Source: a virus. From it: 48,418 nt of DNA. Made by a program: the position numbers and the translations under genes. Position 1 is the first letter of the stretch; every line of letters begins with the position of its first letter. The notes under the pieces are model-generated. The model saw nothing but the letters and a program-made list of their open reading frames with translations, searched no databases and was not told where the DNA came from. This document shows, piece after piece, positions 1-48,418 of the stretch. The stretch is from IMG/VR virus record IMGVR_UViG_3300017748_000015, positions 1-48,418 of that record; one strand, 5' to 3'.

Positions 1-815
1 GCGATGCCTCCAAGAGCAGATGCTCCTGCCCGCTGCGTGTTGTGCAAGATACCGTAGAGGTCCTGCACCTTGTCACCAGCAGACTTTGACCTCGTTACTG
101 CATTGCTGCCCCCACTGAAGTTCTCGTGATAGGGGACGTAGAACGTGGAGTTTCTGAAGCGAATGCTGTTCGACCTGTCCATCGGACCAGTAGCATTCTG
201 AGTGATGCTTAGCAAGGAGTTTCCCTCACTCGGATTGAGAACTGAGCCGGACACAGTCGTCGTGAAGGCGCTAAATGTGGCGATGGCTGTAGCGACTGCC
301 GAGGCCAGTTGAGCGGCTGTGATGAAAGTAGAACTGGTGGTATTCTGCACACGCACTGTTCCTCCGCCGACATGCCCGACAGAACCCGCACTTTCCACAA
401 AGGTCACTGTATGCTCAGTCCCATCCTTCTCAGTAAGCACAAGTTTTGCGGCACCTCCTGCCAATCGACCGAACTTGCTTGTGTCGATAGCGGGGACGTC
501 ACCCACACTGTCTGCATCCTTTCTTCGCAGACCGAAGTCAATTTGACCGCTCGCGCCTCGGGCGTTCTGCGTGCGGCGGTTGAGGTCATCATCAACGAAA
601 ATACCCTCGATGATGATGGTGGAGTTGACGCGGTTGAGGTCAACGCCAAAGCGCCTACCACCCATCAAAGGCGCAGGCATACCACCCACTTTGCGCTCGA
701 CGCTGAGAGCAATGGACAGGGCGTTGAGTTCCATACCGTTCTCATAACCAGCGAATCTCATGTTCTCAGGCTTGTCGAAGATGAGGCGGATGGGCGTGCC
801 GTAACCGTCAGCCAT
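1..815 (-). CDS. Putative distal tail / baseplate protein, C-terminus cut off by the window edge
   Basis: The reading frame is open from an ATG at 815 to the left edge (at least 271 residues) and begins MADGYGTPIRLIFDKP. The start is supported by a GGGAGGTT Shine-Dalgarno sequence a few bases upstream and by only 2 bp between it and the stop of the tape measure gene. In tailed viruses the gene just after the tape measure normally encodes a distal tail or baseplate component, which is the basis of the call. The visible part is Gly/Ser/Thr-rich and looks beta-structured (for example a stretch of alternating small and aliphatic residues around residues 125-190), as expected for a virion surface protein. 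I do not recognise a specific family. The role is inferred from position only. Confidence 0.7.
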   Translation of the reverse strand, partial: MADGYGTPIRLIFDKPENMRFAGYENGMELNALSIALSVERKVGGMPAPLMGGRRFGVDLNRVNSTIIIEGIFVDDDLNRRTQNARGASGQIDFGLRRKDADSVGDVPAIDTSKFGRLAGGAAKLVLTEKDGTEHTVTFVESAGSVGHVGGGTVRVQNTTSSTFITAAQLASAVATAIATFSAFTTTVSGSVLNPSEGNSLLSITQNATGPMDRSNSIRFRNSTFYVPYHENFSGGSNAVTRSKSAGDKVQDLYGILHNTQRAGASALGGI

Positions 816-817
816 AC

Positions 818-2134
818 TCAGAACCTCCCTCGCATGGTGGTGCCGCCAAGTGCACGAGAGACTTCTTGCTGAATCATGTTGCCCATCTGACGGGCCATCT
901 CGCGCTTGTCAGTGCGGTCGGTGATGCCGCTTGGGTTGATGGTGATGTTGAACGTCTGAGAGCCGCTTCCGCCGCCCTTCATCTCAACAGGGATAGAACG
1001 ACCTCCGGCCAAGGGCACAACCGCTTCCGTGCCGTGCAACACAGCGGGGTAACCACTCGACGGTCCACTGGCGATACCCCCAGCAGAAAACTCAGGTAGC
1101 CTCTCTCTAACCCCCGATGCAACGTTACCGCCAAAGTCCTTCACCGAGGCCAGCCCATCCTTGAGCCTACCCATGACTTCGGTAAAGGTGTCCAATTTCG
1201 GTTGCATGAAGTCCTGAAAAGCCACGACAACGGTGTCCCTGAAATCAGTCGCTTTTGTTTTGAGTTCACCAAAGCGACTTTTGATAAGCGTCAATTTCTC
1301 ACTCAATGCATCGACCGGCCCTGCCAGCCTCTCTTTGAGCGGTTGAATGAAATCGTTGAAACGTTGACGCATGACTTCGACCATAAGTGACCAGTTGTCG
1401 CGAATGAAGTCGAACTTGGCCTTGAACTCCTCCAATTTGGTGAAGATGGCGTCGATAAAACCGAACCGTTCACGCATGCTTTCGACCATTGTGCTCCAAC
1501 GTTCACGAATGCTGGTCAGGGCGTTCAAGAAAGGGTCGAGGAAGGCGCTAACAAGCGGCCCAATGGTCCCATCCCACACGGCCTTGAGACCAGTCATGAC
1601 GCCGTCCCAGTCACCCTTGACGAGAGACATACCTGCTTTGAACAAGTCAACGAAGGGTTGGACAAGAGGCATCAAGACAGCATCCCAAATGCCAGCCGCC
1701 GCTTCCATTGCGCCAGCAAAATCGCCCTGCAGAAGCGCCATACCGCCTGTGAAGGCTCCGGTGAAGAGGTCGACGAGAGGTTGCACGAATGTGTTCCACG
1801 CAGCCTGAATGACACCCACGGTGGCTTCCCATGATGCTTTCAGTAAATCAAAAGCCGTCCCGAATGTCGTGTTGAAAAAGTCACCAATGGTCTGAATGAT
1901 AGGTGTGGCGAATGCAGCGAACTCTTCCCAAATAGGCGTGACGTTCTCGGTCCAAAAGTCCTTGATGCCCTGAAACTTCTCTTTGACGAAGTCGATTGCA
2001 CCACCGATGGCATTCATAATGGCTGTTCCCGCTGATGCGACTGTGCTACCGATACTGCTGAGAACACCGCTAAGACTCCCAGCGGACGTGGTCAAGCCGC
2101 TTAGAGCGACCGTTAATCCAGCCAGTGCTACCAT
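818..2134 (-). CDS. Tail tape measure protein
   Basis: A 438-residue protein that would line the tail tube and set its length. The start is placed at the ATG at 2134 (MVALAGLTVALSG), which overlaps the stop of the upstream gene as TGATG. A longer frame to 2257 would run 124 bp into that gene. N-terminal residues 1-40 are hydrophobic and Gly/Ser-rich. Residues about 45-330 are helical with repeated Trp-containing units (such as WDAVLMPLVQPFVDLFKAG and WDGTIGPLVSAFLDPF) in which a W, a P and aromatic residues recur, typical of short tape measures. The C-terminus has the widespread tape-measure ending: a Gly-rich stretch, HGTEAVVPLAGG, a beta segment (FNITINPSG) and a final helix MGNMIQQEVSRAL. 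It sits downstream of two overlapping chaperone-like genes, the canonical location. At 438 residues it would specify a fairly short tail. Confidence 0.85.
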   Translation of the reverse strand: MVALAGLTVALSGLTTSAGSLSGVLSSIGSTVASAGTAIMNAIGGAIDFVKEKFQGIKDFWTENVTPIWEEFAAFATPIIQTIGDFFNTTFGTAFDLLKASWEATVGVIQAAWNTFVQPLVDLFTGAFTGGMALLQGDFAGAMEAAAGIWDAVLMPLVQPFVDLFKAGMSLVKGDWDGVMTGLKAVWDGTIGPLVSAFLDPFLNALTSIRERWSTMVESMRERFGFIDAIFTKLEEFKAKFDFIRDNWSLMVEVMRQRFNDFIQPLKERLAGPVDALSEKLTLIKSRFGELKTKATDFRDTVVVAFQDFMQPKLDTFTEVMGRLKDGLASVKDFGGNVASGVRERLPEFSAGGIASGPSSGYPAVLHGTEAVVPLAGGRSIPVEMKGGGSGSQTFNITINPSGITDRTDKREMARQMGNMIQQEVSRALGGTTMRGRF

Positions 2135-2412
2135 CAGAAGTCCTCCGTATCGAGCCAAGCATAGTCGAGAGACACAGTCTCCTGACCTCCGCTTTTTGCC
2201 TCTTGTCGCTGCCGCCTCATTTCCTTTTCCTCTTGATTGCGACCTACGAGCGCCCAAACAAGTGATTGCTCAAAAGTAGCGGGACTCATCTCATGCACTT
2301 CCTTTAACGAGATAGCGTAGTGTTTGGCCACGATGTAACCCCACAGTTCCATCTGCATCACTACGTCTTCGGGACTGGCGACGGTCTTGCGACTGAGGAA
2401 ACCCTCAATCAC
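2134..2412 (-). CDS. Tail assembly chaperone-like protein 2 (gpT-like position)
   Basis: A 92-residue protein starting at a GTG at 2412 that overlaps the stop of the preceding gene as GTGA. It is mostly helical with a charged Glu/Arg/Gln segment (residues about 58-75) and ends LDYAWLDTEDF. It lies between a 123-residue ORF and the tape measure, exactly where tailed viruses encode the G and GT chaperones that coat the tape measure during tail assembly. In those viruses the second frame is normally reached by -1 frameshifting. Here the -1 frame is open upstream of the GTG, so either independent initiation or a fusion product is possible. No family signature is recognisable, so the function rests on gene order and size. 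Confidence 0.65.
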   Translation of the reverse strand: MIEGFLSRKTVASPEDVVMQMELWGYIVAKHYAISLKEVHEMSPATFEQSLVWALVGRNQEEKEMRRQRQEAKSGGQETVSLDYAWLDTEDF

Positions 2413-2780
2413 TGAACGTCGCCGCTCGTAAAATCCCCCTGAAGCATCTGCCCGACCTTCTCGGGACTTGGAAGCACAGCAGCGATACGCTGCCCAATGT
2501 CGCCCTTCAGGTTCAGAAGTTCGTCAACAGTGAGTTCGGGGTTGGTGCGCACGAGCCAGTGGGTAAAGGCGTGCTTCCAGTAGGATTCGAGGTCGAGAGA
2601 CATCTCGCCATCTTTACCGAGCGTTAGCATTTCCTGAGCAGCGCGTTGAACGTCAAAGAAGGAGATGTCCCTAACCCACACTTCCATGACCACTTCAGGG
2701 TCACCGGGGTCCACGGGAATCTCGTGCTTTGTCTCATTCGTCTGTCTCAGTAGTTGGCTCTTGTTCGGTAATTTCGGCAT
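2409..2780 (-). CDS. Tail assembly chaperone-like protein 1 (gpG-like position)
   Basis: A 123-residue protein (MPKLPNKSQLLRQTNE...) with a short beta/loop N-terminus and a helical body containing VMEVWVRDISFFDVQRAAQ. This architecture, with a segment stating how the protein contacts a partner followed by helices, resembles small tail chaperones. It overlaps the upstream SAP-domain gene by 47 bp in another frame and the downstream gene by 4 bp. Near its 3' end (about 2440-2450) a G5 run followed by T4 offers a site for -1 slippage into the next frame, as known for lambda G/GT. Tail tube, chaperones and tape measure appear in canonical order. Identification is by position. Confidence 0.65.
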   Translation of the reverse strand: MPKLPNKSQLLRQTNETKHEIPVDPGDPEVVMEVWVRDISFFDVQRAAQEMLTLGKDGEMSLDLESYWKHAFTHWLVRTNPELTVDELLNLKGDIGQRIAAVLPSPEKVGQMLQGDFTSGDVQ

Positions 2781-3279
2781 TCATCTCCACCTCGGTCGCA
2801 GCCGCTTCATCAGCGGGGGCGTCCACCTCTTCCTCGGCAGCCGCTTCATCAGCGGGGGCTTCCGGCGTCGGTGTGGACTCGGTAATGCCCTCGTCGTCTC
2901 GCTTGAGACGGAGGGCCAGTTGGGCCTTGGTGCCTGAGACTGGCAAGCCTCGAGCGACGCACTCCTCACGGAGTTCGGCAAGCGTCATGGCATCGTAAGA
3001 GAGGTCGGCAGGGAAGTCCTCGCTGTTGGGGATGTCTTCAACCCGCTCAGTTTCTTCGGAGACAACTGCCTCTTCCTCTTCGTGAGATTCTTCGGCGGCG
3101 GCATCCACCTTGGCTACTGAGATGCGACGCAGTTCTGCTTCGATACTCTTTCGCACGCCAACCGTGGCTGCTGAGCGGGATTCTTCACTGGTTAGACCAA
3201 GTTGCTTACCGAACCAAACAGCATACGCTTCCCTACTTTTACGGCGGTAGTGATAGACAGATTCGGCTGGCGTTGGCAT
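2734..3279 (-). CDS. Acidic protein with a SAP-like helix-extension-helix domain
   Basis: A 181-residue protein. Residues about 95-130 (DAMTLAELREECVARGLPVSGTKAQLALRLK, with the T..EL...C..RGLP.SG.K..L..RL pattern) match the SAP fold, a small helix-extension-helix module that binds DNA in many proteins. The N-terminal half is helical and charged (YHYRRKSREAYAVWFGKQLG). The C-terminal third is highly acidic and Ala/Pro-rich, with a duplicated ADEAAAEEEVDAP / ADEAAATEVE unit. It lies between the tail tube and chaperone genes and overlaps the latter by 47 bp. A similar domain occurs in the 133-residue protein at 8492-8893. Its role in tail assembly is unknown. A DNA-binding function is not assured because SAP-like folds in virion proteins may bind protein instead. 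Confidence 0.7.
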   Translation of the reverse strand: MPTPAESVYHYRRKSREAYAVWFGKQLGLTSEESRSAATVGVRKSIEAELRRISVAKVDAAAEESHEEEEAVVSEETERVEDIPNSEDFPADLSYDAMTLAELREECVARGLPVSGTKAQLALRLKRDDEGITESTPTPEAPADEAAAEEEVDAPADEAAATEVEMNAEITEQEPTTETDE

Positions 3280-3290
3280 TCTTGGTCACC

Positions 3291-5267
3291 TCAACAATGG
3301 AACAACGTGTCGGTGGAAATGACACGCATGGCTTTTGGCATCACCTTGAGAGCAGCGCGAATTGGTCCTTTATCCTCAGGGATGGGGAGCGGCGCCTCGG
3401 TGATGACGTAGTCGTCAAGCAAGATGTCGATGCGCTCACGAGTAGCACCGCTGCCCTGCTTGGTGAATGAAAGACGAATCATGTTGGCAGTCGTTGCACT
3501 GAAGTCCACAGCACGGCGCATGTGGTGGTAGAACACAGGGTCGTCGACGATGATTTCCATGTCCATCATGTATTCCGTCTTGCCCTCAACGGCGATGGAG
3601 GCGTTACGAGAGCCAGCGTGAGGAACTTGGTCCGTAGCGCTGTCAGCGATGGGTGCGCCGTTGATGGTGTAGAATTGCTGCACACCCGTGCTACCGTTGA
3701 GGTTGAACGACACGACCTGTCCGACGCGAACACCAGCGAGGTCAATGGTGCCGTTGTAGAACATGTAGGGCTTCTGCGAGCCCTTGGCGATGCCTGCTTC
3801 CTTGCGCTTGGCATCAGTGTTCGCCGTGTCTTCGAACATACGGTGAGGGTTGTAGCGGTCACCCTTACTCGCCTCAAGGCGACCTGTGTCAGTGTAGCAT
3901 AGGGCCGAGTCGAAGTTGACGTTCAGACGCAGCGCAGCATCCGTGTCAGCCGTGAGTGAGAAATCCTTGACCTTGCAGCCACGGAACACACGGGTAAGTT
4001 GCTTGGTATCGGTCACACCACCGTCGGTGACGTCATCGGCTGAACCATCGCTATCTCGGCGGCGGATGCTGACTTCCATGGCGAAAGAAGGCACGGTGCT
4101 ACGAGAGTAAAGCAGGCGCTTGACCGGGTTCTGAATGTTGCCCGTCGACTCACGGTTAGGGCTACCGGTGGCGTTGTCACTCGCAAAGCGAGCGAACTTG
4201 ATGTCGGTGTTGTCCGAGTGCGGGAAGCACAATGCGTCATCAAGGAAGATGCGGGCAGCGGTGATGGCAACAATGCGACGAATCTCACTGGTTTCAGTCT
4301 TGTCGAAGTAGGTCGTCTCAGGGCTGGCGACAACGCCGAAGGTGTTAGCGTCGTCCGCTTCGTTGTAGGTGATGACATCAGCGACAGCGCTCGCATCAGC
4401 ACTACCGCCGTTGATGGTGTTCTTGATGATGACATAGTCACCAGCGACAACAGGGTCTGCACCAGCGCTACCCCAGTTTGGGGGCGCGTTGCTTCCGTCG
4501 TAGGTGATGGTCGTTGCTCCGACTTTCGTAGCAGCGGTCAGTTTGAAATCGTTGTCCGTGTTAAGCAGGCTGTCGTAGGTCGCGCCAACATCCACCGCCT
4601 CCATACCGAGGCAGTAGTAGAGCCACCGAGGGTTGTGCATGTTGACTTCGAAGGAGCCGCCTTCGTTGATGAGGCGCCCCGGCACTTGCACGGCCACGTC
4701 ACGACCGAGGCCGACGACATGGTAACGCTTGAGGTCGACTTTCGTCTCAGGCAGCGTCACCGTAGCAGCAAGCCCGAGGAATTGGTCGGTCAAGACTGAC
4801 TCACTTGACGTGCCAGCGGTATCGTGGTAACCCATTCCAACATCAACGGAAGGCAACGTGAAAGAGTGGAAGTGGAGTGCATCATTGGTGCCACTGGTCG
4901 TAGAAGTAGCCTCCTTGAGCGCAGGCGTCACGACGAAATCAGTCTCAGTAGCAGTTGGTTGATGTTCAACAACGGTGAACACCTTACCGGTCGAGGTAGC
5001 GTCATCCAAGGTGAAATTCGTCCCACCGATGATGCTGAGTTTGACGCCGACGAGCATACCCCGAGGCAGTTGGAGCACTCCTGATTCAACAGGCGTGTTG
5101 GCCGCACCACCCGCAAGACGAATGGTGCTCGTGCCCGCAGCGGCATCAGTGGACTGATGCGTGAAAGTGAACGAATTGGACGCATCGTAATGGTGAGGAA
5201 GTTCCAATCCTGTCTCGTGACCGAACGAAATCTCGGTCAAATCTCCCTTGTAGACTGTCGACGGCAT
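3291..5267 (-). CDS. Major tail tube protein (large form)
   Basis: A 658-residue, Thr/Ser/Gly/Asp-rich, beta-structured protein beginning MPSTVYKGDLTEISFGHETG. It is encoded between the tail completion gene and the tape-measure chaperones, the standard place for the tail tube subunit. The N-terminal MPSTVYKGDLTEISFGxE start is typical of archaeal and siphoviral tube proteins, which open with a short beta strand and polar loop. The central region (residues about 200-225, VPGRLINEGGSFEVNMHNPRW) and the C-terminal region (LSFTKQGSGATRERIDILLDDYVI...) look like the two halves of a tube beta-barrel. A typical tube protein is 150-350 residues, so this one probably carries inserted surface domains (residues about 90-190 and 230-440). 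The assignment is by gene order plus composition. Confidence 0.75.
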   Translation of the reverse strand: MPSTVYKGDLTEISFGHETGLELPHHYDASNSFTFTHQSTDAAAGTSTIRLAGGAANTPVESGVLQLPRGMLVGVKLSIIGGTNFTLDDATSTGKVFTVVEHQPTATETDFVVTPALKEATSTTSGTNDALHFHSFTLPSVDVGMGYHDTAGTSSESVLTDQFLGLAATVTLPETKVDLKRYHVVGLGRDVAVQVPGRLINEGGSFEVNMHNPRWLYYCLGMEAVDVGATYDSLLNTDNDFKLTAATKVGATTITYDGSNAPPNWGSAGADPVVAGDYVIIKNTINGGSADASAVADVITYNEADDANTFGVVASPETTYFDKTETSEIRRIVAITAARIFLDDALCFPHSDNTDIKFARFASDNATGSPNRESTGNIQNPVKRLLYSRSTVPSFAMEVSIRRRDSDGSADDVTDGGVTDTKQLTRVFRGCKVKDFSLTADTDAALRLNVNFDSALCYTDTGRLEASKGDRYNPHRMFEDTANTDAKRKEAGIAKGSQKPYMFYNGTIDLAGVRVGQVVSFNLNGSTGVQQFYTINGAPIADSATDQVPHAGSRNASIAVEGKTEYMMDMEIIVDDPVFYHHMRRAVDFSATTANMIRLSFTKQGSGATRERIDILLDDYVITEAPLPIPEDKGPIRAALKVMPKAMRVISTDTLFHC

Positions 5268-5278
5268 GTTCGCTCACC

Positions 5279-5728
5279 TTATGGCACGAGTTCCGCGAAT
5301 ATAACAACCTCGATTTGAAAGGTCATGCGGAACAAATTCTTGGTTCTATCAGAAAGGTCGGTTCGGGTCTTGAACACGAGGCGGTCGAAAGCGACACCAT
5401 CCCCCTTTCGCTTGAGATGAATGAGGCGACGCACCTCGTTTTCCATCGCCTGTAGGTGCTTACGTGACTTCGTTGTGCGCACGTCAACCGTGATGTTGAT
5501 GCGCGTTGTCACGAAGTCGTAGAGGATTTCGGGTGCTTCTTCGTTATGCGCAGTCTCGTAGCACATGATGTAGTCCGATTTCTTCATGTCGATACGCTTA
5601 CCTCGCTCAGGGCTGAGCGTAGCGATGTCAGCAATGATGGGCTTGATGTTGCTCGTGTTAGCGCGATTCCAGTCGCCAAGCGCCGCGATGACGGAGTCCA
5701 GTCCTTCAGCAAATGTTGCGACCATCAC
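5279..5728 (-). CDS. Probable tail completion / tail terminator protein
   Basis: A 149-residue alpha/beta protein (MMVATFAEGLDSVIAALGDWNRANTS...). It contains a long amphipathic segment followed by beta strands (RINITVDVRTTKSRKHLQAME, FRMTFQIEVVIFAELVP). This pattern, with an N-terminal helix, central strands bearing a TV.I.T. motif and a terminal strand, is usual for tail terminators of the gpU/gp17 type. It is located between the head-tail adaptor module and the tail tube gene. The start overlaps the upstream stop by 4 bp. A functional assignment by sequence alone is not possible. Position and size support it. Confidence 0.6.
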   Translation of the reverse strand: MMVATFAEGLDSVIAALGDWNRANTSNIKPIIADIATLSPERGKRIDMKKSDYIMCYETAHNEEAPEILYDFVTTRINITVDVRTTKSRKHLQAMENEVRRLIHLKRKGDGVAFDRLVFKTRTDLSDRTKNLFRMTFQIEVVIFAELVP

Positions 5729-6078
5729 TCCACCTCCCGCTTGTATGCAGCAGCGTCCGGCACGAGGTTTCCGCCACTAAGTCGCAACTTGTAGGTCACG
5801 AGGGCGGGAGACTCAACCAGCATCCGCTTGTCCACCCTATCTAATGCTGCCTTAAGAGTGCTGGGGTCGGGCTCTCTTCCTTGCTGCTCAAATGCACCTG
5901 ACTCGTTTCGAGTGATACCCTCCATAGCCAGTTCGCGTTGCTCGACCAAACGTCGAAAAGCCTCGGGCGTCTGAGTAACGACCTGTTTGAGTTCTTCCTG
6001 CCTCGTGGGGTCAAGCATTGCTTCGGTTAAGTGCTCCAAAAGGAACTCGTCAACCTCCGTCTTGACCATCAGCATCAC
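5725..6078 (-). CDS. Small head-tail joining region protein, unknown
   Basis: A 117-residue protein beginning MMLMVKTEVDEFLLEHLTEAM, with several in-phase ATGs so the exact start could be 6078, 6075 or 6069. It is mainly helical and charged, with no cysteines and no membrane segment. It overlaps its upstream neighbour (adaptor) and downstream neighbour (tail completion) by about 4 bp each and so is translationally coupled. In comparable virus gene orders this slot holds a head closure or neck protein, but I see no diagnostic motif and leave it unassigned. Confidence 0.6.
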   Translation of the reverse strand: MMLMVKTEVDEFLLEHLTEAMLDPTRQEELKQVVTQTPEAFRRLVEQRELAMEGITRNESGAFEQQGREPDPSTLKAALDRVDKRMLVESPALVTYKLRLSGGNLVPDAAAYKREVE

Positions 6079-7679
6079 TCAAAGAGCACCATTTCCTGAT
6101 AGCGCGGCAAAATCCTGTCGATTTCACCTTGCAGGAGTTGCACCTTAGCGGTGATGTCAATGTTGCTTGTGCCTTCGGGTAGGAGGACAGTGCGGTCATC
6201 TGACATCAGGAGGTCGATGACGACCATCTTCGTAGCAGTCTCTTCGATGGCTTTCTCAAGATAGCGCTCTCCATAGATGTAGGACACCTTGACGGCATTC
6301 CATTCAAAGAATGGATAAGAGTTGTTGAAGTAGATGATGCCCATTTCGTAATCCATCCACCAATCCTTGAGACGAGCGTTGTCACCACTGGCACTACCGC
6401 CATGCAGGTCAACTTGCAGTAGGTCTTGGATGATATCGCCACTGGGGGCGCTTCCTACGACTGCTTCGCAGCCTGTGAATGTAGTAGAAGTCACCCCAGT
6501 GTATCGAATAACGTTGGTGTTGTCACTGAACACGCCTGCTTTTGCGAATCCTTCAGTGTCAGCAATCGTGACAACGCCAGTGGCGGCTGAACCAAAATCA
6601 CCGCTTGTGCCCGTTATAGTGGCCGTGTTACGCTTAGTCTGTGAAATGGCAACGCTGCTGTCAGTGCACACAACGCTGCATGTCTCACCTGCTTTCACAG
6701 GTCGCATGCTGCTGACCTTCACAACGCCAGTCCCGTAGTCTGCATTGGCAGAAGCGAAAAACTCGTTGTGGATGGCAACGTTCGATGTGGAGCCTTCGAG
6801 GGTGAAGGCAGGTGAAAAGTCGACAGCAGCCTTGTTCACTCTATCTTCCTTGTTGATGAGGTCAGCAAGGTTCTGTGCTGTGGTCGTGGCATCAAAATCC
6901 GTGCGCCACTTGGTGGTGGTGGTCGTGGCATCAAAGTTCTTCTGTGCAGTCAAAACAGCAGCAGTGCCGTTGCCGGGAGAAAACACGATGGAGCCACTGA
7001 TAGAACGCACGTCCGTCGGAATTTGAATGCGAGCCTCGGCGCCGCAAATCTCACGATAGTCGTCACCCTGCCATAGTTCAAGGCGCAGAATCTGCTGCAC
7101 GTTGCGAAATAAGAGTGGTGTCGTCCCAACGTAATCGGTGTAGTAACGACGTCGATAGGGCTTGTAGGTGTCGAAGTTGATGTATTCGGCACTGACGAGG
7201 TAGGGCCGCCAAGCATTGTGAGTGATGTTGTCAATTTTGTCCTGCACTTCCCGAATACGGTTCTGCACGATGGCCTTGGTAACGCCACGCTGCCGACCAA
7301 CCTTGGCGTTGGTGAACGAAGCGAGGTTCTGAACGTAGGTGTCGTCAGCCGCCTCGAAATCAGCGTGTGTGAAAGAGCCGGTGAAAGCCAACTTAACGCC
7401 ACTGGCACCGCCGTTGGTGATGGCTGTAATCTCCTTTTCAACGCCGAGAGGATTGGCATCGCTGTAGATGAGGATAGTATCGCCAACCTCAGTGCCGCAA
7501 CGGCGGTAGTCTTCACCAGTGATGAACACACCGTCGCTCACAGAGTCAGCAGACGCAGCCACTGGCTCTTGAGGTCCGATACCGAGGTAATCAGCGACCT
7601 TCTGCGGCGTCGTGTAGACTGTAGCGCTGGGGTCGAGCGGTCGAGTCTCACTCTCACCGGGGTTGAACACCATCGGCAT
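6075..7679 (-). CDS. Head-tail adaptor (connector) protein with a large insertion
   Basis: A 534-residue protein. The N-terminus holds TVYTTPQKVADYLGIGPQ and the segment around residues 150-165 reads IREVQDKIDNITHNAWRPY. The C-terminus holds VKVSYIYGERYLEKAIEETATKMV followed by a helical tail. Together these are the ends of the head-tail adaptor family of archaeal and bacterial tailed viruses: an N-terminal helix 'TTPxxVxxYLxI', a helix '(I/V)xxxxxxIDxxTxxAWRP' and 'VxVxYxYG...(A)IxxAxxxMVxxDLL'. Family members are commonly 120-250 residues, so residues about 55-140 and 200-430 (Gly/Thr/Ser-rich, likely beta) look like inserted domains that would decorate the neck. It lies between the capsid genes and the tail completion gene. 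Confidence 0.7.
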   Translation of the reverse strand: MPMVFNPGESETRPLDPSATVYTTPQKVADYLGIGPQEPVAASADSVSDGVFITGEDYRRCGTEVGDTILIYSDANPLGVEKEITAITNGGASGVKLAFTGSFTHADFEAADDTYVQNLASFTNAKVGRQRGVTKAIVQNRIREVQDKIDNITHNAWRPYLVSAEYINFDTYKPYRRRYYTDYVGTTPLLFRNVQQILRLELWQGDDYREICGAEARIQIPTDVRSISGSIVFSPGNGTAAVLTAQKNFDATTTTTKWRTDFDATTTAQNLADLINKEDRVNKAAVDFSPAFTLEGSTSNVAIHNEFFASANADYGTGVVKVSSMRPVKAGETCSVVCTDSSVAISQTKRNTATITGTSGDFGSAATGVVTIADTEGFAKAGVFSDNTNVIRYTGVTSTTFTGCEAVVGSAPSGDIIQDLLQVDLHGGSASGDNARLKDWWMDYEMGIIYFNNSYPFFEWNAVKVSYIYGERYLEKAIEETATKMVVIDLLMSDDRTVLLPEGTSNIDITAKVQLLQGEIDRILPRYQEMVLFE

Positions 7680-7978
7680 TACTCTCGAGCCTCCTCACTT
7701 CGACTGGCGAGATTATACTCCATGGGCTTGCCGCAGGAGCCGCAGTTCTCACGCCATAGAAAATGCAACATACCACAGTGCTGACAGCGAGTGCCTGACC
7801 CGATGTTCAAGACGTCAGAAGCATCTCTATTGCGGTTACGTTGTTCTTTGACGACTCCCTTGAGAGGGTTCTCAGGGTCCACAAAGGCGGATTGGTCAAT
7901 GGTGATGTCCGAGCGAACACCTTGCTTTTGAAAACGACTGATGTCATCGAAGTCAATTGCAGACAAGTCGAAGCCCAT
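7679..7978 (-). CDS. Small zinc-ribbon protein
   Basis: A 99-residue protein. The C-terminal half contains CQHCGMLHFLWRENCGSCGK, i.e. CxxC-(11)-CxxC, the layout of a zinc ribbon/rubredoxin knuckle. The N-terminus (MGFDLSAIDFDDISRFQKQG) has two short acidic/aromatic repeats (FDLSAIDFDD). It overlaps the adaptor start by one base and is followed upstream by a 57-residue gene. Zinc ribbons in capsid genes of archaeal viruses often mediate protein-protein contacts. The role here is unknown. Confidence 0.7.
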   Translation of the reverse strand: MGFDLSAIDFDDISRFQKQGVRSDITIDQSAFVDPENPLKGVVKEQRNRNRDASDVLNIGSGTRCQHCGMLHFLWRENCGSCGKPMEYNLASRSEEARE

Positions 7979-7993
7979 TCATCTCCCTCACAC

Positions 7994-8167
7994 TCAACTG
8001 GTGGTCACGATGATGTAGACATTTCCCAACACAACGTGTGGGTCAGCCGACACACAAGTATTGCTACCGATAGCGGTGCTAATTTCTGTGGCAATAGCGG
8101 TTCTCGCTGTGCTATCTGCGAAGTCCTTTGGCGGGTAAGGGCCAAGGATGGTCACGGACTTTGCCAT
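7994..8167 (-). CDS. Small protein (57 residues), unknown
   Basis: An ATG at 8167 opens a frame of 57 codons ending in TGA at 7994-7996. It begins MAKSVTILGPYPPKDFADS and ends IIVTTS. It fills an otherwise empty gap of 200 bp in a tightly packed operon, follows the preceding stop by 13 bp, and has a GGTGA-like Shine-Dalgarno sequence just upstream. The predicted strands (SVTILGPY, VVLGNVYIIVT) suggest a small beta protein. It lies in the head decoration/neck part of the cluster. Function is unknown. Existence is supported by spacing and start signals rather than by homology. Confidence 0.6.
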   Translation of the reverse strand: MAKSVTILGPYPPKDFADSTARTAIATEISTAIGSNTCVSADPHVVLGNVYIIVTTS

Positions 8168-8180
8168 TCAATCACCGCCT

Positions 8181-8495
8181 TCAGGAGCGGCGACCGATAG
8201 CGAGGAAAGTGCCAGCAACAGTGGTTCCTGACGCAGCCCCAGCGATGGTCACAGTCGTGCCATCGACGGTCGCGACGTCCAAGAGATTCAGGGTGCCGGG
8301 AGTGCCACCGTCGTCAGCGGGCGTCGTGTCAACCACTTGGCCGACGGCTGAAGACGGGTTCAGGATGAATGCGTCAACGCTCGCGAGGATGTCGCCAAGA
8401 ACGATGCTGGTGTCTCCAGCCTCATAAGAGCCGGTCACAATCATGCGGTCGCCAAAGTAGGTTGGTCGGGGGTCAATAGTCACTGCCATGTTCAC
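8181..8495 (-). CDS. Small beta-rich head protein, possible decoration protein
   Basis: A 104-residue Gly/Thr/Ala/Val-rich protein (MNMAVTIDPRPTYFGDRMIVTG...), with a series of short strands (YFGDRMIVTGSYE, GTTVTIAG, GTFLAIG). It contains no Cys or coiled coil. Its N-terminal MAVT and composition are like the 140-residue protein at 8905-9327. Both lie just downstream of the major capsid gene, a common place for head decoration (capsid stabilising) proteins. The alternative is a minor head component. Position and composition are the only basis. Confidence 0.55.
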   Translation of the reverse strand: MNMAVTIDPRPTYFGDRMIVTGSYEAGDTSIVLGDILASVDAFILNPSSAVGQVVDTTPADDGGTPGTLNLLDVATVDGTTVTIAGAASGTTVAGTFLAIGRRS

Positions 8496-8893
8496 TCACT
8501 CTCTGTGGATTCTTCTTCAGCAGCGATGTCTTGAGCAATCTCTGCTGTTTCTTCGACACCGTCGGGACTCATAACAGTAGCGACGATATCGAGGAGTTGA
8601 GTTTTGGTGGCATAGCCTGACGGCTTGAGGTTGTAGGAGGCAAGCCAAGTGGCAATGTCCTTCTTGTTCCAACCCTTGTCGGGGATGCCGTCGCTGCCTT
8701 GGTCCACAGTTCGCTCTTCTGCTTCGGTTAGGGTCCAGCCCTCGATGCGGAAGTTCTCAGGACCAAGTCGCGCACCGTAGTGGTCGAGCCAAGCCGAGGT
8801 GACGTCGACTGGTCTGTTTTGCTCCCAGTCGCGCATGGTAGGGTCCGTCGCACGACGAACGTGCGAGCGTCCAATGTAGGTCACAGTGGGCAC
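8492..8893 (-). CDS. Small head protein with SAP/HeH-like C-terminal domain
   Basis: A 133-residue protein. Residues about 85-112 (WNKKDIATWLASYNLKPSGYATKTQLLDIVATVM) fit a helix-extension-helix domain: a first helix with W and A, a turn with P.G..TK, and a second helix (L..IV). Such HeH/SAP modules are frequent in small phage head proteins next to the capsid gene. The N-terminus contains THV/RRATDPTMRDWEQNRPVDVT, and the tail is acidic (EETAEIAQDIAAEEESTESE). It overlaps its neighbour's start by 4 bp. The domain could contact DNA or other virion proteins. Its function is not known. Confidence 0.6.
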   Translation of the reverse strand: MPTVTYIGRSHVRRATDPTMRDWEQNRPVDVTSAWLDHYGARLGPENFRIEGWTLTEAEERTVDQGSDGIPDKGWNKKDIATWLASYNLKPSGYATKTQLLDIVATVMSPDGVEETAEIAQDIAAEEESTESE

Positions 8894-8904
8894 GAATGCT
8901 CACC

Positions 8905-9327
8905 TCAGGACACAATGGCCATGAACAGCGTGCGGTTGTCGAGCGTTCCTTCTGCGAGCATGGTTGCGGTTGCGCTTCCAGCGCCACTGAAGTCAGTGGT
9001 GCAGGTGAGGGACTTTCCAGCGACACCAGAGCCGCCAACGACCATTCCGTGAATCGTGTCCGCATCTCCACCGACGGTGAAGACGTTGGAGTTCTGCACG
9101 AGAGTCATGACACCCATGATGAGTTTGAGCCCACGGCCTGCCGTGTTGGTCGTATCATCATTGGTGGCTTGGAAACCGGTGATGGAACCGGGGTATGCGC
9201 CGCTTGCGCCAGCCGCACCATCGAGCCATCGAGTTCCGTCCACGAGAGCCCCCGCGTAAAGGTCCAATTCAAAGTCAACGGCCATAATGCCGCCTGCTCC
9301 AGTCGTTCGTGTAAATGTAACTGCCAT
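8905..9327 (-). CDS. Small beta-rich protein next to the capsid gene, possible head decoration protein
   Basis: A 140-residue Gly/Ala/Thr-rich protein (MAVTFTRTTGAGGIMAVDFELD...). It has an AGGAGATGAT Shine-Dalgarno sequence, the same strong type as the capsid gene, suggesting high expression. It lies immediately downstream of the major capsid gene, the usual place for a head decoration protein. Sequence features are glycine-rich loops and beta strands (GLKLIMGVMTLVQNSNVFTVGG). A functional assignment by homology is not possible here. Confidence 0.6.
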   Translation of the reverse strand: MAVTFTRTTGAGGIMAVDFELDLYAGALVDGTRWLDGAAGASGAYPGSITGFQATNDDTTNTAGRGLKLIMGVMTLVQNSNVFTVGGDADTIHGMVVGGSGVAGKSLTCTTDFSGAGSATATMLAEGTLDNRTLFMAIVS

Positions 9328-9361
9328 TCTTAATCATCTCCTATGTTCTTTTTTGTCTCCA

Positions 9362-10537
9362 TCACTTGAGGTCACGAATGCTCCCTTGTGCGCGGAAGAA
9401 GGTGGTCCAGACTTCGCCCATGGTCCTGAAGAGACCTTCCTGACCGAGACGGTTGATGGCGAAGGGGTCGCCGGTCTCGATACCGGACTCGAAGTATTGA
9501 GTCGGGATAGCCGTGGAGAAGTAGAGGTAATCCGTGTCAAGGAAATACATGCGGCTGATGCCGTCCTTCACGACGTCCTTGGAGGGAATGATGGGCACAC
9601 CGTTGTAGGTGGCGACGATGAACCCGGCTTCGATGCCGGGGACACCCTTGACACCGTTGTAGGTGGGGGTAACCCGCTTCTCTTCCATGAAGCGCTGCTG
9701 CGCCTGCAAGAGTTGCTGGAGTCGCATCAAGGTGTCGTAACCCGTCAGGATGACCTTGGGGTTGCCACCAAGTTCCCACATGCGCTGGAACACGTCGTCC
9801 AGTTGGTCGAGGGACATGACACGCTGGTTGCCCGCTGCACGGTCAGAACCGCAGTTGACCACAGCGTTGGACCATGAGTTGGCGTCACGGTCGATGCTGT
9901 AGATGTCGAGGTCTGATGCACCACAGTGGTCGGTTCCTGCAGAGGCACCGGTTTCCATGGAGGTGAGGCCACCGGAGGCGCCACCGTCGTTGCCGGTGAT
10001 GCGGTCGAGAGACTCGAAGTTGTTGCCTGCGACCGTCTCAGAGTCCGTGAGGAGCATCTTGTTGACCATCTCAGCGTGGTGCTTGCCCATTTCCTCCTTG
10101 AGGACTGAGCGCATGTCACCGAGGCCGTCGTCCTTGTCGGACAAGAAGACCGAGACTTCGCTCACGTCAAAGGTGTGCGCGATGGTCTTGGGCTTTGCAG
10201 CAACGTGCTGGAAGGTTGGCTTGACAGTTTCAGGCAGCGTGCCGTTTTCTGCAATTCCACCGTGGATAACACCTGCGTTTGGCTTATCCGTGATGACTCG
10301 CCATCCGCTGCGCTCCCATGGGCGCTTTGGAAGAATCGAGAAGGCGTTGAACTCTTGGTTGAGTTGACTCCACACCTTGCGTCCGTAGATGGCTTGGTAG
10401 GTCCCAGCCGTCGTGGACAGCATTGGGCTGTCAGCCTTCAAAAGTTCTGAGCCAGTGTATGAGTAGCCCATTGCATTGCCTGCGCCATAGTAGTAGCGCT
10501 CCATGTCAGTAACTGTGCGAACGTAGTTTCGTGCCAT
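9362..10537 (-). CDS. Major capsid protein, HK97 fold
   Basis: A 391-residue protein that would form the icosahedral shell. The start at 10537 follows an AAGGAGATGA Shine-Dalgarno sequence with good spacing, the strongest of the cluster. Features of the HK97 family: an N-terminal helical arm; a segment with PKRPWERSGWRV(I) and a lysine/proline-rich E-loop-like region (GTLPETVKPTFQHVAAKPKTIAHTFDVSE); a long spine helix region (DGLGDMRSVLKEEMGKHHAEMVNKMLL); and a C-terminal P-/A-domain region with TGYDTLMRLQQLLQAQQRF, followed by strand-rich VPIIPSKDVVKDG and YFLDTDYLYF. It lies directly after the protease-scaffold gene, and the order protease, capsid, decoration, adaptor, tail is canonical. 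The first residues MARNYVRTVTDMERYYYGAG are rich in Tyr/Arg. Confidence 0.85.
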   Translation of the reverse strand: MARNYVRTVTDMERYYYGAGNAMGYSYTGSELLKADSPMLSTTAGTYQAIYGRKVWSQLNQEFNAFSILPKRPWERSGWRVITDKPNAGVIHGGIAENGTLPETVKPTFQHVAAKPKTIAHTFDVSEVSVFLSDKDDGLGDMRSVLKEEMGKHHAEMVNKMLLTDSETVAGNNFESLDRITGNDGGASGGLTSMETGASAGTDHCGASDLDIYSIDRDANSWSNAVVNCGSDRAAGNQRVMSLDQLDDVFQRMWELGGNPKVILTGYDTLMRLQQLLQAQQRFMEEKRVTPTYNGVKGVPGIEAGFIVATYNGVPIIPSKDVVKDGISRMYFLDTDYLYFSTAIPTQYFESGIETGDPFAINRLGQEGLFRTMGEVWTTFFRAQGSIRDLK

Positions 10538-10578
10538 TTTTTCATCTCCTTAATTTTCAATTTGCGTCTGCTCGAGGC

Positions 10579-11412
10579 TCACTCGTCGCGGAACAGACCT
10601 CCGGCGAGTTGGTGAACCTCTTCCCACGACATGTTGGCGAGGTCAGCCGTAGAAGGCACCTCAACTGCGGGGGAAGCAGACTTTGCGATGGTCGTGGATT
10701 CCACGGAACCGATGTTGTCGATGCGCTCATTGAGGTCACCGAGGGCCTTCATGACCTTGTCAAGAGGGCCGCGAGCGTCAAACGCTTGAGCCTGAGCCTT
10801 GGTAATCTCTTCAGTGCGCTCGTTGGTGTAGCGCGACTCGAAGTTGTTCTCCATGGCCTTGCGCAGTTCTTCTTCCTGCTTGGCGGCCTTGAAGACTTCG
10901 TAAGCGTGCTCCACAGAGACAGAGTCGACGCTGGTGACGAAGTCAGACTTGCTGACTTTGCCACCGCTGGAAAGACCAGCGCGGGAAAGAGCGTTGGTGG
11001 ATGGGGAGCCGCCTTCTTGGGCGCGTCCCTTGACCTGAGCAGCGAAGCGAGTATCGTAGTCAGAGAGTTCCTCAGGCGTGGAGCCGAGGTTCGCCTTAGC
11101 GATACCATCGAAGTGGGCGCGAGCACCGTCAGTGTCCACACCAGCGGACTTGAGGGTGTGCTCCATCCAGTCGAGGTATTCGGCGGTGATGACATCGGAG
11201 AACTCGGACTTCTTCTTCTCGTCCTTCTTCTCCTCTTCGTCATCGGCCTTGTAGGCCTTCTCGGGCATGTCCTTCTTTTTCTCGGGCATGTCCTCTTCCT
11301 CTTTCTTATTCTTCTTCTCGAATTGAGGGGGCATTCCCTTTTCCATCGAGTCGAGGCGACCTTCAAGGCGCTCGAGCACTGTGTTCATTTGTTCCATAAC
11401 GTCGTCAGTCAT
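10579..11412 (-). CDS. Nested scaffold protein from an internal in-frame start
   Basis: Within the protease-scaffold gene, the ATG at 11412 (MTDDVMEQMNT...) is in frame and is preceded at 11418-11426 by AGGAGATGA. This is the same leader that precedes the capsid gene (10542-10550), with 5 bases between leader and ATG. The product would be 277 residues, lacking the protease domain: coiled-coil region, Lys/Glu-rich spacer and the C-terminal MSWEEVH motif. Lambda uses the same arrangement (protease gpC with nested scaffold Nu3). The evidence is the leader; protein evidence is absent. Confidence 0.5.
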   Translation of the reverse strand: MTDDVMEQMNTVLERLEGRLDSMEKGMPPQFEKKNKKEEEDMPEKKKDMPEKAYKADDEEEKKDEKKKSEFSDVITAEYLDWMEHTLKSAGVDTDGARAHFDGIAKANLGSTPEELSDYDTRFAAQVKGRAQEGGSPSTNALSRAGLSSGGKVSKSDFVTSVDSVSVEHAYEVFKAAKQEEELRKAMENNFESRYTNERTEEITKAQAQAFDARGPLDKVMKALGDLNERIDNIGSVESTTIAKSASPAVEVPSTADLANMSWEEVHQLAGGLFRDE

Positions 11413-11952
11413 TTTTTTCATCTCCTGTTTGTCTTCTTTCAGAATTTTGAATGTTGCTTCGGGGTTGATTCCTTTTTCGCAGATTGTGATTTCGTGAAGT
11501 TCGAGTTTGCTGATTTCTTGGTAGTTGCCGTGGCTGCTATCGTGTTTTCGAACTCGCTTGAATGCTTGTCCTCCGATGCTGAATCCCGCTAAGTTACCCT
11601 TCCTGACTTCGGCTGCCACTTCTCGTGCCTTTTCGATGTCATTTCTGAGTTGAACTACGACGAACATTCCGGCGTCATCAACTTCGCTCTTCCAAAACCT
11701 CCCTTCACTGTCTGTGTATTGCGGAACGACTTCCCCTACCTGAATGTTCGAGTGCGCGAGTTGCACATTTCGATATTTTGGGTCGGCCATGAACTTCTTG
11801 AAAGCGTCTTTCAAGGCCGAACGAGTAATCAAATCCCCCTGTTTGTCCACCAACTCGACACTGGCATAGCCTGCGACCACGAGGTCGTTGCTCCCTTTGA
11901 GGAGGGAGAGGCTGTCCGGCTGTCGGCTTCGGAGTAACACACTGTTCACCAC
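10579..11952 (-). CDS. Prohead protease fused to a scaffold domain
   Basis: A 457-residue protein with a GTG start at 11952 (GTG at 11949 is also possible). Residues about 1-170 are a HK97-type prohead protease: YASVELVDKQGDLITRSALKDAFKKF, the catalytic-type His in VQLAHSN, the Ser in GNLAGFSIGG, and HEITICEKGINPEATF at the end of the domain. The rest is a long charged helix with coiled-coil character and a Lys/Glu-rich spacer (residues about 220-250), then a scaffold-like C-terminal region. The last residues, LANMSWEEVHQLAGG, reappear in the small protein at 18270-18599. The capsid gene follows. The protein would cut the scaffold and capsid N-terminus during maturation. An internal start at 11412 probably makes a free scaffold. 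Confidence 0.8.
   Translation of the reverse strand: MVNSVLLRSRQPDSLSLLKGSNDLVVAGYASVELVDKQGDLITRSALKDAFKKFMADPKYRNVQLAHSNIQVGEVVPQYTDSEGRFWKSEVDDAGMFVVVQLRNDIEKAREVAAEVRKGNLAGFSIGGQAFKRVRKHDSSHGNYQEISKLELHEITICEKGINPEATFKILKEDKQEMKKMTDDVMEQMNTVLERLEGRLDSMEKGMPPQFEKKNKKEEEDMPEKKKDMPEKAYKADDEEEKKDEKKKSEFSDVITAEYLDWMEHTLKSAGVDTDGARAHFDGIAKANLGSTPEELSDYDTRFAAQVKGRAQEGGSPSTNALSRAGLSSGGKVSKSDFVTSVDSVSVEHAYEVFKAAKQEEELRKAMENNFESRYTNERTEEITKAQAQAFDARGPLDKVMKALGDLNERIDNIGSVESTTIAKSASPAVEVPSTADLANMSWEEVHQLAGGLFRDE
11418..11426 (-). promoter_or_regulatory. Internal Shine-Dalgarno sequence for nested scaffold
   Basis: The leader AGGAGATGA lies inside the protease gene, 5 bases before the in-frame ATG at 11412. 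It matches the leaders of the major capsid gene (10542-10550) and, nearly, of the gene at 8905-9327. A fully matching leader in the middle of a coding region is unlikely to be chance, although Lys/Glu-rich coding sequence is prone to produce GGAGA by itself. Confidence 0.5.
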
Positions 11953-11984
11953 TTGCTGTGCTCACCTACATAAATAAAGCGGCA

Positions 11985-14900
11985 TCAATCATTTTCCGAT
12001 TCTGCCTCATAAGAAGTAGACTGCGCTCCAGTTTTTTCCTTGAGCCTCTTGTTACGCGCTGCCGGGTATTCTTCCTCGGGGTCCTCTGTAGGTCGGTCAA
12101 TCATATCCCAATCAGGAAGCGACTCTTCAGACATCAGGCTTGTAGGACCACGCGGTGATTCGATACCCGAAGCAACGTCGATTCCCATACCACGTGCACC
12201 GGGACCGCCGGTCATCTTTTCCTTCTCAACTCGGTCTACGAGGTCAGCGATACGAAGCAACGTCTTCGTCATGACCTCCAAGCGCTTCGGTTTGATGATG
12301 GCTGCATCATCATCCGCATCAATGACGCCTGCAGATTCCTTCTCGGACTCTTCACGGTGCTTCGGGTCACTCATGCTGCGAGCCTCACTTTCGATAGCGA
12401 CCTTGACGCCCTTCAACATCAACGATGCAGCAGGTGACCACAGCGGACGCAGGCTCTCAGCCAGTAGCAACGAATACTCACTACCCTGCAGTTCACCAAG
12501 CGTTGACTTCGGTGAATGCGCCCATGTCCCATGTCGGTTAGTTTCCATCTTGTAGATGACCGTGTCCACTTCAGGGAACGAAAGAATGAGGCGGTCACTC
12601 TCAACATCAACTGAGAACTGAACAGGGATAACAGGGTGTGACTTGGTCAATAGAGACAGAGTTTCCAACGATGCTGGAGAATCGTCACTCTCACCGGCCA
12701 CCTTGGAAGCAGTAACATCGTAGATGGTCTTGTCGCCCCGCTTTCTTGAGCGGACACCTGACACAGACACATTGACCACATCGCCCTCATTGAACGGTTT
12801 CGGGCTGGTGACAGTGCCGACGTCAAGGAACGACTCCCCCTCGTGTTCGACTCCTCGATTACCGAACCCTTCAGCATCCAGTGGACCGGCACCCAGTCGA
12901 TAGGTGTAGGGTCCTTTACCCCGCACATCAAGAACAATGAGGCTGACCTTTTTGTCGGGACGGAGCAAGAACCACTTAGGATGACGTCGTTCCCCACGCA
13001 TGTAGGTAGACGTAGCATCGCGTAGAAGGATGCGATTTCCTGATTCTTTGAGACTCTCAATCACGTCAGGCAAACCCTCACTGTCGGTAAGGCGGAGGTT
13101 GTGCGGGCCGGGGACAATGACGTGCTCATGACTGTCGAACTGACCTCGCAGCACCTTCAACCGCTCACGGACGCTCATGTCAGCGACATTCGTGTCATCG
13201 TATTCGATGATGTCCACAAGGTGAATTTCATCATCGTGACGAACAGCATCGACAAGGAAGTTTTTCTCAGTGAGTGCTTTGAACTGCGTCTTATCTTCGG
13301 ATGAAAGTGAAACGTCACCTTCTGAATCATAGGCTGTCACGCGCCCGCTCTTACGTCGAACGATGAAGCGCTCTCCTTCAGGAAGCAGTGAAGCAGCCCA
13401 TTCTCCGCTGAAGCCGCGAAGCGAGGCGAAGTCCTTCAGCGAGAAGATGCGGTGCATCGGTAAGATAGGCATCGGCTTCTTCCCATCATTCTTCATCAGA
13501 ACATCAGGGTCCATCAAGGCCATCAACGATTTACCAATGCTATCGGGGTTGGTGTTTTCTGCTTGATAGTTGGTCGCAGGTGTAGCGGTGATGGCATTCG
13601 GCTGAGACTGAATAAGACCAACTCCACTAAGTGCGCTGTCGACCACATCCTTGCCATGCACGGCTTCGAGCATCGGTCGCTGAATCGAGTGCAGGTATTG
13701 TTCGTCAGGCATGTTGCTACCAGCGACAATGTTGTTACCGTCCCACTCAACGCCAACGGTAGGTTGCATCTTGTAGCCATGCTCCATAACGCCCGCAACA
13801 TAGTAATCACCGATGTTGTTTCCCTTTAGGGAGGCTGCAGGGTGAATCTGCTGACCGAGCCTACGCCCAATGACGTTTGCATCGGTCTTATTTTGGTCGA
13901 TTTGAGCGTCCATCAGTAACGCAGGGTCGATGACTGATGGATTGACTGTGATGATGTCGTGAAGCAACGATTTGATTTTCGCCTTGTCCTTACCTCTTTC
14001 CCTGACCTCTCCCATAGCGTGACGCGTCAGGCCGTATTTCCCAGCCTCATTCTGGTAACCTCCTCTAAAGAGGTGAGTGAAGGCTCCCAACCTATTGCTG
14101 TAATTCCTAAGGAAATCGCTAACGCTACCGCCCTCCTTTCGTCGTGACCCTGTCGTCTTACCTCGCCCTCCCTCTCGAGTCCCCTTCTTCCTCTCGCTCT
14201 CCTCGCTGCGATAGGCTTGAACTGCTGGGTTCTCAGCATATGCTTCATCGAAGGCTTTGATATGGTTGGTGTGATGTTCGTGAGAAAGTGAAATATCTTG
14301 ACCACGGGGGTGAAACTGCATACCTGTGCTAAGAGCAGTGCCTGAGGTCATGGCCCGAAGACCAGATTCAGGCACAGTGGCGCGGATTTTCTCAGCCTGC
14401 TTGTAGTGCTCTTGATAGTCAGGGTCATTCTTATCATGGTCAAAACCAAGCGCTTCCATAATTTGCTCAGTCGTCATGTCTTGCGTCAATTCAGCACCAT
14501 GATTCATGATGCTGCTCAAGATGTTGCGATGGGGGACAACCGTTTCCCCAGTCACCTTTGAAGCGATGGCGCTGGCTGACTCACGCTCCTCCGTGTCGAG
14601 ACTCCGCCCCCAAGTGGTCAAGCCGTGTTTATCATGAGGCATTAGCATCAGCATACGATTTGCATCATGATATAGGCGACTGGAGTTGGCAAGGAACTTC
14701 ACCTTGTTCGACGGGTCGAACGCCTCAGGGTCAACTTTCTCCATGATAGGTTTGATGCGTTGGGCCATGGTCTTGATGGCTTCAAGGTCACCACTCATTT
14801 TTTTGTCAAAGTTAGAGTGATGGAACTTCGCCGGTTTCCCAGTTTCAGTCATCCCTTCTACACTCTCAAGGTGCCTCACACGCTCAAGTGCGGCGAAGTA

Positions 14901-17441
14901 ACGCTCGCGCAGTTCGGCAGGCGCTCCCTCGTCTGAACCAGCGTATGTTGACATCAATGCCTCCAATTTTTCGGCTTGCATTGAGGCATCTTCCAAGTTT
15001 TCGAGGAACTCAGTCGTTGCTCGGACCGGTAATTCTTTGACACTCCTCCCACTCAATTTGTGAGTCATTGCGAAGGCTCGAGGGTTTCCTTGGTCGTGGC
15101 TTCGCGCTCTCGCCACACTCTCTTTTGGAGAGTCCAATTCGTCATGCCTAAGCATCTCTTTCTCAAAGGGCTCATGTGGAGGGTGGAGCCTTCCAAGACG
15201 TGAGGTCACGTTGTGTGTTAAGCGACTATTCTGAGCATAGCGAGTTTCAACACCATCAACTCCACCGGCCATAAGCGCGTTGTGCAAAGATGCAGGGTCA
15301 CTATCGAGACGCTCGGTGAAATCCTTTCCAAGAAGGTCAATCCGCTCTTCAGGGGTTAGAGCGCCGAGCATGTTGGCGAAGCCGGGGTCAAGTGTCGAGT
15401 GTCCAATCATTGGGGTGTTCTTCGTATTCCGACTCGCGAAACGCTGAGTCTTTCCTCGTTTCTGATGGTGAGAAGCGTCCCAAAACGACTGGGCTTGGGC
15501 GTGAGTGTCACCCTCACCATGAGTTCGAAAGCCCCTACTTGGTGGGACATATCGTCCAAAGAGGCCGACATTCTTTGATGAGGGCGTGAAGATACCGTCT
15601 CTACCGAGGCTCCCAATCAAACTCTTACCTTCAGCATCTTTGGGCATCCAGTCATGAAGAATTTCCAAACGAGCCAACGCGCTGCGTCCTGAACCTCCAC
15701 GAATGAATGGGAGGTGGAAGATGGCACCGTTTCCGACTGGGCCATGTGGCGTGCGCATCCACAAGTCAGCCTCATCTTCGGGAATGTGCTCCTCATGTGG
15801 GCCGTTGAAACCCAAGTGAGAGTAAGCATCAGCATGACGAACGCTCTTGTGCCTCAGCAAATTGCTGAAAGCAGCGCTCTTACCTCCCTCGAGTGCTTTC
15901 AAGTCATCAAGCGAAAGAGGGGCATCACTCTCACCAAAATGTCCCTTGCCAGTGAACGAGTAATTGCCTTCCTTATCCCTCTTGATACCAAGGAGGCGAT
16001 GGAGTGAGGACTCGTCAATACCTGCTCTTCCTCCACTTTCTACGTTGAACATGTTGGTAAGCGGCTCACTGCTACCGATGGCTTGCTCGGTCAAACCCTT
16101 CTTTCGTAGAAAATTCAAGTTGGATAGAACCACACCTTCGTCGGCGTGTTTTTCATTCAGTGCGTTGATGATGGCTTGCGCCATGGTGCCGTGTTCCTCA
16201 TGGGGTGTTTCATGAAGCGCATCGTGAAGAACTGAGTAATTGTGTGACTGAGGGTTGGCAACGTCACTTTCACTCTCAACGTGCTTCCTCTGGTTCTGCG
16301 ATGGGTAGATTTGCCCACGCATGGAATGAAGGAACTCAGGTGTGAAACGGTGAGCAATGTTACGCTTCACCCGACCGGCTGAAATGGTGCGACCGTCGCT
16401 CAATTTGATGTTCTGCACATCGTGAGCCTCTCCAGTGGACCCACGTTCCATGAGATGCTGCACGACGTTTTCCCGGTCTTCGGGCGACAGCCACTCAAGG
16501 CCGAGGTTGTAACCTCCCCAACCGAGAGATGTTCGCCGCCCGCCTTCACCCATCTCAGTGTTCACCCACCCTTGAATCGCATCGTCCATGTGGGCTTGAG
16601 CGATGGCGTAATCATGCTCGGCAGCGTTGGGGTATTGCTGAACAAGAGCATCCACTGTGCTGGAGTTGTTGCGCTTCCACTCCTCAAAGTTGTGAAGATA
16701 GAGGTCGTGGAGATGACTATCGTGTAGCGGGCCAGCAAAATGATGAGACGTATCTCCCCTCATCTTATCCTTGACTCCCGTGAAGTGCATGTTCCCCTTC
16801 TTGCTGTGATGGTCCTCTTGGAGAGATTCGTGGCGTTTGATTTGTTCAGCCAAGGAAACAGCGCCGGGGCGCGATGGCAAATAGAGTGCCTTAAGCGTCT
16901 CAAGATAAGCGGGCAAACCGCTGACGACGTTCTGCTGACGAAGAGGATGGTGCCTTGCCTGAAAGTGATGGTCGTCGGGGTAAAGACTACCTTGAGCAAA
17001 CTCGGCATCGGGGAACAACGACACGAAGTCGTGTAGATTGGATTCTTGGAAACGCCCCCTCCAATGATGGTCAGGGGCAAGGTCAGGAAGCCTACCAAAG
17101 GTCAGGTAGGTATCTTCGTCTTTTTCTCGACCCCTTTCTCGTAGCCGCTCTCGGTCGCTCTTTCCTTCAGCAGATGACTTTTCTCCATCTTCACCCTCGG
17201 CAGCCAATCGCTCAAACTCTTCAAGCGTCAGACGCTTACGAGCATTGTCGACTTCTTCCTTAGCAACGATGTCGCACAAGAAGTCATCAGGACCCTTGAG
17301 CACTTCAAAACCATGGTGGTCAAGGTTTTGCTTAGCGAGAATGAAGTTGGCGGCTGACTGCTCGTAATCGAGTTCGTCAAGAATTGACTTAAGAAGGTCA
17401 GAACGTGCTCTCAGATACCAATCTGTGGCCTCTTCTCGCAC
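11985..17441 (-). CDS. Giant virion-cluster protein (1,818 residues) with a degenerate ATP-dependent DNA ligase module
   Basis: The start is placed at GTG 17441 with a GGTGGT leader 6 bases upstream. The frame extends to 17636 but would then overlap the upstream gene by 182 bp. Residues about 1-1320 are His/Asp-rich, soluble and unrecognised. Residues about 1327-1590 follow the order of an ATP-dependent DNA ligase core plus OB fold. GERFIVRRKSGRVTAY corresponds to the strand after motif I; FLVDAVRHDDEIHLVDIIEY with SVRERLKVLR corresponds to motif III and the 'ylDlP.seR..lL' helix; ILLRDATSTYMRG..RHPKWFLLRP corresponds to motifs IV and V; a GxG strand region and 'VG.V....FNEGDVV.V.V' correspond to the OB fold. 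Catalytic residues are gone: the motif I KxDG position reads LPEG, motif IV Glu and Lys are Asn and Arg, and motif V Lys are Leu/Arg. It is therefore not an active ligase and may be a DNA-binding or structural protein. The C-terminus is a charged tail. Confidence 0.75.
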   Translation of the reverse strand: MREEATDWYLRARSDLLKSILDELDYEQSAANFILAKQNLDHHGFEVLKGPDDFLCDIVAKEEVDNARKRLTLEEFERLAAEGEDGEKSSAEGKSDRERLRERGREKDEDTYLTFGRLPDLAPDHHWRGRFQESNLHDFVSLFPDAEFAQGSLYPDDHHFQARHHPLRQQNVVSGLPAYLETLKALYLPSRPGAVSLAEQIKRHESLQEDHHSKKGNMHFTGVKDKMRGDTSHHFAGPLHDSHLHDLYLHNFEEWKRNNSSTVDALVQQYPNAAEHDYAIAQAHMDDAIQGWVNTEMGEGGRRTSLGWGGYNLGLEWLSPEDRENVVQHLMERGSTGEAHDVQNIKLSDGRTISAGRVKRNIAHRFTPEFLHSMRGQIYPSQNQRKHVESESDVANPQSHNYSVLHDALHETPHEEHGTMAQAIINALNEKHADEGVVLSNLNFLRKKGLTEQAIGSSEPLTNMFNVESGGRAGIDESSLHRLLGIKRDKEGNYSFTGKGHFGESDAPLSLDDLKALEGGKSAAFSNLLRHKSVRHADAYSHLGFNGPHEEHIPEDEADLWMRTPHGPVGNGAIFHLPFIRGGSGRSALARLEILHDWMPKDAEGKSLIGSLGRDGIFTPSSKNVGLFGRYVPPSRGFRTHGEGDTHAQAQSFWDASHHQKRGKTQRFASRNTKNTPMIGHSTLDPGFANMLGALTPEERIDLLGKDFTERLDSDPASLHNALMAGGVDGVETRYAQNSRLTHNVTSRLGRLHPPHEPFEKEMLRHDELDSPKESVARARSHDQGNPRAFAMTHKLSGRSVKELPVRATTEFLENLEDASMQAEKLEALMSTYAGSDEGAPAELRERYFAALERVRHLESVEGMTETGKPAKFHHSNFDKKMSGDLEAIKTMAQRIKPIMEKVDPEAFDPSNKVKFLANSSRLYHDANRMLMLMPHDKHGLTTWGRSLDTEERESASAIASKVTGETVVPHRNILSSIMNHGAELTQDMTTEQIMEALGFDHDKNDPDYQEHYKQAEKIRATVPESGLRAMTSGTALSTGMQFHPRGQDISLSHEHHTNHIKAFDEAYAENPAVQAYRSEESERKKGTREGGRGKTTGSRRKEGGSVSDFLRNYSNRLGAFTHLFRGGYQNEAGKYGLTRHAMGEVRERGKDKAKIKSLLHDIITVNPSVIDPALLMDAQIDQNKTDANVIGRRLGQQIHPAASLKGNNIGDYYVAGVMEHGYKMQPTVGVEWDGNNIVAGSNMPDEQYLHSIQRPMLEAVHGKDVVDSALSGVGLIQSQPNAITATPATNYQAENTNPDSIGKSLMALMDPDVLMKNDGKKPMPILPMHRIFSLKDFASLRGFSGEWAASLLPEGERFIVRRKSGRVTAYDSEGDVSLSSEDKTQFKALTEKNFLVDAVRHDDEIHLVDIIEYDDTNVADMSVRERLKVLRGQFDSHEHVIVPGPHNLRLTDSEGLPDVIESLKESGNRILLRDATSTYMRGERRHPKWFLLRPDKKVSLIVLDVRGKGPYTYRLGAGPLDAEGFGNRGVEHEGESFLDVGTVTSPKPFNEGDVVNVSVSGVRSRKRGDKTIYDVTASKVAGESDDSPASLETLSLLTKSHPVIPVQFSVDVESDRLILSFPEVDTVIYKMETNRHGTWAHSPKSTLGELQGSEYSLLLAESLRPLWSPAASLMLKGVKVAIESEARSMSDPKHREESEKESAGVIDADDDAAIIKPKRLEVMTKTLLRIADLVDRVEKEKMTGGPGARGMGIDVASGIESPRGPTSLMSEESLPDWDMIDRPTEDPEEEYPAARNKRLKEKTGAQSTSYEAESEND

Positions 17442-17454
17442 ATTCACACCACCT

Positions 17455-18273
17455 TCAGTATTGGTTGCGCATGTAGTCTTGTGGGTTCTGACGGTCGCGG
17501 CTTGCTCCCTCACCAACTCCAGTGGTGCCCTCAAGACCGGGGCACTCATCGCCGAAGCCGAAGCGGCAGCCAGTAAATTGGTTTCCACCGCACTGTTCAC
17601 ACATTGCCTTAGCGACTGCATCATTGGCTCCAGCAAGAGCCTCTACGGCTGCCTTGGTCAACGACCCATTCTCAACTTGACGGGGGACACTGTCATGATG
17701 GGGGTTCATCTGCTGACCGAGTGTCTCAAAGTTGACTGACTCGGACGAGGAGCCTTTGTTCGTAACATCCTCAGCGTGGTAGGGATATTGATTGGTGGTG
17801 TAGTAGGCGTTGCGTGTCTGACCACCGCTCTCAGCCATGAACATCACACCAGCAGGCTTGGAGTCAAAGGATGTGGTGAAACCGGGTTGCGCTCCCTCCT
17901 CGAAGGATTTCTGCATTTTCGCACCGCACCCCATCTTCATGCAAGCGCCCTTTTCCATCTTAGCGCCACACTCAGGGCAATCCTCGCCCTTCTGCATTTT
18001 TGCACCACAACCCATCTTCATGCAACTGCCCTTGTTCATGGCCTCGCCGCATTCAGGGCACTTTTCGCAATCGCGACAAGATTCGCCCTTCTTGCAGTCG
18101 CACTTGGCCTTTGCTTTCATGTCCTTCGCGCCCTTGCCGTCAGCGGCAAAAGACGGGACTTTCTTGCCCTCATGCTCAACCATGTCTATTTTTTCCGCTT
18201 TTTCAAGCAGACGCTGTGCCTTGCTCAGCAAATTCAGCGCATCTCTACCGTATGGAGATGGGATGGGTCTCAC
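17455..18273 (-). CDS. Cysteine-repeat zinc-binding-like protein
   Basis: A 272-residue protein starting at GTG 18273 and overlapping the upstream stop as GTGA. Residues about 60-125 contain a cysteine-rich stretch: CDCKKGESCRDCEKC, then CPECGEAMNKGSCMKMGCGAKM and CPECGAKMEKGACMKMGCGAKM. The two CPECG...CMKMGCGAKM units are close tandem copies. A further CEQCGG..TGC..GFGDEC occurs at residues about 220-245. These resemble zinc ribbons or metal-binding knuckles. The N-terminus (ALNLLSKAQRLLEKAEKI) is a helix. It lies between the giant gene and small head genes downstream of portal. The function is unknown, perhaps a head-internal or portal-associated protein. Confidence 0.7.
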   Translation of the reverse strand: MRPIPSPYGRDALNLLSKAQRLLEKAEKIDMVEHEGKKVPSFAADGKGAKDMKAKAKCDCKKGESCRDCEKCPECGEAMNKGSCMKMGCGAKMQKGEDCPECGAKMEKGACMKMGCGAKMQKSFEEGAQPGFTTSFDSKPAGVMFMAESGGQTRNAYYTTNQYPYHAEDVTNKGSSSESVNFETLGQQMNPHHDSVPRQVENGSLTKAAVEALAGANDAVAKAMCEQCGGNQFTGCRFGFGDECPGLEGTTGVGEGASRDRQNPQDYMRNQY

Positions 18274-18599
18274 GCAATCACCTCAGTGCTCTTGGCTTGT
18301 GCAGCCATGTCGTGAATTTCATCCCAAGTCATCTGATGAATCTGAGAGTTGGAGAAGTTGTCATGTCCCTTGATGATGGCGTCGTCATTCGCACGGAATG
18401 CATCGGCTTCAACACCATCGGTCAACGGCGTGGAGGATGAAACGAAGCCTGCTTTGCGAAGCATGGAAACTGGGTCGCGAATGGCTTTCCGAAGCATGGC
18501 GTTCTCGTGCTTCAGAGATTGCAGGTCAGTGTCCATGGTTTCCATCTTCGAGATGAGAGTGGTCATCAAACGCTCGGTTACAGACATGTCTTCAGTCAT
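18270..18599 (-). CDS. Small coiled-coil head protein sharing a C-terminal motif with the scaffold
   Basis: A 109-residue protein. Residues 1-45 (MTEDMSVTERLMTTLISKMETMDTD...) form an amphipathic coiled coil (LKHENAMLRKAIRD). The C-terminus SQIHQMTWDEIHDMAAQAKS matches the C-terminus of the protease-scaffold (LANMSWEEVHQLAGG): both have M[ST]W[DE]E[VI]H with the same spacing to a hydrophobic-Ala pair. Scaffold C-termini bind the capsid protein in several phages, so this protein could enter the prohead by the same contact. It lies between the portal region and the Cys-repeat gene. The role is inference. Confidence 0.65.
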   Translation of the reverse strand: MTEDMSVTERLMTTLISKMETMDTDLQSLKHENAMLRKAIRDPVSMLRKAGFVSSSTPLTDGVEADAFRANDDAIIKGHDNFSNSQIHQMTWDEIHDMAAQAKSTEVIA

Positions 18600-18608
18600 A
18601 GGTTCACC

Positions 18609-18962
18609 TCAGGAATCAGGGACAAAGCGCCCGAACGTTCCACGGTGGACACTCATGCTGCGATTGGTGCGAGCGGCGATGACGGTGCCGGGAAGGACCG
18701 AGTCACGCTGACTCACATCGAAATTCTGTCCGCTCGTGTTCATCTTGTGAAGCATGGGGTTAGGGACATTCAAGTCGACCGTTTCACGTTGACTCTTCAC
18801 AACAGCGCTGTGAATGTCTTCGGAGAGATAGCCTGCAAACTTGATGACCTCATTGATGTGGCTTTGCGCTTCACCTGCATCGCCGCTTTCGAGTGCTTTC
18901 ACAAAAGCCTCGCTATGTAGTGCCATTTTCCGAGCCATTGGGTCCATCTTCAGTAGGTCCAT
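18609..18962 (-). CDS. Small protein downstream of portal, unknown
   Basis: A 117-residue protein (MDLLKMDPMARKMALHSEAFVKALE...), helical in its N-terminal 70 residues and then a loop-rich part containing NTSGQNFDVSQRDSVLPGTV and NRSMSVHRGTFGRFVPDS. It contains no Cys or membrane segments. It is the first gene after the portal in the transcribed direction. I see no known motif. A portal- or capsid-associated role is suggested by position only. Confidence 0.6.
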   Translation of the reverse strand: MDLLKMDPMARKMALHSEAFVKALESGDAGEAQSHINEVIKFAGYLSEDIHSAVVKSQRETVDLNVPNPMLHKMNTSGQNFDVSQRDSVLPGTVIAARTNRSMSVHRGTFGRFVPDS

Positions 18963-19006
18963 ACTCTTCCCTCTCGTTATCCGTAGTGATGCCGCCCTAA
19001 AAGAGA

Positions 19007-20713
19007 TTACTGCCCTCGTGGCATACGAGCGTCCAAGAGTGCGTCACTATTCTGCTGCGGCAATCCCGGCTGAGGGCCGCGCTGCTGAACGCTCGACATA
19101 GGTGAGCCTGCGCCTACTGAGGCGCGTGCTTGAGGGCGTGCTGGGCTACGAGGTGTGCGAATGCCCATACCCTCACCACCGGGTTGCGATGGAGGCATTG
19201 GTGGACGCTGACCACCGGCAACTTGAGGAGGCATACCCATCATCGGAGGTTGACCGGGCATCTGTTGTGCCGCCCCAGCCGTTTCCTCGCCTCCCGGCTG
19301 TTTGCGGTAGACAAAGCGGATGTCACGGTCACCTTCTTCAAGCAACTCCGGCTTGTAGCCAAGCATTGCCATACGCTGCGCAAGGTTGACTTCCATCTCG
19401 TCGCGCCGCAGACGAGTGATTTCGTCTTCTTCTTCGTTGGGGTAGAGTGTCAATTTCCAATCGGTGATGTCCATCTCACGCAACATACGCGGGAACAGAT
19501 TGTCTGTGTAGACTTTCTGACCAAACTCAACGGCGCGGTTGGTCACAAGAATCTGCAAACCCTCATTGTTGAGCCCGCCGGACTTACCGTTGTCAATCAT
19601 GAAGATGCTCGAGACACCATAGAAGGCAGCGATACGGTTACGAATCTCGTCACGCACAGCAATGTATTGCATCTCTTCCAGCGTGTCCATGAACTTGACC
19701 CAGTTGACCCCACCACGACCCGAAGAAGATTCGATACCAACCTTGGGGACGTAGTGTGGGTCGCGCTCCATTTTCTCGTCAACGGACTTCCAGAATGACT
19801 TCATTGACTCGAGGTTGTCCGTCGTAACTGAGATGATGCCCTTAGGGGTGCGACGCTTTTGGTAAGCAGTGTAGATGTAATTGTCCATAGCGGTGAGGCT
19901 CATCGCTTGACGCCACATCGTATTGACCGGGCTTCGCCCGTAGAGTTTGGAAGGGTTATACTTGCTGAGATGGATGACCTCACCCTTGGTGAAATACTGA
20001 TTCTTCCCGCTCCCCGCCATGTTGACATAATGAGCGTCAACCATGCGAGAGCCGCAGACTTGGCAATTGCCCTCTTGACCCGGATAAGCCACTTGGTCCC
20101 GGTGGAGTCGGCAAATCTTGTAACGCCCTCCGCGAACACCTCGCTTGTCTGCGATGATGCGCATGAAAATGGGGTCACCACGCACGATGTCCTTAACGCG
20201 ATAGAAGGCGATTTCTCCCGTCTCAGGGTCAACATAGTATTCCTTGATGAGGAGCATGAATGCATCATCGACGATGTTCAGGTCGTTTTCAATTTCACCC
20301 AACACCTGCATGAACGTCTGTTCCATAGCGTTCTCCTGACCGAGAAGCCACTTGGGGTAAATGACCTGCTCAGGGTCAGGCGCACGCACCTCACCACCGC
20401 AAGACTTGCACATGTCGACGTCGTGCTGGAACTCTTCTTCACACTCAGTGCACTTCTTTCGAAACTTCTTCTCCCAGTGATAGCCACGTCGAAAAATTTC
20501 CTGACGGAGTTTGGATTGCACAGTCCGTAGAATAAGATTCTCTTGACTCACAGCATAGAGCGCGGGCAATGTGATACCTTGCGCGAGAACTGGTTCCTGA
20601 ATGCCGGTCGTGTAGAGCGGCATCTGGGGCTGAGGCGTTGTGCGTCGGCGAAACGGACTCGCCAAAGCCGAGAGAAAACGACTGACTGGACCTCGCTCTT
20701 CTTCCGGCATCAC
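19007..20713 (-). CDS. Portal protein with two inserted zinc knuckles
   Basis: A 568-residue protein that would form the dodecameric DNA-entry vertex. It shows the portal order: an N-terminal clip/wing region (RGPVSRFLSALASPFRRR..), a central helical/beta part with VYPKWLLGQENAMEQ, DDAFMLLIKEYYVD, HLSKYNPSKLYGRSPVNTMWRQA, and YTAYQKRRTPKGIISV. This is followed by a helix-rich C-terminal portion with RNRIAAFYGVSSIFMIDNGKSGG. Two insertions are rich in Cys: residues about 86-107 (CTECEEEFQHDVDMCKSCGG) and about 200-220 (CRLHRDQVAYPGQEGNCQVCGS), both four-ligand zinc ribbons. The C-terminal tail is Pro/Gly/Gln-rich. The GTG start at 20713 overlaps the preceding stop; ATG at 20710 is the alternative. 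It sits between terminase and the protease-scaffold, as usual. Confidence 0.85.
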   Translation of the reverse strand: MMPEEERGPVSRFLSALASPFRRRTTPQPQMPLYTTGIQEPVLAQGITLPALYAVSQENLILRTVQSKLRQEIFRRGYHWEKKFRKKCTECEEEFQHDVDMCKSCGGEVRAPDPEQVIYPKWLLGQENAMEQTFMQVLGEIENDLNIVDDAFMLLIKEYYVDPETGEIAFYRVKDIVRGDPIFMRIIADKRGVRGGRYKICRLHRDQVAYPGQEGNCQVCGSRMVDAHYVNMAGSGKNQYFTKGEVIHLSKYNPSKLYGRSPVNTMWRQAMSLTAMDNYIYTAYQKRRTPKGIISVTTDNLESMKSFWKSVDEKMERDPHYVPKVGIESSSGRGGVNWVKFMDTLEEMQYIAVRDEIRNRIAAFYGVSSIFMIDNGKSGGLNNEGLQILVTNRAVEFGQKVYTDNLFPRMLREMDITDWKLTLYPNEEEDEITRLRRDEMEVNLAQRMAMLGYKPELLEEGDRDIRFVYRKQPGGEETAGAAQQMPGQPPMMGMPPQVAGGQRPPMPPSQPGGEGMGIRTPRSPARPQARASVGAGSPMSSVQQRGPQPGLPQQNSDALLDARMPRGQ

Positions 20714-21936
20714 AGACCCTCCGCATACTTGCCGATGGTATCAGCGTCGACGCCCCACGAGTTAAGCAGTTCGGACGCCTTCTTCGAGTCATCTTCCCAA
20801 TTCTTGAAACGCACCAAACGCTTCAATTCTTCTTTTCTCACGGGGTCGCTCTCATCAATGAAAGCCAACACCGCTTTTGCTTGCATGCCTTTCATTTTGA
20901 GATGAGGCATCACACCAGTCAAGAATTTACGAAGGTCTGCCTTAGAATAGAATTGCAGCCTATGTTGGCTGCGAGTTGAGTTCTTGTGGACTTTGTTGTT
21001 CAATTGCAGCACGCCACAGTCCATCGTTTTGTAGAGGTCTTCACAGTGGACTCGCCCGCGCTCTCCCGTAGCAATCATTCCAGCACGAGGCTCTCCTCGC
21101 TCAGTGATGGTGATGTAACCGTCAGCGTCAAGGAAACCAGCACCGTAGGCCCACACGTCCTTGAGAACAAGACCGTCGTTGGCAACGCGAACGTAGGAGC
21201 CGCGTTCTGCGCCCTTGATGATGTCAAATTCTTCCCCATACATGTTGAGGAGAGTCGTGAACTTTCGAGTAGTGAAGGACTTGCGAAGCAAACCTGCTTC
21301 ATTCATGTTGTCCTGTAGAATGCTAACACGCATTGGTCCCTTCTTCAGTTCTTCAGCGACGAACTCAAGATATCCACTCTCAGCCTTGGAGAGTTTGTCA
21401 GCATGAAACAGCGCTGTGCGCCACATTTTACGAGCGTCGCTACGGTCACGCATCGCATTGGCCCATGCTTGTTGTTCTTCAACACCCCACACATCTTCGT
21501 GCTCGTCAAGCATCTTCATGGTAACCTCAGCCTTATCCCACAATTGACAAGCCTGCTGCAGCGAGATTGACCTCGCCTCACCGAACTGCCGCAAGTGTTT
21601 GAGTGACCGGTCAGATAGACCGAGGCCCTTGATGCAATGCTCCACGCCATTAGCCCACGACAGATTGCGAATGGTCAGTTCAGTTTCGAGTGCCTTGATG
21701 GTGCGAACGTCGTCAATGAAGAGGTCGATATCACTGCTGCTGTTCTTGTTATGGCGTCGCGCTTTACGCAGACGTTTAACCAACTGACCTGCCGTGCAAT
21801 TCATCTTAGACTCGAACCACCCGTCACCATTGGGTGCGAAGCGGTAAGTCTTGCGAATGGCTTCAACAACCTCCTCTTGGTAAGGCTGCTCGGCCTTGAT
21901 GACAAAGTCATCTTCAATCAATGCAGACCCCCACAT
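20710..21936 (-). CDS. LAGLIDADG endonuclease-like protein with a long N-terminal extension
   Basis: A 408-residue protein. Residues about 273-300 (AYGAGFLDADGYITITERG) contain a GAGFLDADG motif that matches the LAGLIDADG helix plus the following beta hairpin. The subsequent stretch (GRVHCEDLYKTMDCGVLQL...SKADLRKFLTGVMPHLKMKG.QAKAVLAFI) is typical of the family fold. Only one clear DADG motif is visible, so it could act as a homodimer or have lost activity. The N-terminal 260 residues are unrelated (WFESKMNCTAGQLVKRLRKARRHNKNS and helical segments). It lies between two genes of the head module without disturbing overlaps, so it is a freestanding gene, not an intein. It may cut DNA of rivals lacking the gene, but its N-terminal extension is odd. 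Confidence 0.75.
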   Translation of the reverse strand: MWGSALIEDDFVIKAEQPYQEEVVEAIRKTYRFAPNGDGWFESKMNCTAGQLVKRLRKARRHNKNSSSDIDLFIDDVRTIKALETELTIRNLSWANGVEHCIKGLGLSDRSLKHLRQFGEARSISLQQACQLWDKAEVTMKMLDEHEDVWGVEEQQAWANAMRDRSDARKMWRTALFHADKLSKAESGYLEFVAEELKKGPMRVSILQDNMNEAGLLRKSFTTRKFTTLLNMYGEEFDIIKGAERGSYVRVANDGLVLKDVWAYGAGFLDADGYITITERGEPRAGMIATGERGRVHCEDLYKTMDCGVLQLNNKVHKNSTRSQHRLQFYSKADLRKFLTGVMPHLKMKGMQAKAVLAFIDESDPVRKEELKRLVRFKNWEDDSKKASELLNSWGVDADTIGKYAEGL

Positions 21937-21958
21937 GATTTTACCTCACAAGTTACCT

Positions 21959-22273
21959 CTACTTAACCCCGACCCAGCCTTTGACGATAGTTGGCTTGCC
22001 GCCCACGCCCTGCTTCTTTGCACGCTTCCGCTTGGTGGCTGCACGCTTCTGACCTTCACTCATAGAGCCGGAAGTTTTGGGCGTCTTGCCGCTGACCTTG
22101 ACGGACGGACGGCACTTAGGGTAACCCTTGCTGCCTTTCTTAGCCTTAGAGCGACCACATGGCGGATGCTTCCCGTCCTTATCCTTGCGACTCACGTCCA
22201 CCCACTTTTCCTTGAACCAGCGGTTCAAGTCCTTGACGATAAGCACGTCATAGCAGGTGCAGCGGTCGCTCAT
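21959..22273 (-). CDS. Small basic protein with a PCGRSK...KGYPKCRP motif
   Basis: A 104-residue protein starting at 22273, directly overlapping the stop of the preceding gene (TGATG). The centre reads KWVDVSRKDKDGKHPPCGRSKAKKG followed by KGYPKCRPSVKVSGKTPKTSG, and the C-terminus is Lys/Arg-rich (GQKRAATKRKRAKKQG). This KDGKHPPCGR...KGYPKCRP pattern is one I know from small proteins of many marine phages and giant viruses, of unclear function. The Cys pairs suggest a metal site. With its neighbours (22455-22637 and 22625-23572) it forms a set of basic, Cys-containing proteins between the terminase and portal genes. These may bind nucleic acid or pack with DNA. Confidence 0.7.
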   Translation of the reverse strand: MSDRCTCYDVLIVKDLNRWFKEKWVDVSRKDKDGKHPPCGRSKAKKGSKGYPKCRPSVKVSGKTPKTSGSMSEGQKRAATKRKRAKKQGVGGKPTIVKGWVGVK

Positions 22274-22458
22274 CAGAAAACGCCCACCATCTTCGACACT
22301 TCCTTTGCCTTCTTCTTCTGCTTGTCAAGCAAAGCATAGCAAGGACATTTTGGCTCGTTCATTGAGCATTGCATGACGCCCTTAAGCATACAGACGCACG
22401 GTGTCGATTCAGTCCCCCCGCAACAGCAGGACTTCCTCTTGAGTTCGCTTTTGCTCAT
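22273..22458 (-). CDS. Small cysteine-rich protein (61 residues)
   Basis: The ATG at 22458 overlaps the preceding stop as ATGA and gives a 61-residue protein: MSKSELKRKSCCCGGTEST.., CVC, CSMNEPKCPCY, then a Lys-rich helix (LLDKQKKKAKEVSKMVG). Eight cysteines in the first 40 residues imply a metal-binding fold, possibly zinc or iron-sulfur. A longer frame to 22581 overlaps the neighbouring gene and is rejected. It is translationally coupled to both neighbours. Function is unknown. Confidence 0.6.
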   Translation of the reverse strand: MSKSELKRKSCCCGGTESTPCVCMLKGVMQCSMNEPKCPCYALLDKQKKKAKEVSKMVGVF

Positions 22459-22637
22459 TTCTTTTTCCCACCCTTCTTGCCACGGAATTTCCCCTTGCAG
22501 TATTGCACAGCCCAGCCGTTTGCATAGGCTGAGGGGTAGACCTTGAACTTCCTCTTGGCTGCTGCTTTCCCTGCGGGGCACAACTTCTTGCGTAGGTCGT
22601 CAAAACAGATGTCAAACGGGTCGCTCAACAATTCCAC
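22455..22637 (-). CDS. Small basic protein with a KFKVYPSAYAN motif
   Basis: A 60-residue protein starting at GTG 22637, overlapping the preceding stop by 13 bp. It reads ...CPAGKAAAKRKFKVYPSAYANGWAVQYCKGKFRGKKGG. The GKAAAKRKFKVYPSAYAN...CKGK pattern is a widespread signature in small marine phage and giant virus proteins that I recognise but whose function is not clear. Lys/Gly-rich tail. The order of three such basic proteins is 22625-23572, 22455-22637, 21959-22273, all between terminase and endonuclease. They could be packaged with the DNA. Confidence 0.65.
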   Translation of the reverse strand: MELLSDPFDICFDDLRKKLCPAGKAAAKRKFKVYPSAYANGWAVQYCKGKFRGKKGGKKK

Positions 22638-23572
22638 CTTCTCAGTGCAGCACCTTTCGGTGTGAGTTTGCCCTTCTTGGACGTTGGTCCCTTCATGCCA
22701 CCCATGCGAGCGCAGAACGATTTGCGACGCTTGGCTTTCTTGGAGCCGGGTTTGAGTTTGCTCGGTTTGGTAGTAACAGGTGGCTTAAGGTTCGCTCCAG
22801 TCTCGCGCTTGGCTTTTGCACGACCCTTAGCGTTCAACCCACCCTTCTTGTGATGGCGATTCGGATTATAACCGTGAAAGGGCTTGGACTTCTTCTTGGC
22901 TTTCGCGATGGCCCAAGCAATTTCACTGGGTGTGCAACACGAGCAAAAATCGACTGCTGCACCCTTCTGCAACGCATCAAGTGCTTCGAGGTTGTCGAGT
23001 GCCCGTTGCACCATGTCTTGGTCAGCAAAGAACCGTGTTGGGTCTTCGGCGCGAAGCGCCTGCAATTGTTCCTGCCCTTCAGACTCCATGGCTTCGGCGC
23101 GTCCCTTTTGTCGCTCCATCTGAGACATGACCTTCATGAAACGTCGACGAGCGCTGGGGTCGTAGAGACTCGGATTGATACGCATGTCTTGGTAATCTGC
23201 GCCTCGCTTACCCTCACCGTAGAGGAAGCGAGCAAAAGCCTCACGGTCATCTTCATCATCACCCAGCAATTGAGATGCTTCAGTCCCAAGTCGCTCGATG
23301 GTTGACTCCCTAAGTGCAGGGCCCCTCTCCATTTGAGAAGCAACATCAGCAAAGCGTCGAGCATGACCCTTCTCACCGGCTCCGCGCATTCGCTCGGCTT
23401 CCCCCATGAGTTCAGCCGGAGTGGCTTTGGATAAGAAGGCAGGAGGATTGCGCTCAGCCTTCTCTTTCGTATCAGGGTCAGCAGCACGCATGGGACTCTT
23501 GTCTGACGGCTTGCCGATTGAGATGACGAGCACTGCGCCTTTGGGCTTCTTTCCAACTTTCTCTTCTTTCAT
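22625..23572 (-). CDS. Protein with C-terminal RKSFCARM motif, adjacent to terminase
   Basis: A 315-residue protein. The start at 23572 overlaps the terminase stop as ATGA; a longer frame to 23617 runs into the terminase gene. The N-terminus includes GAVLVISIGKPSDKSPMRA and helical acidic segments with RFADVASQMERGP. A central CSCCTPSEIAWAIAKAKKKSKPF combines Cys with a copy of the 'xxAWxxxK' tag (IAWAIAK). The C-terminal 60 residues are Lys/Arg-rich and include KAKRRKSFCARMGGMKGP and KGKLTPKGAALRRWNC, which is the pattern of a common marine-phage basic protein (KSFCARMxGM..). Its position after the terminase suggests a packaging or head-internal role. Function is unknown. Confidence 0.65.
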   Translation of the reverse strand: MKEEKVGKKPKGAVLVISIGKPSDKSPMRAADPDTKEKAERNPPAFLSKATPAELMGEAERMRGAGEKGHARRFADVASQMERGPALRESTIERLGTEASQLLGDDEDDREAFARFLYGEGKRGADYQDMRINPSLYDPSARRRFMKVMSQMERQKGRAEAMESEGQEQLQALRAEDPTRFFADQDMVQRALDNLEALDALQKGAAVDFCSCCTPSEIAWAIAKAKKKSKPFHGYNPNRHHKKGGLNAKGRAKAKRETGANLKPPVTTKPSKLKPGSKKAKRRKSFCARMGGMKGPTSKKGKLTPKGAALRRWNC

Positions 23573-25056
23573 GGTATCATCCATCCATCTTTCTTGCGGG
23601 GCTTGCCCGTCAACCACTCGTCGAATCCGGGCATGAAGTCATCCAACATAATGACACTGCCCCTGAACTCCTTGGTCGCCCAATTAGCAAGAGCGAGGCT
23701 CATGGCGAGGTCATCGTGAACACCGACGCTTTCGAGGCGTCCGCTCTTTTGCATACCAAAACGAGTCAACTCCTCTTCGAGTTTGTGCGTGAAACGCTTG
23801 GAGCGGTCATCGCCGTAGGGCGTTTTGATTTGGCCCTGCTCAAACGCCATGAGCAGCGACATGAAGAGGCTCTCCTTACGGGTGCGCGTAGTCATGAAGG
23901 TGCGAATCGGAATGTCTTGACGGATGTCTTGCAGTTCCATGGCAAACATCCGCTGGAAGTTGTTACCCTCAAGTTCGATGAGGTCAGGCTGAAACTTGTT
24001 GTTGAGGATGATGATGGCACGCTTCTGCGCTGCAGACCCCATACCCTGCTCGTGCACAATACCAACGATTTGCTTGATGTCCTCATCAGGCAACGTGCGC
24101 AAGACAGTCATGGCCGTGTAGTCAGCGTTCTTGTCCGATGCGATGGCCGTGTCCCAACCCACGAAGTGATGACCAAGAACACCGACGCGGTCACCGTTCT
24201 CATCGTATTCACTGTCGGCTACATCCAAGAGTTTCAGATTATGGTCGCGTGCCTTCTCAAGGAGTGCCATTGGGAACATGCTGGCAACGTCGTGAATCGG
24301 TTCACACAGATATTCGCGTGTGAATTGAATGGCAGGCATCGTCATACGCCGTTGGTCGAGAGACTCAAGGTCCCAGCGCTCAGGCCACAACGCTTCACCT
24401 TCACGATTGATGGCAGGGTAAGTTTCCACTTGGAAGGTCTCAGTCTTCTCAAGTTGAGCATACAAGTCGTTGTAACTGAAAGGTGTGCCGACCATCATCA
24501 GACGACCGGTGTGGTGGAGCACAGGGAGTAGAACACCGTAGAACCAGTCTGCTGCACGCTGTAATTCAGACCCAGTAGTGCCCCACAAAATGTCGTCACA
24601 GAGAACAACATCAGGGTGGAATCCACGAGTTCCCCCGCCGACGGACTTTGCCATGATACGGCTACCGTTGGTGAACTCAAAGTAGGTCTTGCGCCACGGT
24701 TTGCCCGAAGGAATCAGTTCCTTTAGGCACGGCGAGTTCTGAATGTTCTGTCGAATGAAACGCATGTGCTCGAGCGTCTGTTCCAACGAGTGAGAGAAAA
24801 TCATGATGTGCGTGCCGGGTTTGAATGCCGCAATCCACAGCGCGTAAGACATGAAGAACACGGACTTGCCATGGTCGCGACTTGCTTTCACGCAATAGTA
24901 GCGGTTGTCGCTCAACCCCTTATCCCACATGCCGTGATGGTCGGCGTAGTCGAACCCTAACACCGTCTCAAAGAAGTATTTGAAAGAGCGAGTGGACATC
25001 TTCTTGTCCATCTCAAGGACAAGTGTCTGCATTTCAGCGGACTTGTCACTCCCCAC
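23569..25056 (-). CDS. Terminase large subunit
   Basis: A 495-residue ATPase-nuclease that would pump DNA into the prohead through the portal. Residues 57-65 (KASRDHGKS) form a Walker A of the terminase type, and residues 148-155 (DVVLCDDI) a Walker B with acidic pair 153/154. HIMIFSHSLEQTLEHMRFIR and the GGTRGFHPDVVL stretch are typical of the ATPase core. The nuclease domain begins near GHHFVGWDTAIASDKNADYTAMTV (an Asp in VGWDTA), continues with FQPDLIELEGNNFQRMF and ends with the acidic pair in VGVHDDLAMSLALA. Motif I has HG in place of the usual Q/A-GKS. The start at 25056 overlaps the upstream gene by 11 bp; ATG 25032 (MQTLVLEM) is an alternative. Confidence 0.9.
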   Translation of the reverse strand: MGSDKSAEMQTLVLEMDKKMSTRSFKYFFETVLGFDYADHHGMWDKGLSDNRYYCVKASRDHGKSVFFMSYALWIAAFKPGTHIMIFSHSLEQTLEHMRFIRQNIQNSPCLKELIPSGKPWRKTYFEFTNGSRIMAKSVGGGTRGFHPDVVLCDDILWGTTGSELQRAADWFYGVLLPVLHHTGRLMMVGTPFSYNDLYAQLEKTETFQVETYPAINREGEALWPERWDLESLDQRRMTMPAIQFTREYLCEPIHDVASMFPMALLEKARDHNLKLLDVADSEYDENGDRVGVLGHHFVGWDTAIASDKNADYTAMTVLRTLPDEDIKQIVGIVHEQGMGSAAQKRAIIILNNKFQPDLIELEGNNFQRMFAMELQDIRQDIPIRTFMTTRTRKESLFMSLLMAFEQGQIKTPYGDDRSKRFTHKLEEELTRFGMQKSGRLESVGVHDDLAMSLALANWATKEFRGSVIMLDDFMPGFDEWLTGKPRKKDGWMIP

Positions 25057-26302
25057 CGTTCATTCCCCCCATAAAGCCCTCTTGTAGTCTCTTTGCTTGT
25101 TCTTGAGTAGCCTTGACTCCACCCGCAGGAGGAGCAGGCTCACTTCCCTGTTGCTGTGGTTGGAAAGCCGCCGCCATACCTGTTGCCGTCGTGGGTATCG
25201 GAGCGGCGGTCATAGGCTCAGCCACGTTAGGCTGAGCGGGCTGAATACCAATGAGAGAGGTGAGGTTAGTTTGACCTGCCGGGGCACCGGGCGCTTGTGA
25301 TGCTGGGTTAAATTGAGGCACAGGCTCGAACACATCGGCGTTGTAGGCACCACCTCGCATGTCGAAGGGTCGGTTTGCTGTCGTAGGAGATGCTCGGCGA
25401 CGAGCCCCCACTAACGCTGCCTCATGGGTAGGTAACGCTCCCGGCATGTTGTGTGAGAGAATCGACTCCAACTGCTCAACGCTATAGTCGGAATAGGGAG
25501 ACGTCATTTGTGACCTTTGCTGAGTAGGCGGCTCAACGGTGGGCGCTGCTACGGCGACAGGTTGTCGAGCGGCGGCTCGCGCTGCTTGTGCTGCACGCGC
25601 TTCATCCACTCTCTCTCTTACACCGACGCTCCCTGCGCCAAGACGAGCGCCTGCCTCTCCACCTATGTTTGTCAGCATAGGTGCGGCTTGTCCGTAGGTG
25701 GCTTGCGCTCGTAACGCACCACCACCAATGCCTTGCTCAAGACCGGCGCCAGCCGCTCCTGCTGATTCAAGACCACCGAGGAAGGAAAGACCAGCAAGCG
25801 CTCCAGCGACCCCACGCCCAAACTGACGTCCGCGAACACCAACATCTGCTGCTCTTGCGCCTCGTAAGTTCGCTCGCTCCCTGACTTCATGTGAAATCGG
25901 TTGATTGTAGGTTTTCTGACTGTCTGTGAAGCGGTCGTAGGCATCAGCACCATAGCGTTCAGCGTATGAGCGAGGTTGCCCCTCTTTCGCCCTACGTTGG
26001 GCCTGAAGACGTCCACGAGTGTATTCGTCCATGTCAACTTCAGTCGCTGGCCTGTTTTGATTTGCGAGGAAATACTCCTGTGGGCTCATGCTGTAATCCT
26101 GAGCCAGCGCCGCCTCAGCCTCGCGGGCTTGATGACGAGCAGTCGATGCGTCAAGCGGAGTCTTGCGGTCGAGCGGACCCCTGTCAGGCAATTTCTTGTC
26201 TGTAGAGTTGCGTCCAAGCGTTTGTTGAAAAGCCAACTCAGGACCACTGCTCCCGATGTTGACAACAGGCTCGATGGCCTTTCGCACGAGGACCTTGCTC
26301 AT
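25046..26302 (-). CDS. Ala/Pro-rich protein of unknown function
   Basis: A 418-residue protein (MSKVLVRKAIEPVVNIGSSG...). N-terminal third charged and helical (ARQAREAEAALAQ, TRGRLQAQRRAKEG). Middle Gly/Ala-rich hydrophobic patch (GRGVAGALAGLSFLGGLESAGAAGAGLEQ), C-terminal half Pro/Ala/Gln-rich and disordered (residues about 290-418). It is situated between the large protein at 26302-28599 and the terminase, with start/stop overlaps on both sides. Low complexity and the composition are like internal head proteins. There is no recognisable family. Confidence 0.55.
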   Translation of the reverse strand: MSKVLVRKAIEPVVNIGSSGPELAFQQTLGRNSTDKKLPDRGPLDRKTPLDASTARHQAREAEAALAQDYSMSPQEYFLANQNRPATEVDMDEYTRGRLQAQRRAKEGQPRSYAERYGADAYDRFTDSQKTYNQPISHEVRERANLRGARAADVGVRGRQFGRGVAGALAGLSFLGGLESAGAAGAGLEQGIGGGALRAQATYGQAAPMLTNIGGEAGARLGAGSVGVRERVDEARAAQAARAAARQPVAVAAPTVEPPTQQRSQMTSPYSDYSVEQLESILSHNMPGALPTHEAALVGARRRASPTTANRPFDMRGGAYNADVFEPVPQFNPASQAPGAPAGQTNLTSLIGIQPAQPNVAEPMTAAPIPTTATGMAAAFQPQQQGSEPAPPAGGVKATQEQAKRLQEGFMGGMNGGE

Positions 26303-28599
26303 CAGATGCCCCCTACACTGATTTTGACAACCTTCACTACGTCAGATGAGACGTTCAGTCGCTTGGCAATACGTTCCCAGTCACCCATTTGATGAGCGAT
26401 GGAGCGGACATCCACTGGAGTGAGGCCCATGTGCTTGGCAAGATAGCGCACCCCGTGCTCATCTGCAATGTTGACTGGGCGAGGTAGGGCATTTTTCACA
26501 ACGCGTGTCTCAAGCAAAGCAGCGTCGCGCTGCATGCTCTCCATCGCCTTCATCAATCGGTCGGTTTCGGGAAGCACGTTGTCTTGGCTTTTCATGTATT
26601 CAGTAAGCAAACGTTGACGAGGGTCACCGAATGATTGCTGGAACTGTTGTTCCTGAGGAGTCAGGGCACCAGTTCCTGCCGTTGGCCCAAACCCTGTCAT
26701 TCCCATAAACTGGCGGAGCGTTGCGGGGTCGGCTTGACCAACACCTGCTCGAGCGGCTTGCTGCTCAGGTGTCAGTTGCCCGAGAGGCATAGCATTCGCG
26801 CCACGAACTGCCACTTGCCTGCTTGGGTCTCTTGCCACGGGGGGTGTCCCAGCAGGAGGAAGAGGTTCGTTCTGAGTAACGGGGCGACGAGGAGCGGGTT
26901 CAGGACGAGTTGGCGTTGAAGCCATAGCCGTGGTCGACATAGCCAAGTCAGTGAAATAAGGGACGTGACCGGGGATTGCTTCGATGAGTTCGTCAGGGTA
27001 ACCCATCACTGTGCGTCCAGCAAGACCGCCTTCGGGAAGTTGCTCGGGCACATCACGATGCTCATCGTGACCGAATGCGCGAGCCATCATAGTAGCAATA
27101 CCCTCAATGGCTTGACGTCGAGCATCGACATTTTCTTGCTCGATGCCCTCGTGGCTAACGCCGAGTTGCTGAAGAATCTCGGGCTCAGGACTATAGTGGC
27201 GAAGATTGCTCGTGCCATCTTCATGAGCCCCTGAAAGCATAGCCTTCACATACATTTGAGCCATATTTTTGTGAGTGCTCCCGTTTTTCGTCGGGTGTTT
27301 ATTTCCTGACATAAACTCAGGCTCAAGGGGGACGTGTTGCCCTTGAAGCGCGTGTTGCATCAGGTTGTCATATTTCGTTCGATTCCCTTCTTCATCAGGG
27401 TCACCACCAAACGCGTCAAGCAAGTGATTGAAAATTCGAGCCCCTGAGTTAGGGCGAGTTTGCCCACCTGACTTAAGACGCCCAAAGAGAGCAGTAAGCG
27501 CAGATGTTCTACCCAACTCCCCGAGAAGATTTTTTGTCATCTCTTCACTTTGAAGCACGCTTTTGAGTGACTGCATCGAGTAGTTGGTGCCACCTGAGGT
27601 TTGCGCTGTATTGATGGGCACCATCACGTCAGGGACGATTTCAGGGTTTTCAGCAGCCCGCTTAAGCGCTTGCTTGATGTGCCCTCGTGCGCTACGCATG
27701 GTTTCCGCCGCAGGTGTTTGCTGACGGGCCAGTTTGTAGTGCATGAGGTCAGGAGCGTGTCGAATAACCGACCATGATTGTATTTGGTCGAAGGCGGGGT
27801 CGAAATTGACGCCGCCGGGGGCGTTCGTGATGTGCGAATCCGGTAGTTCACCACGAGGTCCAATGATGTCACCGCCGCGTCCCTTAAGACGTCGACCAGC
27901 GGGATGAGCATCGTCGATTGAGAGATGCCCTCTCGAAGCCCATTCAGTATTGGCGATAGTGTCGAGTCCCATCTCCTGAATGATGCGCTTAAGTTGAGAG
28001 TGATAGGGAATAGAATAGGATTCGATGAAGTGTCCGACTTTTTCTTGACGGTTTGGGCGATTGGTAAAGGCTGTCGTAAAGTGACCGTCAACGCTCGTGT
28101 TTGGCCGACGAGTAGGCTCCATGTTCCCGTTGTAAGGTGTAGCCTTAATTTTGCGCCACTCCATAGAATCAACGTCAGGAAGGTGATGATGCCTGCTCTC
28201 ATCTTTGTGAGCAGCGTTGTATTCGTCAATGGCTCGTTGAAGGATATTCTTCGCCTCGGCTGGGTCGAGCCCCTTCCCAGCAAGCGCTTCTCCGAGGTGA
28301 TGCCACACTGCGTCATGGCCGTGATGGTGGTCGAAACCATCAGTGTGGTAGGCCATTTCTCCATGCTTACCTCGACGGAAAGAGCCGGGGATTAATTCAC
28401 CCATACCGGGATGACCTGAAGAGTGAGGTCGATACGAACCGTAGTGCGCGAACAACGGAACGTCAGGCGTGTTCGGGTCACCACTGAATGCTTCAGGCGG
28501 TGGATTTGACAAGAGATGGGGGACACCCCCATAGAAAGCATAGTTCCCATGACCTTTCAGAATGATGTCCGCAGACTTGACGATGCGAACGAACCTCAT
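26302..28599 (-). CDS. Large His-rich protein with C-terminal helix-turn-helix-like segment
   Basis: A 765-residue soluble protein, His- and Pro-rich (TDGFDHHHGHDAVWHHLGEALAG). The C-terminal 60 residues (DEHGVRYLAKHMGLTPVDVRSIAHQMGDWERIAKRL) look like two helix-turn-helix units: 'YLAKHMGLTPVDVRSIA' and 'WERIAKRLNVSSDVVK' are each helix-turn-helix-like. Residues about 560-640 are Pro/Ala/Thr-rich linker. In composition it is a relative of the giant protein at 11985-17441 (high His/Asp content) but not an evident sequence homologue. The N-terminus (MRFVRIVKSADIILKGHGNYAFYGG) is a beta/hydrophobic section. Its last base overlaps the next gene's start codon at 26302 (TGATG). A virion protein with a DNA-binding end is a reasonable guess. 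Confidence 0.55.
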   Translation of the reverse strand: MRFVRIVKSADIILKGHGNYAFYGGVPHLLSNPPPEAFSGDPNTPDVPLFAHYGSYRPHSSGHPGMGELIPGSFRRGKHGEMAYHTDGFDHHHGHDAVWHHLGEALAGKGLDPAEAKNILQRAIDEYNAAHKDESRHHHLPDVDSMEWRKIKATPYNGNMEPTRRPNTSVDGHFTTAFTNRPNRQEKVGHFIESYSIPYHSQLKRIIQEMGLDTIANTEWASRGHLSIDDAHPAGRRLKGRGGDIIGPRGELPDSHITNAPGGVNFDPAFDQIQSWSVIRHAPDLMHYKLARQQTPAAETMRSARGHIKQALKRAAENPEIVPDVMVPINTAQTSGGTNYSMQSLKSVLQSEEMTKNLLGELGRTSALTALFGRLKSGGQTRPNSGARIFNHLLDAFGGDPDEEGNRTKYDNLMQHALQGQHVPLEPEFMSGNKHPTKNGSTHKNMAQMYVKAMLSGAHEDGTSNLRHYSPEPEILQQLGVSHEGIEQENVDARRQAIEGIATMMARAFGHDEHRDVPEQLPEGGLAGRTVMGYPDELIEAIPGHVPYFTDLAMSTTAMASTPTRPEPAPRRPVTQNEPLPPAGTPPVARDPSRQVAVRGANAMPLGQLTPEQQAARAGVGQADPATLRQFMGMTGFGPTAGTGALTPQEQQFQQSFGDPRQRLLTEYMKSQDNVLPETDRLMKAMESMQRDAALLETRVVKNALPRPVNIADEHGVRYLAKHMGLTPVDVRSIAHQMGDWERIAKRLNVSSDVVKVVKISVGGI

Positions 28600-30323
28600 G
28601 CTCGGTTGCCTCCCCGACCAGTCAGATAACCGATTGGGTCAAGGCCAAAAGTCCGGGCATCAGTTTCATCTTCAGTAGCGCCCTCAGGACGGGTCGTCTG
28701 CTTCGGATTGTTGCCGGGATATTTAGGCAGCGTCGAGGCTGCACCAGCCGTATCAGGTGCACCCATGTTCTTCTTTTTGCTGTCCTTGTCCTTCATTCGG
28801 CGCATGAGTTGCCGCATTTCACGAAGTGCGGTGCGAGCCTCAGCGAGGAGGTAGTGGTTCTGACCAGCCTTGATGAGACCACCGTCAGGAACAGGGTCCT
28901 CGCTCATGGTGACCATACCGGGCATTTTTGGTCGACTCAGACGTGGTCGACGCAAGCGAGGTGGTTGAATCGGAGGAGCACGCACTGGGTGCAAGCGAGG
29001 TCGCGGAACACGAGGCATACTGACTTGCCCGAAGGGTAGAGAGGCTCCGCTTTGCGGGGCGATTTGACCACGAATATTTTGCTGCTCTTGGTAACCGCGC
29101 CACTGACCGTAGGCTTGAGGGTCCTTGGACATGGGTTGTTTGCTCGCAATACCACGGTGACTCATTTCCACTGACAGGTGAGGTCGCATCAGACCTGTCT
29201 TGCGTCCCATCGGTAGGTTACGGGACAGGAGTTTCGCACGCGCCGAGGTTCCAGAACGTCCAGTGTAACCACCGCGAGGTCGCTTGAACTTACCAGTGGA
29301 CGGGCGCCACTTGGCACGTCGCTCCTTTTTCTGACGCTTCTCGCCCTTTCGCTTGGACTTGAGAATCTCAGACCAAGCGTGGTCCATCGGAGCGCTGGCG
29401 TTCTTGATACGGGGGTCGCTCATCAACTGGCCGTTGACAAAAGCCATTCCCGGTATGGGTGAATCTTGAATGTCGACTGGCCCCTGTTCAGGTTCACCGA
29501 ATGGACCGGGAGGGAGCATGGTGTTAGAATAGGCTCGCCTGTGGTAGAGCGCCTCAGGACTCATACCGGCTCTACGAGCGACATCTCGCAGGTCAGCAAT
29601 TTCGTTTCTCTCTTCAGCGCGAAGGGGTAGAGGGGGCATTTTTTCTTCAGGGAGCATGCCCCTTTGCTGAATCATCTCAGGGTGAGTGCTGTGAGCGAAG
29701 CGTAGACGTGAGTCAATACCAGCCATGACGTTTCGGTCGCCTGCTGCCACGGCATCTCCCCTTATTTTCCGAGATAACCCGTCCCGCAATCGCATACGAC
29801 GACCTTCATAGGCTTCTTTTCTCGCTAATTTTCGCTCGACTTCATTTTCAGGGCTGTGGTAATCAAGAGCCTCAGCCTCAGACATTTTCAGTAAAGTTGA
29901 CCAAGCGTGCTCCATCGCCTCACTCATCTGAATCATCTCGCCTCCAGCAGCACCGGGGCCTCTCGCCTGCATGGCGAGACTGGTCAGGAATCCACCAGCA
30001 CCAGCGGGCTGAGTGGGTTCGCTGGGTGAGGTGCGAGGCTTGAACGAAGGCTCATCCTCCTCACGTTCTTCTTCTGGTTTGTCAAGACCCATGTGATGGC
30101 GACGCACTTTGATGTGGCGAATCTTGCGGTCCTCCTTATCTTCCGCCTCCTTCTTTTTCTGACGCTTGTCCATACGAGCATCCTTGTCGCGAGCATCATC
30201 CATCCCGGTGGGTGTGCGTTCATCCTCGTGGTTCGCACGGAACATGTGCGAAGACTCAGAGCGAGGGGCGTAGATGCGGGTGTCTGAGCCACGACCCATC
30301 ATCCCTTCACTCAAGCCACTCAC
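28596..30323 (-). CDS. Arg/Pro-rich protein carrying two copies of the AW tag
   Basis: A 575-residue basic, low-complexity protein. It carries the recurring tag twice: SEAMEHAWSTLLKMSEAE (residues about 135-152) and APMDHAWSEILKSKRKG (about 310-325). Both show [FM]-[DE]-x-A-W-x3-L-K, also found at the N-terminus of several genes at 37-42 kb. Flanking the second copy is a strongly basic stretch (RQKKERRAKWRPSTGKFKRPRGG), and the region about 430-470 is Pro/Arg-rich (PRVPRPRLHPVRAPP). The N-terminus is charged (DKDARMDKRQKKKEAEDKE). The pattern suggests a polyprotein-like or multivalent virion protein that can be cut between modules. No known domain. Confidence 0.6.
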   Translation of the reverse strand: MSGLSEGMMGRGSDTRIYAPRSESSHMFRANHEDERTPTGMDDARDKDARMDKRQKKKEAEDKEDRKIRHIKVRRHHMGLDKPEEEREEDEPSFKPRTSPSEPTQPAGAGGFLTSLAMQARGPGAAGGEMIQMSEAMEHAWSTLLKMSEAEALDYHSPENEVERKLARKEAYEGRRMRLRDGLSRKIRGDAVAAGDRNVMAGIDSRLRFAHSTHPEMIQQRGMLPEEKMPPLPLRAEERNEIADLRDVARRAGMSPEALYHRRAYSNTMLPPGPFGEPEQGPVDIQDSPIPGMAFVNGQLMSDPRIKNASAPMDHAWSEILKSKRKGEKRQKKERRAKWRPSTGKFKRPRGGYTGRSGTSARAKLLSRNLPMGRKTGLMRPHLSVEMSHRGIASKQPMSKDPQAYGQWRGYQEQQNIRGQIAPQSGASLPFGQVSMPRVPRPRLHPVRAPPIQPPRLRRPRLSRPKMPGMVTMSEDPVPDGGLIKAGQNHYLLAEARTALREMRQLMRRMKDKDSKKKNMGAPDTAGAASTLPKYPGNNPKQTTRPEGATEDETDARTFGLDPIGYLTGRGGNRA

Positions 30324-30711
30324 CTCCAGTCAACATGTGAAAGGCATCATAGAGCAGTTCACTCAAATCTGTGTAGACGCTCTTCACGATTGGGTTGATT
30401 GGAAACGCCCGAATCATGCTGTGCGTCATCGCTTCATGCTCTTCAAGCAAACGAGAAGCAAGTTCTCGAACGGGGAGCACGACACCGGGGTCATCATCAT
30501 GAAGAAGCGTGCGAAACGAATTTTTGAGCATCTCAAAAAGGAAGGGCGCCGTGATGCACACTTGCCCATAATGCTCGAAACGCTCAGCCATTCGCTCAGC
30601 GTATTCGACGATGTTCATGACGTCTCCTTCACGCAAATTCGGACGAGCAACGACGAGGCGGTAGCCGGGGTGACTGACCTGCAAAAGGTCAGGAACAGGC
30701 ACCTCCATCAT
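30307..30711 (-). CDS. Small helical protein, unknown
   Basis: A 134-residue protein (MMEVPVPDLLQVSHPGYRLVV...). Helical in its second half (RELASRLLEEHEAMTHSMIR, YTDLSELLYDAFHML). It overlaps the gene upstream (30708) by 4 bp and the gene downstream by 17 bp. It lacks Cys pairs and membrane segments. I see no known motif. Confidence 0.6.
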   Translation of the reverse strand: MMEVPVPDLLQVSHPGYRLVVARPNLREGDVMNIVEYAERMAERFEHYGQVCITAPFLFEMLKNSFRTLLHDDDPGVVLPVRELASRLLEEHEAMTHSMIRAFPINPIVKSVYTDLSELLYDAFHMLTGGEWLE

Positions 30712-31421
30712 ACAATCTCCTCCTCAACGTGGCCCAAAAGTTTCTCACGGATGCGTGCCCATGAGTCGGGACTTTCCTTACCCAATTCAACTTTGAGGAT
30801 GTTAATGGTGTTGTGAATCTCGTTGTTCTCGGTAGTCGGGCCCCAGTTCTCCTGCATTTTGACGAGGTCTTTGATGGACTCTCTGACTTCTTTGTGCAGT
30901 GACACAGCGTCTCGGACAAAACCGTCTTCATGCACGCTACCTTCGCTGAGCAATTCTGACAGTTTGCTGTTAAGGTGCTCGACATTCGAGCGAAGCGTGT
31001 CAACTTCTCGACCCACAACCATGGCCACTTCAGCCACAGCAGCACGCTGAACCATGGGTTGGAAGTGATGTTTCATGTGATGGTAGACGCTTTCCTCACG
31101 GATGCCCAGTTCTTCAGCAATCGCATCAGACTCAGCGCCGTCGGCAAAGTAACGCTGCTCGAAATCAGCACGCTGTGGATGCGAACACACCTTGCATTGC
31201 GGGTTGGAAGCCATGTGGAACTGACCCATGTGATTTCGGAAGTGGCGGTCACTTGTGTTGAAGCGCCAACCCATGTCCTCATCGAGTTGCCGCGCTGAGA
31301 TTTCCCCCAGCAACATACCCTGTTCAAGTTCATCACGAGAGGGATGTTGGCAGAACGGGCAAGAACGCTTGGTGACACGCTCCGCTCCCCCCATGAGCGC
31401 TTCTAAAGCAACATCGAACAT
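30708..31421 (-). CDS. Duplicated zinc/HTH protein, candidate small terminase subunit
   Basis: A 237-residue protein; start at ATG 31421 because a longer frame to 31577 runs back through a gene on the other strand. Two consecutive, similar units occupy residues about 20-125: CPFCQHPSRDELEQGML...DMGWRFNTSDRHFRNHMGQFH and CKVCSHPQRADFEQRYF...LGIREESVYHHMKHHF. Each has CxxC, an HPxR.(E/D)FEQ helix, a helix-turn-helix-like middle and an H(x3)H ending, i.e. a possible zinc-HTH. The C-terminus is coiled coil (VDTLRSNVEHLNSKLSELL). Small terminases are HTH proteins with coiled coils, and no other candidate is visible, but it is separated from the large terminase by 5.6 kb. It may instead be a regulator. 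Confidence 0.6.
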   Translation of the reverse strand: MFDVALEALMGGAERVTKRSCPFCQHPSRDELEQGMLLGEISARQLDEDMGWRFNTSDRHFRNHMGQFHMASNPQCKVCSHPQRADFEQRYFADGAESDAIAEELGIREESVYHHMKHHFQPMVQRAAVAEVAMVVGREVDTLRSNVEHLNSKLSELLSEGSVHEDGFVRDAVSLHKEVRESIKDLVKMQENWGPTTENNEIHNTINILKVELGKESPDSWARIREKLLGHVEEEIV

Positions 31422-31454
31422 AACCCTTTTCTCGCAGTAGTTGGACGACCTACC

Positions 31455-31760
31455 ATGTTCGGACGAGTGCCAAGGGTGCCCAAGCAAGCATCCGACGTCA
31501 TAACGACAGTCAAAGACATCGCTCGGAAAAACCGAGTAACGAAGAGCGAATACATGGACCGGTTGGCCGCATGTCACGGTTGCGATTTCTTGCTCAAAGC
31601 AGTCGACGTGTGCTGGAAATGCGGATGCTTCGTCAAAGTGAAAGCCGCTTCACCTTCGATGAGTTGCCCAATTGGGAAGTGGTCACCGAGTGAGACTGCT
31701 GTAGATGCGACCGAGGACAACCGAGGAAAACATGATGCCGATGAGGTAAGCGCTGACTGA
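31455..31760 (+). CDS. Small zinc protein on the plus strand
   Basis: A 101-residue protein: MFGRVPRVPKQASDVITTV.. then CHGCDFLLKAVDVCWKCGCFVKVKAASPSMSCPIGKW. The pattern CxxC-(9)-CxxCxC(F)VKxKA...CPIGKW is a common small zinc protein of phages and viruses. It starts 34 bp from the divergently read gene at 31421, and its 3' end overlaps the minus-strand membrane gene (31683-31937) by about 78 bp. It is the only plus-strand gene I accept left of 42 kb. A TTTTCT stretch 25 bp upstream may be its promoter. The final 25 residues after KW are polar and may be less important. Confidence 0.65.
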   Translation: MFGRVPRVPKQASDVITTVKDIARKNRVTKSEYMDRLAACHGCDFLLKAVDVCWKCGCFVKVKAASPSMSCPIGKWSPSETAVDATEDNRGKHDADEVSAD

Positions 31761-31937
31761 GTTTGCACCCAGCGTGCCTCCCTTGAGCAGCAGAATGAGA
31801 CCAAAGACGACAATCATGCTGATGAACTGCACCATTATCATGTCAGTGATGACGCTTCGCGTCGGTGAAAACACCTGCACGCTACCTTGAGATAGCGATT
31901 CCATCGGCCCAAATCCTTGCGGTCGTCGTTGCATCAT
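31683..31937 (-). CDS. Small membrane protein
   Basis: An 84-residue protein with two hydrophobic segments: residues about 28-52 (VITDMIMVQFISMIVVFGLILLLK) and about 58-78 (NSVSAYLIGIMFSSVVLG). It has a GAGGTGA leader immediately upstream. The short loop between (GGTLGA) suggests a hairpin. It overlaps a plus-strand zinc protein at its 3' end. Two-TM proteins are found in viral lysis modules, e.g. holins, but nothing here proves that. Function is unknown. Confidence 0.6.
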   Translation of the reverse strand: MMQRRPQGFGPMESLSQGSVQVFSPTRSVITDMIMVQFISMIVVFGLILLLKGGTLGANSVSAYLIGIMFSSVVLGRIYSSLTR

Positions 31938-31946
31938 TTCACCTCA

Positions 31947-32606
31947 TTATTTCGGGAGTCCCATGAATGAGCGAGCGACAGTGCCAATGCCACCGCCAAC
32001 CTTCTCTATCATGTTGTCATCAGCCATCGCAGCAGCGAGAGCACCACCCATCATGGATTGTTGACTCAAAGCGAGAATCTGCTGACGCTGCATTTCAGCC
32101 TGCTGAATAGTCTGCTGACTCGAGTTCACAACTTGATTCAGGGCCATTCCTACGTTCTCGGCACTAAGCGTCTTGAGGGCGTCGGGAAGCGAAGTCATGT
32201 CCATCTTCATGGCTCCTTCCTCGTCATCAATGACAAAGGTGGCTTCTTTGAGAATCGTGAGCAACGAGAGGGACGTAGCAGTGGCAACGAGGTCGATGAC
32301 TGCAGCCAGTCCACCCGTTGCGATAAAACGGTGGATTGGATTTTGAGACTGCAAGAGAGCGTTCATCAATTCCATTTCACTTGGAGGAGCGACGGGCTGT
32401 TGACCGAACTGCTGCATCTGACCGTATTGTTGTTGAGTGCCCATACCCCCCATCATCCCGTTCATGAAGGCGTTCTGTTGAGGTGGCTGTGCAACTCCGA
32501 GGCCAAACGATTGAGGATGTTGCATGGCTCCCGTTGGAGCCCCCGTTTGCGAAAGATTTAGTCCGGCGGGTTGCTGGGGTTGACCAAAGTTGAACATCAG
32601 ACTCAC
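31947..32606 (-). CDS. Gln/Met-rich protein with one hydrophobic segment
   Basis: A 219-residue protein. The first 80 residues are Gln/Pro/Met/Gly-rich and disordered (QQNAFMNGMMGGMGTQQQYGQMQQFGQQ). Residues about 95-120 are hydrophobic (FIATGGLAAVIDLVATATSLSLLTIL) and may be membrane-inserted. The C-terminal part is helical with NSSQQTIQQAEMQRQQI. It is in the same orientation and packed between the preceding and following genes. The overall organisation is unlike known phage structural proteins and a function cannot be given. Confidence 0.55.
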   Translation of the reverse strand: MSLMFNFGQPQQPAGLNLSQTGAPTGAMQHPQSFGLGVAQPPQQNAFMNGMMGGMGTQQQYGQMQQFGQQPVAPPSEMELMNALLQSQNPIHRFIATGGLAAVIDLVATATSLSLLTILKEATFVIDDEEGAMKMDMTSLPDALKTLSAENVGMALNQVVNSSQQTIQQAEMQRQQILALSQQSMMGGALAAAMADDNMIEKVGGGIGTVARSFMGLPK

Positions 32607-33547
32607 ACCTGCCCAGCGAGTCCATCGACATCAAGGTTCTGTTGAGGCGTTAACATCGCCTGTTGTTGTGCGAGGAGGGCCTGAAACTCAGCCGTTGGTA
32701 GGTTAGCCTGCTCCATTTCCCAGCGCATGTAACGACTATCGAACGTCACTTGCACCAAGTCATTCTCGCCGCTCAGCGGATTATCAAAGCGCTCGATGCG
32801 GATGGCTTTGGTGCGACCAGCATCCCGCATTAGTTCATCAAACCACGGTTCATACTTCACAACAAGGGGAGGCATGACTTCCTTCGTCCTAACCGCAGCC
32901 ACAGGCACAGTCACAATGGAAACACCGCGCTTGACCTTGTCACGCAGACGCCGAGGGTTCATCTCGTTCTGCTTGTCCTCTTCAGCCTCCCACTTTGTGA
33001 GCAGGTGATAGAGATGTAGATGCTCAGGGCAATACGTGCCGCGCATTTTCTTACCCCCAGTCACGCGGTCACGAGCGATGAAGGCTTCCGGTTGACCGGT
33101 TACTGGATTCTGCCAATACATCTCGTCGAGGCTACGCCCTGTCCCCTCATCGCAGATGCGCATGTAGAGATTGTCGTGCTTGATGAGTTCAGTGACGTTG
33201 CACCCGTCGACAACACATACGCCGGTGTCCTTCGCATAGCGATGCTTGTTACCGGCCCAGCGAAGAGGGTTGAAAATGCTACGCTTAGCAGGCTGAAGCA
33301 ACTTGTAGGCCTGTTTGATGTCCCTCCGACGTGCTTTTCGAGGGTCAGGGTGGGTGCTCGGATAGAAGTTCACCTTCGGAACTTCGAGGTTTTGATGGGC
33401 TGCTACTTCCTGCATACCTTGCTGGGCAGCCATCATCTCAGTCAAGGCTGCTTGTGTGAGTTGCTCATTCCCTTGCGTCGCTAACGTCGCAAGGTGCGCA
33501 GCATTGCTCTGGTAAAGCGCAGGATTATTTGAGATTCTTGGTAGCAT
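32603..33547 (-). CDS. Cysteine/His-containing protein, unknown
   Basis: A 314-residue protein. N-terminal 60 residues are Ala/Gln helix (NEQLTQAALTEMMAAQQGM). The middle contains GVCVVDGCNVTELI ... RICDEGTG ... GKKMRGTYCPEHLHLYH, a C/H set that could bind zinc. After that, charged helices (KWEAEEDKQNEMNPRRLRDKV) and a beta-like segment (VKYEPWFDELMRDAGRTKAIRIE). It ends Gln-rich (LLAQQQAMLTPQQN). The start at 33547 overlaps the AbrB gene end by 22 bp in a different frame. I do not recognise a family. Confidence 0.55.
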   Translation of the reverse strand: MLPRISNNPALYQSNAAHLATLATQGNEQLTQAALTEMMAAQQGMQEVAAHQNLEVPKVNFYPSTHPDPRKARRRDIKQAYKLLQPAKRSIFNPLRWAGNKHRYAKDTGVCVVDGCNVTELIKHDNLYMRICDEGTGRSLDEMYWQNPVTGQPEAFIARDRVTGGKKMRGTYCPEHLHLYHLLTKWEAEEDKQNEMNPRRLRDKVKRGVSIVTVPVAAVRTKEVMPPLVVKYEPWFDELMRDAGRTKAIRIERFDNPLSGENDLVQVTFDSRYMRWEMEQANLPTAEFQALLAQQQAMLTPQQNLDVDGLAGQV

Positions 33548-33734
33548 CGAAGACGCCCTCCACAGGTTCCATGACTACGACCATCTTCCCATCTTGGACA
33601 TGGAAGCGCCAATCCACATCATCTCCAGCGGAGAGGTTGAAGTGGTTGATAATCCACATGGGCACGGTGGTTCGCAAACTGCCCGTCTTTGACGATGCAG
33701 CATGCAACGTAGTCGTGGAAACATTTCTGCCCAT
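33525..33734 (-). CDS. AbrB/SpoVT-like transcription regulator
   Basis: A 69-residue protein. Residues about 17-50 (TGSLRTTVPMWIINHFNLSAGDDVDWRF) follow the SpoVT-AbrB fold: 'S.R.TVP..I...L.L..GD.V.W' with a swapped-hairpin barrel. It is followed by KMVVVMEPV. It is a typical DNA-binding domain for small archaeal regulators. A TTTTAT box at 33757-33762 is 25 bp upstream of the ATG, suggesting its own leaderless promoter. It could regulate virus transcription, perhaps the leaderless-promoter genes nearby. Its target is not known. Confidence 0.8.
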   Translation of the reverse strand: MGRNVSTTTLHAASSKTGSLRTTVPMWIINHFNLSAGDDVDWRFHVQDGKMVVVMEPVEGVFDATKNLK

Positions 33735-33756
33735 GGGCTCACCAAGAGCGATGCAA

Positions 33757-33762
33757 ATAAAA
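33757..33762 (-). promoter_or_regulatory. TATA-like box of the AbrB-like gene
   Basis: TTTTAT (minus strand) has its centre 25.5 bp from the ATG at 33734. The spacing equals that of other leaderless starts in this window, so the mRNA would begin at or next to the ATG. Confidence 0.55.
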
Positions 33763-33780
33763 GCCTTCCTGATAGGTCAA

Positions 33781-34506
33781 TCAAGAGGTCAAGAGGTCCA
33801 GCATGGTTTTCTCGACGTTCCATCCGATACGTGTTGCCATGAACGAGCGCTTAGTTGGAATGCCTGCTTTTTGCAGACGAATAAGGTCGTCCCTGAAGGG
33901 GTCGAAGACCTTGTGCTCCCCAATACGCCCGTCGTGCCACAACTTCGATGCCGTTTCGTCAAAGAAGCGGTCGGCTTTATTGGCAACCAACATCACAAGA
34001 CGAGGTGCGTAACGACGACCGCGAAATCTTGCTTTGAAAGAGCGGTAACGATAATCTCTCGTAATGAGGCGGTCAACGAGAAAACGAAAGCCAGCAATCT
34101 GCTGCAAGCCTTCGTCCCCTCCCTTGAACGCACGCTCATCGAACACGTAGACCACGGCCTCAACACCACGGGTGACCATGTCTTCGACCCACAGATTCCA
34201 AAATCGCTCTTGGCCACCGACATCTGAGGAGTAGACCACTCGTTTCTGACCTTCCCACCCGATGCGCTTTCGAGTCGGTTTCGGCATTTTGTAGGCCCCG
34301 ATGACCTTGAACATCTTTTCGTGAGTGGTGCGGTCCTCGTCTGAAATGGCTTCCATCTCACCGGGTGTGGTCATGTATCGGTCGAGAGTAGTTTTTCCGA
34401 CTTTGGGGGCCCCGTAGATTCCGACTTTTCGCGGTCGCCACGAATTGTAGAGGGCTTGGCCCCACACGGCAGCGCCAACCAATGCTGTCCCTGCAGGCTC
34501 AACCAT
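33781..34506 (-). CDS. Ras/Arf-like small GTPase
   Basis: A 241-residue protein with G-domain motifs in order: G1 GAPKVGKTT (residues 32-40, GxxxxGKT), G3 DVGGQE (95-100, like the DxxGQE of Arf/Rab), and G4 NKAD (176-179). G2 Thr is not clear. A hydrophobic N-terminus (GTALVGAAVWGQALYNSW, residues 6-23) may anchor it to a membrane, as expected for Arf/SRbeta-like proteins. A strand VVYVFDERAF separates G3 from G4. The end (MATRIGWNVEKTMLDLL) is the usual G5 region. Nearby genes encode membrane proteins. It has its own GAGGTG leader. Small GTPases are rare in tailed viruses. It is adjacent to the AbrB gene. It may modify host membrane or trafficking-like processes, but the partner is unknown. 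Confidence 0.75.
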   Translation of the reverse strand: MVEPAGTALVGAAVWGQALYNSWRPRKVGIYGAPKVGKTTLDRYMTTPGEMEAISDEDRTTHEKMFKVIGAYKMPKPTRKRIGWEGQKRVVYSSDVGGQERFWNLWVEDMVTRGVEAVVYVFDERAFKGGDEGLQQIAGFRFLVDRLITRDYRYRSFKARFRGRRYAPRLVMLVANKADRFFDETASKLWHDGRIGEHKVFDPFRDDLIRLQKAGIPTKRSFMATRIGWNVEKTMLDLLTS

Positions 34507-34516
34507 CCTGACACCT

Positions 34517-34771
34517 CTACCACCACTTCAACCAATTGGCGAAGTCTCTCAACTTTTGTGCTGCCCAGTCGATAGTCGACTCATAGACGCTGAACTCAGT
34601 GTTGTGAAATTCAATACCGCTCACGACGAGTGCTGTTAGAACAGATGCGAGGAGCGTCTTAACCCAACCCCACGCTCGTTCATATGTCGTATCAACCGTG
34701 TTAGCAAGATGAATCGCTCGAAGGGTTTCCTCAGTCGCATTGTCGGACACCGTCTTGAAGATACGGCCCAT
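34517..34771 (-). CDS. Small membrane protein
   Basis: An 84-residue protein starting at ATG 34771 (MGRIFKTVSDNATEE) with a GGAG leader about 8 bases upstream. A GTG at 34780 would start three codons earlier. Residues about 34-53 (WVKTLLASVLTALVVSGIEF) are a single transmembrane segment, and the end is Trp-rich (LRDFANWLKWW). It lies between the GTPase gene and another membrane protein gene. Association with the GTPase is plausible from position only. Function unknown. Confidence 0.6.
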   Translation of the reverse strand: MGRIFKTVSDNATEETLRAIHLANTVDTTYERAWGWVKTLLASVLTALVVSGIEFHNTEFSVYESTIDWAAQKLRDFANWLKWW

Positions 34772-34776
34772 GCACT

Positions 34777-35409
34777 TCACTCCACCTTCTTGACGTATCG
34801 CTTGTCAGGCGTGCCGTCTTTCTTCAGCGGAGTGCTTTCAGGATTCTCCTCAGCAACACCCAGACTGAGGGGTGATTGTGAGTGAGCGGTATGAGTAGGA
34901 ATGCGACTGCCGTCAAAGTGACTTGCTGCCCCACCGCGACTGTCATATTGACCGACGAGCGACGGTGAGCCACCGCGCACACCCCAACTCGGGGGCATCT
35001 GACCGGGATTAGCCTCCATCCAGCGCAACTCTTTCTCGAGTTGTGCTTCTTGCATGCGTAGTTCCATTTCCGCACGACGCTCGTCGAATGAGTGCTGCAT
35101 GTTGCGATACTTGCTTGTGCGTTCCCGGTCGATTTGAGACATGCGGGCACGCTCTCGCATACCCTGCTCGAAAAAGACCTTGAACATGTAGTAAGCGATA
35201 CCTTGGATGAAAAACGCCCCCATGGCGTAAGTGAAACCGTTCAGCATTGGCGTGTCGTTTTTGAGCCAAAGGTCAGCATCGAAAACGCCGATACCTACGC
35301 CAACCAGCGTAGACTGAGCGAGAATCAACCCAAGTAGGCGAATTTCGGCCTCGTGTTGCATGTCGTCATCCATAGCGACCACTGATGAGGGCACTGCTGA
35401 GGTAGACAT
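34777..35409 (-). CDS. Membrane protein with coiled coil
   Basis: A 210-residue protein. Two hydrophobic segments: residues about 24-42 (IRLLGLILAQSTLVGVGIGVF) and about 58-77 (FTYAMGAFFIQGIAYYMFKVF). A charged coiled coil follows (RERARMSQIDRERTSKYRNMQ...MELRMQEAQLEKELRWME, residues about 85-130), then a disordered tail (PSWGVRGGSPS...). It is the last gene before the AT-rich gap at 35410-35541 and probably begins a transcript. With 34517-34771 and the GTPase it makes a small membrane-associated group. Function unknown. Confidence 0.65.
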   Translation of the reverse strand: MSTSAVPSSVVAMDDDMQHEAEIRLLGLILAQSTLVGVGIGVFDADLWLKNDTPMLNGFTYAMGAFFIQGIAYYMFKVFFEQGMRERARMSQIDRERTSKYRNMQHSFDERRAEMELRMQEAQLEKELRWMEANPGQMPPSWGVRGGSPSLVGQYDSRGGAASHFDGSRIPTHTAHSQSPLSLGVAEENPESTPLKKDGTPDKRYVKKVE

Positions 35410-35541
35410 AAATGTTCCCGCTTTGATTGTCCGTCGTTGTGCAGGTTGTCTTGAGATAAGTCCTTACTATTCTCTATACTACTACTATGATATATAATAT
35501 TAACAATACAACAGAGACAACGTGCTACTCGCGTATAGGCG
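35410..35541. promoter_or_regulatory. AT-rich intergenic region (132 bp) with TATA-like boxes
   Basis: No gene fits here. Minus strand, reading toward the gene at 35409, it contains a TATATATCAT tract, then CTTATC at 35455-35460. The latter is 48 bp upstream of the ATG and so would give a leader of about 24 bases. On the plus strand AGGTTGTCTT (35443-35452) recurs at 44051-44060, in another AT-rich gap. It is a likely promoter and control region for 35409. Confidence 0.5.
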
Positions 35542-37140
35542 TTATGCGAATAGATGAGCACCGCCAAACATCGGTTGCACCAGTTCGCTCTCCTCTTCCT
35601 CGTCAGCGTGCCGTTCTTCGAGCATGCCGACCATGGCTGTAGCGATTTTCTTGTCCTGTTCATCCATCGGCCCCTGCATCAAATTGCGCAATATCTCGAC
35701 GTCGTCTTTGACGGACTTGACAACGCGCAACGTGCCTTTGTCCCTGAAGTGACGAGCACGGTTGGAGTGTTCGGGCTCAAGAGTCAACTTGCCGCCCTGC
35801 GTGTGACTGACGTCCATGTGGTCGTGACTGCCCATGATGCCACGGCGTCGACGCTCGCGGTTGAGTTCTTCACGATACTTGACTTGGTCAGGGCGCTTGT
35901 TGTATGCAGCGTCGTATTCCCTCTTGTGACGCATGGCTTCAGGAGACTGGCGCTCTTTGACGAGCACTTCTGAGCGAAGGAAACCCCCTGATGCCATACG
36001 GGCAGCGCGACCTCGCTGCGGTCTACGCTCCTCCTCCGACGGATAGTAGCGTTCGTCAAAGGCCCGATGTGGATTTTCAACATCCCACTCGGGAAACTCC
36101 TTGGCCATTCGTGCCATGGCAATTCGATTTGGGTGCTCCGGGTGTCCAGCGTCCATGATTTCCATTTGCTTTTGGCGAGGCAACGCGGCAGTCTGCTCGG
36201 CAGCATCGAAGTAATGCTGTAGGTAGCGATGGTATTGCTCAAATGCTTCATCGGGGTAATGCTGATGCGTGTCCTGTCGAAATAGACCGTTGTAGGCATC
36301 GGTCTCATATTCACCGCTGGCGGGGTCATTCCAGTAGGATTCCTTCCTCGCTCCGTCTTTGTTGGCGATGAGGTCGACGATGGCTCGTTGCTTGTCGTGC
36401 AAGTCATTGTGGTCGATGAGTGGGTAACCTAAGTCGAAGGCCTCTTCCATGTATTCGTTCGATTTCAACATCGTTTGCTGAGCCTTGAGTAACTGCCAAG
36501 CGATGTTCATCGGTGAGCCGCGAATGAAGCGAGAGTAGGTTGACATGGCACCACCGGTGCCAAAGGAGTCGAAGCATGCCTCGCACAGATTGTATTCGAT
36601 AGGAGTATTGGGTCGACCACGGGAAGAGTAACCTGCTTTGTATTGTGCTGGGTTTTGCTTGCACATTTGACACATAGTGTCGGGACTGAGAATATCACCG
36701 CTCGAGAGGTGAGAGGGAGTATCGTAGTCAATTTCAAAATCTTCTGCTTTACCAATCTGACTGCCCGTCGACGCTGCACTACGAGCCGTCTCGATGGCGC
36801 GTTGTTCTTGGTCACGGCGCTGCTGCATATTCTGCATTTGACTGTCGTGCATTTGTTGTTTGGCTTGTGAGGCGGCTTGCGACAGCGTCTTCTGCTTGTC
36901 TGTCATCATGCCTTCAGTCGTTTTTGTCGCATCTTTGGCACGCTCAGCAACATCACCAACTTTGGAGGCTACTTCGCTACCAATCTCGGCGGCCTTGCTA
37001 CCGGCGACTTTTGCTGCTCCTCCGACCTTGCTCGCAGCGGCTTTGCCTGCTACTTTAGCAGAGCCAAGAGCAGCACGACCCGCAGCGGCAATTGCGGGTA
37101 GAAACTTCTCAACCTCGTCAGGGTTGAACGCTTCCGCCAT
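35542..37140 (-). CDS. Large protein with Ala/Lys-rich N-terminus, zinc knuckle and an internal AW tag
   Basis: A 532-residue protein; start at ATG 37140 (MAEAFNPDEVEKFLPAIAAAG), with TTG 37194 as an overlapping alternative. Residues about 12-70 are Ala/Lys/Val repeats (KVAGKAAASKVGGAAKV...SKVGDVAERAKDAT), histone-tail- or LEA-like. Residues about 90-120 are Gln/Met/Arg-rich. MCQMCKQNPAQYKAGYSSRGRPN...LCEACF forms a zinc knuckle with CxxC pairs (about 155-190). SPMNIAWQLLKAQQTMLK (about 213) is a copy of the tag found at other N-termini in the region. The C-terminal half is charged. Positive charge and length suggest a virion-internal protein, but that is inference. Confidence 0.6.
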   Translation of the reverse strand: MAEAFNPDEVEKFLPAIAAAGRAALGSAKVAGKAAASKVGGAAKVAGSKAAEIGSEVASKVGDVAERAKDATKTTEGMMTDKQKTLSQAASQAKQQMHDSQMQNMQQRRDQEQRAIETARSAASTGSQIGKAEDFEIDYDTPSHLSSGDILSPDTMCQMCKQNPAQYKAGYSSRGRPNTPIEYNLCEACFDSFGTGGAMSTYSRFIRGSPMNIAWQLLKAQQTMLKSNEYMEEAFDLGYPLIDHNDLHDKQRAIVDLIANKDGARKESYWNDPASGEYETDAYNGLFRQDTHQHYPDEAFEQYHRYLQHYFDAAEQTAALPRQKQMEIMDAGHPEHPNRIAMARMAKEFPEWDVENPHRAFDERYYPSEEERRPQRGRAARMASGGFLRSEVLVKERQSPEAMRHKREYDAAYNKRPDQVKYREELNRERRRRGIMGSHDHMDVSHTQGGKLTLEPEHSNRARHFRDKGTLRVVKSVKDDVEILRNLMQGPMDEQDKKIATAMVGMLEERHADEEEESELVQPMFGGAHLFA

Positions 37141-37173
37141 GGCAGAACCATGGGCCGTGCTGACAAAAGCCTG

Positions 37174-37188
37174 CCGCTTAAGAAGCGG
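37174..37188. promoter_or_regulatory. Inverted repeat CCGCTT-AAG-AAGCGG enclosing a TTAA box
   Basis: A 6-bp inverted repeat with a 3-base loop covers CTTAAG (37177-37182). On the minus strand this box lies 39 bp from the ATG at 37140 and would give a 15-base leader. A TATA-like box inside an inverted repeat also occurs before the HMG-CoA lyase gene, so it may be an operator. Confidence 0.4.
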
Positions 37189-37190
37189 AA

Positions 37191-38084
37191 TCAACTGTAG
37201 AGTTCTCTTTCCTCAGGCGTGGGATAATCGAGGATGTGGCGTGGATAACCAAAACCACTACTGCTCTGAGGGAATTTCGCATCATCGTGCGTCCGCTGCA
37301 AGTAGTTGGGAACATTCCTTCTGTGGTCACCGGGAACCCTGTTCCGCTCCTTGTCAACAACTGACTGCATCACTTCGCTGGCTCTCTCGCCATCATACAT
37401 TGTTCGGTTAAATTCAGGACCTTGCGCGATGGACATACCAGCACGATAGTCTGCTGCTTGCTCTTCAGGAGACAGTGGGGAGCGCATGGTGCTGAAAGGC
37501 CTCGCAATGCGCCGCTGTTCAGCGGCTCCCAAATCCAAGTTCAAGTTTGGATAAAGGCCCTTAGTTTGGTGGCTGTTTTCCCTGTTTCGCTGAAGCATGC
37601 CGTAGATGGCGGGGTGAACGGTCCCCATGGAGCGAGCGCCAAAGCGGTCAATTTCGGGGTTACCTTCTTGGAAGAACTCGAAGTCTTCAGCGCCTCCCGC
37701 GATTTCACGAGGCGAGCGCTCTACGAACATCTGCTGCTCAGGCAGCGCTTTGTTCAAAAAAAAATGATGGTCAAGCAGGGCACGGAACGCTTTCTGCAGC
37801 GGCTCCGCCTCCTGAGGCATAGGTGCCTCGCCCTGTGGGTTCGCAGTGGCCTTCGGTTGCTGAGCCATATGCTGTTGGAGGAGGTTGAAGGCGTGGGCCT
37901 TCTCCTCGGGCGGCAAGTCTGCCAATTCACCCATCGACATCTGCAAGTATTCCTCGACGCCCTTGCGCAGTTCGTCGTCATGCATCGCCTTGGAGATGAG
38001 TTCATCGAACAAAGCAACACCATACACGGTGCTGAAGTGATTCATCTTGACGATGTCAAAAGCGGCATCAAACGCACTGCTCAT
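37191..38084 (-). CDS. AW-tag protein, 297 residues
   Basis: The ATG at 38084 starts MSSAFDAAFDIVKMNH, a member of the tag family (F-D-x-A-F-x3-K). ATG 38090 lies 6 bp earlier. The 38084 start is preferred because CTTATC at 38106-38111 is 24.5 bp upstream, as in the family. After the tag: helical acidic part (DELRKGVEEYLQMSMGELADLPPEEKAHAFNLLQQHM), Pro/Gln linker, then an extended polar domain (FVERSPREIAGGAEDFEFFQEG...). The C-terminus is Tyr/Arg-rich (PRHILDYPTPEERELYS). Function unknown; no catalytic motif. Confidence 0.6.
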   Translation of the reverse strand: MSSAFDAAFDIVKMNHFSTVYGVALFDELISKAMHDDELRKGVEEYLQMSMGELADLPPEEKAHAFNLLQQHMAQQPKATANPQGEAPMPQEAEPLQKAFRALLDHHFFLNKALPEQQMFVERSPREIAGGAEDFEFFQEGNPEIDRFGARSMGTVHPAIYGMLQRNRENSHQTKGLYPNLNLDLGAAEQRRIARPFSTMRSPLSPEEQAADYRAGMSIAQGPEFNRTMYDGERASEVMQSVVDKERNRVPGDHRRNVPNYLQRTHDDAKFPQSSSGFGYPRHILDYPTPEERELYS

Positions 38085-38105
38085 GACCATGGGATGATGT
38101 CGCTT

Positions 38106-38111
38106 GATAAG
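38106..38111 (-). promoter_or_regulatory. TATA-like box of the 37191-38084 gene
   Basis: CTTATC on the minus strand, centre 24.5 bp from ATG 38084. The surrounding 27 bp (38093-38119) match 41035-41061 at 24 positions: AGTAAC, three variable bases, then TTATCAAGCGACATCATC. The two genes thus share a promoter element. Confidence 0.6.
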
Positions 38112-38191
38112 AAGTTACTGTTCAATCAGAGTAGAGGCGTCGGAGGTTGGCCTCCCTCTCAAGGGGACCGCCCGAAAGGAGTCATGCGGCA

Positions 38192-38722
38192 TCACGGCGT
38201 GAATTCGGGGTAGCGTGTAAATGACGGGTCAATGCCGAAAAGCCGCTTTTGCTCACGCATTTGGTCCCCCTCTTCTTGCCTCATTTGTCGCTGAGCCAGC
38301 CCTTCGGGGTGGAACTGAGAATGGGCAATCGTCGGGTCGCGGTAGCCGTGCACAGCCACTTGCGCTCCGACATCAGGGTCGAAAACCGTGTCAGGTTTCA
38401 GATAACGCTCCATCTCCACGCCGCTGTTTGGGTCAGGTGATGCGACGACTTGCGACCTGCGAGAATACACCGGCATACCCCGCCTCGACATCAACCCCTG
38501 AATGGCAGGATGAGCGACTCTCGCGTTAGCGGGGTAATAGTCGTAGTCAGGCTCCCCGCTCATCTGCGCCTCGAAAGATTGGACATTTTTTAGCCCGCGA
38601 ATCCCACCCACGGGCAACGCAGGCGGCATCTTCCTTGGCTCGAAACTACCGTCACCGATTCGCATGAGCGTATCTCTCTCAGCCTTAACTACAGCCCACG
38701 CTGCGTCAAAGGCTTCGCTCAT
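38192..38722 (-). CDS. AW-tag protein, 176 residues
   Basis: The ATG at 38722 begins MSEAFDAAWAVVKAERDTLM, one of the best copies of the tag. A CTTAAC box (38744-38749) is 24.5 bp upstream, so it is likely leaderless. The rest is polar and low in predicted secondary structure (DGSFEPRKMPPALPVGGIRGLKNVQ, a Pro/Gly-rich segment). It ends with charged helices (AQRQMRQEEGDQMREQKRL). No recognised domain. The pattern, tag plus unstructured body, fits a packaged or targeted virion protein. Confidence 0.65.
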   Translation of the reverse strand: MSEAFDAAWAVVKAERDTLMRIGDGSFEPRKMPPALPVGGIRGLKNVQSFEAQMSGEPDYDYYPANARVAHPAIQGLMSRRGMPVYSRRSQVVASPDPNSGVEMERYLKPDTVFDPDVGAQVAVHGYRDPTIAHSQFHPEGLAQRQMRQEEGDQMREQKRLFGIDPSFTRYPEFTP

Positions 38723-38743
38723 GGTCGCCGCATGAGGTTGGCG

Positions 38744-38749
38744 GTTAAG
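38744..38749 (-). promoter_or_regulatory. TATA-like box of the 38192-38722 gene
   Basis: CTTAAC on the minus strand, centred 24.5 bp upstream of ATG 38722, which is the same spacing as at 38084, 41026 and 44224. No Shine-Dalgarno sequence is apparent before the ATG, so a leaderless transcript is inferred. Confidence 0.55.
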
Positions 38750-38752
38750 AGC

Positions 38753-39106
38753 CTACTCTTGCTCAAAGGGGTCTCCGAGAAACCTCGTGAACCAAACATC
38801 CGTTCCAGCAAAGTCGTCTATCCAGTAGAAGAGTTCATCGGGGTCGACTTTTGCTGCGTAGGCGATGATGCTTTGCTCAAGCATTTCATGCAGTTCTTCG
38901 ACCATGCCGAGCAGCAACTTCTTCGTAACTGCTCCGTCTGTTTCCAATTCTTCAGGGGTCATATCCAGCAAGGTGCTATACATGTAGTGCATCTCGAAAT
39001 TTTCGAGTTCACACCCCGTAACTGGTCCCTGAAGCACGAGCGATGCAAACCGCTCAGCCTTCTTCATCTTCGCATCGTGTTCTTCGGTTTGTAGGTCATT
39101 TACCAT
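38753..39106 (-). CDS. Small acidic helical protein, unknown
   Basis: A 117-residue protein (MVNDLQTEEHDAKMKKAERFASLVLQ...), helical, acidic, with SLVLQGPVTGCELENFEMHYMYS and a C-terminus rich in aromatics (DPDELFYWIDDFAGTDVWFTRFLGDPFEQ). It has its own box, CTTAAG at 39130-39135, 26.5 bp before the ATG. It lies between the HMG-CoA lyase gene and the tag genes and lacks the tag. Function unknown. A protein-protein interaction or anti-host role is conceivable but not shown. Confidence 0.6.
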   Translation of the reverse strand: MVNDLQTEEHDAKMKKAERFASLVLQGPVTGCELENFEMHYMYSTLLDMTPEELETDGAVTKKLLLGMVEELHEMLEQSIIAYAAKVDPDELFYWIDDFAGTDVWFTRFLGDPFEQE

Positions 39107-39129
39107 ACCTACTCGCAGGGCGTTCCTGA

Positions 39130-39135
39130 CTTAAG
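39130..39135 (-). promoter_or_regulatory. TATA-like box of the 38753-39106 gene
   Basis: CTTAAG on the minus strand, centred 26.5 bp from ATG 39106. The stretch 39107-39177 is a 71-bp gap holding this promoter and an AT-rich run downstream of the lyase stop (two TTTACTC copies). Confidence 0.5.
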
Positions 39136-39177
39136 ACTACCGAGTAAAAAAGTGAGTAAATACTCCAATGCGCTCGA

Positions 39178-40023
39178 TTAGCAATGCGTTTCGAGAACCA
39201 CCGGCTGAAGATTTTTGGCCGTGAAAGCGAGCCGTCGAGCGGCTTCGAGTCCTCGCTCGTCGATACCAGTGTCGAAACCCCATGCGCGAATGTGACGCGT
39301 GAGCATTTCCGTAGAAAGGTTGGCCCCACTACCCTCAGCGAACGGACATCCGCCGAGGCCGCCGATTGACGAGTCAAATTGCCGGATTCCAGCAAGCAAA
39401 CCGGCTCGAATGAGTGAAAGCGGACGTGCTTCATCCCCTCGATGGTGCAAATGCAATGCCGGGACCATCTCATTCTCATGCGCAACTTCAGCAGCAAGGC
39501 TGACGTCCATGGGTGTCGCACAGCCAACCGTATCGGCGAAAACGACGGTTTTACCGAACATTTTGGCGTCCCGAACCATGATTTCGAGGTGTTTTCGGTC
39601 AAAAGAGCCGCTATCGGGGCTCCCAAAGGCCATGGAAATGTAGACTCGGACCTTGTCTTTGGGGTAATCGTGCAAAAAGGTGCGATATGAGAGCATCAAC
39701 TCGTGGTGACGCTTCCCCATGTTGCGCATGCAGAAAAACTCGCACGGGGACAGCACGATATTCAGTTTTTCGGCCCCAACGGCCCTCGCACGGTCAAATC
39801 CACGCTGATTGAGCACCAAAGCCGACCCCTTTCCGGTAAAGACCTCCTCAGCACCCGCCATTTGCGGCAAAACCTTGGGGTGAACGAAGGACACCTCCTC
39901 GATGTTCTGAACACCCGCATTGTAGAGTGACTGGATGAGTTTTCGACGGTGTTCGATGGGAACAACGTGAGAAAGAGACTGAAGACCGTCTCGAGGGCCA
40001 ACTTCGTAGATGTCAACTTTCAT
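39178..40023 (-). CDS. HMG-CoA lyase homologue (DRE-TIM metallolyase)
   Basis: A 281-residue TIM-barrel protein. The family cleaves 3-hydroxy-3-methylglutaryl-CoA to acetyl-CoA and acetoacetate (leucine breakdown, ketogenesis). Signature residues are visible: EVGPRDGLQ (residues 7-15, catalytic R11-D12); EEVSFVHPKVLPQMA (42-56, family E...SFV.P...PQMA); FGSPDSG (133-139, where lyases have the Cys-Pro turn); HLHH (191-194, HxH metal ligands); GGLGGCPFAEGSGANLSTE (221-239, active-site loop Cys226). All key residues of the active site are present, so activity is plausible. It is somewhat shorter than the usual 300 or so residues. It lies among tag genes with its own TATA box in an inverted repeat. 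It would be an auxiliary metabolic gene. A related lyase specificity cannot be excluded. Confidence 0.8.
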   Translation of the reverse strand: MKVDIYEVGPRDGLQSLSHVVPIEHRRKLIQSLYNAGVQNIEEVSFVHPKVLPQMAGAEEVFTGKGSALVLNQRGFDRARAVGAEKLNIVLSPCEFFCMRNMGKRHHELMLSYRTFLHDYPKDKVRVYISMAFGSPDSGSFDRKHLEIMVRDAKMFGKTVVFADTVGCATPMDVSLAAEVAHENEMVPALHLHHRGDEARPLSLIRAGLLAGIRQFDSSIGGLGGCPFAEGSGANLSTEMLTRHIRAWGFDTGIDERGLEAARRLAFTAKNLQPVVLETHC

Positions 40024-40036
40024 GACCCGCAGGAGT

Positions 40037-40057
40037 GCGGTGTGGATTTAACACCGC
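40037..40057. promoter_or_regulatory. Inverted repeat around the TATA box of the lyase gene
   Basis: A perfect 7-bp inverted repeat GCGGTGT / ACACCGC with a 7-base centre. On the minus strand the centre plus neighbouring bases read TTAAAT (40046-40051), whose centre is 25.5 bp before the lyase ATG. A TATA box inside symmetric arms would be occluded by a dimeric repressor. It could alternatively fold as the end of the preceding transcript. Confidence 0.5.
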
Positions 40058-40060
40058 CGG

Positions 40061-40597
40061 TCACTGTTGTGCCATGCGAAGGCGTCTCGCAAGTTCGACC
40101 TCGTCTTCAGGCGTCAGGGGGCTACCGTCTGCCATGAACGAGTCGATGATGTGCTGCGGTGAGCGGGTAGGTGGCGTTTGCGTTGTTGCTTCCGCGCGGT
40201 CTACCCTTGAAATGCCAAACAAGGGGGCCAAAGCGGTGAAGCCGGTCCTGTCGTGCATATTCATGTAGTCCGATGGCTCGCCAAAGGAAGTGCCAAAACC
40301 TTCTCTGGCGGGGGTGTCACGACCCGATACTTCTGTCCCAAACGAGCCAATGACAGGAGAACTACGAGTATAACGAGTCGCACGGTCACGCATCGACATC
40401 ACCCTTGGGTCAATGGTTCCTCGATTGCGAATCTCCAAGGAGGGGTCGTATCCATCTTCAACACCATCGGCCAAATTAAAATTAGGAGGGGTGTCGGGGT
40501 GTGCTAACGGGTCACGCTGTGACCCATATGACCTGTCCCATGCTTGTGAATAGGGGTCTGACTTGAGCACGGACCAAGCCAAGTCGAAGGGGCTCAT
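40061..40597 (-). CDS. AW-tag protein, 178 residues
   Basis: The ATG at 40597 begins MSPFDLAWSVLKSDPY, a near-perfect tag. It has a GAGGTGAG leader and no TATA box at 25 bp, so it is probably the second gene of a transcript with 40613-41026. The middle is disordered (SQREPLAHPDTPPNFNLADG). The C-terminus (LTPEDEVELARRLRMAQQ) is a helix. It lies upstream of the lyase gene by 37 bp. Function unknown. Confidence 0.65.
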   Translation of the reverse strand: MSPFDLAWSVLKSDPYSQAWDRSYGSQRDPLAHPDTPPNFNLADGVEDGYDPSLEIRNRGTIDPRVMSMRDRATRYTRSSPVIGSFGTEVSGRDTPAREGFGTSFGEPSDYMNMHDRTGFTALAPLFGISRVDRAEATTQTPPTRSPQHIIDSFMADGSPLTPEDEVELARRLRMAQQ

Positions 40598-40612
40598 TGG
40601 CTCACCTCAAAT

Positions 40613-41026
40613 TCAGTAACGGTAACCCATAGGGTCACTCGGTTTGCTGGCCGAGATGTCCGTCAACGGCATCGGCTCACGACTGCGGAAGCCGGGACGA
40701 GGCTCCGACGGAGAGCGCTCACCACGCCGCTGCTCACGGGGCTTGCCCGCCGAAAGCGACATCGTGCCGCCCGGAGGCATCGTGCTGCGCGGCTCTCGCT
40801 GCTGCGAGCGCTCTTGCATGGCTGCGCGGAGTGCTTCAGGGCTGCTTTGTTGCTTGAACGGATTGGGCGGAGCGCCTCGGTGACGGTCGTCCAAGTTGCG
40901 CGAGTGCGGGTCAGGCAGAACACGCATCGCATCAATGCGAGCCTGATGATAGGCGTTCGCACGGTCCATGGCTTCGTCGCTGTCGTATTTGATGATAGAC
41001 CACGCGGCGTCGAACGGTCGGACCAT
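40613..41026 (-). CDS. AW-tag protein, 137 residues
   Basis: The ATG at 41026 begins MVRPFDAAWSIIKYDSDEAM. The rest is Arg/Pro/Ser-rich (QSSPEALRAAMQERSQQREPRSTMPPGG, GKPREQRRGERSPSEPRPG), without predicted domains. The promoter is the TTTATC element 24.5 bp upstream. It is a small basic disordered protein with an N-terminal tag. Confidence 0.6.
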   Translation of the reverse strand: MVRPFDAAWSIIKYDSDEAMDRANAYHQARIDAMRVLPDPHSRNLDDRHRGAPPNPFKQQSSPEALRAAMQERSQQREPRSTMPPGGTMSLSAGKPREQRRGERSPSEPRPGFRSREPMPLTDISASKPSDPMGYRY

Positions 41027-41047
41027 GGACCCCCGATGATGTCGCTT

Positions 41048-41053
41048 GATAAA
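41048..41053 (-). promoter_or_regulatory. TATA-like box of the 40613-41026 gene
   Basis: TTTATC (minus strand), centre 24.5 bp before ATG 41026. The 27-bp element around it (41035-41061) is duplicated at 38093-38119. Leaderless start inferred. Confidence 0.6.
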
Positions 41054-41056
41054 ACG

Positions 41057-42157
41057 TTACTGGACAAACACGCCTCGAGCGTTTTCATTCTCACGCGCCA
41101 CGCTATCGGGTGAAATCTGCGGCTGGAACGGCTGACCAGTCAGTGGAAGAGCAGTCTGGGCATACAGTTTCGAGCCAAAGGTCGGGTTCGACACATCGTC
41201 GCCCCGCCGGTTGAGCATCGTCTCATCAGTGAACACATTGGGCGAGTCGCCGTCGTAGAGTTGAGCCCGTCGCCTCGGCGCCTCAGGGAAACGCAGTCTG
41301 TCAATCGTGCGCCGCCTCTCCCAATCAAAGTTATCTGTTTCAGGGTCGAAAGGAGGTCGCGCCAAGATTTCCCGAGCACGCTCACCGGGCACCACGATGT
41401 CCCGATTTCGGAATAGATGCTTGCCGCCTCGCATTATTCCAATTGTCTTTGGTCGCTCGTCGTCACTATTCTCGTCGACGAATGGCACCTGAGTGCGGTG
41501 GAAGGGCTTCAAGTCACCGTATTGTCCGCTGGTGTCGTGGAACTCAGGGACGTGCGTGTAGTGCAGAAGTTCAGCCGTGCTGCCGGGAAGGCTCTCTTGT
41601 GGGTGGTAACCAACCCTGATGTCGGGCGGCAAAGTTTGGATGAATTTGCGATGGAAGGGGTCGGAATACTCTTCATTCCGGCTGTCGGACTCAATGTCGA
41701 AACCATGGCGAAGGAGGTTCTCAATCAGTGTCCGGTAATGCCCTTGTCGCCGATGCGCCTCATCCGTGTGACCGTAGTAGTTACGAATCTTGTTGTTTCT
41801 GTCAGCCTCGATGTAGGAAAGAATGTCGCCGTCGTGGTCTTCAAGTTGGTAAGTTGACCTTCCTTGGAACGGTATCTCTGGCTCTGCAGGAACTCTACGA
41901 ATCAACGCAGGGGTGCGTAGGCGCGTTCGAGGCTCCCGTCCAAATCTTCGCTCACTCTCAAAGTCCTCACTCGGGATGAGGCGTTCCTGCATGAAGTGAG
42001 GCTGGAAGTTGGTGGAGTTCCTTTTGTAATCAGGATAGGCATATCGGGGAATCGTGCGCCCCACGAAACCCGGTAGGCGCTTTTGTTGCGTGTGGTGTAT
42101 CAACGTAGGTTGCGCCTTCTTGAGAGTGTTCCACGCGACGTCAAACGCGGCACTCAT
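41057..42157 (-). CDS. AW-tag protein with a GNAT-like middle domain, 366 residues
   Basis: Start at ATG 42157 (MSAAFDVAWNTLKKAQ); a longer frame to 42187 adds 10 residues before the tag. Residues about 105-190 read YQLEDHDGDILSYIEADRNN...YGHTDEAHRRQGHYRTLIENLLRHGF...SDSRNEEYSDPFHRKFIQTLP. The strand-strand-turn 'I.Y...YG..DE.HRRQGHYR.LIE.LL' pattern with RRQGHYR resembles the acetyl-CoA-binding loop (R/Q-x-x-G-x-G/A) and following helix of N-acetyltransferases, and 'SDSRNEEYSDPFHRKFIQ.LP' the final motif. The glycine pattern is imperfect, so activity is uncertain. The C-terminal half has Pro/Arg-rich segments. A TGAAAT box (42181-42186) is 26.5 bp upstream. Confidence 0.6.
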   Translation of the reverse strand: MSAAFDVAWNTLKKAQPTLIHHTQQKRLPGFVGRTIPRYAYPDYKRNSTNFQPHFMQERLIPSEDFESERRFGREPRTRLRTPALIRRVPAEPEIPFQGRSTYQLEDHDGDILSYIEADRNNKIRNYYGHTDEAHRRQGHYRTLIENLLRHGFDIESDSRNEEYSDPFHRKFIQTLPPDIRVGYHPQESLPGSTAELLHYTHVPEFHDTSGQYGDLKPFHRTQVPFVDENSDDERPKTIGIMRGGKHLFRNRDIVVPGERAREILARPPFDPETDNFDWERRRTIDRLRFPEAPRRRAQLYDGDSPNVFTDETMLNRRGDDVSNPTFGSKLYAQTALPLTGQPFQPQISPDSVARENENARGVFVQ

Positions 42158-42180
42158 GCTCACGCACAAAGGCCACCCGG

Positions 42181-42186
42181 ATTTCA
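42181..42186 (-). promoter_or_regulatory. Candidate TATA-like box of the 41057-42157 gene
   Basis: TGAAAT on the minus strand, centre 26.5 bp from ATG 42157; its match to the others is weaker. Further upstream is an A-rich tract (42219-42245) that could also serve as promoter DNA. Confidence 0.35.
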
Positions 42187-42268
42187 AGCCATTGTCAATC
42201 TTAGGTAGCGAAGCAGGTAGAATTGTTTTTTTGTTGAAATTTTTGTGGAAAGGTGTGCGTGGTCATAA

Positions 42269-42602
42269 GGAGCGTAGCAAGCCCGCGTAGCCTAACGCTC
42301 CGGCTAAGGGGGCCGCGTAGCAAGGGCACTGCGGCGCTGTGCTTTCCACACCACCCTCGGCGTAGCAAGCCCCCTTGCGCGGTGGGGCCTGCCGGTGTGA
42401 GACGGCGGAGCGTAACGCTCCCGAAGGGAGCGTGTCGCTCCTTCCCATGGCGGCCCGTGCAGCGTTACGCTACTGCGGTGCTGCTTCATAGGCGTGGGCC
42501 AAAACCGTGGCGCAGCGCAGCGTTATGCTGCCCGCTTATGAGCCAACATCGGCGCAGCGTTTTGCTACGCCGCCGCACGCTGAGGTCGGAGCGTGACGCT
42601 CC
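42269..42602. repeat. Array of short palindromes in the divergent region
   Basis: The gap 42158-42774 has no gene I can support. It carries repeated short inverted repeats: GGAGCGTAACGCTCC at 42407-42421, GGAGCGTGTCGCTCC at 42427-42441, GCAGCGTTATGCTGC at 42517-42531, GGAGCGTGACGCTCC at 42588-42602, and an interrupted copy with arms GGAGCGT at 42269-42275 and ACGCTCC at 42295-42301. Degenerate copies exist near 42457-42473 and 42551-42571. The stretch is clearly GC-richer than the minus-strand genes to its left. It lies between the leftward and rightward blocks. Confidence 0.65.
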
Positions 42603-42648
42603 TCGCTCGTCACAGCGTTAAGCCGCATCCCCTTCTGCCCGATGACCC

Positions 42649-42664
42649 CCACCCATATGGGTGG
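42649..42664. promoter_or_regulatory. 16-bp palindrome, possible operator
   Basis: CCACCCATATGGGTGG is a perfect 16-bp palindrome about 85-100 bp upstream of the TATA box of the 42775 gene. A near-identical copy (one arm base changed) follows the gene at 43838-43853. They may be operator sites of a dimeric regulator. Confidence 0.5.
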
Positions 42665-42749
42665 TTTGTGCCACCCTCCTTCGGACGTAGCACGACCGGC
42701 GTAGCATACGCATCGAGCACCCCAAAGCGTTGACTGAGAGCCTTCCATA

Positions 42750-42755
42750 CTTAAA
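42750..42755 (+). promoter_or_regulatory. TATA-like box (CTTAAA) of the 42775 gene
   Basis: CCTTCCATACTTAAAGCACC at 42741-42760 contains CTTAAA centred 22.5 bp before ATG 42775. The same sequence, CTTCC(T/A)TACTTAAAGCA(N)CATCA, precedes the genes at 44224 and 47671, so this is a family of three plus-strand promoters. Confidence 0.65.
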
Positions 42756-42774
42756 GCACCATCATAGAGAAGGG

Positions 42775-43584
42775 ATGGAGAACGAAAGCATGAGCAACGA
42801 AACCCCAGCACAGACATACAGACAGAAAACGAACACCTTGGTGCGCCGCATTACGGCGTTCCTCAAGGGGCGAGCGAAGACCCTCACGGTGGACGCGAAC
42901 ATCGACCACGGAGCGCCCCTCTTCGGGAAGCACTTCGACGGCGAGGCCCGCACCTACACCCGCGATGAGGTCATCGCCGCAGTGAACCGCATGGTCGAAC
43001 TGTGCCGCAACCCCGAGACGGGCAAGCCCCACGGACAGGTCGCCGGTGCCTTCGACGCGAAGGGCCGCGCTGCCTTGACCGGCGCTCCCGCCGCTGCCCG
43101 CATCACCACGCAGGTCAACCGTGGGGGCACGAACGTCCTCGTGGCGCACCTCATCGGCCCCTTCCGTGGCGAGAAGCACAAGCACGCCGCCGCTGACGCC
43201 TTCCGCCGCGCCACCAAGGGCGACGACCTCGTGGTCTACACGGTCACCGGCGTGCCCGGCGAGTGGACGAGCAAGAGGCACGCGGTGAAGGCGGGCGCGA
43301 AGGCCCTCTTCCCCAACGCGTGGAAGGCCGCGAACAAGATGGCCGACGCCGACGAGGCCACCGCCGAGCGCAAGGCCATCAAGGCCCGCGTCCCCGTCCT
43401 CGCCAACGGCAAGGCCACCACCGCCACCCGCAAGCCCAAGAGCACCGCCGCGCCCGCCGCCACGGTGAACATGAGCGCAGCGCAGGCGAAGACCATGGCC
43501 GCGACCATGGGCGCCACCGCCGCCGAGTGCAAGACCAAGAAGACCGCCGTGGCCTTCCTGCGCACCCGTGGCCTCAACGTCTGA
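42775..43584 (+). CDS. GC-rich basic protein, Ala/Lys-rich, unknown
   Basis: Start at ATG 42775 (MENESMSNETPAQTYRQK), which is near the expected transcription start; ATG 42790 is an alternative with GGAG 9 bases upstream. An extension to 42730 would include the TATA box in the coding region and is rejected. The protein has 269 residues. N-terminal part: TNTLVRRITAFLKGRAKTLTVDANIDHG.. then a globular middle (APLFGKHFDGEARTYTRDEVIAAVNRMV...). The second half is basic and Ala/Thr/Lys-rich (KATTATRKPKSTAAPAAT), with a final SAAQAKTMAATMGATAAECKTKKTAVAFLRTRG that resembles a SAP-like helix pair. GC content is far above the neighbours, with G/C-biased third positions. Histone-like DNA binding is an attractive guess but not shown. 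Confidence 0.7.
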   Translation: MENESMSNETPAQTYRQKTNTLVRRITAFLKGRAKTLTVDANIDHGAPLFGKHFDGEARTYTRDEVIAAVNRMVELCRNPETGKPHGQVAGAFDAKGRAALTGAPAAARITTQVNRGGTNVLVAHLIGPFRGEKHKHAAADAFRRATKGDDLVVYTVTGVPGEWTSKRHAVKAGAKALFPNAWKAANKMADADEATAERKAIKARVPVLANGKATTATRKPKSTAAPAATVNMSAAQAKTMAATMGATAAECKTKKTAVAFLRTRGLNV

Positions 43585-43635
43585 GACGCACCACGCGACC
43601 ACGCACGACACGTCGGCCCGACCGACGTGGCCGCG

Positions 43636-43661
43636 CCCCTCACCGCTGCGGCGGTGGGGGG
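43636..43661 (+). terminator. First GC-rich hairpin after the 42775 gene
   Basis: CCCCTCACCGC and GCGGTGGGGGG form an 11-bp stem with one T-G wobble and a TGCG loop, followed by a pyrimidine-rich stretch. It lies 52 bp after the stop codon of the GC-rich gene and is nearly a copy of the hairpin that follows. Confidence 0.55.
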
Positions 43662-43672
43662 TGCCCTCCTCC

Positions 43673-43708
43673 GGCCCCTCACCCTCGCGGGTGGGGGGCC
43701 TTTTTTTT
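43673..43708 (+). terminator. Hairpin with T8 tract, intrinsic-terminator-like
   Basis: GGCCCCTCACCC and GGGTGGGGGGCC form a 12-bp stem with one T-G wobble and a TCGC loop (43673-43700), then eight T (43701-43708). It has the form of a bacterial rho-independent terminator. In archaea a T tract alone usually terminates, so the stem plus T8 is a strong stop for the GC-rich gene. Confidence 0.7.
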
Positions 43709-43723
43709 GGCCTCCCGCGCTTT

Positions 43724-43744
43724 GCTACGCGCGGACCGCGTAGC
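43724..43744. repeat. Inverted repeat GCTACGCG / CGCGTAGC
   Basis: A perfect 8-bp inverted repeat with a 5-base loop, downstream of the terminator. Several related palindromes (around 43745-43810, such as CCTCGCTTCGCTCGG) follow. They resemble the palindromes upstream of the gene. Confidence 0.5.
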
Positions 43745-43837
43745 GGCCTCGCTTCGCTCGGGGGTGGGCGGCTATTCGCCGCCTCGCGCTCGCTTCGCTC
43801 GCGCGGATGCGCTCTCCCGGCTCCGGTTCCCACGCTT

Positions 43838-43853
43838 CCATCCATATGGGTGG
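43838..43853. promoter_or_regulatory. Second copy of the 16-bp palindrome
   Basis: CCATCCATATGGGTGG differs by one base from the perfect palindrome at 42649-42664. The two copies lie either side of the GC-rich gene. Together they might be bound by the same dimer or form a loop. Confidence 0.5.
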
Positions 43854-43991
43854 GGTCACCTATTCGACCTACACCTGCTCAGGATTTCGACCTGACTGAC
43901 AGCGAAGCGCACGCCCTGTGCTGCCTGACTTAACCACGGCGGGCGCAGGAGGGCGACGAGCCACCCCCGAATCATGGCGGCGCCCGTAGGT

Positions 43992-44024
43992 TATGCGTAA
44001 TTCCCCTATACGCATACACGTGTA
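43992..44024. promoter_or_regulatory. Stacked inverted repeats in a non-coding AT-rich gap
   Basis: The gap 43585-44223 has no supported gene. It has the terminators, then TATGCGTA (43992-43999), a 9-base loop and TACGCATA (44009-44016), overlapping TACACGTGTA (44015-44024). AT-rich sequence follows (44050-44100, including TATACATACTTGTTATT). This may be an operator or a replication origin. A weak relation to 35410-35541 is noted. Confidence 0.4.
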
Positions 44025-44196
44025 GAAACGCAACGGACCTACAGTTGTATAGGTTGTCTTATTATTATTGTATACATACTTGTTATTCTAACAAACAAAG
44101 CACCCCCCCGAGACTCGGACAGGTGTTGTAATCGTATAGACGACAAGCGGGACAGGGGCGACAACCGTTCAGCACCACGGTTTTCCATCTTCCTTA

Positions 44197-44202
44197 CTTA
44201 AA
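44197..44202 (+). promoter_or_regulatory. TATA-like box (CTTAAA) of the SNF2 operon
   Basis: CTTAAA in TTCCTTACTTAAAGCATCATC, centre 24.5 bp from ATG 44224. No leader or Shine-Dalgarno sequence is possible, so the first gene is leaderless. The same promoter family precedes 42775 and 47671. Confidence 0.7.
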
Positions 44203-44223
44203 GCATCATCACTTTCTGGTTCC

Positions 44224-44427
44224 ATGGAAACCGAACACTCCATTGAGCAAGACTGCACTGACGACGGCACCCCCATTCCCTCGTGGGCATTCACGGCGCC
44301 ACCTCCCATCTCCACGGCCAACCCCGTGGGCAGCGTGAGCATCTGCGGTTGCGGTTTCGGCCACGTGTTCCCACCCGTGGTTCAGTGGCACATGGAGCGT
44401 TGCCCCCACGCTGAGGTGGTCGCATGA
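44224..44427 (+). CDS. Small zinc-finger-like protein, first gene of the SNF2 operon
   Basis: A 67-residue protein, METEHSIEQDCTDDGTPIPSW.., with CGCGFGHVFPPVVQWHMERCPHAEVV. The spacing CxC-x(14)-H-x3-C-x-H suggests a treble-clef-like or C2HC zinc site. The ATG is preceded directly by a TATA box, so it is leaderless. It overlaps the next gene as ATGA. Function unknown; small zinc proteins often precede replication genes in archaeal viruses. Confidence 0.65.
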   Translation: METEHSIEQDCTDDGTPIPSWAFTAPPPISTANPVGSVSICGCGFGHVFPPVVQWHMERCPHAEVVA

Positions 44428-44630
44428 TTGGACCGCAAGCATGGGAGAACCTGCGCTCGACCAAGCGAGAACATTTCGTCATCGTTGAGGGTGGCGGGAA
44501 AGTCTACACCTACACGTTCGTGAACGCATGGGAGATGTTCGACTCAGGCACCGAGATGGTGGAGTGGTGCGAGGCCGATGCCCGAGACAACAATGGCGAA
44601 TACGCCGACACCACGGAGGTGAGCGCATGA
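44424..44630 (+). CDS. Small protein, unknown
   Basis: A 68-residue protein (MIGPQAWENLRSTKREHFVIVEGGGKVYTYTFVNAWEMFD...). Alpha/beta pattern: a helix, then strands HFVIVEG and VYTYTFV. Overlaps both neighbours by 4 bp (ATGA), indicating translational coupling. It lacks known motifs. It could be an adaptor for the ATPase encoded downstream, but that is only position. Confidence 0.6.
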   Translation: MIGPQAWENLRSTKREHFVIVEGGGKVYTYTFVNAWEMFDSGTEMVEWCEADARDNNGEYADTTEVSA

Positions 44631-44881
44631 GCGCGGATGTCCAGCACTTGATTGACCGCATTGATGCAGGCGAAGATGTCTTCATGTCGGACTTGTCGGA
44701 CTTGGACGCTTACCAAAGCACGGCTCTCGCTGCTCGCTACCCGGACATGCGTTCATGCTACACTTGCGAAGTCCTCACTACCGATTGGGACTTGATTCCT
44801 GAAGGGTATGAATGTGCATCTTGCTCAGGCGAGAACCGCACCGACTACGAGAACAAGAAGTGGGGAGGCGAGGAAGAATGA
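44627..44881 (+). CDS. Small protein with C-terminal zinc knuckle
   Basis: An 84-residue protein (MSADVQHLIDRIDAGEDVFMSDLSDLDAYQ...). C-terminus: CYTCEVLTTDWDLIPEGYECASCSG gives CxxC-(16)-CxxC, a zinc knuckle. The start ATG 44627 overlaps the upstream stop and its own stop overlaps the SNF2 start (ATGA). The acidic N-terminus and knuckle suggest a protein-binding role. Function unknown. Confidence 0.65.
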   Translation: MSADVQHLIDRIDAGEDVFMSDLSDLDAYQSTALAARYPDMRSCYTCEVLTTDWDLIPEGYECASCSGENRTDYENKKWGGEEE

Positions 44882-47490
44882 CGAACACGATTACACAAGA
44901 CGAGATGCGGACGATGCTTGACCACTTCATGGAGGTCCACGTTGACAACGTGAAGGACTTCATCGGACCGAACGCAGGCGACGCATCCTTCTTCCGCACC
45001 TTGCACGGGAGCATCGACGAGGCTCAATACGAGGAGGCTGCGCGGCGCCTGCAAACCTACAGTAACACGCAGTTGCCTTGGCTCCTCAGCACCATCGGCA
45101 TGGACAACATGGACGGGCAACAGTTCCTCCACAACCTCGCCAATCAGGGGCGCGAGTCTGCTCAATACATGGAGGGCGTCAAGTCCCTGCGCTCCTTGAT
45201 TGATGACGCCGCACGCCGCGCAGTCAAGACCGGTGAACGGCAGGGCCTCTCCTCGTTCATCGGGCAACTCGCGGAGGAACTCTTCGGTCACGTTGCGCAC
45301 GAGCGATTGGATGCTGTGCCTGACGTGGCCGCACTCTACGATTCCCTCGTTCAGAAATACACCGAGCAGCAGGCGCAGGCTGAGGTCTACCGACGTGAGG
45401 CTGCGACCATCAACTGCGAGGTCTACGAGGACACTTGGTATGGCCGCAACGATGTGAACAAGCGGTGGCCCAAGAAGAGCAAGCGCATCGCCATGAAGTT
45501 CCCCTACGACAAGGCGCTCATCAACGCAGTGAAGTCAGCCCTCGTAGGGCAGGGGCGCTGCATCTGGAAGCCGGGCATGAGGGCGTGGTCCCTCAAGATG
45601 GAGCCCGCCCTCATTGACCGTGCGTGTGAGGTCTTCGAGGACCACGGTTACTACGCCGACCAACTGCGCCCACTCAAGGCACAGTGCGAGGCTGCACCCA
45701 AGTCCGACTCCGAGGTTCAGGCGAGCGTCGAGGGTGACTCCCTCGTTCTCAAGTGGCCTTGGCTTCAGGACGATGACCTGCGTGGCCAAGTCATGGCTAT
45801 CGTCAAGGGTATCATGGGTCGCAAGTGGAACGGTCAACGCAAGGCGTGGCTTGTGCCTGTGGCTCAGGGTGCTTTCCTCAAGGGCCGACTCGACGGCGTG
45901 TATCAGCCATTGGCTGACGCCATCGCTGCACTGCCTGAACTCAACACCATCATCGGTAACACCGCCGAGCGCATTGCCATCAGCAGTGCTGCTGAACTCA
46001 ACGACGAGAGCATCATCGAGGACATGCGTGAGCGACTGACCAAGGTGTTCCCTGCAGGCCGTGAACTCTACCCCTTCCAATACGTCGGCGTCCGCTTCGC
46101 TGAGTTGGCGAACGGGAAGGCGCTCATCGGTGACGACATGGGTGTGGGCAAGACCATCCAAGCCTTGGCCTACGCTGCCCTCCACCCTGAGCACCACCCC
46201 GTGCTCGTGGTGTGCCCTGCGAACGTGAAGTTCAATTGGCTGAAGGAGGCACGCGCATGGTTGAGCATCTACGAGACTGAGGTCATCAAGACCGGCAAGC
46301 AAGACGTGCCTGACGCTGATGTTGTGGTCATCAACTACGACCTCATGAGCAGGCAGCGTGACGCGCTGCTTGACCATGGCTTCAACACGGTCATCTTCGA
46401 TGAGTCGCATTACCTCAAGAACTACAAGGCTCAGCGCACGCAGGCCAGTCTTGACGTGGCCAACGCAGCCAAGAGCGTGCTCGCCCTGTCCGGCACTGCC
46501 ATCACCAACAGGCCGAAGGAGTTCTTCACCACCCTCAACCTCTTGCGCCCGGCTGAGTTCCCCTCGTTCTTCTCCTTCGGCAAGCGCTACTGCGATGCCT
46601 TCGACAACGGATTCGGTTGGGACTTCAGTGGCTCATCCAACGAGAAGGAACTGCACGAGCGCACCCGCACCGTGGCCATCCGCCGACTGAAGAAGGAGGT
46701 CATGGCTGAACTGCCCGACAAGATTCGACAGATTGTGGACGTGCATCCGACGAGCAAGGAACTGAAGGAATACCGAGACAACTCTCGCCGGTGGGGTGCT
46801 GAATACGAGATGCACAAGGAGCGAGGCACCATGCCTGCGGGCTTCGTGCTGAACATGCTCACTGACCTGCGCCATCACGCAGGGCGCATGAAGACTGGCG
46901 CCACCGCACGGTGGGGCATCGACTACCACTCCACCACCGGCAAGCCTCTCATCATCTTCACTCACCACCGTGACGTGCAAGAGATGGTGACCGATGAACT
47001 GCAAGCCGCACATGCCAAGTTGACCAAGGCTGAGCGTGCCTCCTTCGGTGCGCTGACCATTGACTACATCAACGGCAGTGTCTCCCCCGAGAAGCGGCAG
47101 GCCGCAGTGGAGCGTTTCCAATCCGGTGGCACGCAGTTCCTTGTGTGCTCCACGGTTGCTGCCAAGGAAGGACTGACCTTGACCGAGGCGGACACCGTGG
47201 TGTTCGTCGAGCGTGAGTGGGTTCCCGGTTGGGAAGAGCAAGCCGAAGACCGTGTGAACCGCATCGGTCAAGACGCCGAGACTGTTCACGCAGTCTACCT
47301 GTCCGTTGCCGGAACCATTGACGAGAAGTTCAACGCCGTGGTCGAGGAGAAGCGCAAGATTGTCTCCGCCATCATTGACGGTGGTGAGGTGGGCAAGCGT
47401 GACGGCATCGCCAAGGCACTGCTCAAGGCCATGGTTGACGCAGGCGAGATGCCTGCTGACATGCTCGGTAACTTGGGGGTGGGCGCTTGA
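44878..47490 (+). CDS. SNF2-family ATPase with HARP-like repeats (SMARCAL1-like)
   Basis: An 870-residue protein; start ATG 44878 overlaps the upstream stop (ATGA). Residues about 180-360 have two similar HARP-like units: AMKFPYDKALINAVKSALVGQGRCIWKPGMRAWSLK and LQDDDLRGQVMAIVKGIMGRKWNGQRKAWLVP, each with (R/K)W.....(K/R)AW. HARP domains mediate annealing-helicase activity of SMARCAL1. The SNF2 core follows: LYPFQYVGV (Q motif), Walker A DDMGVGKTIQ (about 418-427), Walker B-type DESH (about 505), LALSGTAITNR (motif III), IIFTHHRDVQEM and VCSTVAAKEGLTL in the C-terminal lobe (about 690-770), and EQAEDRVNRIGQ (motif VI, about 790). It would remodel or anneal DNA at forks. The first 170 residues are unique and helical. 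Confidence 0.85.
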   Translation: MTNTITQDEMRTMLDHFMEVHVDNVKDFIGPNAGDASFFRTLHGSIDEAQYEEAARRLQTYSNTQLPWLLSTIGMDNMDGQQFLHNLANQGRESAQYMEGVKSLRSLIDDAARRAVKTGERQGLSSFIGQLAEELFGHVAHERLDAVPDVAALYDSLVQKYTEQQAQAEVYRREAATINCEVYEDTWYGRNDVNKRWPKKSKRIAMKFPYDKALINAVKSALVGQGRCIWKPGMRAWSLKMEPALIDRACEVFEDHGYYADQLRPLKAQCEAAPKSDSEVQASVEGDSLVLKWPWLQDDDLRGQVMAIVKGIMGRKWNGQRKAWLVPVAQGAFLKGRLDGVYQPLADAIAALPELNTIIGNTAERIAISSAAELNDESIIEDMRERLTKVFPAGRELYPFQYVGVRFAELANGKALIGDDMGVGKTIQALAYAALHPEHHPVLVVCPANVKFNWLKEARAWLSIYETEVIKTGKQDVPDADVVVINYDLMSRQRDALLDHGFNTVIFDESHYLKNYKAQRTQASLDVANAAKSVLALSGTAITNRPKEFFTTLNLLRPAEFPSFFSFGKRYCDAFDNGFGWDFSGSSNEKELHERTRTVAIRRLKKEVMAELPDKIRQIVDVHPTSKELKEYRDNSRRWGAEYEMHKERGTMPAGFVLNMLTDLRHHAGRMKTGATARWGIDYHSTTGKPLIIFTHHRDVQEMVTDELQAAHAKLTKAERASFGALTIDYINGSVSPEKRQAAVERFQSGGTQFLVCSTVAAKEGLTLTEADTVVFVEREWVPGWEEQAEDRVNRIGQDAETVHAVYLSVAGTIDEKFNAVVEEKRKIVSAIIDGGEVGKRDGIAKALLKAMVDAGEMPADMLGNLGVGA

Positions 47491-47603
47491 ACGAAGGTGG
47501 CGCTTGCCCTGAGTGCGACATGCCCGTCCTCTTCATCTACCATGCTGGGGACGGCGGCTCTTGGAAATTCAACTGCACTTTCTGTGGGGAGGCGAGCGAA
47601 TGA
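47487..47603 (+). CDS. 38-residue zinc-ribbon miniprotein
   Basis: TTG 47487 overlaps the SNF2 stop as TTGA and opens 38 codons: MNEGGACPECDMPVLF...KFNCTFCGEASE. Two CxxC pairs (CPEC, CTFC) 18-20 residues apart form a zinc ribbon. This is too short for automatic calls but has clear pairs and coupling. Function unknown; it may work with the SNF2 ATPase or bind nucleic acid. Confidence 0.6.
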   Translation: MNEGGACPECDMPVLFIYHAGDGGSWKFNCTFCGEASE

Positions 47604-47626
47604 GTGAAGGACTGAAGCCTTCCTTA

Positions 47627-47632
47627 CTTAAA
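47627..47632 (+). promoter_or_regulatory. TATA-like box (CTTAAA) of the 47671 gene
   Basis: CTTAAA in TTCCTTACTTAAAGCAACATC, 41.5 bp upstream of the ATG at 47671. The mRNA would therefore have about a 16-base leader with GAGGGA as Shine-Dalgarno sequence, unlike the leaderless gene at 44224. Confidence 0.65.
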
Positions 47633-47670
47633 GCAACATCAACATTGAGAAGACAACTGAGGGAACAACC

Positions 47671-48207
47671 ATGCTGAATTGGATGAGAGAACGACGAGCG
47701 CGACGGATGAAGGCACTGATGGAAGAGGCCATCGGAGGTGCGATGGAACAGAACCTGCACGAGTTGGCACGCCGCATCAACTACGAGTTGTTGTGGGACC
47801 AAATGGACGTGGGCACTGTGGCCGAGAAGGTTGCCGAGCAATACGACGTGCGTGATATGGCCGAGCACTTCCATCCAAGCAGGATAGCGCAACACCTCGA
47901 CCTGAATGACGTGGCTTACGAACTGGACCTGAGCGACCTCGCTTACGAAGTGGACTTGAGCGACCTCGCTGACCACATCAACGTGAGCGAAATCACTGTG
48001 GATGAGAACGAGATTGCACGGAAGATGGCTGAGAACATTGACGTGAGTGACGTCGCCAAGGAGTTGGACGAGACGTTGATTGCTGACGCACTCGCTTCAG
48101 CATCGGCGGCACTCACCGACACACGCATCAACGCACTGGTCGATTGCCTGAACTCGATTGAACTTACCATCTTCAAGATGCGGCAAGGCTTCGAGGGGGC
48201 ACAGTGA
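47671..48207 (+). CDS. Acidic repeat protein, unknown
   Basis: A 178-residue protein. N-terminal 30 residues are basic and helical (RERRARRMKALMEEAIGG). Residues about 48-125 are imperfect repeats of around 10 residues: YDVRDMAEHF, LDLNDVAYEL, LDLSDLAYEV, VDLSDLADHI, INVSEI, and later ENIDVSDVAKEL. The unit is (L/V/I)D(L/V)(S/N/R)(D)(L/V/M)Axx(h). The C-terminal helix contains DALASASAALTDTRINALVDC. The GAGGG leader is in place. It may be a solenoid or coiled-coil scaffold. No function is known. Confidence 0.65.
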   Translation: MLNWMRERRARRMKALMEEAIGGAMEQNLHELARRINYELLWDQMDVGTVAEKVAEQYDVRDMAEHFHPSRIAQHLDLNDVAYELDLSDLAYEVDLSDLADHINVSEITVDENEIARKMAENIDVSDVAKELDETLIADALASASAALTDTRINALVDCLNSIELTIFKMRQGFEGAQ

Positions 48208-48312
48208 ATGAGCGAGCGACGAAAGAGCATCCTGTTCTTCACCCGCGTCTGCTTCTACTGCACGGGGAGCCTTGCGTTCCTCGTCAGCATCGGCGTGGAG
48301 GTGAGCGCATGA
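48208..48312 (+). CDS. 34-residue membrane peptide
   Basis: ATG 48208 opens 34 codons: MSERRKSILFFTRVCFYCTGSL... A basic N-terminus is followed by about 22 hydrophobic residues (ILFFTRVCFYCTGSLAFLVSIGV). It starts 1 bp after the stop of the upstream gene (TGAATG) and overlaps the next gene as ATGA. A GAGGGGG leader lies upstream. A single-TM peptide; function unknown. Confidence 0.5.
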   Translation: MSERRKSILFFTRVCFYCTGSLAFLVSIGVEVSA

Positions 48313-48418
48313 GAAAAACATACATGGATGGATTAGCAGAAGGCTACGAAGCGGCCCTGAAAGAGATGGAAAGAATACTTCATGAACTTGCAGATACCTA
48401 CGCGATGCTTGAAGAACA
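48309..48418 (+). CDS. Gene running off the right edge (36 residues visible)
   Basis: ATG 48309 overlaps the preceding stop (ATGA), with GGAGGTGAGCGC just before it. Visible: MRKTYMDGLAEGYEAALKEMER... , a helical charged N-terminus (ILHELADTYAMLEE). The remainder is beyond the window, so identity cannot be given. Confidence 0.6.
   Translation, partial: MRKTYMDGLAEGYEAALKEMERILHELADTYAMLEE

What the first reader, a model, noticed from the sequence alone, without database searches (positions are those of the whole stretch)
12680..13460. A dead DNA ligase fold inside a 1,818-residue virion-cluster protein
Seen: in one protein, in the right order, are GERFIVRRKSGRVTAY, FLVDAVRHDDEIHLVDIIEY followed by SVRERLKVLR, ILLRDATSTYMRG, KWFLLRP and then an OB-fold-like stretch. 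Known: ATP-dependent DNA ligases (with RNA ligases and capping enzymes) have motif I KxDG, III (DGE), IV (EGxxxK) and V (WxKxK), then an OB fold. Here the catalytic Lys position reads LPEG, the motif III DGE reads DAV, motif IV Glu/Lys are Asn/Arg and motif V Lys are Leu/Arg. Inference: a pseudo-ligase used to hold DNA ends or nicks, or as an ejected protein that acts on host DNA. I know no such precedent, although I cannot search.
Basis: partly seen in the sequence, partly recalled or inferred. Interest (0 to 1): 0.88.

Follow-up and report, generated by a model that had tools for sequence, protein, structure and literature searches.

The report
Dead DNA ligase in viral head-gene protein
A group of marine viruses related to archaeal tailed viruses carries, inside one huge protein encoded among its head genes, a DNA ligase fold that is highly conserved but has lost its catalytic residues, so the DNA-joining fold seems to have been reused for something else, most likely gripping DNA.

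Summary
Every quoted motif is in the ORF at the stated place. Residues 1385-1702 give a confident AlphaFold model (pLDDT 86). Of the 50 listed Foldseek PDB matches, 48 are ATP-dependent DNA ligases (archaeal ones first) and two are mRNA capping enzymes; matches span nucleotidyltransferase and OB domains. Pfam DNA_ligase_A_M is matched by 69 of 69 relatives, a 69-member profile hits a Thermococcus ligase (E 2.6e-6), and profile comparison with archaeal ligases gives 96% probability.
Among 111 distinct relatives none has Lys at the catalytic position (always W/Y/L/F/M). Motif III Glu, the first motif V Lys and motif VI are also lost. Fold and DNA-facing residues (KxDGxR Arg, S-T-Y, Trp) are invariant, and the module is the best-conserved part of the protein. 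The gene is syntenic (portal, three ORFs, giant, protease, capsid) and present in every locus long enough to show it. Near-complete relatives encode no other recognisable ligase.
The role (DNA grip, assembly scaffold, or ejected factor) is inferred; virion presence is untested. I found no published natural DNA pseudo-ligase in a virus.

The parts
11985..17441 (-). Giant late-cluster protein, 1,818 aa from GTG at 17441 (ORF open to TTG at 17636, 1,883 aa); residue numbers here follow the 1,883-aa reading
   Evidence: full-length homologues of about 1,800-2,040 aa in many IMG/VR contigs
13443..13463 (-). LPMHRIF, equivalent of the ligase pre-motif PMLA; P 110/111, M, H and R 111/111
   Evidence: hhalign aligns it with PIkPMLA of archaeal ligases; column counts
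12957..13463 (-). Degenerate nucleotidyltransferase (adenylation) domain, residues 1392-1560
13368..13385 (-). Motif I position: LPEGER instead of KxDGxR; catalytic Lys is Leu here, W/Y/L/F/M in 111 relatives; Arg invariant
13242..13250 (-). Motif III position: DAV instead of DGE; Glu replaced in 111/111 (I/V/M/T/A/L)
13206..13223 (-). Motif IIIa position HLVDII (canonical aromatic-D-x-L); Asp kept in 109/111, aromatic mostly lost (F in 13/111)
13017..13037 (-). Motif IV position: NRILLRD instead of EGxxxK; Arg in 106/111, Lys in 4; following Asp 111/111
12957..12977 (-). Motif V position: KWFLLRP instead of xWxKxK; Trp 111/111, first Lys never, second Lys is Arg in 105/111
12645..12956 (-). 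OB-fold domain, residues 1561-1664; motif VI RxDK replaced (GESDDSP; Lys position E/D in 108/111)
   Evidence: AlphaFold secondary structure and Foldseek span; weak Phage_SSB OB-family match; motif VI assignment by eye with column counts
11988..12644 (-). Conserved C-terminal tail including GIESPRGPTSL..ESLPDWDMIDRPTEDPEEEY, function unknown
10579..11952 (-). Prohead (S78/XkdF-type) maturation protease, directly downstream
   Evidence: Pfam Peptidase_S78 1e-9, PHROG head maturation protease; synteny
9362..10537 (-). Major capsid protein, HK97-type
   Evidence: PHROG 24667 7.9e-59; 34% to HVTV-1 capsid protein
19007..20713 (-). Portal protein, upstream
   Evidence: PHROG 18178 8.6e-63, Pfam Phage_portal
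17455..18962 (-). Three conserved ORFs of unknown function between portal and giant protein (117, 109, 272 aa)
   Evidence: conserved in order in the relatives; no Pfam or PHROG match

Best explanation
Residues about 1392-1664 of the giant protein are a pseudo-DNA-ligase: the nucleotidyltransferase and OB domains of an ATP-dependent, archaeal-type DNA ligase whose catalytic site was lost before the common ancestor of the sampled viruses and whose fold has since been kept under strong constraint (shown by sequence, family profile and predicted fold). Inferred step: because the residues that face DNA in true ligases are the ones kept (Arg of KxDGxR, the S-T-Y..G..R segment, Trp of motif V) while those that bind and transfer AMP are lost, the module most likely binds duplex DNA (an end, a nick, or the packaged strand at the portal) without joining it, as part of a large head or portal-proximal protein made with the late genes. 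Estimated probabilities: ligase descent and inactivity 0.93; DNA-binding role within the head 0.45.
For: Fold: model of residues 1385-1702, pLDDT 86.4, pTM 0.73. Of the 50 listed PDB matches 48 are ATP-dependent DNA ligases, led by archaeal ones (4eq5 E 3.7e-11; A. fulgidus closed form 3gde TM 0.58 over 353 columns), covering NTase and OB; the last two are mRNA capping enzymes. Sequence: 69-member profile against PDB 4eq5 2.6e-6, 3rr5 3.4e-4; PF01068 in 69/69 members; hhalign against 15 archaeal ligases 96.1%, 3.3e-9, in register at the PMLA, KxDG and W motifs. Inactivity: 111 members, no Lys at motif I, no Glu at motif III, no first motif V Lys; motif VI lost. Constraint: mean column identity 0.56 in the module against 0.25 in the N-terminal 1,319 residues; synonymous sites mostly saturated while dN is 0.05-0.30 in NTase and OB. 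Universality: 75 of 80 capsid-anchored loci carry it, the other five being too short upstream. Synteny portal-ORFs-giant-protease-capsid. Kept DNA-facing residues; their roles are from general knowledge of ligase structures. Precedent that a catalytically dead ligase is structurally useful: inactive LIG4 promotes end joining (PMC9638927, PMC10858965; titles and abstracts seen).
Against: No DNA-binding experiment; invariant residues could be kept for folding or protein contacts. The helical DNA-binding domain that precedes NTase in archaeal ligases is not detected (no PF04675). Virion presence rests on gene order only. The AlphaFold alignment is of one viral family, and TM-scores with true ligases are moderate (0.4-0.6).
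Confidence: 0.55

Rival explanations
1. The pseudo-ligase is a protein-interaction scaffold: the two-domain fold is kept as a platform for the portal, protease or capsid protein during head assembly, and does not bind DNA.
For: Strict gene order with portal, protease and capsid; the most conserved stretches (LPMHRIF, STYMRGERRHPKW, TYRLGAGP) and the conserved C-terminal tail are longer than a ligase's DNA contacts would need.
Against: The kept residues coincide with those that face DNA in true ligases; the OB domain also weakly resembles a phage single-stranded-DNA-binding family (best 1.6e-4).
Confidence: 0.25
2. It is an ejected protein that enters the host with the genome and covers genome ends or nicks, or competes with host ligase on DNA.
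For: In the sister haloviruses HVTV-1, HCTV-1 and HCTV-5 the same slot between portal and protease holds a Mu gpF-like gene and giant proteins with zeta-toxin kinase and, in HVTV-1, ADP-ribosyltransferase domains; phage head proteins of the MuF type are known to carry toxin domains (PMC3482391).
Against: No sequence relation between the two giant proteins; no MuF domain found here; the module is uniform across the group rather than varied, unlike effector cargo.
Confidence: 0.15
3. It still binds a nucleotide or cap, or transfers one by a shifted chemistry, with the Lys that lies one residue upstream in most relatives.
For: 66 of 111 relatives read KWYDG, KYYEG or similar; the profile also touches the snurportin m3G-cap-binding domain, a non-catalytic relative of capping enzymes.
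Against: The window has no Lys at either position; motif III Glu, first motif V Lys and motif VI Lys are missing in all or nearly all members; the upstream Lys changes state at least twice on the tree.
Confidence: 0.07
4. The resemblance is a chance motif pattern in an unrelated fold.
For: Single-sequence Pfam scores of the window protein are below the curated cut-off.
Against: Independent profile, fold and register evidence.
Confidence: 0.02

Closest known systems
Archaeal ATP-dependent DNA ligases (Thermococcus 4eq5 and 3rr5, Pyrococcus 2cfm, Archaeoglobus 3gde)
   Same: Order and spacing of PMLA, motif I, motif III/IIIa, motif IV, S-x-Y..G, W motif, then OB domain; predicted fold over both domains
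   Different: All catalytic residues replaced, no detectable N-terminal DNA-binding domain, embedded towards the C-terminus of a 1,818-aa late viral protein
Snurportin-1 m3G-cap-binding domain
   Same: A non-catalytic member of the nucleotidyltransferase superfamily; weakly matched by 25 of 69 members
   Different: Eukaryotic RNA-cap receptor without the ligase OB pair; matches are weak (E 0.003 at best)
Engineered catalytically dead DNA ligase IV
   Same: Shows that a ligase can have a structural, end-holding role without catalysis (PMC9638927, PMC10858965)
   Different: A mutant of an active enzyme, not a natural family; not viral
Giant zeta-toxin/ADP-ribosyltransferase proteins of Druskaviridae (HVTV-1 gp115, HCTV-1 gene 109)
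   Same: Same genomic slot between portal and protease, similar size class
   Different: No detectable sequence relation; different enzymatic domains

Membership tests
ATP-dependent DNA ligase (functional enzyme) | Nucleotidyltransferase plus OB-fold core in this order | tested here: met
   AlphaFold model pLDDT 86 and Foldseek PDB matches over both domains
ATP-dependent DNA ligase (functional enzyme) | Motif I KxDG with catalytic Lys | tested here: not met
   LPEG in the window; 0 of 111 relatives have Lys there
ATP-dependent DNA ligase (functional enzyme) | Motif III Glu, motif IV Glu/Lys, motif V two Lys | tested here: not met
   Motif III Glu 0/111; motif IV Lys 4/111 and Glu 16/111; motif V first Lys 0/111, second 1/111
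ATP-dependent DNA ligase (functional enzyme) | Motif VI RxDK in the OB domain | tested here: not met
   Positions assigned by eye; Lys position E/D in 108 of 111, Arg position E in 89
ATP-dependent DNA ligase (functional enzyme) | N-terminal helical DNA-binding domain as in archaeal ligases | tested here: not met
   No PF04675 match in the whole protein at E<1; a diverged domain cannot be excluded
ATP-dependent DNA ligase superfamily by descent (Pfam PF01068) | Curated Pfam gathering score | tested here: inconclusive
   Window below cut-off; 7 of 14 relatives' genomes above it; 69 of 69 members match at E<=0.1
Virion (head) structural protein | Present in purified particles | not testable with these tools
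   Only conserved gene order with portal, protease and capsid gene
MuF-type ejected toxin protein | MuF (PF04233) domain fused to effector | tested here: not met
   No PF04233 match in 19 full-length members
Magrovirales, Aoguangviridae-like virus | PolB, PCNA, MCM and ATP-dependent DNA ligase in the genome (PMC10768690) | tested here: not met
   PolB present in 8 of 8, but no PCNA_N, no MCM and no ligase besides this protein in the contigs tested

The most novel reading that the evidence does not exclude
A whole group of marine archaeal-type tailed viruses has turned a DNA ligase into a non-catalytic DNA-gripping part of the head or portal machinery, a natural DNA pseudo-ligase that handles the genome ends or the packaged strand.
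Probability: 0.4. Interest if true: 0.82.

Novelty: new variant of a known kind. Interest (0 to 1): 0.68.

Why it matters
Natural pseudo-enzymes are known for many families, but I found no report of a natural DNA pseudo-ligase (library limited to open-licence papers). Here one is a near-universal, best-conserved module of a giant late protein in a widespread marine virus group with at least 504 capsid relatives in IMG/VR. It offers a system to separate DNA gripping from catalysis in ligases and points to an unknown step in archaeal virus head assembly or DNA delivery. It also warns that 'DNA ligase' annotations in such viruses may refer to this inactive protein.

Tried and rejected
Homology of the giant protein to the giant zeta-toxin proteins and to gp113 of Druskaviridae: hhalign 0.2-0.3%, rejected. 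Homologues among 50,697 phage records: none. Homologues in genome contigs: none confirmed. Known domains in the N-terminal 1,319 residues: none credible in Pfam or PHROGs; a PDB match to a 115-aa Gp7 at E 0.05 is treated as chance. Duplicate of the virus's own active ligase: rejected, none is encoded in the long contigs. First AlphaFold run with 27 sequences was of low confidence (pLDDT 59), although it found the same ligases. dN/dS ratios could mostly not be computed because synonymous sites are saturated. Snurportin-like cap binding was considered and kept only as a minor rival. Philosof et al. 2017 and Prabhu et al. 2025 could not be read, nor could the reference magrovirus genomes.

Full report
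What was checked. The finding places ligase-like motifs in a long minus-strand ORF. The ORF runs 17636..11985 (1,883 aa from TTG). The 1,818-aa length quoted corresponds to GTG at 17441 (VREE...), and conservation among relatives begins there. All quoted motifs are present, in order, at the stated coordinates.

Is it a ligase fold? Single-sequence methods give only weak but consistent hints: PF01068 at residues 1469-1555, 13 bits against a cut-off of 26.2; the only PDB hit of the region is the Thermococcus sibiricus ligase 4eq5 at E 0.034; NCBIfam ligase models at 0.003-0.02. With relatives the case becomes strong. 27 of 27 and then 69 of 69 members match PF01068, 7 of 14 relatives' genomes exceed the curated score, a 69-member profile reaches 4eq5 at 2.6e-6, and hhalign with 15 true archaeal ligases gives 96.1% and E 3.3e-9 with PMLA, KxDG and W motifs in register.

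The second AlphaFold model (69 sequences, residues 1385-1702) has pLDDT 86.4 and pTM 0.73. Of the fifty PDB matches listed, 48 are ATP-dependent DNA ligases, archaeal first, over about 350 columns spanning both domains; the last two are mRNA capping enzymes, a related family. TM-scores are moderate (0.58 with 4eq5 and with the closed A. fulgidus ligase), as expected for a two-domain hinge and 15-20% identity.

Is it dead? In 111 distinct sequences the catalytic Lys position is W 69, Y 17, L 12, F 12, M 1. Motif III Glu is never present; motif IV Lys is Arg in 106; the first motif V Lys is always L/V/M/I and the second is Arg in 105. The motif VI Lys position is acidic in 108 (positions assigned by eye). 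In contrast the Arg of KxDGxR, the S, Y and G of STYxxG, the Asp after motif IV and the Trp of motif V are invariant, and the motif III Asp is kept in 110. In 66 of 111 a Lys lies one residue upstream (KWYDG); with the other motifs gone this does not look like a working site, and the tree needs two changes for that state. No member with KxDG was found.

Is it functional in some way? The module is the best-conserved part of the protein (0.56 mean column identity against 0.25 for the N-terminal 1,319 residues), with low dN while synonymous sites are mostly saturated. It is present in 75 of 80 loci fetched through the capsid gene; the five exceptions do not reach far enough upstream. The order portal, 117-aa, 109-aa, 272-aa ORF, giant, protease, capsid is kept in the relatives inspected.

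The virus. Capsid and portal are nearest, among annotated records, to Druskaviridae (HVTV-1, 34% capsid identity) and to a methanogen-associated virus. In contigs of 87-108 kb I found no NAD-dependent ligase (eight contigs), no RNA ligase, PCNA or MCM (ten contigs); PF01068 is matched only by this protein (in one contig, G021, no match passed the E-value limit). PolB is present in eight of eight tested and one contig has a TFB-like gene. I therefore call it a marine relative of archaeal tailed viruses; assignment to Magrovirales is possible but not shown. A published account says that almost all magroviruses encode a DNA ligase (PMC10160649); whether some of those are this inactive protein could not be checked.

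Role. Shown (by sequence and predicted fold): ligase ancestry, family-wide loss of catalytic residues, strong constraint, late-cluster position. Inferred: DNA gripping in the head or at the portal. The scaffold rival is not excluded. An ejected role gains some weight because the same slot in haloviruses holds giant proteins with zeta-toxin and ADP-ribosyltransferase domains, but these are not detectably homologous. Dead LIG4 is a precedent for a structural ligase. A literature search found no natural viral DNA pseudo-ligase, within an open-licence library only.

Verdict. Observation confirmed; interpretation of the fold and of its inactivity supported; function open. New variant of a known kind (a pseudo-enzyme of the ligase superfamily in a new setting).

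Noticed in passing
L059 2146-10480, L225 3491-12961, L226 3646-13376 (HVTV-1, HCTV-5, HCTV-1): The slot between portal and protease in Druskaviridae holds Mu gpF-like, ADP-ribosyltransferase and giant zeta-toxin genes; HVTV-1 gp115 has both a zeta-toxin kinase and a C-terminal ADP-ribosyltransferase exoenzyme domain that the record does not name.
   Followed up: partly
Contigs behind L010, L024, L031, L036, L045, L141, L174, L186, L198, L106: Near-complete 95-108 kb relatives (PolB found in all that were tested for it) show no recognisable DNA ligase other than the dead one, nor PCNA or MCM, so published 'DNA ligase' annotations in such viruses may need checking.
   Followed up: partly
window 19007-20713: The portal protein has a weak zinc-ribbon match (residues 80-109, best E 0.015), unusual for a portal.
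   Followed up: no
window 11988-12200: The last 60 or so residues of the giant protein (GIESPRGPTSL..ESLPDWDMIDRPTEDPEEEY) are strongly conserved across the family and match nothing known.
   Followed up: no
window 42001-47490: G+C rises to 0.65 at 42-44 kb, near the switch from the minus-strand late cluster to a plus-strand SNF2-type helicase (44812-47490).
   Followed up: no
   Followed up: no
window 22625-23617 and 20710-21936: A DUF6321 protein next to the terminase (23569-25056) and an HNH-endonuclease-like protein next to the portal, the latter conserved in relatives.
   Followed up: no
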